A stretch of 37,559 nt of DNA from a virus. The stretch covers positions 1-37,559 of IMG/VR virus record IMGVR_UViG_3300021957_000121. One strand, written 5' to 3'. How positions within the stretch are numbered: position 1 is the stretch's first letter; every line of letters begins with the position of its first letter. The notes under the pieces are model-generated. The model was not told the origin of the DNA. It saw only the letters and a list, made by a program, of their open reading frames with translations, and searched no databases. Below are positions 1 to 37,559 of this stretch, piece by piece. The position numbers and the translations under genes were made by a program.

Positions 1-83
1 ACTTCACCCTTGGCATCTTTAATCTTGATGGGGAAAGTAAATGCAATCCCTAGTTCTTTGTATGTTTTGCTTAGTGGTTTCAT
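1..83 (-). CDS. Partial N-terminus of a conserved phage protein of unknown function
   Basis: An ATG at 83 opens a frame that runs off the left edge (27 codons visible). It begins MKPLSKTYKELGIAF and continues into a lysine-rich stretch. The start resembles a family of phage proteins that continue as short aromatic repeats, but the repeat part is outside the window, so this is only a resemblance. It is the last gene of the small-gene run led by the promoter near 3229-3257. No function is proposed. Confidence 0.6.
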   Translation of the reverse strand, partial: MKPLSKTYKELGIAFTFPIKIKDAKGE

Positions 84-95
84 AATGTGTGCGCC

Positions 96-344
96 CTACT
101 GGGCTTGGCGTTTGTGATCCTTGCAGGTCTCATCGAAGTCAACCCATTTGTCATGAAAATCACATAGCCCTGAGAATTGATCGGCTCCATCGTCTTCTTG
201 ATTGAATCGATCCCATTCCGACTCGTAAAAAAAGCAGGAAGAACAAGGCGATTTATCAGGGTTATTGTTATCAGTAGTCAGCTTGTCTTCCAATCTTCTT
301 TCTTCGGCTGGAGTCATCCAGTAGTCTGCGGGGTCGATACTCAT
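96..344 (-). CDS. Small acidic protein with a putative zinc knuckle
   Basis: 82 aa, starting at an ATG (MSIDPADYWMTP) that overlaps the stop of the upstream gene as ATGA, the coupling used throughout this cluster. A TTG five codons further up is less likely. The C-terminal half has three pairs of potential zinc ligands, CSSC, CDFH and CKDH, spread over about 45 residues. The protein is rich in Asp and Glu. I do not recognise the family; a metal-binding early accessory protein is the most that can be said. Confidence 0.7.
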   Translation of the reverse strand: MSIDPADYWMTPAEERRLEDKLTTDNNNPDKSPCSSCFFYESEWDRFNQEDDGADQFSGLCDFHDKWVDFDETCKDHKRQAQ

Positions 345-640
345 AATAATTTCATCCAATCTGTTTTTCCATCCATTAGTTCAGTGCCATCTATTTCAAG
401 TAATTGTTTAAGTATACCATAGTTATTCATTCTTGTGCCATAACCTCCTTTATGGCATTTATAGACACTACCACTTCGACCAACGAATAGCCAATAGTCT
501 CCATCTTCTTTTACTTCAGAAATACCACTATTGAGTTTCCATCTATCACTGTCAAGATAACCACCACTCCAGCCCGCAAGGACTTTATAGAGATCCTTTC
601 CGACTTTTACTACTACCCAATTGTCTGGTGCATTTTCCAT
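341..640 (-). CDS. Conserved phage protein of unknown function
   Basis: 99 aa, starting MENAPDNWVVVKV. It has a compact beta-rich look, with a GWSGGYLDSD motif near residue 23 and a GSVYKCHKGGYGTRMNN segment in the middle. Proteins with this GWSGGYL...YKCHK...RMNN layout occur in many T4-like phages, but no function is known to me. It overlaps the downstream gene by 4 nt and follows the next upstream gene after 2 nt, so it is cotranscribed. Confidence 0.75.
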   Translation of the reverse strand: MENAPDNWVVVKVGKDLYKVLAGWSGGYLDSDRWKLNSGISEVKEDGDYWLFVGRSGSVYKCHKGGYGTRMNNYGILKQLLEIDGTELMDGKTDWMKLL

Positions 641-642
641 AT

Positions 643-1203
643 TTATTTTACTGTGAGATAGTAAGTCCCTGCTTTATTCTCATCCGCTTTAATTTTTGTA
701 ACAGTGAACCATTCTAATTCCTTATGCACATCACCGAGATTTGTACCGATACCGATGTATGGTCCACCACTCGGGTCAACTGACTCTAGACTTCCATCAT
801 CATTCCGTTGAACTCCAACATGACCATCATCTTCAAAGGAATACTCAACGCAATTCTTAGCTATGACATTGAATTTTCGTTCAGTACCATATCGACTTTT
901 AGCTACAACCGATGGCCAACCGCCTTGAATTAGATCATAGACGCCTGAGGACACTACATCTTCTTCTACTTTATCATCTGGATAAAGAACATTGTCATCT
1001 GGATAAAGAACATTGTCATCTGGATAAAGATGCTCTGTCATTTCTTGACCTTTTGTGTAGAAGCATTTTCCTACAGAATCGGGGTGATATCCAGCGGCGA
1101 TGCATAGACCATATAACTTCTCAGTCAGTTCGTTCATATCCATTGAATCTAATTCACTTTCATATGTGAATGTTTCTTCGTGCTGCTCTATTGTAATTTT
1201 CAT
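643..1203 (-). CDS. Unknown protein containing a three-fold LYPDDNV repeat
   Basis: 186 aa from the ATG at 1203 (MKITIEQHEETFTYES). A TTG at 1239 would add twelve residues but has no ribosome site. Residues 1-50 resemble a recurrent phage module (acidic helix, then LTEKLYGLCIAAGYHPDSV). Next come three tandem copies of L-Y-P-D-D-N/K-V, encoded by a 21-bp direct repeat. The C-terminal 100 residues hold a beta-rich domain ending in TGTYYLTVK-like sequence. The repeat lies between the domains and looks like a length-variable linker. Function unknown. Confidence 0.72.
   Translation of the reverse strand: MKITIEQHEETFTYESELDSMDMNELTEKLYGLCIAAGYHPDSVGKCFYTKGQEMTEHLYPDDNVLYPDDNVLYPDDKVEEDVVSSGVYDLIQGGWPSVVAKSRYGTERKFNVIAKNCVEYSFEDDGHVGVQRNDDGSLESVDPSGGPYIGIGTNLGDVHKELEWFTVTKIKADENKAGTYYLTVK
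974..1030. repeat. 21-bp direct repeat, about 2.7 copies
   Basis: Two perfect copies of a 21-bp unit (974-994 and 995-1015) are followed by the first 15 bp of a third (1016-1030). The unit length keeps the reading frame of the surrounding gene and encodes LYPDDNV. Perfect identity between copies suggests recent slippage. Confidence 0.9.
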
Positions 1204-1250
1204 AATTTGTATTAAATATTGTTTTGGTTGTTTTATCAAGCAGATTTAAT

Positions 1251-1376
1251 TTATAGATAGCTTAACCAAATGACGAGGCAGACGCTAAAAGCCACCCCAA
1301 ATGTGCCAATGATGACCTTCTCGTGTAATTGAAGCGGGCCGTTGTCGTTCTTTCGTTCGTTGAATGATTTTTTCAT
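1251..1376 (-). CDS. 41-aa single-pass membrane protein
   Basis: A short frame starting MKKSFNERKND fills the gap between its neighbours. A charged N-terminal half of about 20 residues is followed by one hydrophobic helix (IIGTFGVAFSVCLVIWLSYL) that runs to the C-terminus. Positive charges before the helix predict the N-terminus in the cytoplasm. Its position inside a tightly packed operon and its clean membrane-protein composition support it as real. It could be a small inner-membrane host-takeover or lysis-related protein; function unknown. Confidence 0.6.
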   Translation of the reverse strand: MKKSFNERKNDNGPLQLHEKVIIGTFGVAFSVCLVIWLSYL

Positions 1377-1382
1377 ATTAAT

Positions 1383-1835
1383 TTAAGTCCATAAGTGGTC
1401 AATGTTTTTTACAATCCACTTCATGTATTTCTGTTCTTGCTCTTTAAGGTTTTCTTCGAGATAGTTGTATCGGCCGTAGAGTTCTTCATATGAGTATTTC
1501 GACCTCTCAACTTCTAATAGAGAATCATCTCCTTCAATCTTATTGAATGTAATAGGGTTTTTCTCGTATGCTTCAGTTAGTTCTTCATCCATTGATTGTT
1601 GTAGAGAAGGTCGAACATTTTTTACGAAGTCATAGCACTGTCTCAATTCACGATCAAACTTTTCATGAGATGGGCAAGATCGAGGATGTATATAAATAAA
1701 ACATTTTTCACTCTCAACAAACTCAATCACACAACCAAAGAGAAACTCTGGAATAAGATATGTCTTATCAGCATACTCCCGCTTTGGGATATACTTATAG
1801 ATCCACTTCTGTGGTGATTTAAATAGGTTCTTCAT
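1383..1835 (-). CDS. Hypothetical protein with C-terminal coiled coil
   Basis: 150 aa starting MKNLFKSPQKWIYKYIP. The middle is mixed alpha/beta with two cysteines (CFIYIHPRSCPSH). The last 40 residues (YNYLEENLKEQEQKYMKWI and following) form a charged helix of coiled-coil character. The family was not recognised. It lies 2 nt downstream of the next gene in the small-gene operon, suggesting early expression. Confidence 0.65.
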   Translation of the reverse strand: MKNLFKSPQKWIYKYIPKREYADKTYLIPEFLFGCVIEFVESEKCFIYIHPRSCPSHEKFDRELRQCYDFVKNVRPSLQQSMDEELTEAYEKNPITFNKIEGDDSLLEVERSKYSYEELYGRYNYLEENLKEQEQKYMKWIVKNIDHLWT

Positions 1836-1837
1836 AA

Positions 1838-2101
1838 TTAGTATTGCCTTTCCTCAAATTCAAATTGTACATTCAGTGACCGCAGTGCATACTTAGCAAC
1901 GTGGTTTAGAGCTTCCATATCTTCATACTCAACGTATCGATCACCGATAGTTTCCATATAGTAACCTTCTTTATCTGTCTTTAACCAGCAGAGAGTATAG
2001 CAAGTTTCTTTATCATAATCTTCATCGTAATTCCATGCAATGATCTCAGCATTCCTATCATCTTTAGCTGGTCTAAATTCTACATTTTTATATCTCATCA
2101 T
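1838..2101 (-). CDS. Small conserved phage protein of unknown function
   Basis: 87 aa; two consecutive ATGs open the frame (MMRYKNVEFRPAKDD) and either may be used. The protein is acidic and aromatic-rich, with a YDEDYDKETCYTLCWLKTD core that looks like a small beta sheet. I cannot assign a family. It is packed 2 nt from both neighbours in the small-gene operon. Confidence 0.65.
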   Translation of the reverse strand: MMRYKNVEFRPAKDDRNAEIIAWNYDEDYDKETCYTLCWLKTDKEGYYMETIGDRYVEYEDMEALNHVAKYALRSLNVQFEFEERQY

Positions 2102-2103
2102 AA

Positions 2104-2271
2104 CTATTTATTCTCTTTCCAAACCTTTTGTTTATTATCAATTTCACTAGATAGGATCATGATTCTACGGTATGGCTTATACATAATCTGTGCTGTCAAT
2201 TCATGTCGTAAAAAGATCGTAGCGATCATATCACCTATCCAAAAGAGTATTAATGATAGCAATGTTCTCAT
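2104..2271 (-). CDS. 55-aa membrane-associated small protein
   Basis: A short ATG frame fills an otherwise empty gap. It begins MRTLLSLILFWIGDMIATIF, a hydrophobic N-terminal helix of about 20 residues, followed by a basic and polar tail. It may be a signal anchor or a cleavable signal peptide, though no clear cleavage site is visible. It lies 1 nt from the downstream end of the next gene. Function unknown; small anchored proteins of this kind are common in T4-like early regions. Confidence 0.55.
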   Translation of the reverse strand: MRTLLSLILFWIGDMIATIFLRHELTAQIMYKPYRRIMILSSEIDNKQKVWKENK

Positions 2272-2272
2272 G

Positions 2273-2446
2273 TTATTTTTCTGGTGGTGGAGCGAAGAAT
2301 GGTGAACCAGACTTCATAAGCTCTGTTAGGTCTGTATTAAACTTAGCAGTGAGCTCATCTGTTTGAGCTTCAGCATGCTTAAGGATGTTAATAGTGCCAA
2401 GCATCGCAAAGCACTTCTCTTGTAGGTTATCAATAATATCGTTCAT
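2273..2446 (-). CDS. 57-aa helical protein of unknown function
   Basis: A short frame starting MNDIIDNLQEKC, preceded by a good ribosome-binding site (GAGAGGAT, about 4 nt before ATG). It is nearly all helix (KHAEAQTDELTAKFNTDLTELM) and ends in a proline-rich tail, FFAPPPEK. The ribosome site and exact fit between neighbours make it likely to be translated. A coiled-coil dimer is plausible. Function unknown. Confidence 0.6.
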   Translation of the reverse strand: MNDIIDNLQEKCFAMLGTINILKHAEAQTDELTAKFNTDLTELMKSGSPFFAPPPEK

Positions 2447-2448
2447 AG

Positions 2449-2652
2449 TTATCCTCTCATAAAATTCTTAACACAACTACGTGGACCATTTGGCACATAG
2501 TACTTCTTGTTTCGTTCCCAACTATCGTTAGTGAAGAGCTGTAAGCACCCCGTATCTTTAGCGGAATATGACATTACACCTTTACGATTGCGAGTTACCT
2601 CACGCGTTGGTGGTTCATCTAATCCTAAAATTGCTCTAATATTATCGGTCAT
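2449..2652 (-). CDS. Small conserved phage protein of unknown function
   Basis: 67 aa, taking the internal ATG (MTDNIRAILGLDEPP), which overlaps the upstream gene's end by 11 nt. A longer frame reaching 2724 would intrude deeply into the upstream gene and is unlikely. After an N-terminal helix, a polar region rich in Arg, Asn and Ser ends in RSCVKNFMRG. No catalytic motif is evident. Confidence 0.6.
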   Translation of the reverse strand: MTDNIRAILGLDEPPTREVTRNRKGVMSYSAKDTGCLQLFTNDSWERNKKYYVPNGPRSCVKNFMRG

Positions 2653-2923
2653 AAATGTATATATCTGCAGTAGTAGCATCGGCAAGTTTAATGCACTGAT
2701 GAGAGTGTGAGCCAGACCAAACATTTGGTGGATTCTTTACAGAGTACTTATGAGCATTTGGATTAGCAATACCCATGCGACCTTGAAGCATTACTCGACG
2801 AGAGGTTCCATTAAGCTTATCTTCAGCTTTGACTTTTGCTCTATAAGCAGCAACAAGTTTTTTGCCAGCGACTGAGTGGTGGTGAACTGTTTCGACATAA
2901 TAGTCTGATGTACGCGTATTCAT
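2642..2923 (-). CDS. Conserved phage protein of unknown function
   Basis: 93 aa starting MNTRTSDYYVETVHHHSVAG. It is basic, with a run of three histidines at 14-16 and a helix KKLVAAYRAKVKAEDKLNG. The later part has a compact region containing KNPPNVWSGSHSHQCIKLADA. An AGGA sequence lies about 11 nt upstream of the ATG. It is probably cotranscribed with the gene at 2946-3197. Function unknown. Confidence 0.65.
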   Translation of the reverse strand: MNTRTSDYYVETVHHHSVAGKKLVAAYRAKVKAEDKLNGTSRRVMLQGRMGIANPNAHKYSVKNPPNVWSGSHSHQCIKLADATTADIYIYDR

Positions 2924-2945
2924 AATATAAATTTCCTTTCGTGGA

Positions 2946-3197
2946 TTAGACTAACGATGTAAGGTGACTTAAAGCTTCTACAGTGCCAGGGAAGATTTCA
3001 TGTGTGTCTACAGCGTGCATATTCACTTCAGCAGATGCACTGATAAACACGTTATCAAAGTTAGCAACTTCATTGACGAACTCCTTTGTCACGGCAGTAA
3101 CTTCACTGGTTGTAAGATTAGTGGCTTGGAATTGACCATCATAGATGTAGTCAATTGCGATTTTGCTGTCAGTATTTGTAATTTCGTGTAGTTTCAT
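2946..3197 (-). CDS. First gene of the small-gene operon, unknown function
   Basis: 83 aa starting MKLHEITNTDSKIAIDYIYD. It is acidic, with alternating hydrophobics and a helix TAVTKEFVNEVANFDNV. It is the gene nearest to the strong promoter at 3229-3257, whose expected start site leaves a leader of roughly 25 nt. It was not recognised; its position as promoter-proximal early gene suggests a takeover role, which is inference only. Confidence 0.65.
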   Translation of the reverse strand: MKLHEITNTDSKIAIDYIYDGQFQATNLTTSEVTAVTKEFVNEVANFDNVFISASAEVNMHAVDTHEIFPGTVEALSHLTSLV

Positions 3198-3213
3198 AAT
3201 ATAAGTCTCTATT

Positions 3214-3249
3214 GGTTGGTATGATACTATTATACCATATATACCAACC
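3214..3249. repeat. Inverted repeat overlapping a promoter
   Basis: Perfect 9-bp arms GGTTGGTAT (3214-3222) and ATACCAACC (3241-3249) are separated by 18 bp. The arms lie on both sides of the -10 element of the promoter at 3229-3257. The geometry fits an operator for a dimeric repressor or activator; it is not followed by a U-run, so it is not a terminator. Confidence 0.6.
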
Positions 3250-3257
3250 TATGTGAA
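3229..3257 (-). promoter_or_regulatory. Sigma70-like early promoter with extended -10
   Basis: On the minus strand: TTCACA, 17-bp spacer, TATAAT, with TGG directly before the -10 (extended -10). It faces the twelve small genes down to position 1. It shares the 17-bp spacing and TGG-TATAAT core with the other early promoters in the window, but its -35 differs (TTCACA instead of TGTACA). Confidence 0.8.
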
Positions 3258-3368
3258 CCATTATTTTCAATCAACGGAGCCTTCAAGCCCTTAATGTGTG
3301 CAAGTGATTGCCTGTCAACAACATTTAAATGCACTTTTATTCCACTTTCATAAGTGGTTTACTACCAA

Positions 3369-3638
3369 CTACTTCTTGTATTTGTAGTAAACTACCATCA
3401 TTACGACCACTGAAATGCCACTTAAGACGTAATTGGTGCAGAGCCAATAGTCAAATCCAAACTTGAGAAGAGCATAGCCTAAAGCAGCAGAATAGCCAAC
3501 GATTGACATATAACAAAGCATAATGCTAACATCTTCAACCGATTGAGTTTTAATTGATTTGTATATCTGTGGCCAAAAGCAGCCAATGAAACAGATGTTA
3601 TAGATAACACCCAAGAGGTTCTCAATAGATGCAGTCAT
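3369..3638 (-). CDS. PQ-loop (SemiSWEET-like) membrane protein
   Basis: 89 aa with three predicted transmembrane helices. The first ends in the PQ motif of the SWEET/PQ-loop superfamily (CFWPQIYKSIKTQSVEDVS, about residues 20-38). The second and third lie near 40-60 and 65-85, and the C-terminus is basic (YYKYKK). This is the size of bacterial SemiSWEETs, which dimerise to form a sugar or small-solute path across the inner membrane. The substrate cannot be deduced. It overlaps the HAD gene by 17 nt. In a phage this is likely a metabolic add-on or a membrane-reprogramming protein. Confidence 0.75.
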   Translation of the reverse strand: MTASIENLLGVIYNICFIGCFWPQIYKSIKTQSVEDVSIMLCYMSIVGYSAALGYALLKFGFDYWLCTNYVLSGISVVVMMVVYYKYKK

Positions 3639-4191
3639 ACAAATCCTTCCAGTTCTTTACACGGATCACGTCTCCACACACTTCATAATCTGTGTTGTAT
3701 GGTTGGTTAAAGAGGAAAGACCTTAGCCCAAGTTTAGCTCCGACTTCAGCGTTTTCTGGTTTATCTTCAAGCCATACGAAACCTGAATCTTCATAGCGCT
3801 TAAGTGCTTCTGTCTTATCTGCACCACAGTCGATACATTGCACTCGTTCGAATACGCCATCTCCAAAAACGCGTTTGAGATTTTCCTCTCTTAATCGTTG
3901 AGCGTATGGTTCTGTGCCAAGTGAAGTGATGGCGTGGAATACAGCACCGTGTTCTTCATGCATTTTCCGTACGTACTTAATCGCATCATTAAGAGGTGGT
4001 AAGAACCCAATCGCTGCAGATTCATTGAAGTGCCTCACAAGAACATCTGCTTCATCAACTGATAGTCCATACATCTCTGATACTTTATAGGAAATGCACT
4101 TGCCTTTTTTATAGCCTTTACGCTTCATCCACCATTCAAATGAGTGGGCCCACGATAAGAGCACTCCGTCGACGTCAGTTAATATAATCAT
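3622..4191 (-). CDS. HAD-family phosphatase, probably a 5'-nucleotidase-like enzyme
   Basis: 189 aa. Motif I is T-D-V-D-G-V at residues 5-10, with nucleophile Asp6 and acid/base Asp8. Motif II is the Thr/Ser in HAITSLG around residue 90, and motif IV is the acidic patch WLEDKPENAEV near 140. The small cap between motifs I and II fits phage deoxyribonucleotidase-like HAD proteins, which dephosphorylate nucleotides; the substrate is inferred. Its start overlaps the nuclease stop as TAATG. It sits in a nucleotide-metabolism and repair neighbourhood. Confidence 0.75.
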   Translation of the reverse strand: MIILTDVDGVLLSWAHSFEWWMKRKGYKKGKCISYKVSEMYGLSVDEADVLVRHFNESAAIGFLPPLNDAIKYVRKMHEEHGAVFHAITSLGTEPYAQRLREENLKRVFGDGVFERVQCIDCGADKTEALKRYEDSGFVWLEDKPENAEVGAKLGLRSFLFNQPYNTDYEVCGDVIRVKNWKDLYDCIY

Positions 4192-4877
4192 TATCTATTT
4201 TCGTAATAATACGTTAGTTCTTCAATTAAGGGATCAACCCAATCTTCTGTATTTTCTTTAAAAATGATGGGCTTATCATCTCCATCAACAACCATCAGCG
4301 TGACAAGCTGATTCACCGCGATGCCAGTTCGTTCTTCAAACATTAAAGCATAAGCACACTCTTGCATGAAGTACGAACTAATTTCGCTACGCTCTTTAAT
4401 TCGCCCTGATGTCTTAAAATCTACGATAGACAACTCGCCATCAAACTCTGCGATACAATCTACCCGACCTGCAACCTTAAGAACGGTTGAGTAAAGAGGA
4501 CATTCTTGCATGTAGACTTTACCAACTTTGTCGTTAATTACTTTACGCAGTGTAGTCCAACTATGCAGAACATGTGGCATGCGATCACCTGGTGTGCGGA
4601 TATAGTCTTCTTCGTTATTGATATACCTTTCAGCGATATTATGAACTGCGGTTCCCCGTGTTGTAGCATGACGAGTAATCCGCTTAGCTTCTTCTTCACC
4701 GATGTTAGCACGCCATTTAGCCCATTTTCCACGATCACGGTAGCCGAGGGCTGTTGTAATAGAAGGGTACTTTTCACCTGTAGGCGTTATGTAAGTACGC
4801 CCTGATTTAAGTGTTTCAGCCTTAAGGTCTTCATAACCTAAGTCAATATTTTCGTGTTTAAAATTTGGTCTAAGCAT
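4191..4877 (-). CDS. RecB/Cas4-like PD-(D/E)XK exonuclease
   Basis: 228 aa from the ATG at 4877 (MLRPNFKHEN), which overlaps the upstream gene by 8 nt. A longer frame to 5012 would overlap it almost entirely. RecB-nuclease motifs occur in order: His79 in GTAVHNIAE, Asp140 in GRVD, Asp153-x-Lys155 in IVDFKTS, and the Q-x3-Y motif at Gln172-Tyr176. The length and motifs match phage single-domain exonucleases that process DNA ends in recombination or degrade host DNA. Which of these roles applies cannot be told. Confidence 0.85.
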   Translation of the reverse strand: MLRPNFKHENIDLGYEDLKAETLKSGRTYITPTGEKYPSITTALGYRDRGKWAKWRANIGEEEAKRITRHATTRGTAVHNIAERYINNEEDYIRTPGDRMPHVLHSWTTLRKVINDKVGKVYMQECPLYSTVLKVAGRVDCIAEFDGELSIVDFKTSGRIKERSEISSYFMQECAYALMFEERTGIAVNQLVTLMVVDGDDKPIIFKENTEDWVDPLIEELTYYYENR

Positions 4878-5073
4878 CTTTCTTAAAATTTCCTGTTTTA
4901 CTGATCTTACCAACCGATCCATTAAAGTTAAGGCCAGGCGCGCACATGCCTCGACTAACTTCTCCATTTTCTCCACACGGACAATTCTGTCCACACGGCA
5001 AATCGCGATCATTTACGGAATGCATTTCTTCCCATTCCTTTTCGCATTTCTTACAGTGATAATCGTATAGCAT
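4870..5073 (-). CDS. FmdB-like zinc ribbon protein, copy 1
   Basis: 67 aa, starting MLYDYHCKKCEKEWEEM. A TTG six codons up is disfavoured. Zinc ligands are CKKC at the N-terminus and CPCG after about 20 residues, the FmdB/CxxC regulatory-protein pattern, with a further Cys in RGMCAPG. The C-terminus is basic. It is adjacent to a paralogue (5078-5329) with the same start, MLYDYxCxxC, so this is a tandem duplication. Function unknown; nucleic-acid or protein binding is possible. Confidence 0.75.
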   Translation of the reverse strand: MLYDYHCKKCEKEWEEMHSVNDRDLPCGQNCPCGENGEVSRGMCAPGLNFNGSVGKISKTGNFKKDA

Positions 5074-5077
5074 AATA

Positions 5078-5329
5078 TTAATAGGTGTCAATCGTATTTT
5101 CTTTTCCAGACGCTTTCTTAATTCCTTTAAGAACGTCGTTCCACTCGTTTCCTGCTCGTTTAATTGGGTGTATACTATCGCTTACAATCGCAGGTGCACA
5201 CACACCTCGTTTTATAGTACCGCTTTTACCACACGGGCAGGGTTGGCCAACGGGCTTATCCCTATCAGCAGATAGATGGGATTCTTCCCAAGTTTCGTTG
5301 CATTGTTCGCAATAATAATCGTATAGCAT
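5078..5329 (-). CDS. FmdB-like zinc ribbon protein, copy 2
   Basis: 83 aa, starting MLYDYYCEQCNETWEESH. The zinc ligands are CEQC and CPCG, in the same positions as in the neighbour at 4870-5073, and both continue with an RG[MV]CAP motif. This copy has a longer basic C-terminal tail (KGIKKASGKENTIDTY). The ATG lies just after the stop of the upstream gene; a longer frame to 5425 would overlap that gene. Function unknown. Confidence 0.75.
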   Translation of the reverse strand: MLYDYYCEQCNETWEESHLSADRDKPVGQPCPCGKSGTIKRGVCAPAIVSDSIHPIKRAGNEWNDVLKGIKKASGKENTIDTY

Positions 5330-5330
5330 A

Positions 5331-5873
5331 TTAGAACCAATCTGGTGTTGAACGTTTGGTCCAAACCATTTTGAACCTTTCTTGTTTTGTTTTATAGAAC
5401 GCGCGGTATGATTTAACGACATCATCGAACATGCATTCTGGATTCGACTTCATCGCTAAAGGCCATTTGGTGAGTGGACCATTAGAAATATTTGCTGGAC
5501 CACAGAATAAGTCTTTTCGAAGTATTTCGTCTGATTTGTGGATTTTGCCATAGCGGAATGTGTATTCTTTACAAAGTGCATCGAACAGTTTCCAGTGCCA
5601 GCGGTAATTTTCTAGTGATTGCGCTGTCCATACCGTACAAGGATGGTGCATATGAACTGCTTTGTAATAAGTATCCTCACGCTCATCTGGTAGTACCCAA
5701 TAGCGTGACATTGTTTTACCCGAATTAGACGGTCTCCTCTCCTCAGCGCCATCAAGCATGCGGTGTGCAGTTGATAGCATCTGAGCAGATTCGACGATCA
5801 TCTTAGTCGTATGTTTATCGCAGTGCATCTGAGCTGCAATAACAGGATCTTTATCTAGTACAAACAAATTCAT
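5331..5873 (-). CDS. Conserved T4-like phage protein of unknown function
   Basis: 180 aa starting MNLFVLDKDPVIAAQMHCDKH. The family, common in marine T4-like phages, has a conserved HCDKHTTKMIVESAQMLSTAHR block, an HHPCTVW block and a C-terminal PDWF. The conserved His, Cys and Asp residues suggest an enzyme or metal site, but I know of no assigned activity. Its ATG lies only 7 nt after the TATAAT of the promoter at 5881-5909, so the transcript should have almost no 5' leader. Confidence 0.75.
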   Translation of the reverse strand: MNLFVLDKDPVIAAQMHCDKHTTKMIVESAQMLSTAHRMLDGAEERRPSNSGKTMSRYWVLPDEREDTYYKAVHMHHPCTVWTAQSLENYRWHWKLFDALCKEYTFRYGKIHKSDEILRKDLFCGPANISNGPLTKWPLAMKSNPECMFDDVVKSYRAFYKTKQERFKMVWTKRSTPDWF

Positions 5874-5880
5874 AATGTAT

Positions 5881-5909
5881 ATTATACCACAGTTTAAGTC
5901 TTTTGTACA
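5881..5909 (-). promoter_or_regulatory. Early promoter TGTACA-17-TATAAT giving a near-leaderless mRNA
   Basis: Minus strand: TGTACA at 5909-5904, 17-bp spacer, TATAAT at 5886-5881 preceded by TGG. The spacer shares AAAGrCyTAAACT with the promoter at 7261-7289. The TATAAT is followed by 7 nt and then the ATG of the gene at 5331-5873. A start site 6-7 nt after the -10 would be at the AUG or one base before it. Confidence 0.85.
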
Positions 5910-6338
5910 CTACAAAATCTCAGGGAAACAAGCTTCTACAAGACTCTTTGTAATTTTACGGTATTTCTTATTCTTAAGATTTGTGATAGTTCCATCTTTA
6001 GCAGCGCAGAGGAGCAGCGCGTCTTCTTCAGGCAGTTGCTCGAGCATACCAATCCAGATTTTTTCCTTTTTAATTTGAGAGATCTTGCTGCCTTTAACTA
6101 GCATGCCAATGTGCCTAAGTACATTAGCGATAGTTGCAGGTTCGCGACCTTCTTGAACTGGGTCAAATGGCGGTTTACCTTTCGGTAGATCGAGAATGAT
6201 CTTATCGTTATAGCACAGCTGAAGAATTGTCTTTACTTGCCTGTACGCGTTTTCTTTTAGATACTTAATTCGATCATCTCGCTCTTCGAGCTTACAGACT
6301 TCTTCGAATATTTCGTGTGGATATTTTTGGATGGACAT
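5910..6338 (-). CDS. Conserved T4-like phage protein (DUF6433-like)
   Basis: 142 aa starting MSIQKYPHEIFEEVCKLE. It is largely helical, with a conserved YLKENAYRQVKTILQLCYND segment (residues 28-47) and a DLPKGKPPFDP motif. I recall this family as DUF6433, found beside RNase H in marine T4-like phages; that name is from memory and unverified. It follows rnh by 2 nt and ends at the -35 of the next promoter. The role is unknown, probably DNA-replication associated by context. Confidence 0.75.
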   Translation of the reverse strand: MSIQKYPHEIFEEVCKLEERDDRIKYLKENAYRQVKTILQLCYNDKIILDLPKGKPPFDPVQEGREPATIANVLRHIGMLVKGSKISQIKKEKIWIGMLEQLPEEDALLLCAAKDGTITNLKNKKYRKITKSLVEACFPEIL

Positions 6339-6340
6339 GA

Positions 6341-7207
6341 TTATTTTTCAGTTATAAAGAAGTCTTTTGCGCATTCAACGAGCAAACTACACCTTTTTGT
6401 TATTAAGTAATTCAGCACTTTGTTGTTGGTTTTACCTTGTTGAGATTTATATTTATCCATAATGTTAGTCTGAATATCTTCAGGGATACAGTCTAGATCG
6501 ATAACAATCTTATTGCGGCAGTAATTGCGGAATGTTGCTTCACCCATTACGTCCAGCAGATTTTCGCGGTTTTCATACCACTCTTGAATTTTCTTTGCGC
6601 GTAAGGGCGATTGGCGGCCGCCGTCAACAAATGTTCCATCAGCGCTTAAGATGTTTGGTACTCCATCGCTACTATCACCTTTACAAACATGTTCGAACTT
6701 ATAGTACACTGGGTCGTCTACTTTAAGTGCTGCACGTTTCATTGGACTAAATTGCTTTACATTAGAATAGCGATGAAGCTGAATAAAGTCTTTATCAGAA
6801 GAAACGATCATAACCGGCTCGTGTTGACCGAATTCTTGAGTCGATTCAGTGAGAACTGCGATTACGTCATCAGCTTCAGCGCGATCAGCGTAGACCACTG
6901 GGAATCCCATTTCTTCTGCGATTTCGTCACGGATGTTGTTGAGGAATCCAAAGAGCTTATTCCAGTCAAGAGGTGATTCGTCACGTGAAGTTTTACGCTT
7001 CCCCTTGTATTGAGGAAACTTTTCTTTACGCCAAGAGGTGCGGTCACACGCAATGATCGTTTGCCCATACTCCTCGCGGAACTTGACGTTATAGCGGCGA
7101 ATGCTATTGAGAATCATATGTCTAATAAGACTTTCCTCGATTTCTTCGGGTCGGTCTTGAGAAAAAATAGCGGCGATTGCTATGCCTGAGTAATCTATAA
7201 TTGTAAT
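6341..7207 (-). CDS. rnh: T4-type RNase H / 5'-3' exonuclease with no canonical start codon
   Basis: A FEN-1-like 5' nuclease that removes RNA primers from lagging-strand fragments. The first in-frame ATG (7117) would cut off the first catalytic aspartate. The frame stays open upstream and encodes ITIIDYSGIAIAAIF, matching T4 RNase H (LIDFSQIALS), then SLIRHMILNSI, matching T4 MVRHLILNSI. Further motifs are RAEADDVIAVL, SSDKDFIQLH and KGDSSDGVPN. I place the start at ATT (7207), 6 nt after an AAGGAAAGG ribosome site, giving 288 aa (T4: 305). An in-frame stop lies just above. ATT initiation, or a base lost from an ATG, are both possible. Confidence 0.85.
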   Translation of the reverse strand: MTIIDYSGIAIAAIFSQDRPEEIEESLIRHMILNSIRRYNVKFREEYGQTIIACDRTSWRKEKFPQYKGKRKTSRDESPLDWNKLFGFLNNIRDEIAEEMGFPVVYADRAEADDVIAVLTESTQEFGQHEPVMIVSSDKDFIQLHRYSNVKQFSPMKRAALKVDDPVYYKFEHVCKGDSSDGVPNILSADGTFVDGGRQSPLRAKKIQEWYENRENLLDVMGEATFRNYCRNKIVIDLDCIPEDIQTNIMDKYKSQQGKTNNKVLNYLITKRCSLLVECAKDFFITEK

Positions 7208-7260
7208 GGGATGCCTTTCCTTATGGTATGTTTATATGTAGCTTATTGCTTTACTACTAT

Positions 7261-7289
7261 ATTATACCATAGTTTAGGCCTTTTGTACA
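7261..7289 (-). promoter_or_regulatory. Early promoter TGTACA-17-TATAAT for rnh
   Basis: Minus strand: TGTACA at 7289-7284, 17-bp spacer, TATAAT at 7266-7261 with TGG before it. It is nearly identical to the promoter at 5881-5909. The leader to the proposed rnh start is about 50 nt and contains the AAGGAAAGG ribosome site. Confidence 0.85.
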
Positions 7290-7292
7290 CCG

Positions 7293-7733
7293 CTAAGTGA
7301 AGTCTTCTGGTGTAAGGGCTTTTAGATGAGCTCTATTGATACGACCGCCAAAAAAGGCGTTGTGATATTCTTCTGGTTTTAATAGCGCATGAGTAGTCAT
7401 TTGCTCGTAGCACTCCATATAACTCATCACGCCCTTTGATTTGCAGAGATGAATGATTTCTCGTTTGAAGTGGTCTAATCCGTTTTCTTCAACAATAAGT
7501 TTTACAGCTTCACTTGAACCGCAATACGTTTTCCAATCAGATTCTTTTAAAGATCTGCGCTTTCGCGTCTTACCTTTCAAAGGTGGTTTAGTCACTTTAC
7601 TCCATATCGTTTTTTTTCCGATATATTTCATGCCAGTAGAAGTATCCGTAACGACATAGACAAACCCACACCACTTCTCAAGTTCTTCTTTTGGTGGATC
7701 CCACTTTTTTCCCTTATATACCCAATCGCTCAT
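7293..7733 (-). CDS. Conserved T4-like GIY-YIG-fold protein
   Basis: 146 aa starting MSDWVYKGKKWDPP. The GIY-YIG signature is seen as GFVYVVT (residues 23-29) and KYIGKK (36-41). It is followed by a basic block GKTRKRRSLKESDWKTYCGSS and an Asn/His-rich C-terminus. Stand-alone relatives are present in many T4-like phages and are usually called Seg-like or putative endonucleases; DNA cleavage is inferred from the fold. It is the full-length member of a broken pair: a related 34-codon 5' fragment lies at 8530-8634 across the homing endonuclease. Confidence 0.75.
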   Translation of the reverse strand: MSDWVYKGKKWDPPKEELEKWCGFVYVVTDTSTGMKYIGKKTIWSKVTKPPLKGKTRKRRSLKESDWKTYCGSSEAVKLIVEENGLDHFKREIIHLCKSKGVMSYMECYEQMTTHALLKPEEYHNAFFGGRINRAHLKALTPEDFT

Positions 7734-7751
7734 TCTTAAAACATGTTTTAT

Positions 7752-7759
7752 TATAAATA
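7752..7759 (+). promoter_or_regulatory. T4-type late promoter TATAAATA on the plus strand
   Basis: A perfect TATAAATA is the only late-promoter match pointing right in the area. It lies 72 nt before the ATG of the plus-strand homing endonuclease, so it probably drives that gene. T4 homing endonuclease genes are known to use late promoters. A 14-bp palindrome, TAAAACATGTTTTA (7737-7750), abuts it. Confidence 0.6.
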
Positions 7760-7831
7760 GAAGTACTGGTCACGGTATTGACGTACCCACCAGCTCTAAA
7801 CTTATTAACCTTAAACGAAAGAAGTTCAGCT

Positions 7832-8533
7832 ATGTATATTTATACACCGTACACCTATCTAATCGGGTGGTCAAAATTAAACAAATGGTACTATGGCGTA
7901 CGCTTTGCAAAGAAGTCTGCCTGTTTGTACGAAACAGGTTGTCACCCCGATGATTTTTGGAAAACGTATTTTACTTCAAGTAAAGCCGTAGAATCATTCA
8001 AAGAAGACAATGGTGAGCCAGATATCGTTGAGATACGCAAACAATTCAAAACTGCAAACGAAGCACGTGATTGGGAAATGCGAGTGTTATTAAAACTCGA
8101 TGTCAAAAATAATGACGACTGGTTGAACAAACGACCTTTTACACCGTCTTGCGAGCCAGGTTGGGCCTGGTCAGAGGAGAGCAAAGGTAATTCAAGAAAA
8201 CCTAAATCTAAAGATCACGCTAGAAATATATCTAGGGGAAGAACTGGTATCACATTCTCCAATTCACACATAGAAAATATCAGAATTGCTACAACTGGAG
8301 TTAAGCAACGTGACGTGACTAAAAGAAAGCGGAGTGAGACTATGAGTAAATTAAAATGGTGGAATGATGGATCAACCAATGTTAGATCAGTAACACCACC
8401 TGACACACAATGGCAATCAGGAAGATGCGGTAAATACACTCAAAGAGCAACTAAGGAATGCCCTCACTGTGGAAAAATCGGTAAAGGTGGTGCTATGTCT
8501 ATGTGGCATTTCGATAACTGTAAATACCGTTAG
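7832..8533 (+). CDS. GIY-YIG-type homing endonuclease with zinc finger (only plus-strand gene)
   Basis: 233 aa from ATG 7832; a TTG start at 7778 is disfavoured. The N-terminal nuclease domain reads YLIGW (9-13), then YYGVR (20-24), a divergent GIY-YIG. The middle has NUMOD3-like DNA-binding repeats (RNISRGRTGITFSNSH and KRKRSETMSKLKW). The C-terminus carries a CPHC...H...C zinc finger. This architecture is that of free-standing phage homing endonucleases, which cut an allele lacking them and spread by repair. Orientation opposite to all neighbours, its own late promoter and a flanking gene fragment mark it as a recent insertion. Confidence 0.8.
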   Translation: MYIYTPYTYLIGWSKLNKWYYGVRFAKKSACLYETGCHPDDFWKTYFTSSKAVESFKEDNGEPDIVEIRKQFKTANEARDWEMRVLLKLDVKNNDDWLNKRPFTPSCEPGWAWSEESKGNSRKPKSKDHARNISRGRTGITFSNSHIENIRIATTGVKQRDVTKRKRSETMSKLKWWNDGSTNVRSVTPPDTQWQSGRCGKYTQRATKECPHCGKIGKGGAMSMWHFDNCKYR

Positions 8534-8634
8534 ATATACTTCATGCTAGTAGAAGTATCGGTGACAACATAGACAAACCCTACGTTATCACCGATCATTT
8601 CACTAGTAAACTCTTTACCTTTGTAACTCCACAT
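8530..8634 (-). pseudogene. Truncated 5' copy of the GIY-YIG gene at 7293-7733
   Basis: Thirty-four codons from an ATG read MWSYKGKEFTSEMIGDNVGF, then VYVVTDTSTSMKYI and a stop. The last 17 residues match residues 22-38 of the 7293-7733 protein (GFVYVVTDTSTGMKYI), with about 43 of 48 bases identical. Similarity ends exactly at the YIG half of the active-site motif, where the homing endonuclease stop codon overlaps the fragment stop. It is best read as the cut-off 5' end of the gene into which the element went. Confidence 0.85.
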
Positions 8635-8642
8635 GGAGTTAT

Positions 8643-8804
8643 TTATTCGTACTCTTCTTCGCCGATTAGTTCTACTTCTCCGTAATTTTCAGCACCACAG
8701 AATGGGCAGTACGATGGATGTAAGTCTGGATCGACATCTTCATCTCTGTATTGAACAGAGTATTGTGAATCGCAGTGGCGACAATATTGTGTTTCTTTAA
8801 TCAT
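8643..8804 (-). CDS. Small zinc ribbon protein downstream of nrdA
   Basis: 53 aa starting MIKETQYCRHC. Two CxxC pairs (CRHC near residue 8 and CPFC near residue 34) flank an acidic loop (DEDVDPDLHPSY), and an acidic tail follows. It overlaps the nrdA stop as TAATG, so it is translated with RNR. It could bind nucleic acid or assist RNR; no direct evidence. Confidence 0.7.
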   Translation of the reverse strand: MIKETQYCRHCDSQYSVQYRDEDVDPDLHPSYCPFCGAENYGEVELIGEEEYE

Positions 8805-10438
8805 TAACCCTCGCACGATGTGCATGTAAGTAAGTTGCGTGATAGCTCTTGTGCTGGATTAGTACCACGATGATAGTAGAGCGTTTTTACACCCTGTTCC
8901 CACGCGTAAATGAGAAGTTGATTTGTATCGCGTGGTGGAGTCTTAGGGTGAATCATTAGATTAATACTCTGCGATTGATCAATGTACTTTTGACGAATAC
9001 CTGTTTGTAGAATAACTTCCTTCTGTGAGATTTCACCGAATGTTTTAAACACGTCTTTTTCGTGATCAGATAAGAACATTAAGTGTTGAACACTTCCACC
9101 CGTTACAAGAATAGACTTCCATACATCAGAATTGTCATGACCGTGTTCTTTAAGTACTTCCTTTAAGAAAGGATTCTTATAAGTAAACTTACCTTTTGCG
9201 AGATCTTTCACAAAGTAGTTACTATTCAACGGTTCAATACTAGGTGATACTTGACCAAGTATGAATGAACTTGAGGTTGTAGGTGCGATTGCTTGAGTTG
9301 TCATGTTCCTACGACCCGAGCCTTTTAACTTTTCAGGTACACCATAAGTTTTAGCCAGTTCACGTGATGCGGTCATACTTTCAGCTTCAATATGACTAAA
9401 GATCTGATTAGTCAGCATTTTAGCTTCTAAACTCTCGAAGGCTACACTCTTAGATTGTAGGAATGAGTGCCATCCAAGGACACCTATTCCAAGTGCACGT
9501 TGTTGTATTGAGAACTTACGAGGTGCTTCCATAAATGGTAAACCTTCAGTCTTTTCGATGAACTCTTCAATCACCGTGTCAAGGAAGCGCGTAAGAACTT
9601 GAACAGCGTCTGTTTCTTTCCACTCTTCGTAGTGCAATAGGTTCATAGAAGATAAACAGCAGACAAAAGATTCTTCTTCACTCGTTGACAAACAAATTTC
9701 AGAACATAGGTTTGAAGCGTGGATCTTACCGCTTTCTTTTGGCTTATTTTTATTCACAGTATCACTAAACATGATGTAAGGATACCCGCTTTCATAACGC
9801 TTTTGAATAACTTTACCCCAAATCTTACGCTTGTCTTTATCTCCATCGAGCATTTCTTTCATGAACTTATCAGTGACTGTTACGCCAATTGACATGTTCT
9901 GAATGGGATTACCATCACCACGAATTTGAAGGAACTCGAGGATGTCAGGATGTTCAATAGGCATATAACCAGCAAAGGAACCACGACGGACGTTGCTCTG
10001 AGAAACAACATTCGTCATGGTTTCGAATAGTTCCATAAAATGTACAGGACCATTTGAATTACCACCTGCTGATATTTCAGAACCCCGACTACGCAGTGCT
10101 CCAAAGTATGCAGATGTTCCTCCACCCATTTTAGTCATCATGCCAACCTCGGCTTGTTTACCTAAAATAGATTCCATGGTGTCGCCAATGAAAGATCCAA
10201 AGCAAGAAATGGGTAAGCCACGTTTAAGCCCATAGTTTGCCCAGATCGGAGATGCTAACGAGTACCATCCTCTTGACATGTAATCTTCAAATCTGTCTGC
10301 GAAGCCATCTTCACCTAAGATTCGTTGTGCTTTCAGCGCGATTTGTCTTATTCTTTTTTCAGGGGTTTGTCCTTCAGTCAAGTAACCTCTTTCAAGAAAA
10401 AGACGCGAATCTTTATTTAGCCAGTAATATTTTTCCAT
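8804..10438 (-). CDS. nrdA: Class Ia ribonucleotide reductase, large subunit
   Basis: 544 aa, short because the N-terminal ATP-cone is missing, so dATP inhibition at that site is probably absent. Catalytic residues are visible: Cys79 in GLPISCFGS, N-x-C-x-E at Asn243-Cys245-Glu247, the second redox cysteine at 260/261 in FVCCLSSMN, the radical-path pair Tyr521-Tyr522 in TLYYHRG, and the C-terminal shuttle cysteines Cys539 and Cys542. It reduces ribonucleoside diphosphates to deoxy forms together with NrdB. The gene is 15 nt from nrdB in one operon. No glutaredoxin gene is seen in the window. Confidence 0.95.
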   Translation of the reverse strand: MEKYYWLNKDSRLFLERGYLTEGQTPEKRIRQIALKAQRILGEDGFADRFEDYMSRGWYSLASPIWANYGLKRGLPISCFGSFIGDTMESILGKQAEVGMMTKMGGGTSAYFGALRSRGSEISAGGNSNGPVHFMELFETMTNVVSQSNVRRGSFAGYMPIEHPDILEFLQIRGDGNPIQNMSIGVTVTDKFMKEMLDGDKDKRKIWGKVIQKRYESGYPYIMFSDTVNKNKPKESGKIHASNLCSEICLSTSEEESFVCCLSSMNLLHYEEWKETDAVQVLTRFLDTVIEEFIEKTEGLPFMEAPRKFSIQQRALGIGVLGWHSFLQSKSVAFESLEAKMLTNQIFSHIEAESMTASRELAKTYGVPEKLKGSGRRNMTTQAIAPTTSSSFILGQVSPSIEPLNSNYFVKDLAKGKFTYKNPFLKEVLKEHGHDNSDVWKSILVTGGSVQHLMFLSDHEKDVFKTFGEISQKEVILQTGIRQKYIDQSQSINLMIHPKTPPRDTNQLLIYAWEQGVKTLYYHRGTNPAQELSRNLLTCTSCEG

Positions 10439-10453
10439 AGTGTATATATACCC

Positions 10454-11431
10454 TTAAAATAGGTCGTCTTCGTCGTATGATTTGTCTTTCTTTGAGTACT
10501 CGGTCGGCCGTTTAAAAAAGAAGTCGGTTGCGGTATTTCCGAGGACGTCCTCATCAAACCAAGTTGTCTTTTCTAATAGCGATTGATCAACGTCATCAAA
10601 CACCGGTTTAATACTAATCTGTGTAAGAGAGTCGTTGAGTCGATTCTTGATAAAATTTTGTAGAATAGGAGTACTCAAATGTTCTGATTGATACCCATTC
10701 ACCGACCATTCAATGATTTTAGATTCTGCTTTAAATGCTTCTACACACTCATGGCGGATACGCTCTTCAAACTCTTCGTCAAACAACTCAGGGTGTTCTT
10801 CACGAATTGTATTCACTAGTTTAATACCAACCATCGCATGGATAAGCTCTTCTTTTGATGTGTACGCCACTTGCTGAGATACATCTTTAAGCTGGTTTTT
10901 GAAACGATTAAAGTAGTTAATGGTATAGAACTGACTAAATAGTGAAACGTTTTCTACATACAGCGTAAATAGAATAAGAGAATATACGTACTGCTTCTTT
11001 GAATCTTTATAGTACTTGTGTAAATACTTGCGGAGATACTTTACTCGATTTTGAATAATGTCAAGTTTAAGATTTTCTTCAAACACGTCTTCCATGTCAA
11101 GAATATCAATTAAGCGCTCGTAGGCGTTATTATGAATAACCTCGACATTAGCCATCACGTAACCGAGATCAGTGATTGACGGGTGCGGTAGGTTTTCTCC
11201 CACTTTAGCCCAAAAGGTTTTTACTGCTACTTCGATTTGTGCAATTGCTGATAATGAACGAGTAACCATGTCTCGTTCATTATCTGACATATTCACTTTA
11301 AAGTCTTGAACGTCTGACTGGAAATTGAATTCCTTATCGGTCCAAAACCCATTATGCATTGCAGTAATGAACTCTTCAGTCCAAGGGTAGTGATCAGGTT
11401 TGCGTGATATTTGTTCTTCGAAAATTGACAT
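10454..11431 (-). CDS. nrdB: Class Ia ribonucleotide reductase, small (radical) subunit
   Basis: 325 aa. The di-iron/tyrosyl-radical site is intact. Ligands are Glu67 (IEVAV), Glu97 and His100 in EVIHNNAY with the radical Tyr104 (spacing E-x2-H-x3-Y as in E. coli NrdB), the Glu in LYVENVSLF, and E-x2-H in EELIHAM. The acidic, aromatic tail (KDKSYDEDDLF) is the NrdA-docking peptide. It is the first gene after the promoter at 11465-11493 with a leader of roughly 30 nt, and precedes nrdA. Confidence 0.95.
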   Translation of the reverse strand: MSIFEEQISRKPDHYPWTEEFITAMHNGFWTDKEFNFQSDVQDFKVNMSDNERDMVTRSLSAIAQIEVAVKTFWAKVGENLPHPSITDLGYVMANVEVIHNNAYERLIDILDMEDVFEENLKLDIIQNRVKYLRKYLHKYYKDSKKQYVYSLILFTLYVENVSLFSQFYTINYFNRFKNQLKDVSQQVAYTSKEELIHAMVGIKLVNTIREEHPELFDEEFEERIRHECVEAFKAESKIIEWSVNGYQSEHLSTPILQNFIKNRLNDSLTQISIKPVFDDVDQSLLEKTTWFDEDVLGNTATDFFFKRPTEYSKKDKSYDEDDLF

Positions 11432-11464
11432 GTTGATGGCGTTTCTTTACTTGATTAAGGTTCT

Positions 11465-11493
11465 ATTATACCACACAATAGGCTGCGTGTAAA
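11465..11493 (-). promoter_or_regulatory. Early promoter TTTACA-17-TATAAT for nrdBA
   Basis: Minus strand: TTTACA at 11493-11488, 17-bp spacer, TATAAT at 11470-11465 with TGG before it. It belongs to the same set as the TGTACA promoters elsewhere in the window, with one change in the -35. Confidence 0.8.
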
Positions 11494-11510
11494 CAACAAA
11501 AGCGAATTAA

Positions 11511-11798
11511 TTACTCGCCTGAGGTCTTTGGCCTTATAGCTTTTAACGCGCCATCTTCTTCATTTCTTAAAACTATAACAGCGTTGTTATTACGCTTATA
11601 ATAGGTATAGATTGAATTTTCTACGTCGTCTTGAAGATTAAGATATTTACTCCATCTTTCAAATTTTGTTCGACCCGTCTGAAAGCGCTTAAAGGTGTCT
11701 GCGGTTACTGTAAACCTGCGAGCTTTTCTTTTTTTCTTTGCGCCTAGTGGTCGATCTGCAATTGCTATAGATCCAGTGGTGACATTATCATTTATCAT
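11511..11798 (-). CDS. Small basic conserved phage protein of unknown function
   Basis: 95 aa starting MINDNVTTGSIAIADRPLG. A basic patch, KKKRKARR (21-28), is followed by a helical region FKRFQTGRTKFERWSKYL. The N-terminal TTGSIAIADRPLG is a motif I recall from T4-like marine phages, without a known function. It overlaps the upstream gene as ATGA. Its operon position puts it in the late structural group. Confidence 0.65.
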   Translation of the reverse strand: MINDNVTTGSIAIADRPLGAKKKRKARRFTVTADTFKRFQTGRTKFERWSKYLNLQDDVENSIYTYYKRNNNAVIVLRNEEDGALKAIRPKTSGE

Positions 11799-12373
11799 TT
11801 GCTAATGTCCTCTTGTGTGATATAAACGTACTGGTGTGTTTTTATGTGCTTTGCTTTAAAAACCGGATGACCCAATACTGATCCAACCGGTGCTTGTTCC
11901 GCGATCTCAACCCAAGTGTTCTTTTTAGCTAATAGTTCACCTGTCTTGGGCAATGCAATATCGCGCGCGAGTGCATATTTACCTTCTTCTATGTATCCTT
12001 CATTAGTCAAATACCATTCATTGAGTTCTGGTTTGTAATCTGTGAGATCACATCCAGTAGCTTCCTTTATGACCTTAAGTAATTTTTTATCACTAATGCC
12101 AGTGTTCTCTTTAATAAGAAAGAGTGCAGCTGCATAGGAGGCAATGGTCGATTTGCCAAGAGGAAGCTTATTTATCAAGCGTTTGATATTGAAGACTAAT
12201 TTGTGGAATGTGTTATACGCTGATTTTTCTTCAGACGTCACGGGCTTTTTAAGTTTTTTGCCGTCTTTATCTACGATGCCCATTTTAAACGCGGTCGTGT
12301 TTTCCCACTTAGTAGTGAGTAAACGCAAAAAGCGGAGTGCGTAGAAAAAATCTGGTCCTTTTAAAAATCCCAT
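11795..12373 (-). CDS. Conserved T4-like phage protein, likely virion-associated
   Basis: 192 aa starting MGFLKGPDFFYALRFLRLLTT. Basic and helical: a segment FHKLVFNIKRLINKLPLGKSTIASYAAALFLI-like (residues ~56-86) could be amphipathic or membrane-seeking, and a C-terminal beta region ends in YVYITQEDISK. The MGFLKGPDFFYALRFLRLLTT block is strongly conserved in marine T4-like phages. Function unknown; late context suggests a structural or assembly role. A possible TATAAATA lies 39 nt upstream (12413-12420). Confidence 0.65.
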   Translation of the reverse strand: MGFLKGPDFFYALRFLRLLTTKWENTTAFKMGIVDKDGKKLKKPVTSEEKSAYNTFHKLVFNIKRLINKLPLGKSTIASYAAALFLIKENTGISDKKLLKVIKEATGCDLTDYKPELNEWYLTNEGYIEEGKYALARDIALPKTGELLAKKNTWVEIAEQAPVGSVLGHPVFKAKHIKTHQYVYITQEDISK

Positions 12374-12374
12374 G

Positions 12375-12743
12375 TTATAAATCTTTTAGTTTGTTTGCTA
12401 TGTTTAAATCAATATTTATATTGTTATGAGTATTCTCTGGCAGATAGTTTAAATAAAGTAGAAACGTTTTCAGTGTTGGCCAAAGATTAACTTCAACTCT
12501 ATGAAATATCATTCTATTCGCTGCAGGTATTTCAAAGACGTTGTAAATCGTAATGATATGATTCAGCAAAAGCCGCTCTTGGATCTTACCAGTATCTCGG
12601 TATCGTCTAAGTAGTCTTACTACGTATTTGAATTTTGCCACATCATCATAGAAATCCTGCGGATCTAAGCAAGCAGGATTTCTATAATGTTTAGCAGCGT
12701 ATAGCTCAAAGTTGGCATTGTTTAATTCGTCGAATAACTTCAT
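12375..12743 (-). CDS. Conserved phage protein of unknown function, leaderless late gene
   Basis: 122 aa starting MKLFDELNNANFELYAAKHY. It is mostly helical, with RLLRRYRDTGKIQERLLLNHII in the middle. It is similar in size and pattern to unknown late proteins of T4-like phages. A perfect TATAAATA ends exactly 5 nt before its ATG, so late transcripts should start at the AUG itself. Confidence 0.7.
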   Translation of the reverse strand: MKLFDELNNANFELYAAKHYRNPACLDPQDFYDDVAKFKYVVRLLRRYRDTGKIQERLLLNHIITIYNVFEIPAANRMIFHRVEVNLWPTLKTFLLYLNYLPENTHNNINIDLNIANKLKDL

Positions 12744-12748
12744 AAAGT

Positions 12749-12756
12749 TATTTATA
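12749..12756 (-). promoter_or_regulatory. Late promoter TATAAATA, 5 nt before ATG
   Basis: Minus strand TATAAATA-ACTTT-ATG. In T4 the late start site lies about 6 nt after the last A, which here is the A of the start codon. It drives the gene at 12375-12743 and probably those downstream. Confidence 0.8.
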
Positions 12757-12764
12757 TAACCTTA

Positions 12765-13625
12765 TTACGAGTCTGCAGCAGCTGATTGTTGTCCTAGAAT
12801 AAATAGGTGGAAATCAGCGGTATCTTTCTTATAAGGATTCTTCTTGCCATTAGACTTTTCACCAGCTTTAAAGGCAGAATTCGATTCAACCGCTTTAGCC
12901 AATTTAGTATCTATAAAGAGTTTTGAAAGCATACTATCAACTTCACGTTTTGTGATTTTAGCGTCTCCACCTTTCACAAAATCAGCAGGAGTAACTGCTT
13001 CTTCAAGATCAACTGATTCAGCAATTCCTTCAAACTCTGGTTGACTCTCAATATATCTGATGTAAATTCTTTCGTTTGGCACTGTCACAGATTTACCTTT
13101 AGATGTTAAGGATCTGAGTTCGCTCCACTTATTAGCCAATTTCTTCGCAAGCCTCTTTGCGGCGTCAGGTGTAGGAGTATTAATATCAACCGTATCAGTA
13201 GCTTCTTCAAGATCAGCTGATTCAACCTTATACTCTTTCCCTTGAAACTTGAATTTTTTCTTACCGGCTTTTTTAGCATCAGTAACAGCTTGTCCAAATG
13301 CGTTACCTTCTTCTACATCATCCTCATCCTCAACTTCCGTTTCTTCGGTGTACTTCTTTTGTTCAGGATCTTCTTTATCGTCAACGGTATGGGCGTCTAC
13401 AGTATCCTTATCAGAATCTTGTACTTCTGTTTCATTTTTTTCACTTGGCTTTTCATGAGTATAACCCATGTCTTTCATTTTTAGATGATCTTCAAGCGAT
13501 TTTGCTTCATGGGCTTTACCCGTTTTTGGATCATACATTGTATGTGGTTTAAAGTCTTTCTTATCTTCTATGACGTGCTTTACAGCTTCGGCCACAGACA
13601 GTGTTATTTTATCGTTGAGTTTCAT
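12765..13625 (-). CDS. Acidic modular protein with possible prohead-protease sites
   Basis: 286 aa starting MKLNDKITLSVAEAVKHVIED. The first 110 residues are very acidic and low in complexity, ending in DDVEEGNAF. Then comes a basic mini-domain (KKFKFQGKEYKVES), the motif SADLEEA, a helical module, AESVDLEEA and a C-terminal module. The strings VEE-G, LEE-A and LEE-A fit the T4 gp21 protease rule (hydrophobic-x-Glu before Ala or Gly). The layout suggests a scaffold or internal head polyprotein cut during maturation; this is inference. The GNAFxxA...GKxYxV mini-module recurs in marine phage structural proteins. Confidence 0.65.
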   Translation of the reverse strand: MKLNDKITLSVAEAVKHVIEDKKDFKPHTMYDPKTGKAHEAKSLEDHLKMKDMGYTHEKPSEKNETEVQDSDKDTVDAHTVDDKEDPEQKKYTEETEVEDEDDVEEGNAFGQAVTDAKKAGKKKFKFQGKEYKVESADLEEATDTVDINTPTPDAAKRLAKKLANKWSELRSLTSKGKSVTVPNERIYIRYIESQPEFEGIAESVDLEEAVTPADFVKGGDAKITKREVDSMLSKLFIDTKLAKAVESNSAFKAGEKSNGKKNPYKKDTADFHLFILGQQSAAADS

Positions 13626-13640
13626 AAGTGTTATGGTATG

Positions 13641-14006
13641 TTATGCGGATTTCTTGGCCGCGTTCATTTTGTCAATTCTATCCAGTTCAGCCTTTTTAAT
13701 TTTAGGTAGAAGCTTTTTCGCGAGTTTTTTAATCAACGATCTTTTTGCTTCAACCTTTTTGTCTATAGCAGCCTTTTGAGCATACGGCATAGAGTTATAA
13801 TCACTTTTTGCTATTTTGTCTCTAATAGTTTCTCTTGCTTTCTTTTCTGCTCGTGCTTTAAGCGTTGGCAGATCGGCCTTTTTCTTGGCTTTCATTTTAC
13901 GCTTTAACGCCATACGAGGAGCAAGGCGCTTCATAGCACGTGAACGCTGTTGACGCTGTTGAGGAGTCAATGGTTTTTCAATAAGGTATTCTATAAACGA
14001 TATCAT
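13641..14006 (-). CDS. Very basic putative internal head protein with CTS-like N-terminus
   Basis: 121 aa, about one third Lys or Arg. It starts MISFIEYLIEK, matching the T4 internal-protein capsid-targeting sequence (MKTYQEFIAE-A) in layout, with Glu at position 10. The rest is basic helix (RAMKRLAPRMALKRKMKAKK and similar), and its charge suits binding packaged DNA. Similar basic proteins occur in marine T4-like phages as unknowns. A DNA-condensing or injected internal protein is my reading; a non-virion DNA-binding protein is the alternative. Confidence 0.65.
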   Translation of the reverse strand: MISFIEYLIEKPLTPQQRQQRSRAMKRLAPRMALKRKMKAKKKADLPTLKARAEKKARETIRDKIAKSDYNSMPYAQKAAIDKKVEAKRSLIKKLAKKLLPKIKKAELDRIDKMNAAKKSA

Positions 14007-14309
14007 TTAATTGCTCTCTGGGAATCCTAGTAACCAAATGATACTCGCTCCTAGACCTGTAATGATTGTTGACACAAATGTCCAAGTGACAGATTTAATT
14101 GTTTTTAACGTTGCGCCTGAATCTATTTGAGATTGTTCAACCTCTCTTAAACGTTCTTCTTGAGCAACTATTTGGTTTAAAATGACTCGTGTTGTTTCGT
14201 CTAGGTTAGAGATCTTTTCTTCAGCTCGTGCCAAAGCAATAATGGCGTCTGCCATCTTATCGATTTTTTCTTCGATCCGGTCAAATCGTGTGTTTTCGTC
14301 TGCATTCAT
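14007..14309 (-). CDS. Coiled-coil protein with C-terminal membrane anchor
   Basis: 100 aa starting MNADENTRFDRIEEKIDKM. Residues 8-65 form a coiled coil (heptads in IEEKIDKMADAIIALARAEEKI). One hydrophobic segment near the C-terminus (TWTFVSTIITGLGASIIWLLG) follows. The layout resembles XhlA-like and DUF-type phage proteins that attach to the inner membrane. A holin-associated or tail/DNA-entry role is possible, with no decisive motif. It abuts the next upstream gene. Confidence 0.65.
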   Translation of the reverse strand: MNADENTRFDRIEEKIDKMADAIIALARAEEKISNLDETTRVILNQIVAQEERLREVEQSQIDSGATLKTIKSVTWTFVSTIITGLGASIIWLLGFPESN

Positions 14310-14310
14310 A

Positions 14311-15081
14311 TTATTTGACTTTTACTTTACGAACAAACTTGCGTTGGATAGCATTCCACTTCCAGTCTTTCTTATTGAAATTTTTAAAGTCTTGAACTTC
14401 ATCATACTCATCCGCTGTTAGAACATTCGTCTTTTCAAAATCAAATGATTCTTCAAGATCAACAGATTCTTTGATGCGTTTATCGCCAGTAGCAACCACT
14501 TTGTAACCCTTAGCATTACCGCCAAGGCTATCATAGTGATCTAAAGCAGCTGAAGTAGACATAGGACGAGAAGAAACGACCTTACCCCGCTTATCAATCA
14601 CAACATACTGTTTAGCTTCATCAAGATCAGTTGATTCTTTCAACTTAGCAAGTTTGCTCTTAAGCATATCGACGTACTTAGTACCTCCATAAGATTTAAC
14701 CCGCTTAGGATCAGGATTCTTGATCATCTTTTCAAGATCTTTAGCGTCGAGCTCTTTATCAGTGGCTTCGCCCATTAGCCTAGCCTTATTGTCGTGATAC
14801 CATGCCTTATCGGACACTTCAGCATCTCCACCAATCTTAGCAGCAGCCATTTTAGCGCCTTGCCATTTTCTCCAAGACTTTGACGGGCTTAGTTGCTTGC
14901 CTGTCTTTCTATCATAAATAATCCAATCCGCACTTGCTTCAAATATCTCGTATGCTTCTTTAATTTCAGAAGGTTTAGTGAAGTCTATATCTTCGTAAAT
15001 AAAGTTAGGGCAAAAGTTTTCGCCAAGTGCTATTGAGCAGATCTTTGATAGTCTTTTTTCTGTAATATTCATGTTTCCCAT
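14311..15081 (-). CDS. Modular protein with ES-x-DLxE linker motifs, putative processed head protein
   Basis: 256 aa; ATGs at 15081 (MGNMNITEKRLSKIC) and three codons later are both possible. The central region is basic (SKSWRKWQGAKMAAAKIGG). Two linker motifs, KESTDLDEA (about 157) and KESVDLEES (about 214), flank a small beta module (KQYVVIDKRGKVVSSRP...). LDE-A and LEE-S fit a T4-type protease. The same ES-x-DLEEA motif occurs in the protein at 12765-13625. It is under the late promoter at 15101-15108. Probably a virion or scaffold component; unproven. Confidence 0.6.
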   Translation of the reverse strand: MGNMNITEKRLSKICSIALGENFCPNFIYEDIDFTKPSEIKEAYEIFEASADWIIYDRKTGKQLSPSKSWRKWQGAKMAAAKIGGDAEVSDKAWYHDNKARLMGEATDKELDAKDLEKMIKNPDPKRVKSYGGTKYVDMLKSKLAKLKESTDLDEAKQYVVIDKRGKVVSSRPMSTSAALDHYDSLGGNAKGYKVVATGDKRIKESVDLEESFDFEKTNVLTADEYDEVQDFKNFNKKDWKWNAIQRKFVRKVKVK

Positions 15082-15100
15082 TAGGTTAAAATTATAATTC

Positions 15101-15108
15101 TATTTATA
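15101..15108 (-). promoter_or_regulatory. Late promoter TATAAATA
   Basis: A perfect TATAAATA on the minus strand in the 33-bp gap between genes, 19 nt before the ATG at 15081, so with a short leader. Confidence 0.75.
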
Positions 15109-15114
15109 AAAAAG

Positions 15115-16614
15115 TCATCCTCCAAATTCGTGTCCTGCAACTCTTTTCATTTGTTTTTTATATTCGCCAAAGTCTGGCTTTTCTTTATATAGCTTGATTG
15201 AAATATTGTCACGGTCTTTACCTTTAATACGCCATTTGAATCCTTTTTCAAGATGTTCAGGTTTGGTTGCTTTAACTACACGGCGTTTGAATCCATCTTC
15301 CCAAGTTTCGCTTTTACCTTCACCTTCTTCAAGCGATTCCTTTTTAACCTTTGCGGCTAAGTCTTTATCAGCACCACCCCAAGTACCTTTGCTTTTTGTG
15401 ATAAAGGAATTAACTCGAGCGAATGCCCATTGGTGAGGAGTTGCTCCTGGTCTATGACCTGTTTTCCAAGCAGCCATTCCACGATCAAACACTTTCTTTA
15501 GAATACCATAGGCAATGCCCGATTCTTCGGATTTCTTTTCGAGACCTTTGATTTGCTTTTCAGTTAATTGTCCAGGCGTATTCTTTTTATAAGTATTCGC
15601 TAATTCGTCAGTGCCTTGCTCTAAGGCTTCATCTTTACCAAACTTTTTGCGATACGCGATGGTGTGTTTAGAGAGTTTAGTCTTTGCTTTCGCATCGCCT
15701 GGTGCAGGCTTATACGCCTTTGGATCATCATCATCTAGTTTTGCTTGCTTATTAAACTGTGCTTGTCTTTTTGCTTTAGTTGATTTAGAAAGGTCTTTAC
15801 CGTATGCCGGGTTTAACTTTTCTTCAAGCGAATGGATAAAATATTTGTCACCTTCGCTGCAAACTACGTAATTAGATTTACGTTCTTGAATAGTAATTTC
15901 AACCTTGCCATTTACATATGCAGTGTCGCCTTCGTTAAAAATCTCGCCTGAAATATATCGTTCACGCTTTTCTGAAACTGTTGGAAGTTGAACGTGTTTA
16001 CGGAAGTTGACCATTTCCTTTAGCCCCATTCTCTTACGAAGAAGATTAAAGAGTGTCATATCTTCGCCGTATTCCTTTGGTAATCCCTTTGAAAAAGATT
16101 TAAAGTCGCCATCGATGGCAGCTTTACGCATTTTAGATGCAGACATTCCCGATACATCGTCTGCATCAGGATCGCGGTCACCAGCGGATACGATTTGAAT
16201 TCCGTCTTTAAAGTTATAATAACCATGACGGCTTTCAACTCCATTGTATTTATTCAACAGTGTTTGAAATTCTTTAATACGGTCAGATCCAACAACCATT
16301 GTGAGTTGGGTAAAGCCCTGATCATGCAATGATGTTGCGATGTGCATCGCAGTCTTAGCCTTTGTGTCTTCAACAATATTGCGGCCATGTTTAGGAAACA
16401 TTTTCCGCATTATTTTAATTTTCTCTTTATACTCTAAGGGGTTCTTTTTAGGATCATTAGATTGAGAGGCGTAAATACGATAGTTATTACCAGTTGCGAC
16501 TGAGGCAACTTTAGCAAGAAGTTTTCCGTGGCCTACTGTAGGTGGATTAAATCTGCCAAAGGTGAAAACTACTCCCTTTGTTTTTTCTTCGTTGTACTCT
16601 TTAAAGGATTTCAC
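15115..16614 (-). CDS. Nucleotidyltransferase (NMNAT-like) fused to a phage virion module, CTS-like N-terminus
   Basis: 499 aa, starting at GTG inside TAGTG. The N-terminus MKSFKEYNEEK resembles the T4 capsid-targeting sequence. Residues 14-200 are a HxGH-type nucleotidyltransferase: TFGRFNPPTVGH (18-29), with Thr in place of the first His, and SGMSASKMR (155-163) as the ISxTxxR motif. NMN or phosphopantetheine adenylyltransferases and cytidylyltransferases are the nearest kinds; the substrate is unproven. An SH3-like stretch (about 215-265), a Lys/Asp-rich linker and a C-terminal module (GILKKVFDRGMAAWKTGHRPGATPHQW region) follow. The last is often a separate phage protein. A SLEEG string near 425 may be a protease site. 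Confidence 0.75.
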   Translation of the reverse strand: MKSFKEYNEEKTKGVVFTFGRFNPPTVGHGKLLAKVASVATGNNYRIYASQSNDPKKNPLEYKEKIKIMRKMFPKHGRNIVEDTKAKTAMHIATSLHDQGFTQLTMVVGSDRIKEFQTLLNKYNGVESRHGYYNFKDGIQIVSAGDRDPDADDVSGMSASKMRKAAIDGDFKSFSKGLPKEYGEDMTLFNLLRKRMGLKEMVNFRKHVQLPTVSEKRERYISGEIFNEGDTAYVNGKVEITIQERKSNYVVCSEGDKYFIHSLEEKLNPAYGKDLSKSTKAKRQAQFNKQAKLDDDDPKAYKPAPGDAKAKTKLSKHTIAYRKKFGKDEALEQGTDELANTYKKNTPGQLTEKQIKGLEKKSEESGIAYGILKKVFDRGMAAWKTGHRPGATPHQWAFARVNSFITKSKGTWGGADKDLAAKVKKESLEEGEGKSETWEDGFKRRVVKATKPEHLEKGFKWRIKGKDRDNISIKLYKEKPDFGEYKKQMKRVAGHEFGG

Positions 16615-16913
16615 TATTTTGTTTTCTTTTTGAATTGTGTGGATTTCATTTCATCTTGAATATCCTTTAACGCTTCAGTGCTTTGCTGTAAAATACCAAT
16701 TTGCATAAGTAAAGCTGATGGTTTATCTGAGAATTTAGAAAGGCCTTTTATCTCGTCGGCAATCTTCTTTTGAAGATGTGATAAGCGCATCGTGCCATAG
16801 TTTGACACCAAGACCGTTGGATCTTTGGGATTGCTTATCGTATCATCGTTATAGATAACCGCGCTTTTACCTTCGTTAAGTATAAGAGACTTTACTGTGT
16901 TTTCTAAGTTCAT
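16614..16913 (-). CDS. Small helical phage protein of unknown function
   Basis: 99 aa from ATG 16913 (MNLENTVKSLILNEGK). An ATG at 16928 would add MATII; neither has a convincing ribosome site, and the shorter start is favoured by its resemblance to other N-termini in the cluster (LNE-G at 12-15 could be a protease site). The C-terminal two thirds are helical and basic (LSHLQKKIADEIKGL, then EMKSTQFKKKTK). It lies between two enzyme genes with overlaps at both ends; possibly an accessory partner. Confidence 0.6.
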   Translation of the reverse strand: MNLENTVKSLILNEGKSAVIYNDDTISNPKDPTVLVSNYGTMRLSHLQKKIADEIKGLSKFSDKPSALLMQIGILQQSTEALKDIQDEMKSTQFKKKTK

Positions 16914-16915
16914 TA

Positions 16916-18448
16916 TTATCGTTGCCATCCTTTGATGATGTCAGGACTGAAATTGTTCGTGGAGAATTCCATGCGATCAACTAACTTAACTGCTCCATTT
17001 GATGCTCGATCGATTGCAACGAATCCTTCTGAACCCGTTACCTTAAACCCATTGCGAGTACGAACAAATGTATCAATCTCTTTTAGCTTATCTAATTTAT
17101 TTATAATAATTAATTTAGCATCTACGATAGCATTCATAAGCTGAAACATTAGATCAAGGTTTTTCTTGTTCTCCTTCGAGAAGAATTTCATTTCTTCTTC
17201 TTGTTTTTTCAGTACTGCAGCCTTACCTTTTTCGCTCTTGCGTTTTTCGTACTCTTTCTTATACTTCAAATCGAACCAAGCGATAAGATCTTGAACGTGT
17301 TTAGCAGTACTGGTAATGCGTTCACCTTTACGAACAAGTGTGTTATTAAAGGTTTCAAGTTTAATTGCAAGAGCTTGATTTGATTCAAGTTCTTTAAGCG
17401 TTGAAGACTTAATCTTCTGAAAGATCTTACCTGCCTTTGATAGCGCTTGAGTAACTTCTTCTGTGTCAAGTTTAGTGAGTGTTGCCGTGCCTGAAAGATC
17501 TTGAAGATCGGCGTCCTGATACCACACACTTGGTTTCTCTTTAAGCCCTTTAAGGTCGACACCAAACGATGCTTTCATCGAAGCAAAGTCTTTACCTTTA
17601 TACGTCGTATGCCATACTACTCCAAGATTAGCTTTAAGCATTGTCTTCGCAAGATCCGATTTAGCTGGAACAGCGTAAACAAGTGTGTTAGGCTGAAACG
17701 TAATGTATTTTTCGCCATCAATTGATTCGCTATTTAAGTCGCCCTTTGTAAACATTACATCGCCTTGAATGACATCGGTGATTCCAAGATCTTTAAGTTC
17801 CTTATAAGCTATCACTAGCTTTTCTGCGAGATCACCAGAAGTATCAGCACGCACGTCAGCTTCTGACTTATACACCTTAGGATCTTTATTGAAAATGCCT
17901 TTCTTAGCAACGAAGAATTGACCATCTTGTGGATCGATACCAGCGAAGACTGCAGGTGCCCCATCCCACTTCACTGTAACATCAGTAGAGGAATTGCTAT
18001 TTCCAGCAAGCATATCTCTTAATGATCGTAATGCAAGGATTGCTTCTCTTGCTCCTTTCACCCCGCCATAGATTACAGCATCTTCGATGTGTGTCATGTG
18101 AGTGTTCTTACCAGCTTTAGCGGCTTCAGTCACGTACTGATTAAACGATTTCATCTTAAATTCTTTAATTGGTTTGTTATTAGGCTCGTCAATTTCTATT
18201 ACCAAATTAGTATCGCCTGCTTTATAAATTCTGTGGTATTCCATTTTTGAAATATTTAAAACATCGCCTTCTTCTAACTCGTAGGGTATAGCGTTATCCA
18301 TTTGGAACATCCAGCCTTTACCTTCTAATACTGTAACAACACGGTCTGCTTTATCGCGGTGCCAAACTAATTCGTGAGAATCAGTGTTTGATTCGAATGT
18401 ACGAATCTTTGACTCGCCGTTTACCTTATCTGTGTATGGTTTGCTCAT
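16916..18448 (-). CDS. Cupin domain fused to a KxDG nucleotidyltransferase/ligase-like protein
   Basis: 510 aa. Residues 1-90 are a cupin (VWHRDKADRVVTVLEGKGW, then GDVLNI and YHRI). A second N-terminus-like sequence follows at Met99, MKSFNQYVTEA, matching the T4 capsid-targeting peptide with Glu108-Ala109 at the cut position. Residues 112-510 resemble the phage DUF6267 group (name from memory): THMTHIEDAV, Lys160-W-D-G163 (motif I of DNA/RNA ligases), a VAKKGIFNKDP block and VIQGDVMF (motif III/IV-like). Covalent nucleotidyl transfer is predicted. Relatives I recall begin at the MKSF-like site, so this is either a fusion or a long form with an internal start at 18154. Confidence 0.7.
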   Translation of the reverse strand: MSKPYTDKVNGESKIRTFESNTDSHELVWHRDKADRVVTVLEGKGWMFQMDNAIPYELEEGDVLNISKMEYHRIYKAGDTNLVIEIDEPNNKPIKEFKMKSFNQYVTEAAKAGKNTHMTHIEDAVIYGGVKGAREAILALRSLRDMLAGNSNSSTDVTVKWDGAPAVFAGIDPQDGQFFVAKKGIFNKDPKVYKSEADVRADTSGDLAEKLVIAYKELKDLGITDVIQGDVMFTKGDLNSESIDGEKYITFQPNTLVYAVPAKSDLAKTMLKANLGVVWHTTYKGKDFASMKASFGVDLKGLKEKPSVWYQDADLQDLSGTATLTKLDTEEVTQALSKAGKIFQKIKSSTLKELESNQALAIKLETFNNTLVRKGERITSTAKHVQDLIAWFDLKYKKEYEKRKSEKGKAAVLKKQEEEMKFFSKENKKNLDLMFQLMNAIVDAKLIIINKLDKLKEIDTFVRTRNGFKVTGSEGFVAIDRASNGAVKLVDRMEFSTNNFSPDIIKGWQR

Positions 18449-18449
18449 A

Positions 18450-18974
18450 TTACCAAAAAAAGGATCCTCCGCCTTTTAGACCAAGCTGTGATGCATATCG
18501 TGGAAGATTGCACGACCAATAGCCTGGCTTTGTTTTATCTTTCTTTAAATGGCATTGGTGTCTAGCCGCGAAAGATTTGCGGGCAGCTGGATCATTAATC
18601 TTGGCCTTAAGACCAGACGTATCACCAAACTCTACTTTAATCACATTGCCTTTATCATTCTTAACGTAGACAAAAAATTTCTTTTTACCACCACGTTTTG
18701 GATCGTTCAATTCAACTTCCTTACCCTTATATTCTGCCTCAATCAATGGATGATCTAAGGGGACTTCTTCACCCTCATACATTGCAAGCTCACCAATGTC
18801 TGTTGACATAAGATACTCGTCGAATTCATTCAAAGGATTCAACGCAGATTCTTTCATCTGCCTTGCATAACTAAATAGCTTATAATAATTCTCCGAGTGT
18901 GGACGGAAAATGTTATGCGCTAGAGGTATTTGATTCTCTCTGTGGAATCTTAGTGCTGCTTCCAGTTTACTCAT
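18450..18974 (-). CDS. Phage structural-type module protein (EFGD...RHQC...YWSC)
   Basis: 174 aa starting MSKLEAALRFHRENQIPLAHN. The C-terminal 95 residues form a module widespread in marine phages: KKKFFVYVKN, VIKVEFGDTSG, ARKSFAARHQC, GYWSCNLPRYA and a C-terminal SFFW. Its conserved Cys and His residues could bind metal. Before it lies GELAMYEGEEVPLDHPLIEAEYKG; LIE-A fits a T4 prohead-protease site and would release the module. Coupled to the upstream gene by TAATG. Probably a virion protein; the function of the module is unknown. Confidence 0.65.
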   Translation of the reverse strand: MSKLEAALRFHRENQIPLAHNIFRPHSENYYKLFSYARQMKESALNPLNEFDEYLMSTDIGELAMYEGEEVPLDHPLIEAEYKGKEVELNDPKRGGKKKFFVYVKNDKGNVIKVEFGDTSGLKAKINDPAARKSFAARHQCHLKKDKTKPGYWSCNLPRYASQLGLKGGGSFFW

Positions 18975-20365
18975 TATTTTTCTTTTAGTATTATGTAGGA
19001 ACTTGAATCAGAGGTGGAACTACCTGCGTAATTAATAATTTGGGTGATAAACTTATTCGCAGATTGCCCGCCTTTTGCGATAAGATTAAGTATATATAGT
19101 CCCCCAAGTTTTCCGTGGATCCAGATGTCTGAGTTTTTTCCATGATCTTGAAGTTTTTCTTGAACTTCAGCGACTGATATTTTCTTATCAACGATTTGGA
19201 GCATTTTAGTGAATTTAGCAATAGCCTTCTTATCACCCTGCGCGATAAGCTTTGCTTCCTTTTTCATCACTGAGTTCTTAGGAAGTTGCTTCTTATAAAT
19301 TCTTTTCGCTGCGTCTGTCATAACACCCCAAGATGCACCTCCTCCACGAGCTCCTTTACCTTTAATCTCGACCTTATGGGATCCAAAGGCAGAGTTGGCG
19401 CGGATATCAAGTTGGCCATCCATGTGAGTAATGTAATTGGCCTTAGTGGTATACCATTCACCACGCTTGAGCGCTTTAATATGACCGGCAGTATACTTAT
19501 AGTCTTCAGTTTCAGCTGGGCGTTCTACGTTCTTTTCTACACCTTTTGCAGCTTTAGATACTTTCTTTAGTGAAATACCAACTAGACGTTTTTGAAGATA
19601 AAGATCAAGAATATCGTCGTTCAGATCTTCAACGGTCGTTGTCGCGAGTTCATCTAACTTGAAGTCGGTGTCTGCAACCCAAATATCACCAGGATTCCAC
19701 TTGTCGTCTGGCAGTGGTTTAAACCCGTTATTCTTAAACGCAGTATTTTTAGCAGAATAGACCGCTTTCATGACTTTATCATCGCGATGGAAGGTCATGC
19801 CTTTTTCGATGATGCGGTTTTTAATGGCGTACTGCGCAGAAAGATACGATGAAACTTTCCAACTTTCGTCAATAGCTAAAATCTCTTTAAGAGAAGTCTT
19901 GCCAACACTAACCATCTTAAACGCTTTAGTGAGGACTTTATCAGTAAAACTTTCCATTGGCATATCATAGCCAATATCGAGCATTGCTGCCATCCAAACG
20001 CATTGTGCAGATTCGCCAATTGCTGTACTTGCGGTACCACCTCCAGCGCCTGCTCCTCCACCAAATTCTGGTGTTTTAAGTAGATCGGATATGGATATTT
20101 CAGAACCGCCTTTACCAATAAGCTTAAACCCTTTACCATCTTGTTTGAATTGCTCAATCGATGCCAAAGCCTCTTGGGTACCAACAACAAGAAATTCTCC
20201 GCCCTTTGCAAGCGTAAGAGGTTCTTGTTTACGGATCTTATTTGCTAAGATTTCTGTTCTAGCCGATCCTGCGTTAGGTCCACCTGTTGCTGGCTTTTTA
20301 AGTTCGCCGGGTACAAGTTTTGTTCCTTCGTCGAGAAATGTTTGAAAAGACTTTAGATTAAACAT
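18974..20365 (-). CDS. Putative PD-(D/E)XK-like nuclease with CTS-like N-terminus
   Basis: 463 aa. The N-terminus MFNLKSFQTFLDEG contains the capsid-targeting-like pattern shifted by three residues, with LDE-G at the expected cut. A Gly-rich hinge (GGGAGAGGGT, about 104-113) leads into a helical region (GESAQCVWMAAML). Residues 230-275 have NPGDIWVAD and RLVGISLKKV, an arrangement like divergent PD-(D/E)XK sites (Asp, then S-x-K). Ends in a beta-rich KLGGLYILNLIAKGG region. The nuclease call is inference from those motifs. It lies between the AAA+ gene and the structural-module gene, all coupled by TAATG. Confidence 0.55.
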   Translation of the reverse strand: MFNLKSFQTFLDEGTKLVPGELKKPATGGPNAGSARTEILANKIRKQEPLTLAKGGEFLVVGTQEALASIEQFKQDGKGFKLIGKGGSEISISDLLKTPEFGGGAGAGGGTASTAIGESAQCVWMAAMLDIGYDMPMESFTDKVLTKAFKMVSVGKTSLKEILAIDESWKVSSYLSAQYAIKNRIIEKGMTFHRDDKVMKAVYSAKNTAFKNNGFKPLPDDKWNPGDIWVADTDFKLDELATTTVEDLNDDILDLYLQKRLVGISLKKVSKAAKGVEKNVERPAETEDYKYTAGHIKALKRGEWYTTKANYITHMDGQLDIRANSAFGSHKVEIKGKGARGGGASWGVMTDAAKRIYKKQLPKNSVMKKEAKLIAQGDKKAIAKFTKMLQIVDKKISVAEVQEKLQDHGKNSDIWIHGKLGGLYILNLIAKGGQSANKFITQIINYAGSSTSDSSSYIILKEK

Positions 20366-21906
20366 TATGCGTATGTTTCGATCATGCGAGTGAGTTCGCC
20401 TTCAGAGACACTTACGCCGGACTTAATAGTACCAGCCATCATGTTCAAAGCGCGAGAGAGTTTTCTTAAATTGGCAGACTGTTTAGACTTACCCTTGCGC
20501 AACATTTCGACAACAGACTTACGTGTCTTCAAGTCCATTTCAAAGCTGCCATCTAGTTTGATCTTACCTACAATAGACTCCATGAAGTCATAGATCTCAC
20601 TTTCAGTAGGATCAATCTCGATCATAAACGCTCGAGTACGAAGTGCGCCATCAGGATCAAGTTTGTCCATCTTCAAATTCGAGATAAAGATAACCTTACC
20701 AGTAAAGTTAAAGTAGCGAGGGATCAAATTGGCATCGATCAATTCCTGTGGATCTTCGTATTCGTCAGGCTCAACAACGTTCTTCCCCATTTTATTCCAA
20801 ACCAACTTACGGATCTTCTTAGTATCAGTAGCTGCTTTAAAGATATTGCGGGCTTCTTGATCTTTCAGTGCATCATCAGAGTCATCGAAAAGAATAACGC
20901 CGTCTTGGTTTTTAAACAGGAGTGAGTAGATACCAGCAGCAGATGCGGTACCAGTATTCTTGAAGTAGCCATCGCCATCAGATAGACCTACTTCAGCTAA
21001 AACCTTTTCAACTGTAAATGTCTTACCAATACCGCCGCGGCCTGCAATAAAGAGCGCATTTGATGCGCCTGACACTGTCATCTTAATTAGATTCTCCAAG
21101 TCAGTCAATTGCTTTTCGTATGTTAGTCTCTCGCGGTCTGCTTCTAATTCATCTAGTTGTGAGCTGTGAGAATATGTTTCCTTTGCAGATCCACCTCGGA
21201 CTGAGCCTGACACAGTTCCAATCGATTGTAAGATGTTGCTTCTTTGCGAAAGAAGCTTAGTGATATCTTTCTTACTTCCTTTCCAAACGTACTGCCTTCC
21301 AACCTTTTTAATAATAGCCGGGTTCTGCGCTTCCATTTCGTCAAAGATTTTGATACCAACCGACTTCCAAACTTTAAACACCTTTTGTTTAGTGAAGTTT
21401 GGACTCGAAATAAGTGATACTACATTATCATATGCATCTTCAGGATCAACCGCTTCAGTTAGCATTGCTAGAGTTTCTTCAACACCTTCGTTGAGAGGCG
21501 TATCAGTCGGGTACGTTACAAACTTACCAGTTTTAATCTTACCGCTCTTAATCATATCGGCAAGTTGTGGAAGTACTTGCACTAAAGACACATCACGGTC
21601 AAAAGCGATATGATAATTTGCACCTTGAGTAGAACCATTCCAGAGGTCAATCGAACTCAGATTATTGCTATTGGCTGATCCAACATTCGTCCAGTTGAAT
21701 CTCCACGATTCTATCTTTTTGCCCGGAGCATAAAACCTTACCCCATATCCAGCGCCGTTAGAGTTTTTAAATTTCTCCAACCCCTGATTTACAAAGATTT
21801 GTTTAATACTTGTCTTTTTGCGCAAATACTTTAAAATGATGGTTGACGCCTTTTCAAGCGAACCAGTCGATAGTTCTTCTGTGATATAATCTTTAAATTC
21901 TAGCAT
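20365..21906 (-). CDS. AAA+ ATPase with CTS-like N-terminus
   Basis: 513 aa from ATG 21906 (MLEFKDYITEE), chosen because it aligns with the other CTS-like starts; an ATG three codons up (21915) is the alternative. Numbering from the upstream ATG: Walker A GRGGIGKT at 292-299, Walker B VILFDDSDD at 340-348, sensor-1 VIFISN near 412, and arginines in DGALRTRA downstream. The N-terminal 135 residues form a separate domain. A linker (TPLNEGVEETLAMLTEAVDPED) has two strings, LNE-G and LTE-A, that fit a T4 prohead protease. ATP-driven remodelling of DNA or protein is predicted; the target is unknown. It is the first gene of the late block behind the promoter at 21938-21945. Confidence 0.8.
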   Translation of the reverse strand: MLEFKDYITEELSTGSLEKASTIILKYLRKKTSIKQIFVNQGLEKFKNSNGAGYGVRFYAPGKKIESWRFNWTNVGSANSNNLSSIDLWNGSTQGANYHIAFDRDVSLVQVLPQLADMIKSGKIKTGKFVTYPTDTPLNEGVEETLAMLTEAVDPEDAYDNVVSLISSPNFTKQKVFKVWKSVGIKIFDEMEAQNPAIIKKVGRQYVWKGSKKDITKLLSQRSNILQSIGTVSGSVRGGSAKETYSHSSQLDELEADRERLTYEKQLTDLENLIKMTVSGASNALFIAGRGGIGKTFTVEKVLAEVGLSDGDGYFKNTGTASAAGIYSLLFKNQDGVILFDDSDDALKDQEARNIFKAATDTKKIRKLVWNKMGKNVVEPDEYEDPQELIDANLIPRYFNFTGKVIFISNLKMDKLDPDGALRTRAFMIEIDPTESEIYDFMESIVGKIKLDGSFEMDLKTRKSVVEMLRKGKSKQSANLRKLSRALNMMAGTIKSGVSVSEGELTRMIETYA

Positions 21907-21937
21907 AGCTCCCATAGTGTGTTAAGTTGTTTAGTTC

Positions 21938-21945
21938 TATTTATA
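21938..21945 (-). promoter_or_regulatory. Late promoter TATAAATA for the AAA+/cargo block
   Basis: A perfect TATAAATA on the minus strand in the intergenic gap 21916-21957, 31 nt before ATG 21906. Seven coupled genes follow without another clear intergenic promoter until 15101. Confidence 0.75.
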
Positions 21946-21957
21946 ATAATACGAACT

Positions 21958-22431
21958 TTAATATTTAGCCCATTTGCAATTTTTCCATTGGCTTTGTTCG
22001 AACCATCGTATAAACAAGCCCCTTTCCCTTCCATGAGCTTCAATCTCCCATGGAAGGTCGTAATAGTGCACAGCATTACACTTAATTACGCTGCCTTGCC
22101 ATTTGCACAAGTTGACATCTCTAGAAAGATCTTGCAGTTCACCTCTAGCGAATTGCTTCACATGCACTATTTCGTGTGCAACTGTTTCAAGCATTTCTTG
22201 GGGTGTTTGAGAAGAATCCACCCGAACAGTAAACTCGCGAGGACGATACGAACTATCTTCCCATGTACAATCCCCTGCAAGTTCTTCTTTACCTCTTAGA
22301 TCGCGTATAAGCAAGATGTCTACTTCAATTTTATCGACTAAACGAGGGGCGAGGAGGTCAAGAGAGAAGCGAGCGAGGTCATCGACCATTTTTCTCTTAA
22401 CCTTTCCAGAGCCTGTAACTGATACGAACAT
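21958..22431 (-). CDS. SprT-like zinc metallopeptidase
   Basis: 157 aa. HExxH at His86-Glu87-His90 (TVAHEIVHVKQF), with the acidic third ligand probably in LPWEIEAHGRE (about 129-135), the gluzincin/SprT-like layout. The start MFVSVTGSGK overlaps the gp41 stop as TAATG. SprT-like proteases cleave DNA-bound proteins in cellular organisms, and small phage versions are common near replication genes. The phage substrate is not known. Confidence 0.75.
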   Translation of the reverse strand: MFVSVTGSGKVKRKMVDDLARFSLDLLAPRLVDKIEVDILLIRDLRGKEELAGDCTWEDSSYRPREFTVRVDSSQTPQEMLETVAHEIVHVKQFARGELQDLSRDVNLCKWQGSVIKCNAVHYYDLPWEIEAHGRERGLFIRWFEQSQWKNCKWAKY

Positions 22432-23792
22432 TAGATCTTAAACGCTGAGAAGTCTGAGTTTGTTGCTGGTGATGTGTTTATTTCATCACTTGATAGCGTT
22501 TGTGCCGAATCTTCTACGTCGTATAGTCTCATCTTAGACCTATCAATACCAACTACAAATCGTTTATCTTGAGTAGGATCGTTATATCGATTCTTCAGTT
22601 GCTTTACCATCAGTTGATTCATGCCTTCAAGTTGTTCAGTTGATATAAGAGCAAGCATTAAATCCGCAGTTGCTGGCAAACCGAATGATTCTGAGGTGTC
22701 AGTAAGTTCTACGTCTGTATTACCAAATCCAGTTCGAGTAACCTGTGTTGCAGACCAAATAGGTACGTTATGTTCAACTGCTAAACCGCGTAATTCTTCA
22801 GCAATCGCCTTAATGAGAGAGTAAGTATTTACTGATCCTCCCAGGCCTTTCATACGAGAACTTCCACAAATATTTAGATAGTCAATGTAGATTACGTCGG
22901 GCTTGAAGTCTTTCTTAAGCTTAAGTTCATCTAATAGCGCTCTGAAATGCCCGGCGTGTGCGGATGCGGTTGGGTATTCCTTAACGATAAGCTTTCCGCG
23001 AGTTTTTGATTTGAGTTTGTTAACTTTGGAATTAAATAGTTCCCGAGGCAACGTCTCGAGCTGATCAATCGGCACGTCAAATAGGTTTGCGTCGATTCGC
23101 TCAGCAATCCTTTCTTCTGCCATCTCCATGGTGATATATAACACGTTTTGTCCTGCGGTGAGATTGGCAGAAGCGAAGTGACACATCGCCAAAGACTTTC
23201 CAACACCTGTACCCGCCAGAATAATATTGAGTGTTTTGTTTGAGACACCACCTTTGGTAATTGTATTAAACATACTAAGATCAAAAGGTATTTTGTCTTC
23301 CTGAAGATGATAAAAATCATATCGTTTTTCTGCGTTTTCGAAATAATCATGACCAACGTTAGTATCAAAAGACACACTAAGCGCTTTGGACAGAATACCG
23401 GGGATGGCACCATCGGTTAAGTTTTCTTCTTTTCCATCGATGATACCAATCGATTTTATGATTGCGAGGTACACCGCTCTTTGTTTACACCATTCCTCGG
23501 TAGAGTTTAGTAGCCAATCTCGCTCAACCTCCTCGTAATTTTTTAATTCAACAATGAGGCTTTGTATTTCGTTCCTATCAGATCTATTTACGTAATCAGA
23601 CTTTTGAAACTCAACTTCAAGCGCTGGTGAATTAGGAAGCTTATTGAACTTACTTAAAAACTTTAGTATAAGCTCATAGATAGGCTTATGTTCGTTTTCA
23701 AAATACTCAGCCTTTATATGAGGCAATGCCTTTCTGCAGTATTCTTCATCGTTAGTTAGCGTTTTGAGTATTATTGTCTGTAAGTTCGTCAT
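22431..23792 (-). CDS. 41: Replicative DNA helicase, T4 gp41/DnaB type
   Basis: 453 aa from ATG 23792 (MTNLQTIILKTL); a TTG further up is disfavoured. The N-terminal helical domain spans about 1-140. The RecA-like motor has Walker A AGTGVGKS (193-200), an H1a-like ITMEMAEERIA, Walker B DVIYIDYLN near 297 and SATQVTR (H3) near 345. It unwinds the fork in the 5'-3' direction as a hexamer and works with the primase, which is not in this window. It overlaps the small gene upstream by 41 nt, an unusually long overlap. Confidence 0.93.
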   Translation of the reverse strand: MTNLQTIILKTLTNDEEYCRKALPHIKAEYFENEHKPIYELILKFLSKFNKLPNSPALEVEFQKSDYVNRSDRNEIQSLIVELKNYEEVERDWLLNSTEEWCKQRAVYLAIIKSIGIIDGKEENLTDGAIPGILSKALSVSFDTNVGHDYFENAEKRYDFYHLQEDKIPFDLSMFNTITKGGVSNKTLNIILAGTGVGKSLAMCHFASANLTAGQNVLYITMEMAEERIAERIDANLFDVPIDQLETLPRELFNSKVNKLKSKTRGKLIVKEYPTASAHAGHFRALLDELKLKKDFKPDVIYIDYLNICGSSRMKGLGGSVNTYSLIKAIAEELRGLAVEHNVPIWSATQVTRTGFGNTDVELTDTSESFGLPATADLMLALISTEQLEGMNQLMVKQLKNRYNDPTQDKRFVVGIDRSKMRLYDVEDSAQTLSSDEINTSPATNSDFSAFKI

Positions 23793-24069
23793 TATGTTGT
23801 TTTTCTTCAATTAGATTGGTTAAAATATTACCAATGTAATTTTTGAACTCTTCACTTTTTTCTAGCTTTTTCTTATTTGTGTGTTTAGGTACTTCTTCTA
23901 TCCTGTAATCGAATGAAACCTTTAGTCGATCGTTTGCCTCGTCCTCTGCGATGTTAACCTTACCGTATGTGTATATTACGTCTTTGTAAGTGCCAACTTT
24001 TATTTTAACAGAGTAGAGTTCGCTATCAGGCCTTTCGACAAAGCTGATCATATTGTCTAAATTACTCAT
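23752..24069 (-). CDS. Conserved small protein between uvsX and gene 41
   Basis: 105 aa from ATG 24069 (MSNLDNMISFVERPDSELY). The N-terminal two thirds are beta-rich (VKIKVGTYKDVIYTYGKVNI); the C-terminus is a charged helix (EFKNYIGNILTNLIEEKQ). Proteins of this design sit at the same place between uvsX and 41 in other marine T4-like phages. A helper of recombination or helicase loading is a reasonable guess from position only. It overlaps uvsX by 8 nt and gene 41 by 41 nt. Confidence 0.7.
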   Translation of the reverse strand: MSNLDNMISFVERPDSELYSVKIKVGTYKDVIYTYGKVNIAEDEANDRLKVSFDYRIEEVPKHTNKKKLEKSEEFKNYIGNILTNLIEEKQHNDELTDNNTQNAN

Positions 24070-25126
24070 CTTCAATCGTTGGTTCATCTTCTACACGAAG
24101 CTCTTCCAGCATTGCGCCATGAGCAACTTTGTATCGGTTTTCAATCGCTGTTTCAAAGTCAGTAGAGTTAAAGATTTTTGTCCAGAACTCTTCAGTCATT
24201 GTTTGTGCAGCTCGAAGGTTTCCACTCAATTCTTCCTTTGTTGCAGGATTCATCGCCATATACCAACCATTCTTAGGTTTAACGACATAGCCTGTTTCAA
24301 GAGCGAGATCTAATAGACCTGACCACTTCTCGATACCGCCGTCCCAACTTACACTAATTGGAATCTTAGACTTCTCCTTTACAAAGCGAGACTTCTCGAT
24401 ATTAACGATAAAGTGATAACCTGAGATTTCGGTGCCTGTCTTTTCTTGACGACGGCCAATAATCCATACATCGTTGGCTGAGTACATCACACCTGTGCCA
24501 CCAGAAACTACTGCCTTTGAGAACATTTCTTGTGTTTGATACGTATGATTGATAGCCAATAGAGGAATATCCTTCAGTGTCAAGAATGGGGTAATCATTC
24601 TGAATAGACCTTTAAGAGCTTTTGCTCGAGTCATATCAGCAACTGACTTCATGTTTTCGGCATCATCGATCTCTTTCTTTGATGCGATATTACCGATGGA
24701 ATCAATCACAACAATTACTTTGTCCTTACGATCGATTTCAGTAAGCTGGTGAACAAGATCAAATTTTAGTTCTTCAATATTAGTAACTGGTGTGTGTAGC
24801 ACACGGGATGTATCAATACCGAAGCTCTCAAAGTACGATTGAGGTGATCCAAACTCTGAATCATAAAACATAAGAACTGCCTCCTTGTGTTTCTTCATAT
24901 AAGCACCTGCCATTAGAAGGGCAAACGATGTTTTGAAGTGCTTACTTGGACCAGCTAACACTGTTAGTCCAGAAGAGATACCACCCTTAGTGGAACCAGA
25001 GAGTGCGACGTTAATCATCGGCACTGAGGTTGGAGTCATTTCCTTTTCGGAAAAGAACTTTGATTCTGATAGAATTTCGGTTCCTGTGGTGCGGCTTGAT
25101 TTCTTTAGTTTTTCTAGTAGTGACAT
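24062..25126 (-). CDS. uvsX: UvsX, RecA-like recombinase
   Basis: 354 aa. Walker A is GPSKHFKT (59-66), the T4 UvsX variant of the P-loop. Walker B is VIVVIDSIGN (137-146), followed by a long IDxxRxxKA-like region (SVADMTRAKALKGLFRM) and AINHTYQTQ. The C-terminus is acidic (ELRVEDEPTIEDE). It forms filaments on ssDNA for strand exchange and recombination-dependent replication. The ribosome site AAGGA lies about 8 nt before ATG. First gene behind the promoter at 25155-25183. Confidence 0.95.
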   Translation of the reverse strand: MSLLEKLKKSSRTTGTEILSESKFFSEKEMTPTSVPMINVALSGSTKGGISSGLTVLAGPSKHFKTSFALLMAGAYMKKHKEAVLMFYDSEFGSPQSYFESFGIDTSRVLHTPVTNIEELKFDLVHQLTEIDRKDKVIVVIDSIGNIASKKEIDDAENMKSVADMTRAKALKGLFRMITPFLTLKDIPLLAINHTYQTQEMFSKAVVSGGTGVMYSANDVWIIGRRQEKTGTEISGYHFIVNIEKSRFVKEKSKIPISVSWDGGIEKWSGLLDLALETGYVVKPKNGWYMAMNPATKEELSGNLRAAQTMTEEFWTKIFNSTDFETAIENRYKVAHGAMLEELRVEDEPTIEDE

Positions 25127-25154
25127 ATTTGTTTCCTTATTTGATTGTAGCTAT

Positions 25155-25183
25155 ATTATACCATAGTTTACGACCTTTGTACA
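25155..25183 (-). promoter_or_regulatory. Early promoter TGTACA-17-TATAAT for uvsX
   Basis: Minus strand: TGTACA at 25183-25178, 17-bp spacer, TATAAT at 25160-25155 with TGG before it. The spacer shares TAAACTATGG with the rnh promoter. Leader of roughly 25 nt with the ribosome site. Confidence 0.85.
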
Positions 25184-25186
25184 CTC

Positions 25187-26392
25187 TTAAATGAATGATT
25201 CAAGGGTTTGAGGCACGTCTTCGTACTGTACGGCAGATGTTTTATTATCAAACATTGCAAATTCAGCCTGTTTTGTATCTAATTTGCCGTCTAACCAATC
25301 GTGGATGTTTTGTGCCATGTCTTCAGCAGTTGTCACTGGGACATTTTGACAAATCATGTTTAAGTTTTTTCTACCGCCTTGCAGCTGAAAGTCGGATGGC
25401 ATTTTCATAATAGCCATACATTCGCGGATAGTAAGATAACGGTCTTCGTCGGGGTGCGTTAAACACATAGGCATATGACCCACAAACGCACCGATGTAAT
25501 CCTTAGGAATTTCAGTAGTCTTCCTCATGATGTTACCGCCTGATTTGAGTTTCTTATGGATCTCCAAACAGCGTTTAGCTTGTTTATCAAAACCGTTAGC
25601 CGCCATCCATTCAGAAACTTCGTCGTATTCAATCCCGCGATTTTCTAAATAGTCTAAAGGGTTTGTGGTTTTTTCAATTTTATTCTGAAACTCTTTGTGA
25701 GTAATGCCGCCTTCAAGCTCTTCAAGCACGTACTTATAGAATGGGTTATCACTAGGCTTGTTCTTATTTGTGAGCTCATTCATTGGATCATCATCAGACA
25801 CGAAAGCGTTTCTAATAGTGTCTTCGATTTTTTCGTGAGGACGACGATAAAAATTCATATAAGGTATTTCATCACCTTTCCAAAAGAAGTAAAATGAACG
25901 ATCGCGGGTTTGGCTTAAACCGTGAAGTTTAGATTTAGTCTTATATAAAGACATTTTATAGCCGTTTTCCTTTGCAACCTTTCTTAGCTCTTTAACGATT
26001 GGTTCACCCATCTTTGACGCTAAACGTGGTGCGTTCTCGCCCCAGAACACTTTTGGTTTTACTTCGCCCAAAACGTATTTTGCAGATTCAACCATCCAAT
26101 CATTTGCTTTATTATCAGATGAAGATGATGGGCTTAGAGAAGACAAACCTGCGCAAGGACAAGTGGCGCCAATAACGTCTACCGCTTTAAGCGATGAAGG
26201 GACTTCATTCTCGTCAATTCTGTAGTATGGTACTGTGCCATTATGATAAGCAACGTACTGTGAATCATTAGCGCCGAAGGCCGAATACGTTAAGATGTAC
26301 TCGGGCTTTTTGCCAAAAACCTTTTCTGTTCCAAGCGGTAGTCCGCCAATAAGAGGCACAATAGCCGCGTGTGTATAATTATTTTTCGTCAT
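25187..26392 (-). CDS. C5-cytosine DNA methyltransferase-like protein
   Basis: 401 aa. Motifs in order: I as IVPLIGGLPLG (11-21), IV as GATCPCAGLSS with the catalytic Cys of the Pro-Cys pair, VI as GENAP, VIII as SQTRDRSFY, and X as NVPVTTAEDMAQNI near the C-terminus. This is the Dcm-type arrangement that transfers methyl from SAM to cytosine C5. The phage also encodes gp42 and alpha-glucosyltransferase, so its own cytosine C5 should already be occupied; the substrate is therefore unclear. It starts inside the homing endonuclease's last codons (14-nt overlap). A truncated 5' copy of a related gene lies at 27032-27085. Confidence 0.85.
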   Translation of the reverse strand: MTKNNYTHAAIVPLIGGLPLGTEKVFGKKPEYILTYSAFGANDSQYVAYHNGTVPYYRIDENEVPSSLKAVDVIGATCPCAGLSSLSPSSSSDNKANDWMVESAKYVLGEVKPKVFWGENAPRLASKMGEPIVKELRKVAKENGYKMSLYKTKSKLHGLSQTRDRSFYFFWKGDEIPYMNFYRRPHEKIEDTIRNAFVSDDDPMNELTNKNKPSDNPFYKYVLEELEGGITHKEFQNKIEKTTNPLDYLENRGIEYDEVSEWMAANGFDKQAKRCLEIHKKLKSGGNIMRKTTEIPKDYIGAFVGHMPMCLTHPDEDRYLTIRECMAIMKMPSDFQLQGGRKNLNMICQNVPVTTAEDMAQNIHDWLDGKLDTKQAEFAMFDNKTSAVQYEDVPQTLESFI

Positions 26393-26990
26393 TTTGTTCT
26401 GGGTGTTTCGCCTTGATGTGTCTTTTCATATTACCTGCGTTGGTTTCAAATTTGCAATAGGGGCACACGATTTTTTTGTGCATGCCGCTTAAGCACTTCT
26501 TCTTTTTTTCAGGATCAGCCATGTGTTCTTTTGCGCGTTTGGACCTAAGTTCTTGTGCAGTTGAATTACTATAGTAGTTTTCTTTAAACGTGTCAGATTG
26601 TCTTTTCTTTAAAGCTTCATCTTGCATACGCGCTGACTGTGATTCTGATCTCATTTTTGATAAATCGTCTATTGTGGAATAATAAGGCCCGCCGCCGCCT
26701 GATGCGATGTTCCATCCCATTAACTGCTTTGGCCGAAGAGTTTTTTCAAAATCATAACAATCCTGGATATCACCAACAAATAATACTTTAACATAATCTT
26801 CAGTGACGTTATTTGTACGGATATGATGATGCATTATTCGACCTCGGCAAGCCGAATGTTCTCTAAACCTTTTATAGCTCCCCTTTGTCTTTTTTACAAC
26901 CCCGATATATCCTTCGTCGATAGATGGATTAGCAGGATTCTGTATGTGATATACTTCTCCTATAGTTTTAGTCTGTGTGCTTGTATTCAT
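26379..26990 (-). CDS. GIY-YIG homing endonuclease with C2H2 zinc finger
   Basis: 203 aa from ATG 26990 (MNTSTQTKTIG). GIY-YIG motif: GEVYHI (11-16) and EGYIGVV (26-32), with the Arg in YKRFREH (41-43) and NIASGGGGP typical of Seg-like enzymes. A basic middle with RSKRAKEHMADPEKKKK leads to a C-terminal CPYC...HIKAKH zinc finger. It is inserted in line with transcription between the alpha-glucosyltransferase and the methyltransferase, splitting a methyltransferase-like 5' fragment from the full gene. A TATAAATA ends 5 nt before ATG. Confidence 0.85.
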   Translation of the reverse strand: MNTSTQTKTIGEVYHIQNPANPSIDEGYIGVVKKTKGSYKRFREHSACRGRIMHHHIRTNNVTEDYVKVLFVGDIQDCYDFEKTLRPKQLMGWNIASGGGGPYYSTIDDLSKMRSESQSARMQDEALKKRQSDTFKENYYSNSTAQELRSKRAKEHMADPEKKKKCLSGMHKKIVCPYCKFETNAGNMKRHIKAKHPEQNDEK

Positions 26991-26995
26991 GGATT

Positions 26996-27003
26996 TATTT
27001 ATA
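26996..27003 (-). promoter_or_regulatory. Late promoter TATAAATA, 5 nt before the homing endonuclease ATG
   Basis: Minus strand TATAAATA-AATCC-ATG. Expected start site at the AUG, so a leaderless late mRNA for the endonuclease, with possible read-through to the methyltransferase. Confidence 0.75.
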
Positions 27004-27031
27004 CGATTCCAGCACACAGACTAAAATTAAT

Positions 27032-27085
27032 TTAGATTGTTTCACCACCGATGAGTGGTACGATTGATGCGTAGCTATATGACAT
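27032..27085 (-). pseudogene. Truncated 5' copy of a C5-methyltransferase gene
   Basis: Seventeen codons from an ATG inside the end of the glucosyltransferase gene read MSYSYASIVPLIGGETI, then stop. Residues 6-14 match the start of the methyltransferase at 25187-26392 (HAAIVPLIGG). In the seven identical residues IVPLIGG every codon differs at the third base. Similarity stops within motif I, the SAM-binding loop. It is read as the severed 5' end of the original gene at this place. Confidence 0.75.
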
Positions 27086-28280
27086 TTTTTATGTTCTCCA
27101 TGATATCGTTAAAAGTGTATGATGCGTCTTGGTGCAATTTGTAAAACTCGAAGGCGGCTTTGCGCATTTGATCTCGTTTCTTAGGATCATCGAGTTCTAA
27201 CATTTGGTTTAGTGTTTCGTCAAAGTTATATTCGTCAAACCAAATGGTTCCGCTGTTTTCACACTCTGTAAACTTTTTGCCATAGTGGCGGTGAGTGCAA
27301 GCATCGCCATACTTTTTATTGAAAACCGGAATCGTGCCAGTACAAACAACTTCGCAGTGGGTGTACTCAACAGAGCGCTGAATAAAGTGAGGTTTCATTC
27401 GCGAAAGCTGATAACCAAAACCTACTTTTGACATTCTTTCGAGCATTTCTTCTTGGATGTATGGGCCAAAAACGTGTACATCCTCGCCATACGCACCACT
27501 TAAATCGTAGGTGTTAGGATCTTCACCTAATAGACCCTCAAAGGCAGATAATTCTCTAAAGCCTAGATACGCTGGAGAGCGCTCAATGCCTTCAAATGTA
27601 GTTAACATGTCGTTCTGTTTTAAGTAGTCATTATGAAATGCAAACATTTCTTTGTAGCCTTTCCACGATGTGGTTCTGCCAATCCACTTATGGTGCATCA
27701 TATCTTCTGCCGCGGCATCTTTCCAGTATCTTTCTTTCACTTCGTCAAAGAACATTCCTGGTTGAAATGCGACAATAGGTGTACCTTCTTCTTCGCCGAA
27801 GAGTGTAACCTGAGATCCCACCTTTTCTCCAGCGTACTTTGCGAAGTCGTTGGTTGTGGAATGTACAAAAATAATGTTAGCTCTTTCGATAGCTTCGTTC
27901 AAAGCGCCATTGCGGCGTATCGATTGCATCGCATGATCATGTTGAATAAGAGCCACGGGAACTTTAATTTCACTTAACATACGTTTAAAGTTCTCAATCG
28001 CTTTTTCCTTTAAGCTTAGCGCAGGGAGAGAATTGATAATTGCGATATCGGCTTTATTGATATTCGTAATCATTTCATCAACTTCTTCGTCTTTTGCAAA
28101 CTTGAGTTGGTGTATATTGTCTGTGCTATGCGCGTTTTTACGTGTCCATGATTTATCCTTTGACGCAAATACGCTATAATCGTATCCATTGCGATCGTAA
28201 TACTTACACTGTTCGATGGTAAACTTTGTTACGCCGCAACCTTCGATCCCGCGGCCCATTATAATTGCTATTTTTTTCAT
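27075..28280 (-). CDS. a-gt: DNA alpha-glucosyltransferase (T4 AGT-like)
   Basis: 401 aa. It aligns by eye with T4 AGT along its length: MGRGIEGCGVTKFTIEQ (T4 MARGLEGCGVTKFSLEQ), INSLPA, IQHDHAMQSIRRN, KWIGRTTSWKGYKEMF (T4 RWIGRTTTWKGFYQMF), ERSPAY, MLERMSKVGFGYQLS, RSVEYTH and SGTIWFDE. T4 AGT is 400 aa, a GT-B enzyme moving glucose from UDP-glucose to 5-hydroxymethylcytosine in DNA. With gp42 nearby this predicts glucosylated hmC, which protects against restriction. A GATAAATA element ends 5 nt before ATG. Confidence 0.93.
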   Translation of the reverse strand: MKKIAIIMGRGIEGCGVTKFTIEQCKYYDRNGYDYSVFASKDKSWTRKNAHSTDNIHQLKFAKDEEVDEMITNINKADIAIINSLPALSLKEKAIENFKRMLSEIKVPVALIQHDHAMQSIRRNGALNEAIERANIIFVHSTTNDFAKYAGEKVGSQVTLFGEEEGTPIVAFQPGMFFDEVKERYWKDAAAEDMMHHKWIGRTTSWKGYKEMFAFHNDYLKQNDMLTTFEGIERSPAYLGFRELSAFEGLLGEDPNTYDLSGAYGEDVHVFGPYIQEEMLERMSKVGFGYQLSRMKPHFIQRSVEYTHCEVVCTGTIPVFNKKYGDACTHRHYGKKFTECENSGTIWFDEYNFDETLNQMLELDDPKKRDQMRKAAFEFYKLHQDASYTFNDIMENIKNVI

Positions 28281-28285
28281 AAATT

Positions 28286-28293
28286 TATTTATC
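28286..28293 (-). promoter_or_regulatory. Late-promoter-like GATAAATA, 5 nt before ATG
   Basis: Minus strand GATAAATA-AATTT-ATG. One mismatch to TATAAATA, but with the same 5-nt spacing to the start codon as four other late promoters here. Confidence 0.5.
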
Positions 28294-28294
28294 T

Positions 28295-28732
28295 TTATTT
28301 GACGTACGTTATTTTTACACCAGCTTCTTCAAGAAAGTCCATTCCTTTTCCGCATGAATCATTCCATCTGATATTATTAGTTTCACTCATAACGACTTCT
28401 TTGACACCAACTTGAATAATAGCTTTAGAACATTCGTGACAGCAGGGCAAACCGTGGACATACAGCGTTGCACCATTAAGTGAAACACCACTATGAGCGC
28501 AGTTGTAGATGGCATTCATTTCTGCATGAACAATTCGATCATACTTTGTTTCTCGATCATCATACAGCTCATCGCTATCATCCATTCCTCTAGGGAATCC
28601 GTTATAGCCTTGAGATAAAACTTGACCAGCTTCACCTACAAATATCGCTCCACACTGAGTTGAAGGATCTTTTGACCACGTTGACACCGACCGCGCTAAT
28701 TCTAAATATCTTTTATTCCACTTATTTTTCAT
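28295..28732 (-). CDS. cd: dCMP deaminase
   Basis: 145 aa from ATG 28732 (MKNKWNKRYLELARS); a longer frame would run through the upstream gene. Zinc site: His69-Ala-Glu71 (IVHAEMNAIYN) and Cys98-x2-Cys101 (LPCCHEC). It converts dCMP to dUMP for thymidylate synthesis. T4 cd is larger (193 aa), with an extra zinc insertion; the shorter form resembles bacterial and cyanophage enzymes. It overlaps the upstream gene by 11 nt. Confidence 0.88.
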   Translation of the reverse strand: MKNKWNKRYLELARSVSTWSKDPSTQCGAIFVGEAGQVLSQGYNGFPRGMDDSDELYDDRETKYDRIVHAEMNAIYNCAHSGVSLNGATLYVHGLPCCHECSKAIIQVGVKEVVMSETNNIRWNDSCGKGMDFLEEAGVKITYVK

Positions 28733-29075
28733 CAAGAGTAATTTTGCGGTTGAGGAAATCGCGGTCAGTGGTTTGACCTTCGACGCCATTACGCATGTAT
28801 GCAACAAGGAATGAAGAGTAGTTAATGAGATCCCTACCCGAATCTTCGACAGATTCAAAGTTTGGTTCGTAGTCTTTGTCATTTTCCATCGCTTCAAGAA
28901 CTGATTGCATTCGAAGCACTTTAGCGTGAATAATGTCAAGAATAGACGCTACTCCACGCGGATAGTAATCAGCTTGTTTAATACGACTATTCGGGTTTTG
29001 ATAATCGTTGGACTTTTTGATTTGTAGTTCTGCACATTCTTGCAAAACTTTGATTGATTCTTTTTCTGACTTCAT
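28722..29075 (-). CDS. Nmad1/DUF1599-like helical protein
   Basis: 117 aa from ATG 29075 (MKSEKESIKVLQECAELQ). Helical, with KKSNDYQNPNSRIKQADYYPRG, an ILDIIHAKVLRM helix and an acidic ESVEDSGRDLINYSSFL block. This pattern matches the nucleotide-modification-associated domain 1 (DUF1599) family, which travels with nucleotide-modification genes in phages; here it lies beside gp42 and dCMP deaminase. Its biochemical role is unknown. TATAAT ends 6 nt before the ATG, so its mRNA from that promoter should be leaderless. Confidence 0.75.
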   Translation of the reverse strand: MKSEKESIKVLQECAELQIKKSNDYQNPNSRIKQADYYPRGVASILDIIHAKVLRMQSVLEAMENDKDYEPNFESVEDSGRDLINYSSFLVAYMRNGVEGQTTDRDFLNRKITLDEK

Positions 29076-29081
29076 GCTTCT

Positions 29082-29110
29082 ATTATAATATATTTGATTA
29101 GTTTTGTACA
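29082..29110 (-). promoter_or_regulatory. Early promoter TGTACA-17-TATAAT giving a leaderless mRNA
   Basis: Minus strand: TGTACA at 29110-29105, 17-bp spacer, TATAAT at 29087-29082, then AGAAGC and ATG. It lacks the TGG of the others. The -35 overlaps the last codons of the upstream gene. Confidence 0.8.
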
Positions 29111-29526
29111 ACAAATTGTGCGCCGTTCCATTCGTATATTCCATTCAATTCGTAATCGCCTGTTTGCTTATCGCCGATAAAAATGTAGAGGATATCCGGG
29201 TACTTTTTCCATGTTATCTGTTTTGCTTCGTTTGCGCGCTTTAGAACAAATGGGACATAGTAGTCGCCTTCGGTAGTCTTTACTTCTACGTGATTTCCAT
29301 TAGGGTCAATCACATCTTTGTAAGGACGATCGTCATCAGTGAACCCACACTCATCGATAAGATAGACTTCTGGCGCGTGGCCATATAAGGTAGTTTGAAG
29401 TATATCAACGTATTCGCGGGATCTTCGTGTGCTAGATTTATTATAAATCTGCGAGGCTTCTTCTTTAGCACGCCGCACATAGTGATCTTGGTTTAATTCG
29501 TTTGCGGTGAATTTCATCTTAATCAT
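29098..29526 (-). CDS. Small PD-(D/E)XK-fold protein
   Basis: 142 aa, taking ATG 29526 (MIKMKFTANELNQDHY), which overlaps the gp42 stop by 8 nt; ATG 29517 is also possible. Core: APEVYLIDECGF, then KDVIDPNGNHVEVKTTEG, with Asp and E-x-K of a PD-(D/E)XK site. A beta-rich C-terminus (DILYIFIGDKQTGDYELNGIYEW) follows. A restriction-like nuclease that spares modified phage DNA would fit the setting, but specificity and activity are inferred. Confidence 0.65.
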   Translation of the reverse strand: MIKMKFTANELNQDHYVRRAKEEASQIYNKSSTRRSREYVDILQTTLYGHAPEVYLIDECGFTDDDRPYKDVIDPNGNHVEVKTTEGDYYVPFVLKRANEAKQITWKKYPDILYIFIGDKQTGDYELNGIYEWNGAQFVVQN

Positions 29527-30262
29527 AAAATTCACTTACAGCACGGCTATGATTGCTCATAGCCTCATCGGCTAGCTTAATTGTGTCGACCGACCTTTCT
29601 CTAGTATCAACGTAATCTTCAATGAACTTAAAATGGCGTTCGTACACGTGTAGAGAACCAACATTCCAATGGATCTTACCGGTGTCAACATTTAGATCTT
29701 TAGCAAGCTGTTGAAGCACGTAGGCTTGCCAAGCATAATCGTTACGATAACCGAATACAACATCGTTAGACCGCATTTGAACAACAGCGTAAAGCTTGTC
29801 GTTGCGAATAAGATACTGTACTGCATTTGTGCAAATAAAGTCTGACATGCCATTGATGTTATATTCAATATGCATTGTCGGTCGTGTGTAAATCATTACA
29901 GCACGACGTGAGTTTTGGTCTAACGAAAGTTGTTCACGGACACGCTTATACTGATGGTGATTTAGTGCGCTATGTACGAGGTAACCATAGTTTGAATGAA
30001 TCATGTTATCGTCAGATGAGATCATTTTCCAAATCTCAGGAGTTGGTACTAAATCATTTACACTGAGAGATTGAGATCTATACCACTGAATCTCGCGGTT
30101 GATATACTCTTGATTTGGTGTGCCGAAGATAGCTACTTCATCTGCTACAAACGAAGCATTGATGATCTCAATCGTTTTTACACCTGTCTTATCTGTGACA
30201 AACTCGTTGTCTTTGAATTTTTGTACGAACACTTTGCGTACATCACTAACTGTATTTTCCAT
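29519..30262 (-). CDS. 42: dCMP hydroxymethylase (T4 gp42-like)
   Basis: 247 aa (T4: 246). Near-identical blocks to T4 gp42: DKTGVKTIEIINASFVADE, IFGTPNQEYINREIQWY, DSRRGIMIYTRP-like NSRRAVMIYTRP, GMSDFICTNAVQYL with catalytic Cys144, MRSNDVVFGYRNDYAW with Asp175 where thymidylate synthase has Asn, and WNVGSLHVYERHF. It makes 5-hydroxymethyl-dCMP from dCMP and methylene-THF. This is strong evidence that the phage uses hmC in its DNA. The ATG lies 7 nt after TATAAT of its own promoter. Confidence 0.95.
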   Translation of the reverse strand: MENTVSDVRKVFVQKFKDNEFVTDKTGVKTIEIINASFVADEVAIFGTPNQEYINREIQWYRSQSLSVNDLVPTPEIWKMISSDDNMIHSNYGYLVHSALNHHQYKRVREQLSLDQNSRRAVMIYTRPTMHIEYNINGMSDFICTNAVQYLIRNDKLYAVVQMRSNDVVFGYRNDYAWQAYVLQQLAKDLNVDTGKIHWNVGSLHVYERHFKFIEDYVDTRERSVDTIKLADEAMSNHSRAVSEFYD

Positions 30263-30269
30263 AGTATAT

Positions 30270-30298
30270 ATTATACCACACCTAGGTGGTATTGTACA
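30270..30298 (-). promoter_or_regulatory. Early promoter TGTACA-17-TATAAT with a palindrome in the spacer
   Basis: Minus strand: TGTACA at 30298-30293, 17-bp spacer, TATAAT at 30275-30270 with TGG before it. The start codon of gene 42 follows after 7 nt. A perfect 10-bp palindrome, CACCTAGGTG (30279-30288), lies in the spacer, a possible operator. Confidence 0.85.
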
Positions 30299-30320
30299 CT
30301 ATAAAATACACTAAACTGAT

Positions 30321-30374
30321 TTAAGGATAAGTAGGATAAGACGATAGATCTGCTTCCGTGACAGTGAATCTCAT
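30321..30374 (-). pseudogene. Remnant of a deleted fourth serine-protease gene
   Basis: A 17-codon frame MRFTVTEADLSSYPTYP. The first codons (ATGAGATTCAC) and the preceding junction TAGTATGAG are identical to the start of the protease gene at 31414-32742. The following codons are the protease C-terminal tag TVTEADLSSYPTY. Joining in the short shared sequence around CACTGT/CACAGT removed everything between. It is too short to be a working protein, though it could still be translated. Confidence 0.85.
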
Positions 30375-30375
30375 A

Positions 30376-31392
30376 CTAGTCCGTCAGAAGGGTTACAATC
30401 ACATCAGCCTTTGATATGTAAATCGGCAATATATTAGAACCGCCTTGCTTAACCGAAAAAGACCACGTCCCTGCGCTGGATGGGGTAATGTTAAAAGTGA
30501 ATGTGTAGTAGCCGATAGCTGGACTATCAAAGCCATAAGGTCCCCCCTCACTCATTTCAAAGTCAATGGAAGGAGGCAGGTCGCCGCTGAATGTCCCCAA
30601 CCTAACGCCAGACTTTGTGTCATCTGCGGTAAACACTGCCCTAGCATCAGTGAATAAGCCTGTGTAATCGGACGCAAACACCAGATTGCCATTTAGCATA
30701 TCAGACGCAGCAAGGGCAATTGTGATTGAGTAAGTTGCCCCCGCCAGCAAGTCCTCAGAAACAAGTTCATTAGGGGTATTGTCGGATACAATCTCTAAAT
30801 TTGAGGTAAAAGGCGTCTTTCCACTGCTGTTAAATACTATAAGCGAATTGGAGGGAACAGACACCGCATCACTTGGGGTGAGTGTTCCGACTTTATACCA
30901 ACCAGCAGTGTTCCCCACTATGGGACTACTCCCATCGTGGTAGAAGTATGAGGAGGTGTTGGAATAACCAGAACCGTCAATGTTACTACCTCCAACTTTT
31001 ATGTTTACAGAAGTGACAGGGGAAAAGGGGTTCGCTTCCGGCTCAACCAACCCAGCTTCAAGGAATCCCGAAGTCGAAAGTGTTAGAGTCGCAACGGGTG
31101 CAACCAAATCGGTCATATATTTGCCGCGCACTGTGATCACCTCATGCGAAGCCGCGCCAGTGAACCTCACGAACTGCCCCCGGTCGGAATCAAAGTAGGT
31201 GTCACCTTCAGTTGCATCTGTTACTGCGTTAAGCTCCGATGTTGAAAGGTTAGGGAAGTTGAGCTGAGATGTTTCAAGTGCCCCAAACTCCACAGTGTCA
31301 GTAGATCCTAGTTGAAGATTAGTTCGTGCTGAAGATGTGTTTGCGCTACTTAGCAGTGTGTCGATGTCTGATGATACAATTAGGTCTGGCAT
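30376..31392 (-). CDS. Virion adaptor/fibre-like protein, cassette 3
   Basis: 338 aa starting MPDLIVSSDIDTLLSSAN. Residues 1-90 (ARTNLQLGSTDTVEFGALET, then GDTYFDSDRGQFVRFTG) are shared with the proteins at 32744-33745 and 35105-36112. They form a common attachment-type module, as in phage tail or neck proteins. The rest is beta-rich and close to the 35105-36112 protein (PEANPFSP..., YHDGSS, SFSVKQGGSN). All three copies end in leucine-rich LLTD/LETD. Unlike the other two, this copy lacks a TATAAATA before its ATG and its partner protease has been deleted, so it may be fading. Confidence 0.7.
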   Translation of the reverse strand: MPDLIVSSDIDTLLSSANTSSARTNLQLGSTDTVEFGALETSQLNFPNLSTSELNAVTDATEGDTYFDSDRGQFVRFTGAASHEVITVRGKYMTDLVAPVATLTLSTSGFLEAGLVEPEANPFSPVTSVNIKVGGSNIDGSGYSNTSSYFYHDGSSPIVGNTAGWYKVGTLTPSDAVSVPSNSLIVFNSSGKTPFTSNLEIVSDNTPNELVSEDLLAGATYSITIALAASDMLNGNLVFASDYTGLFTDARAVFTADDTKSGVRLGTFSGDLPPSIDFEMSEGGPYGFDSPAIGYYTFTFNITPSSAGTWSFSVKQGGSNILPIYISKADVIVTLLTD

Positions 31393-31413
31393 ATGTTGGT
31401 GGGTTAAAGCTGT

Positions 31414-32742
31414 TTAATAAGTTGGGTAAGATGATAGATCTGCTTCCGTGACAGTGTAGCCCGTGGATATTCCCGCAAGTGCATCTACATCGAGGATCAG
31501 TTGGTTGATTTCTGGGATTCTGTTAGGAAGGTAAATCCCGCCCGTTGGGGTTGTGTTTAGTCCGATTAGCAGCAATTTTGAGCCAAGCACAAAGCAATTG
31601 GGGGCGCCAGAATCCCCTGCAACAATTCTCTCAGCAAAAGTATAGTGCTCATCGGTCGCAAGAGCCAGCGGGGGCGAGAAACTGTCAGATGTCGAGGATT
31701 TACCCAAAAGATCGGGTCGGTATAGTAGTCCAGTAAGCATGGAAGGAGGGGTTAGGTGACCAAACCAATGATCTACTAGTTCCTCCCCATAATATAAACC
31801 ATCTGTAAGAAGCCCGTGTAGAGAGGAAAGCCCCTTCTGTTCTTGGTCAAAGACACAACCATGCGAACCAATCCAAGCGTATTCCCCCGTATAGTTTTCC
31901 GAGTCAGACGGCATCACCTCCATAAAGTCAATCCCCGAAGGCAGGTCTGAGTCAAGTAAGCAAATTTGCATGTCGTAAGAATAACTCCCAGAACTCCCTG
32001 CGTAAAGAGGGTGTGTCTTCGCTTCTTGGATAGTACGTGTCACTGCCACTGTTTCCCCCGACACATCAGCAACAAAATCAACCGTGTCATTCTTGGCGAG
32101 CGGGTAGTGTGCTGAGCAAATGATGTGCCTTTTCGTCAATGCGGTTCCAGACCTGCTGGATCCGCTCCTGCTGTTGTTAGGGCTGATGGATGACAATCCA
32201 TTTAAACCAATACCCCAAAAGTCATCATTTTGCGTAAAGGTATGTGTGGATGTGTTGCGACTTGAAAACCTGGGTTTCGACGCTGTTGGGTTTTTTCCAG
32301 AAATTAGAGCGTCCATTGCGTCGCTAAAAGCCTTTCCTGCGCTTCCTGCGGTGTTGTCGATATAATCAACAGATGACCCAGCTGATACGCCCACTAAAAC
32401 AGCAATAGATTTTGACACGAAGAGACCATCCGAGCTACGTGTTACCGTGACCGTAATTGTGACCCACCCACCTGAAACAACAGACAAAACTCCGTCAGCG
32501 TCGACAGTTGCAATACCTTCATCACTGGAAGTAAATGTAGCGGTGTAAGCATCATCTTTTTCTGGGTGCAGAACCTCCCAGTTTATAACGTGCGAATCAG
32601 CTAGGGTTGCGCCTGTAATGCGCTTAATATTATGCGAATCCTCGGTCAGATTGACGGAAGTTCCCGCCACTTGCTCACCAGAAAAAGGAGTCGCGACGAC
32701 TGCTACCCAAAAAGGAAAAGGTTGTTTTACTGTGAATCTCAT
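31414..32742 (-). CDS. Ig-like plus trypsin-like serine protease, cassette 2
   Basis: 442 aa starting MRFTVKQPFPFW. Residues 55-115 are a bacterial Ig-like (BIG2) domain (SSDEGIATVDADGVLSVVSGG). Residues 195-425 are a chymotrypsin-fold protease with His212 (CSAHYPL), Asp257 (YDMQICLLDSDLP) and Ser378 in GDSGAP. The C-terminal tag is GYTVTEADLSSYPTY. About 60-70% like the protein at 33771-35099 by eye. There is no signal peptide, consistent with assembly into the virion rather than export. Probable role: cutting a surface layer or another virion protein during infection; inferred. Confidence 0.8.
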   Translation of the reverse strand: MRFTVKQPFPFWVAVVATPFSGEQVAGTSVNLTEDSHNIKRITGATLADSHVINWEVLHPEKDDAYTATFTSSDEGIATVDADGVLSVVSGGWVTITVTVTRSSDGLFVSKSIAVLVGVSAGSSVDYIDNTAGSAGKAFSDAMDALISGKNPTASKPRFSSRNTSTHTFTQNDDFWGIGLNGLSSISPNNSRSGSSRSGTALTKRHIICSAHYPLAKNDTVDFVADVSGETVAVTRTIQEAKTHPLYAGSSGSYSYDMQICLLDSDLPSGIDFMEVMPSDSENYTGEYAWIGSHGCVFDQEQKGLSSLHGLLTDGLYYGEELVDHWFGHLTPPSMLTGLLYRPDLLGKSSTSDSFSPPLALATDEHYTFAERIVAGDSGAPNCFVLGSKLLLIGLNTTPTGGIYLPNRIPEINQLILDVDALAGISTGYTVTEADLSSYPTY

Positions 32743-32743
32743 A

Positions 32744-33745
32744 CTAGTCCGTCAGAAGCGTGATTTTCATTGTAGGAACTGAGTAAAAAAGATGGTCGAT
32801 GTTTGCCTGATTTTGTGCAAGTTTAAACGAAAGCGTTCCGTCGGATGATGGCGTCAATACCCCTCGAACAATCCATGAACCAAAATTAGATCCACTGTTA
32901 GCGGCAAACGTAGTTTCCCCCATAGTGAAAACGCTTGACTCCTCTGGGGCGTTTATACTTACGTCCAGTAAGGAAAGTCCCGTCTCTGTGTCAAGGTTAA
33001 TTGCACGCAAGTAACCGCTGTCCTCATATAATCCACTGAACAAGACGCTCAGTTTTGCATTATCCAGGGCTAAGTCTAAATAATTCACTTGAAACTCAAA
33101 CTCGTAGGTAGATCCGCTCTTCAGGGCAGATGACACTAACTCAACTGGTGTTGTCGTGTTTGTGATATAGTTATTCCATACCAGCGGCGACCTATTACCC
33201 ACAGTGGGCTTGAATTGCATCAAGGTATCTGGGGTAAAAACAGCAGCAGTTATTGGCCCTACTGGATTGGAGGCGTCAAGCCAATTATTAAACGTATCTC
33301 CATAATACATGTATGGGGTTGGCGCCCATGAGGAAGGATCTTTTGCTGTGCCTATTTCCCATCTCGCCTGTATGCTTGCAATGTTGGTAGTGACAGGGAA
33401 TAAGCCCGACTCAAACAGGCGGGACTCTTGCAGGGTTAGAGCTGCCCCTTGCGTGGTGTTAATAACAGGCTCATATGACCTAGATGTGATTACGTCATAC
33501 GAAGATGCACCAGTAAATCGCACTAACTGACTACGATCAGAGTCAAAGTAAGTATCACCCTCAATTGCATCCGTTACTGCGTTAAGCTCCGATGTTGTGA
33601 GGTCAGGGAAGTTGAACTGCGATGTTTCAAGTGCCCCAAATTCTACGGTGTCAGTAGATCCTAGTTCAAGATTAGTTCGTGCTGAAGCTGTGTTTGCACT
33701 TTGTAGCAGTGCGTCGATGTCTGATGATACAATTAGGTCTGGCAT
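32744..33745 (-). CDS. Virion adaptor/fibre-like protein, cassette 2
   Basis: 333 aa. N-terminal 95 residues (MPDLIVSSDIDALLQSAN and on) match the two sister proteins; the remaining 240 residues are unrelated to them in detail (PVINTTQGAALTLQES, YMYYGDTFNNWLDAS), while the end (KITLLTD) is shared. A conserved attachment part with a swapped outer domain is the usual receptor-recognition design. The ATG lies 5 nt after a perfect TATAAATA. Confidence 0.7.
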   Translation of the reverse strand: MPDLIVSSDIDALLQSANTASARTNLELGSTDTVEFGALETSQFNFPDLTTSELNAVTDAIEGDTYFDSDRSQLVRFTGASSYDVITSRSYEPVINTTQGAALTLQESRLFESGLFPVTTNIASIQARWEIGTAKDPSSWAPTPYMYYGDTFNNWLDASNPVGPITAAVFTPDTLMQFKPTVGNRSPLVWNNYITNTTTPVELVSSALKSGSTYEFEFQVNYLDLALDNAKLSVLFSGLYEDSGYLRAINLDTETGLSLLDVSINAPEESSVFTMGETTFAANSGSNFGSWIVRGVLTPSSDGTLSFKLAQNQANIDHLFYSVPTMKITLLTD

Positions 33746-33750
33746 AGTTC

Positions 33751-33758
33751 TATTTATA
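33751..33758 (-). promoter_or_regulatory. Late promoter TATAAATA, 5 nt before ATG
   Basis: Minus strand TATAAATA-GAACT-ATG, in front of the cassette-2 adaptor gene. Expected start at the AUG. It lies between the end of the cassette-1 protease and this gene. Confidence 0.8.
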
Positions 33759-33770
33759 TGTTAAAGCCGT

Positions 33771-35099
33771 TTAATAAGTTGGGTAAGATGATAGATCTGC
33801 TTCCGTGACAGTGTAGCCCGTGGAGATTCCAGCAAGTGCATCCACGTCGAGTATCAGTTGGTTGATTTCTGAGATTCTGTTCGGCAGATACGTCCCACCC
33901 GTTGGGGTTGTGTTTAGTCCGATTAGCAGCAATTTTGAGCCAAGCACAAAGCAGTGTGGAGCGCCTGAGTCACCAGTGATATTCTTTTCCGCAAAGGTGT
34001 AGTGCTCATCCGTTTCAAGTGCTAACTTAGGAGAGAATGAATCCGATGGGGATGTGTATCCCAATATGTTAGGAATATATGAGACCCCGACCAACATCAT
34101 CACGGGTGGCAGATGATTGAACCAGTGATCCGCCAATGCTGTTCCGTAGTAATACCCAGGAGATAAAATACTGTGTAGTGTAGAAAGTCCCTTTTGCTCT
34201 TGGTCGAACGAGCAACCCTGCGATGCCATCCAATTATATTCGCCCGTATAGTCTCCAGCATCCGAAGGCATTATCTCCATCACCTCTATCTCGGTAGGTA
34301 AATCCGAATCAAGTAGACAGATTTGAATATCATAACAATATCCACCAGCCTGCCCAGCATATAGGGGATGTGTTTTCGCCTTAATGATTGTTTTAGTAAC
34401 TGCAACGTTTGACCCACTTGAGTCTTCCACAAAGTCCACTGTATCACCCACGGCCAATGGATAGTGCGCTGCGCAAATGATGTGCCGCTTCGTAATAGCT
34501 GTGCCAGCTCTGCGATTCTGGTTGCGGCTATTATTTGGACTTATTGCGGACAGCCCATCTAAACCAACACCCCAGAAGTCAGGATTTCGGTTAAATGTTT
34601 TTGTTCCAAGATCGCGGCTTGAGAATCTAGGCTTCGCCGATGATGGAGTCTCGCCAGAAATTAGGGCATTCAAGCTATCATCAAACGCCTTCCCCGCGGT
34701 GCCTGTCGCGTTCTCGATATAGTCAATTGAAGTGCTTGCGGTAATATCTACGTCAACGGGGACTGAGTTAGTAATAAACACCCCGTCTGACGTGCGAGTT
34801 ACTGTAACTGTGATCAACACTTCACCATCCGAGACAATCGTAAGCTTCCCAGACGTATCCACCGTTGCTACACCCTCATCACTTGATGAAAATGTGGCGG
34901 TATAGTTGTCTTCTTCCTTAGGGTGTAACACACTCCATTCGATTACATATGAATCCGCCAAGGTCGCTCCCGTAATCCTAGTGATGGAATGAGAGTCTTC
35001 TGTCAACGTAGCTGATGTTCCAGCAACCTGCTCACCCGAAAAGGGACTGGCTGTGAGTTTAGCCCAAAAGGGAAGGGGTTGCTTTACAGTGAGTTTCAT
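33771..35099 (-). CDS. Ig-like plus trypsin-like serine protease, cassette 1
   Basis: 442 aa starting MKLTVKQPLPFWAKLTASPF. BIG2-like domain around 55-115 (SSDEGVATVDTSGKLTIVSDG). Protease triad His212 (CAAHYPL), Asp257 (YDIQICLLDSDLP), Ser378 (GDSGAP). C-terminal tag GYTVTEADLSSYPTY, the same as its neighbour. Same length as the 31414-32742 protein, indicating duplication. It follows the adaptor gene at 35105-36112 by a few bases and is probably read from the same late mRNA. Confidence 0.8.
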   Translation of the reverse strand: MKLTVKQPLPFWAKLTASPFSGEQVAGTSATLTEDSHSITRITGATLADSYVIEWSVLHPKEEDNYTATFSSSDEGVATVDTSGKLTIVSDGEVLITVTVTRTSDGVFITNSVPVDVDITASTSIDYIENATGTAGKAFDDSLNALISGETPSSAKPRFSSRDLGTKTFNRNPDFWGVGLDGLSAISPNNSRNQNRRAGTAITKRHIICAAHYPLAVGDTVDFVEDSSGSNVAVTKTIIKAKTHPLYAGQAGGYCYDIQICLLDSDLPTEIEVMEIMPSDAGDYTGEYNWMASQGCSFDQEQKGLSTLHSILSPGYYYGTALADHWFNHLPPVMMLVGVSYIPNILGYTSPSDSFSPKLALETDEHYTFAEKNITGDSGAPHCFVLGSKLLLIGLNTTPTGGTYLPNRISEINQLILDVDALAGISTGYTVTEADLSSYPTY

Positions 35100-35104
35100 A
35101 TTAA

Positions 35105-36112
35105 TTAATCAGTCTCAAGTGCTATGCTGATTTCCGTCTTATTGATGTATAGGGGTAAAGTGTTAGAACTTTTTTGTTTAACTGAGAAAGATAAAGTACC
35201 TGCGCTAGATGGGGTGATCTTAAAGGTAAAGTGATAGTAACCTAAATTTGGACTATCAAAGGCGAATGGACCGTTGTTTGCACAATCAAACTCCGTTGAT
35301 ACCCCTAAGTCTCCAGTAAATGTCCCAAGGCGTTGACCTGACTGTAGATCATCGGCGGTAAACAACGCTCTAGCATTTCCAAATAATCCACTATAGTCAG
35401 ATTTAAACGATAAATTACCATTGAGCATATCCGCAGCCGAAACGCCAACTGTAATTACGTAAGATGAACCAGATAGTAGGTTTTCGGCAAAAAGTTCCGT
35501 GTAGGTATTATCTGAAACGATCTCAAAATTTGACATCATTTGAGATTTAACCCCATTTTTGGTAAAGACGATTAGGGAGTTTGCTGGGATGACGACGTTA
35601 TCACTGGGAGCTAATGTCCCCAACGAGTACCAACCAGCAGCGCCTTGGGAGCCATCGTGGTATAAATATGCGATGTTTGATGTGGCGTTGCTTCCATCGA
35701 TTGCACTCGCCCCCGTTTGTATCAAAACACTGCTTAGTGGTGTGAAGGGATTGGCTTCCGCATTAAGCAGTCCACTATCAACAAAGCCAGAATTAGCGAG
35801 CGTCACAGTCGAAACTGGGGAAACAGAATCAGTAGTATGTTTTATTCGTGACGTAATCACCTCATACGAAGCAGCTCCAGTGAAGCGAACAAACTGACCA
35901 CGGTCGGAATCAAAGTAAGTATCACCCTCAATCGCATCTGTCACAGCATTAAGCTCTGCGGTTGAAAGGTTAGGGAAGTTGAGCTGAGATGTTTCAAGTG
36001 CCCCAAATTCTACGGTGTCAGTAGATCCTAGTTCAAGATTAGTTCGTGCTGCGTTGTTAGTTGCACTGCTTAGGAGCGTGTCGATGTCTGAGGATACAAT
36101 TAAGTCTGGCAT
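35105..36112 (-). CDS. Virion adaptor/fibre-like protein, cassette 1
   Basis: 335 aa starting MPDLIVSSDIDTLLSSAT. The N-terminal module is shared with the two sister proteins; the C-terminal domain is close to the 30376-31392 protein (NAEANPFTPLSSV, LYHDGS, SFSVKQKSSN) but not to the 32744-33745 protein. Beta-rich, without transmembrane segments. The ATG lies 5 nt after TATAAATA. Confidence 0.7.
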   Translation of the reverse strand: MPDLIVSSDIDTLLSSATNNAARTNLELGSTDTVEFGALETSQLNFPNLSTAELNAVTDAIEGDTYFDSDRGQFVRFTGAASYEVITSRIKHTTDSVSPVSTVTLANSGFVDSGLLNAEANPFTPLSSVLIQTGASAIDGSNATSNIAYLYHDGSQGAAGWYSLGTLAPSDNVVIPANSLIVFTKNGVKSQMMSNFEIVSDNTYTELFAENLLSGSSYVITVGVSAADMLNGNLSFKSDYSGLFGNARALFTADDLQSGQRLGTFTGDLGVSTEFDCANNGPFAFDSPNLGYYHFTFKITPSSAGTLSFSVKQKSSNTLPLYINKTEISIALETD

Positions 36113-36117
36113 AGTGC

Positions 36118-36125
36118 TATTTATA
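36118..36125 (-). promoter_or_regulatory. Late promoter TATAAATA, 5 nt before ATG
   Basis: Minus strand TATAAATA-GCACT-ATG in front of the cassette-1 adaptor gene, in the same position as the one at 33751-33758. Confidence 0.8.
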
Positions 36126-36137
36126 TGTTAAAGTCGT

Positions 36138-37388
36138 TTAATAAGTTGTGTAAGATGATAGATCGCCTTCCGTGACGGTGTGGCCCGTAATGTCGCCTTG
36201 GAGCGTGTCAAGGTTTGTTATCATCGTGTTGAGTTCTGGAACCATGCCGCCATAGAATGGTCCAGAGCCAGCGCCGAAGAATGTAGATAGTAACCACAAC
36301 TCAGATCCAATTACCGTAAAGATTGGGTTGCCAGAGTCCCCAGATATGATCGGGTCGTAGAATGCTAGTCGGTGCGGTATTGTCGGTGCGCCAAAAAATG
36401 CAAATGGACTACCAGAATTATTGACACCCTTGGAATACTGATCGATAAAATCAAGAACAATGCCGTTCTCACTGAAGTCTAGTGCCAGTAAGGGTAAGGC
36501 ATACGCCGCAACACTTGAAGCTCCAGCAGGTAGATATGCCTCAAATCCATCTGGAAATATCTTACACGGTGTGATTGAAGATGGAAGATCCGAGTCCAAG
36601 AGAACCATCCAAGCATCATTAGTAGCGGCGCCAACTGAACCCGCCTGAACAACTGTTCTAGTGATGACCGTGTTGTCGGATGTGACAAATCGAAGAGTGT
36701 CCCCTACGTGAAGAGGGTAGTGCCTTGCTAGTATAGCGTGTCTTGGTGTAATTGCTGTCCCAGCACGATTGCCAGCCTGACGAGAGTTCCAAGGGGAAGC
36801 ACAGGTGAGTGCCTCTGCGTGTGTTCCCTGTAAAAAGAAATTTGTGTTGCGGACGTATGCTGACGTGCTGTGATCTTGCGATGTGTAAACCTTTTGCTGT
36901 GTCGCTGGGTTGGCTGATGTCAGAGCGTTGTCCATTGGGTCGGAAAGTGCCTTGCGTGCGGTGCCAGCTACTCCACCCTCAATGACTTCAATGACAGACG
37001 CACCCGAAAGTGTAAGTATAACATTGACGGTCCGAGTGGTCGTTGCGGTTCCGCTTGCTCCAACGACGGTAATTATTGCACTATCAGTAGACTCAGGTGC
37101 TACCATGAACACCACCTGACCATTAGGCGCTACATCAATCTTGCTCGGGTTGTCTGATGAGTAGGCAAATGAAATGGGGTCGTCGTTCAGCGAGTAGGTG
37201 ACAACTGGGACCAGAGTTACTTGCTCTCCGGTCGAAGATGTAGTAAACCGCTGACCTTCCTTGTCGTCCTCCGTGTATGGTGCGCTCGTGTCTGGAGATA
37301 CCTGAGTAGGCTCACGGAACTGGTCTATTTCAAACCAGAGACCGTGGAGCTTACCCTTATTGATTGACACTGTACCGAGTTCAGTCAT
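36138..37388 (-). CDS. Trypsin-like serine protease with Ig-like domain, divergent copy
   Basis: 416 aa starting MTELGTVSINKGKLHGLWF. Ig-like region about 60-130 (YSSDNPSKIDVAPNGQVVF). Protease triad: His223 (ILARHYPL), Asp258 or Asp265 (NDAWMVLLDSDLP), Ser352 in SGDSGNP. C-terminal tag GHTVTEGDLSSYTTY, a variant of the tag in the two other proteases. The N-terminal 50 residues are unrelated to the others, so the attachment end differs. TAATG coupling to the partial gene upstream. Confidence 0.78.
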   Translation of the reverse strand: MTELGTVSINKGKLHGLWFEIDQFREPTQVSPDTSAPYTEDDKEGQRFTTSSTGEQVTLVPVVTYSLNDDPISFAYSSDNPSKIDVAPNGQVVFMVAPESTDSAIITVVGASGTATTTRTVNVILTLSGASVIEVIEGGVAGTARKALSDPMDNALTSANPATQQKVYTSQDHSTSAYVRNTNFFLQGTHAEALTCASPWNSRQAGNRAGTAITPRHAILARHYPLHVGDTLRFVTSDNTVITRTVVQAGSVGAATNDAWMVLLDSDLPSSITPCKIFPDGFEAYLPAGASSVAAYALPLLALDFSENGIVLDFIDQYSKGVNNSGSPFAFFGAPTIPHRLAFYDPIISGDSGNPIFTVIGSELWLLSTFFGAGSGPFYGGMVPELNTMITNLDTLQGDITGHTVTEGDLSSYTTY

Positions 37389-37559
37389 TATCCTTGATTG
37401 TTTTCAGTTAATGTTCCGTCGAGGCAAAGGCGGGTTTTACCAGCACCTGAAACCGTTTCGAAGGTAGTAGATGTTTGGCAGCTAATAAGAGTTCCAGTCA
37501 ATGTGCCGCCCTTACCGAAAGCGTCATCGCCACCCACGCATCTAGTGAAATTTCCGCTG
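37388..37559 (-). CDS. C-terminal part of an unknown, probably structural protein
   Basis: The frame enters from the right edge and stops at 37388 in TAATG with the protease gene. The visible 56 residues are rich in Gly and Thr, with three Cys (RCVGGDDAFGKGGTLTGTLIS, then CQTST and RLCLDGTLTENNQG), a beta-rich look typical of virion surface proteins. Too little is present to identify it. Confidence 0.6.
   Translation of the reverse strand, partial: SGNFTRCVGGDDAFGKGGTLTGTLISCQTSTTFETVSGAGKTRLCLDGTLTENNQG

Follow-up and report, generated by a model that had tools for sequence, protein, structure and literature searches.

The closest described parallel to the locus analysed here is the WHO element of yeast, in which the endonuclease gene is flanked by a full-length chimeric target gene on one side and the displaced former gene end of the recipient on the other, the two ends of the target gene conflict in their affinity, and the element is defined as the endonuclease plus the replacement end (Coughlan et al. 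2020, eLife, PMC7282813). In the scheme put forward for these elements, the displaced fragment offers homology to later rounds of homing, and resistance comes from the new end (PMC7282813). Mobile ORFs with replacement C-termini have also been described from fungal mitochondria, in atp6 of Allomyces and in atp6, atp9, cox2 and nad3 of Glomus, where the displaced resident end clusters with close relatives (PMC3630166). T4-like phages carry free-standing seg (GIY-YIG) and mob (HNH) endonuclease genes with co-conversion of flanks, and some of these genes have late promoters and a structure that sequesters the ribosome-binding site (Edgell et al. 2010, PMC2988022). The endonuclease genes reviewed there either lie between genes or split them (mobE in nrdA of Aeh1, mobA in gene 60), and the word stems duplicat-, truncat- and chimer- are absent from the main text of that review.

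The window analysed is a whole 37,559-base virus record (G000), a fragment of an uncultured virus, and its SegE locus looks like a bacteriophage counterpart of the strategy known from fungi, because related viruses show the same arrangement with other genes. As in WHO elements, the phage endonuclease has a complete target gene on one side and a partial copy of it on the other, both in the window and in the recurrent cases described below; in the window and in loci L127, L018 and L132 the complete gene is chimeric and the partial copy, termed the orphan here, is the resident end. WHO elements differ in using an intein-derived endonuclease with a zinc finger, in residing in yeast nuclear DNA, in targeting FBA1 at the 3' end only and in having demonstrated allele-specific cleavage, whereas the phage elements, known here from sequence alone, are of GIY-YIG type, have several targets, involve 5' as well as 3' ends and are mostly antisense. 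The profile matches place the phage endonuclease with the GIY-YIG type and not in a line of descent from the intein-type WHO/HO endonucleases, and the likeness is therefore one of mechanism only. The fungal mobile ORFs share the insertion of a foreign gene end together with an endonuclease ORF and the displacement of the resident end behind the endonuclease, but they are found in organelles and replace C-termini only, in contrast to the phage setting here. No phage case of a gene-end-replacing endonuclease was found in the open-access full-text literature, and as far as that search reaches this is the first, the novel aspects being the GIY-YIG enzymes, the many targets and the inclusion of 5' ends.

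Read along the minus strand, the gene order is nrdB, nrdA, a small zinc-ribbon ORF, a SegE fragment (the orphan), the antisense endonuclease gene, a complete SegE-like gene and a T4-type RNase H (Table 1). The orphan retains a resident upstream context (nrdA followed by the zinc-ribbon ORF) and translates as MWSYKGKEFTSEMIGDNVGFVYVVTDTSTSMKYI followed by a stop; its TAA (8532-8530) overlaps the TAG of the endonuclease gene (8531-8533, plus strand), which starts with an ATG at 7832. On recheck, the coordinates, gene order, fragment end at KYI and stop overlap of the original prediction all held. The match between the fragment and the intact gene had been placed at residues 22-38, of which codons 23-38 stand and residue 22 does not; these codons form a direct repeat with 90% nucleotide identity and 15/16 identical residues, and directly upstream of it the two copies are only about 48% identical. 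A DNA search for close phage isolates gave matches limited to nrdA, RNase H and one endonuclease.

Table 1. Positions of the features of the SegE locus within the window
Feature	Position	Strand	Evidence
T4-type RNase H / 5'-3' exonuclease, downstream neighbour, resident context	6344..7210	-	PF02739, PF09293; position same in L025-L035
Complete, chimeric SegE-like gene, 146 aa	7293..7733	-	PF19835 E 4e-34 and chimera test
Body of the intact SegE-like gene, resident-type, from codon 23 to its stop	7293..7667	-	nucleotide identity to L025
Direct repeat of 48 nt, intact-gene copy	7620..7667	-	43/48 identical to 8533-8580
Foreign replacement 5' end, codons 1-22 of the intact gene	7668..7733	-	82% nucleotide identity to L174/L185
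T4-type late-promoter-like TATAAATA, putative endonuclease promoter	7752..7759	+	enriched upstream of homologs
Conserved structured leader, helices P1, P2 and P3; P3 overlaps the Shine-Dalgarno region	7759..7834	+	model R1, covariation
Free-standing GIY-YIG-type homing endonuclease gene, 233 aa	7832..8533	+	PHROG 314; PF19835 below cut-off
TATTTATA, reverse complement of the late promoter, just past the start codon	7837..7844	+	would close helix P0 in read-through transcripts
Orphan, resident-type SegE-like 5' end, 34 codons, ending KYI and stop	8530..8634	-	33/34 residues identical to codons 1-34 of L025
Direct repeat of 48 nt, orphan copy	8533..8580	-	43/48 identical to 7620-7667
Small zinc-ribbon-like ORF, upstream neighbour, resident context	8643..8825	-	position same in L025, L028, L030-L035

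Both pieces of the target gene match the Pfam family SegE_GIY-YIG (PF19835), the orphan with E 4e-8 and the intact gene with 117.8 bits against a curated cut-off of 25. The closest SegE homologs in IMG/VR (L025, L026 and L027; 81-83% amino acid identity) each have a single uninterrupted gene and no endonuclease, and in these the gene lies between nrdA/zinc ribbon (as far as the contig extends) and RNase H. The original prediction expected the fragment to join a 3' part seamlessly in relatives that lack the endonuclease, and such joining is seen in all three, the L025 gene reading on past KYI through GKK and its 3' part matching the complete gene of the window. The different 5' end noted earlier for the intact gene proves to be of a foreign type: two further endonuclease-free loci (L174 and L185), located by a degenerate pattern for WDPPKEEL, have the order nrdA, zinc ribbon, SegE and RNase H, and their SegE begins MWSYKGKRWDPPKEELKKWCGFVYEITD. 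Codons 1-22 of the intact gene are closest to these two loci and only 47-53% identical in nucleotides to L025-L027 (50% to L025); from GFVY to KYI its identity is 88% with L025 and 67% with L174, and beyond KYI 84% and 59%. The allele switch is located in GGGTTTGT(C/G)TATG, which encodes the GIY motif. Because codons 1-22 match another allele and the remainder is of L025 type, the complete SegE-like gene is a chimera, and the orphan is the resident-type 5' end; L174 and L025 serve only as stand-ins for the two alleles.

The orphan is about 95% identical to L025 over its coding part (counted by eye) and the body 84%, so that a single common recipient is not required; the body could partly have arrived with the cassette, and more than one exchange may have happened. 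The 48-nt overlap of orphan and body means that the window, unlike L127, is not a clean cut-and-insert. Since the switch to the resident type falls at GFVY, about 48 nt before the end of the orphan, the KYI-GKK region of the intact gene is nearly resident-type. Any resistance to cleavage would have to come from the new sequence 5' of GFVY or from a small number of substitutions, for example FQ to IW at codons 42-43. Two glycosyltransferase-like ORFs are found between the zinc-ribbon ORF and SegE in L026 (2294-3432), and the same interval holds other cargo in other relatives (thermonuclease-like, NTN hydrolase-like; by eye). SegE-like genes such as that at 7293-7733 are labelled 'NAD synthetase' in PHROG 447 and in many phage entries of GenBank, which looks like a misannotation that has spread.

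The window is best read, with a probability of roughly three in four, as carrying a free-standing homing element that consists of a GIY-YIG endonuclease gene and a replacement end of its target gene. The endonuclease would probably cut a sensitive resident SegE-like gene in the conserved GIY-YIG motif region; repair off the element-bearing phage would copy in the endonuclease together with the donor 5' end, which would join the resident body in frame at the GFVY codons and leave the resident 5' end stranded on the far side as an orphan abutting the endonuclease stop codon. The host gene remains complete, and insertion should therefore cost little. The orphan may supply homology for the next round of homing, as proposed for the WHO elements, and the 48-nt overlap would fit that scheme if the last part of the orphan derives from the donor's own orphan. 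Only the footprint of homing is visible, from which we infer cleavage, homing and the resistance of the chimera.

A profile match (E 1.7e-12) links the endonuclease to PHROG 314, homing endonuclease, and with PF19835 it reaches 23.4 bits, slightly under the cut-off. Within its family two tyrosines, E82 and N99 are invariant and the arginine is merely the majority residue, and its C-terminus carries a zinc-finger-like Cys/His pattern (CPHCGK..HFDNC). The AlphaFold model is poor (pLDDT 50), and a profile search of the PDB with the endonuclease gave nothing relevant. An inverted 37-nt match (81%) links the target gene at 7500-7536 with the endonuclease gene at 7957-7993, and both copies encode WKTY..SS.AV, indicating that the endonuclease and its target are distant relatives.

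The sister of the window endonuclease in the tree is that of Rhizobium phage RHph_I1_18, which is 51% identical and occupies the same place, with a complete SegE on one side and on the other a SegE fragment of 22 codons; the stop codons of this fragment and of the endonuclease overlap. Among 56 distinct endonuclease homologs with both flanks available, a same-strand partial gene duplication abuts the endonuclease in eight, as against 4/218 control ORFs (Fisher p 5e-4). Mismatched flank pairs gave the same signal in 4/2160, of which three combine loci with a common target gene and the fourth (L125/window) has SegE on both sides. By this test the pattern is absent from 48/56 homologs, and gene-end replacement is therefore one outcome among several. 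The geometry of the eight cases is constrained: one gene piece ends less than 70 nt from the endonuclease stop and the other less than 250 nt from its start, the endonuclease is antisense in seven, and the gene is always left complete. The targets are the 5' end of SegE in the window and L001, the 3' end of a PD-(D/E)XK nuclease in L127 and L132, the 3' end of a metallophosphoesterase in L018, the 3' end of a T4-type neck protein in L013, the 5' end of a nucleotidase in L169, where the orphan is only nine codons long, and the 3' end of nrdB in L121; orphans thus include 3' ends that have no start codon. Between cases, the similarity of the endonucleases is only about 30-58%, and those with a common target are sisters in the tree (window and L001; L127 and L132).

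For L127, L132 and L018, comparison of gene tails shows that a foreign 3' end is joined to a resident body and that the resident 3' end has been orphaned. All 12 endonuclease-free relatives of L127 with 82-97% identical bodies have tails nearer to the orphan (43-56/63) than to the tail of the complete gene (38-44/63), and the resident gene is split cleanly at a single point (GAGTGGATC / ACTGGCTACTTC). The tails of the 12 nearest relatives of L132 are likewise nearer to the orphan (44-48 versus 29-34), as are 72/76 for L018; these counts are not independent events, because the relatives include near-duplicates. The orphan of L013 is still joined to the next gene of the resident, as in its relatives. 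Together with the chimera test, recurrence with other genes supports the earlier proposal of an endonuclease that brings along a replacement 5' end and thereby leaves its target gene whole.

L121 was set aside as a chimera case, the nrdB tails there not revealing which is foreign; in that locus (3959-5945) the endonuclease runs in the direction of nrdB, its C-terminus is fused in frame to the orphan nrdB tail, and the last part of both tails is identical in DNA. L021, with large duplicated genes on both sides, was not counted as a gene end. SegE adjoins an antisense family member in L125 and L138 with no orphan fragment, possibly a simpler or older form of the element. Neighbouring genes of the window at 3622-4191 (nucleotidase), 4191-5012 (PD-(D/E)XK nuclease) and 10454-11431 (nrdB) are targets of other family members in other phages.

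An unlikely alternative is ordinary mosaic recombination, by which an intergenic endonuclease and the adjoining SegE end would have entered by homologous recombination on one side and an illegitimate join on the other, the orphan being scar tissue outside any mobile unit and the new end having no protective role. Nuclease genes are known at the boundaries of inter-phage genetic exchange (PMC10448857), and both the orphan-free junctions of L125/L138 and the absence of orphans from most homologs would suit such a history; the tight limits on geometry with seven antisense cases, the completeness of the gene in every case and the retention of the same target by endonucleases across deep divergence speak against it. 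Very improbable, and largely refuted, is an initial tandem duplication of SegE of which one copy was later destroyed by the endonuclease. Two homologous pieces do lie side by side and tandem paralogs occur elsewhere in the window and in L021, but the intact copy has its 5' end from another allele, the same arrangement is found with unrelated genes, and endonuclease-free phages with a truncated second copy, named beforehand as the refuting case, did not appear: when 90 SegE loci from outside the window were searched against themselves, none had a real second copy, and L049 gave one weak unrelated hit. Least probable of all is a misassembly of the locus or a role for the 34-codon fragment as a small gene, in favour of which it retains its start codon and upstream sequence. 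The fragment breaks off right at the endonuclease stop, some orphans are 3' ends with no start or just nine codons long, and analogous arrangements occur in several independently assembled contigs and in isolate genome MN988519.

The cassette also carries expression signals: TATAAATA and the leader are positioned between the endonuclease and the foreign SegE 5' end. TATAAATA occurs within 160 nt upstream in 30/60 homologs, and [AT]ATAAATA in 35/60 versus 40/1200 random windows. The window leader, which is among the 28 sequences that built model R1, matches it with 58.9 bits (E 2e-14). In the 28 aligned leaders 91% of cells in the three helices pair, and covariation is 0.783, whereas shuffles reach 0.231 and slid versions no more than 0.138. 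Compensatory cells number 132 and G-U cells just 2; nearly all pairs are Watson-Crick, and with G-U so scarce the element may have a role as DNA. A search of Rfam with 7600-8000 gave no match of note for the leader. A candidate third, degenerate copy of GFVYVVTDTS at 7792-7745 was rejected, this stretch being the P1/P2 hairpin of the leader.

Of 20 whole phage records, 11 contain matches to the leader model, 51 in all and at most 13 per record, and an ORF follows immediately in all 29 places inspected. Thirteen of 20 such ORFs scanned exceed the Pfam cut-off for NUMOD3, HNH_3 or GIY-YIG, and five more match below it. Leaders occur in L001-L172 and L515-L544, before both GIY-YIG and HNH endonuclease genes. 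TATTTAT at the start is found in 24/29 leader-bearing endonucleases versus 3/31 with no leader, and because it follows the start codon, leader ORFs often begin M-x-I-Y. Folding suggests that the promoter-start helix would form only in read-through transcripts, resembling the control of I-TevI, in which a late promoter likewise lies at the 5' edge of a structure that hides the start site in read-through transcripts only; unlike I-TevI, the leader adds the conserved helices P1-P3 3' of the promoter and is common to GIY-YIG and HNH genes of many subfamilies. In L031 a leader (1549-1623) precedes a different GIY-YIG endonuclease (1621-2292) downstream of SegE, and its 3' half is nearly identical to that of the window, which suggests that leaders are exchanged between endonuclease families. 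This shared, strongly covarying leader would serve as a marker by which mobile endonuclease genes can be found whatever their nuclease family.

On the usual view, free-standing endonuclease genes do their phages little harm by occupying intergenic or intron sites. The endonucleases considered here instead sit within genes, a number of which are conserved, and repair them by supplying a foreign end. The chances seem evenly balanced that diverse phage GIY-YIG endonucleases are gene-end-replacing elements of this kind, in which a foreign 5' or 3' target end repairs the gene and protects it from renewed cutting and a portable late promoter and leader are common to unrelated GIY-YIG and HNH genes. 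The eight cases, the several targets and the use of both gene ends point to a general strategy rather than a curiosity. If that reading is true, phage gene ends evolve through repeated selfish replacement. Insertion into genes with repair by a foreign end would account for chimeric phage genes with clashing ends and would give phages a gene-conversion drive parallel to that of the WHO elements, directly testable in phages. Elsewhere in the window, the adjoining small zinc-ribbon-like ORFs at 4870-5091 and 5078-5425 (MLYDYHCKKCEKEW / MLYDYYCEQCNETW) have the look of a tandem duplication.

Follow-up and report, generated by a model that had tools for sequence, protein, structure and literature searches.

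Bacteriophage T4 provides the closest described system. The internal proteins IPI, IPII and IPIII of this phage, which are unrelated to each other and encoded by late genes, carry a targeting sequence at the extreme N-terminus (Mullaney and Black 1996, reviewed in PMC9026906). This decapeptide has aromatic residues at positions 4 and 7, Ile or Leu at position 8 and Glu at position 10, and is often followed by Ala at position 11. According to this review, mutagenesis assigned residues 4 and 7 mainly to targeting and residues 8 and 10 to processing, cleavage by gp21 follows L/I-x-E, and T4-like phages have been suggested to employ the targeting sequence for incorporating various proteins (PMC9026906). 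The T4 ADP-ribosyltransferase Alt is likewise an enzyme that travels in the head and is injected after processing by gp21, but its N-terminal propeptide is described as only six residues long and cut at ITE6 (PMC5694885). In the giant phages phiKZ and SPN3US, head proteins are cleaved behind a short motif, on the C-terminal side of Glu, and many are ejected; the propeptides are different, and the portions of that literature available to us report no F-x-x-[FY] tag.

Five tagged proteins in a marine phage

The window, i.e. the whole stretch of DNA that was analysed (37,559 nt), is IMG/VR virus record IMGVR_UViG_3300021957_000121 and derives from a marine phage. Nearly all of its genes are on the minus strand, and they include those for a UvsX-like recombinase, a DnaB-type helicase, ribonucleotide reductase and others typical for T4-like marine phages. 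The window is a fragment, and the head genes fall outside it. All five peptides named in the original prediction were located on the minus strand, both by sequence and by the held-out matrix described below. The tagged proteins and their tags are as follows, with a slash marking the bond after the tag Glu.

20365..21915, minus strand: AAA+ ATPase, 516 aa, with Walker A and B motifs; phrog_1250, a distant relative of T4 nrdC.10
21877..21906, minus strand: tag MLEFKDYITE/E of the AAA+ ATPase
18974..20365, minus strand: 463-aa protein, called nuclease-like in the original prediction
20327..20356, minus strand: tag LKSFQTFLDE/G, residues 4-13 of the 463-aa protein
16916..18448, minus strand: cupin fused to DUF6267, with a KWDG motif, weakly ligase-like
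18125..18154, minus strand: tag MKSFNQYVTE/A, residues 99-108, at the cupin/DUF6267 junction
15115..16614, minus strand: cytidylyltransferase/NMNAT-like protein, CTP_transf_like with a C-terminal DUF5824
16585..16614, minus strand: tag MKSFKEYNEE/K at the N-terminus of the cytidylyltransferase
13641..14006, minus strand: basic protein, 121 aa, pI 10.7, 31% Lys+Arg
13977..14006, minus strand: tag MISFIEYLIE/K at the N-terminus of the basic protein

Apart from the tag at their extreme N-terminus, the carriers are unrelated, and one copy in the window is internal to a fusion. The AAA+ ORF has candidate ATG starts at 21915 and 21906, and its tag begins at the second in-frame ATG, residue 4; the cytidylyltransferase ORF starts with GTG.

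The functional labels attached to these proteins in the original prediction were reexamined. Those of the AAA+ ATPase, the nucleotidyltransferase and the basic protein agreed with the Walker motifs, the CTP_transf_like match and the composition, respectively. The basic protein had no match among the phage collection, and resembles the T4 internal proteins in character. The nuclease label was dropped, as the 463-aa protein showed no Pfam family and no significant match in the fold search, leaving just a loose resemblance to an SLKK motif. As for the ligase-like label, K-x-D-G is invariant in DUF6267, and the structural resemblance is weak, the best fold match being a DNA ligase (E 0.11, TM 0.17); these models offer a lead only towards a possible ligase-type nucleotidyltransferase. 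PDB sequence searches with DUF6267 and the cytidylyltransferase yielded nothing useful. The tag was present in all 20 members of the AAA+ family and in 25 to 27 of the 38 members of the family of the 463-aa protein. When 20 other tagged families were searched against Pfam, only RimK-like ATP-grasp and HD-domain matches were above the cut-off. T4 uses the targeting sequence on three small proteins. Here, its carriers comprise dozens of families in addition to the ATPase, the nucleotidyltransferase and DUF6267; unlike that of T4, the tag sometimes lies inside a fusion and is followed by a more varied P1' residue.

Specificity, consensus and modularity of the tag

The pattern given in the original prediction matched four of the 51 N-termini in the window and one internal site, and nothing elsewhere in the window proteins. 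By chance, 0.03 N-terminal matches were expected, and at least four were obtained in none of 2000 shuffles. The shared N-termini could nevertheless be ascribed to chance, start-codon bias or common descent of whole proteins, and in favour of chance, this pattern was defined after the peptides had been seen. Because the pattern came from these same peptides, held-out tests were run in which the scoring matrix came from 37 families without a window member. In the window, the matrix placed exactly the five tag peptides on top with 15.4-21.0 bits; the next N-terminus scored -0.7 bits and the best among the other ~11,000 internal positions 6.6 bits. In T4, IPIII, IPII and IPI were the top three among the 47 proteins of the stretch examined. 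These two rankings are independent tests.

A comparison set of 324 sources, consisting of the window, 320 related loci and three isolates, provided 3972 ORFs. The motif [FY]xx[FY]xxE was N-terminal in 370 of them and its reversed form in 14. At a matrix threshold of 12 bits, 400 ORFs from 47 families were tagged, compared with 2 of 3739 random internal stretches; tags from these 324 loci had served to train the matrix, so the count of 400 is not independent. Among the 206 annotated N-termini of the Kyanoviridae relative C48C1, [FY]xx[FY]xxE occurred seven times where ~0.9 was expected; four of these matches lay within the homologous cluster. Chance is opposed by the held-out matrix, and both chance and start-codon bias were ruled out by reversed, shifted and substituted control patterns together with the random internal stretches. 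Common descent is opposed by the protein bodies, which belong to separate families, and by the homologues, among which the tag is gained or missing. Taken together, these explanations are hardly credible.

The family-weighted consensus was M-[KIL]-[ST]-F-[KS]-[QEK]-[FY]-[IL]-[TSA]-E-[AKG], and its conserved columns (aromatic residues 4 and 7, I/L 8 and E 10) correspond to those with assigned functions in T4. Because the search pattern fixed positions 4 and 7, these two are tested by the held-out ranking. Position 8 was left free in the search; nonetheless, 81% of family-weighted tags have I, L or V there, compared with 20% in the background, and P1' was A, G or S in 40% compared with 20%. In the window tags, position 8 is I, L, L and V in four proteins, and Asn in the cytidylyltransferase. 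The statement that T4 internal proteins begin MKTYQEFIAE/A is correct for IPII and IPIII; in the T4 record, IPI starts with MKTFKEF, and such a site first occurs at ITE19/A.

The tag varies among homologues. In most clades of DUF6267 proteins, it stands directly ahead of the conserved KNTH..H.ED start, and its Glu is invariant across diverged alignments; pelagiphages have the shortened form L-x-E-D-KNTH, and the DUF6267 proteins of S-PM2, S-SM1 and S-SZBM1 are without the tag. In the cupin-DUF6267 fusion of the window the tag stays at the junction, and three relatives (L052, L053 and L055), in which a different N-terminal domain is fused to DUF6267, retain ILE/A alone. DUF5824, fused to the cytidylyltransferase in the window, is a separate gene starting MITFKKYLEEK in C48C1. 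A further case concerns a neighbour of the tagged genes.

18450..18974, minus strand: untagged 174-aa protein with the site LIE79/AEYKGKEV

One homologue of this protein reads MLTFTQFIAEAEYQGKKV, with a tag immediately before the LIE/AEYKGKEV point of the window protein. The slot just upstream of DUF6267 was occupied by 43 families in 255 loci, and 18 of these families have tagged members. We take the tag to be a movable module, which is placed on unrelated proteins and is gained or lost between homologues.

Late promoters, protease-like sites and virion proteomes

The tagged genes had been proposed to be under late promoters. The T4-type late-promoter motif TATAAATA occurs 12 times in the window (2.7 expected; in none of 100 shuffles was the count reached) and lies ahead of the AAA+ gene, which agrees with the proposal at the level of a promoter match.

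21938..21945, minus strand: late-promoter motif TATAAATA, 23 nt before the AAA+ gene
15101..15108, minus strand: late-promoter motif TATAAATA, 20 nt before the ORF at 14311-15081

Protease-like sites, defined as [ILVMF]xE[AGS], numbered 29 in the cluster proteins compared with 11.8 expected, and 32 in the rest of the window compared with 30.8 expected. In addition to the 174-aa protein, three neighbours carry such sites.

16614..16928, minus strand: 104-aa protein with an early site LNE19/G, comparable to ITE19/A of T4 IPI
14311..15081, minus strand: untagged protein with seven protease-like sites (0.8 expected), among them LDE/A and LEE/S
12765..13625, minus strand: untagged protein with five protease-like sites (1.4 expected), among them VAE13/A and two LEE/A

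AlphaFold models had low confidence at residues 1-15 of DUF6267 and residues 1-11 of the 463-aa protein. These N-termini are presumably disordered, which would fit a removable propeptide.

In both the window and C48C1, the tagged gene cluster is flanked by uvsX/dnaB and nrd genes, away from head genes; in C48C1, a head maturation protease and a scaffold are annotated. This location would suit a motif acting as a docking peptide for another complex, e.g. the neighbouring replication or nucleotide-synthesis machinery, rather than for the head. We regard such a role as very improbable, because among the T4 proteins it is the internal ones that match best, the conserved columns look like a protease site, and virions contain homologues.

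The last point comes from published mass-spectrometric proteomes of four cyanophages, whose virions contain cytidylyltransferase/NMNAT-like proteins homologous to the tagged enzyme of the window: T4-GC190 of S-SM1 (PMC3037559), ORF91 of S-SCSM1 (PMC9602691), S-SZBM1_140 of S-SZBM1 (PMC9146016) and ORF154 of S-CREM2 (PMC10665884). The corresponding genes start with MKKFSAFLNE/A, MKSFLQFLKE/A, MRFRQFIIE/A and MKNFSSFLTE/A, respectively, with the tag Glu at residue 10, or at residue 9 in S-SZBM1. The available parts of these papers name no packaging signal, and the reading of the N-termini as tags comes from the present analysis. The untagged DUF6267 of S-SZBM1 was absent from the virion table of that phage. 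In the corresponding region of S-SCSM1, the ORFs with a virion annotation are 89, 90, 91, 92, 93, 95 and 97, of which ORF90 is distantly homologous to the 463-aa protein (E 3e-5). Among the 265 S-SCSM1 proteins scored, drawn from all but ~10 kb of the genome, two were clearly tagged: the NMNAT, found in virions, and the 106-aa SSCSM1_30, which has no virion annotation. Several untagged proteins are annotated as virion proteins. Given this mixture, the tag is informative, though not demonstrably necessary or sufficient. The S-CREM2 and S-SCSM1 papers themselves caution that virion preparations may carry over abundant non-packaged proteins (PMC10665884, PMC9602691).

Proposed packaging and injection of a changeable enzyme set

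The agreement with the functional positions of T4, the top ranks of the T4 internal proteins, the late-promoter motifs, the enrichment of protease-like sites and the four virion proteomes all support the capsid-targeting reading of the original prediction. We therefore consider it highly probable that the shared N-terminus, M-[KIL]-[ST]-F-K-[QEK]-[FY]-[IL]-x-E/, is a T4-type capsid-targeting sequence. Capsid targeting by the window tags is very likely. From the residues around the bond, cleavage after the tag Glu is predicted as likely in four of the five proteins and doubtful in the cytidylyltransferase, which has Asn rather than I/L at P3; the Lys at P1' of this protein and of the basic protein also makes cutting there uncertain.

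In the proposed mechanism, the tagged proteins would be made late and held on the prohead core by the two tag aromatics, and would so end up inside the head. Most would be cleaved behind the Glu by a prohead protease of the gp21 type and, once free, would exit with the DNA at the next infection. We infer packaging and cleavage in the window phage from the evidence above; injection would follow by analogy with T4, and the proteins may act early in the host.

The tagged proteins might also enter the prohead core and serve head assembly or DNA packing instead of being injected as effectors. Some carriers are indeed small and basic, T4 IPIII influences head assembly according to the review (PMC9026906), and several neighbours in the cluster are, like core proteins, rich in protease-like sites. 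Most carriers, however, resemble enzymes or large variable proteins, and the carrier set differs greatly among relatives, so that effectors suit the data better than a scaffold. We thus judge a purely structural role rather unlikely, though a serious competitor to injection.

Returning to the injection of effectors, the tag occurs on dozens of families of relatives, and a labelled enzyme is present in the particles of four viruses; it is therefore probable that these phages package enzymes in a changeable set and inject them, and for such a set a role in takeover or anti-defence would be a reasonable suggestion. The broadest form of the proposal, to which we give roughly even odds, is that marine T4-like phages share a general tag system by which every particle holds a changeable tagged set, injected as host-specific takeover or counter-defence effectors. 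The T4-type targeting sequence itself was already known. Its clade-wide use for loading enzymes was not found in the open-access papers searched and, on that basis, looks new.

These results offer a reason for the recurrence of cytidylyltransferases in cyanophage virions, and make it possible to search with the T4 targeting peptide for proteins that are packaged by members of a very abundant phage group. For dozens of families, mostly of unknown function, both a location inside the head and a processing site become open to testing. If the broad proposal is true, such effectors, including those encoded in the fast-changing slot upstream of DUF6267, would be findable from sequence alone.

Tandem genes, late-promoter motifs and ribonucleotide reductase

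A two-gene unit is present three times in tandem (30376-37388), and its products are probably tail adhesins.

Copies of the tandem two-gene unit
30376, 32744 and 35105: one gene, 39-66% identity
31414, 33771 and 36138: the other gene, alternating with it, 29-70% identity

The start codons of three window ORFs lie just 6 nt past the end of the T4 late-promoter motif, TATAAATA.

Copies of TATAAATA located 6 nt before a start codon
12749-12756: ORF 12375-12743
33751-33758: ORF 32744-33745
36118-36125: ORF 35105-36112

Owing to this short gap, the mRNAs of the three ORFs would be nearly leaderless if these copies are late promoters.

The ribonucleotide reductase large subunit (8804-10438) has only 544 aa, compared with 664 aa in the related phage C48C1, and its match to the phage family model begins at position 207. 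An N-terminal stretch of the protein may be missing.

DUF6267 fusions and residues ahead of the tag

DUF6267 is preceded by a fused cupin in the window (16916-18448) and in close relatives (loci L006-L027). In the related loci L052, L053 and L055, the fused domain is other than cupin and the junction still has ILE/A (slash, presumed prohead-protease cut point), which suggests that the DUF6267 fusions are a polyprotein cleaved by this protease.

MG[ANTV]M precedes the probable capsid-targeting tag at the N-terminus in several unrelated tagged families (window 21904-21915 and relatives; forms MGAML, MGNMQS, MGVMML and MGTMLN), and represents either a double start or a common translation signal.

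Tagged proteins in related phages

SSCSM1_30 of cyanophage S-SCSM1 (MK867354 44215-44535; 106 aa, N-terminus MKTFKQFMSE/S) is flanked on both sides by annotated virion proteins; its own annotation carries no virion label. The RimK-like ATP-grasp protein of Melnitz-3 (L002:82-1131; tag KFSQFITE/E) is possibly a packaged peptide ligase. L292:13785-14360 encodes an HD_4-domain protein with the tag MKTFKKYIAE/D. Since the HD_4 domain occurs in (p)ppGpp hydrolases, this product is possibly a packaged alarmone hydrolase.
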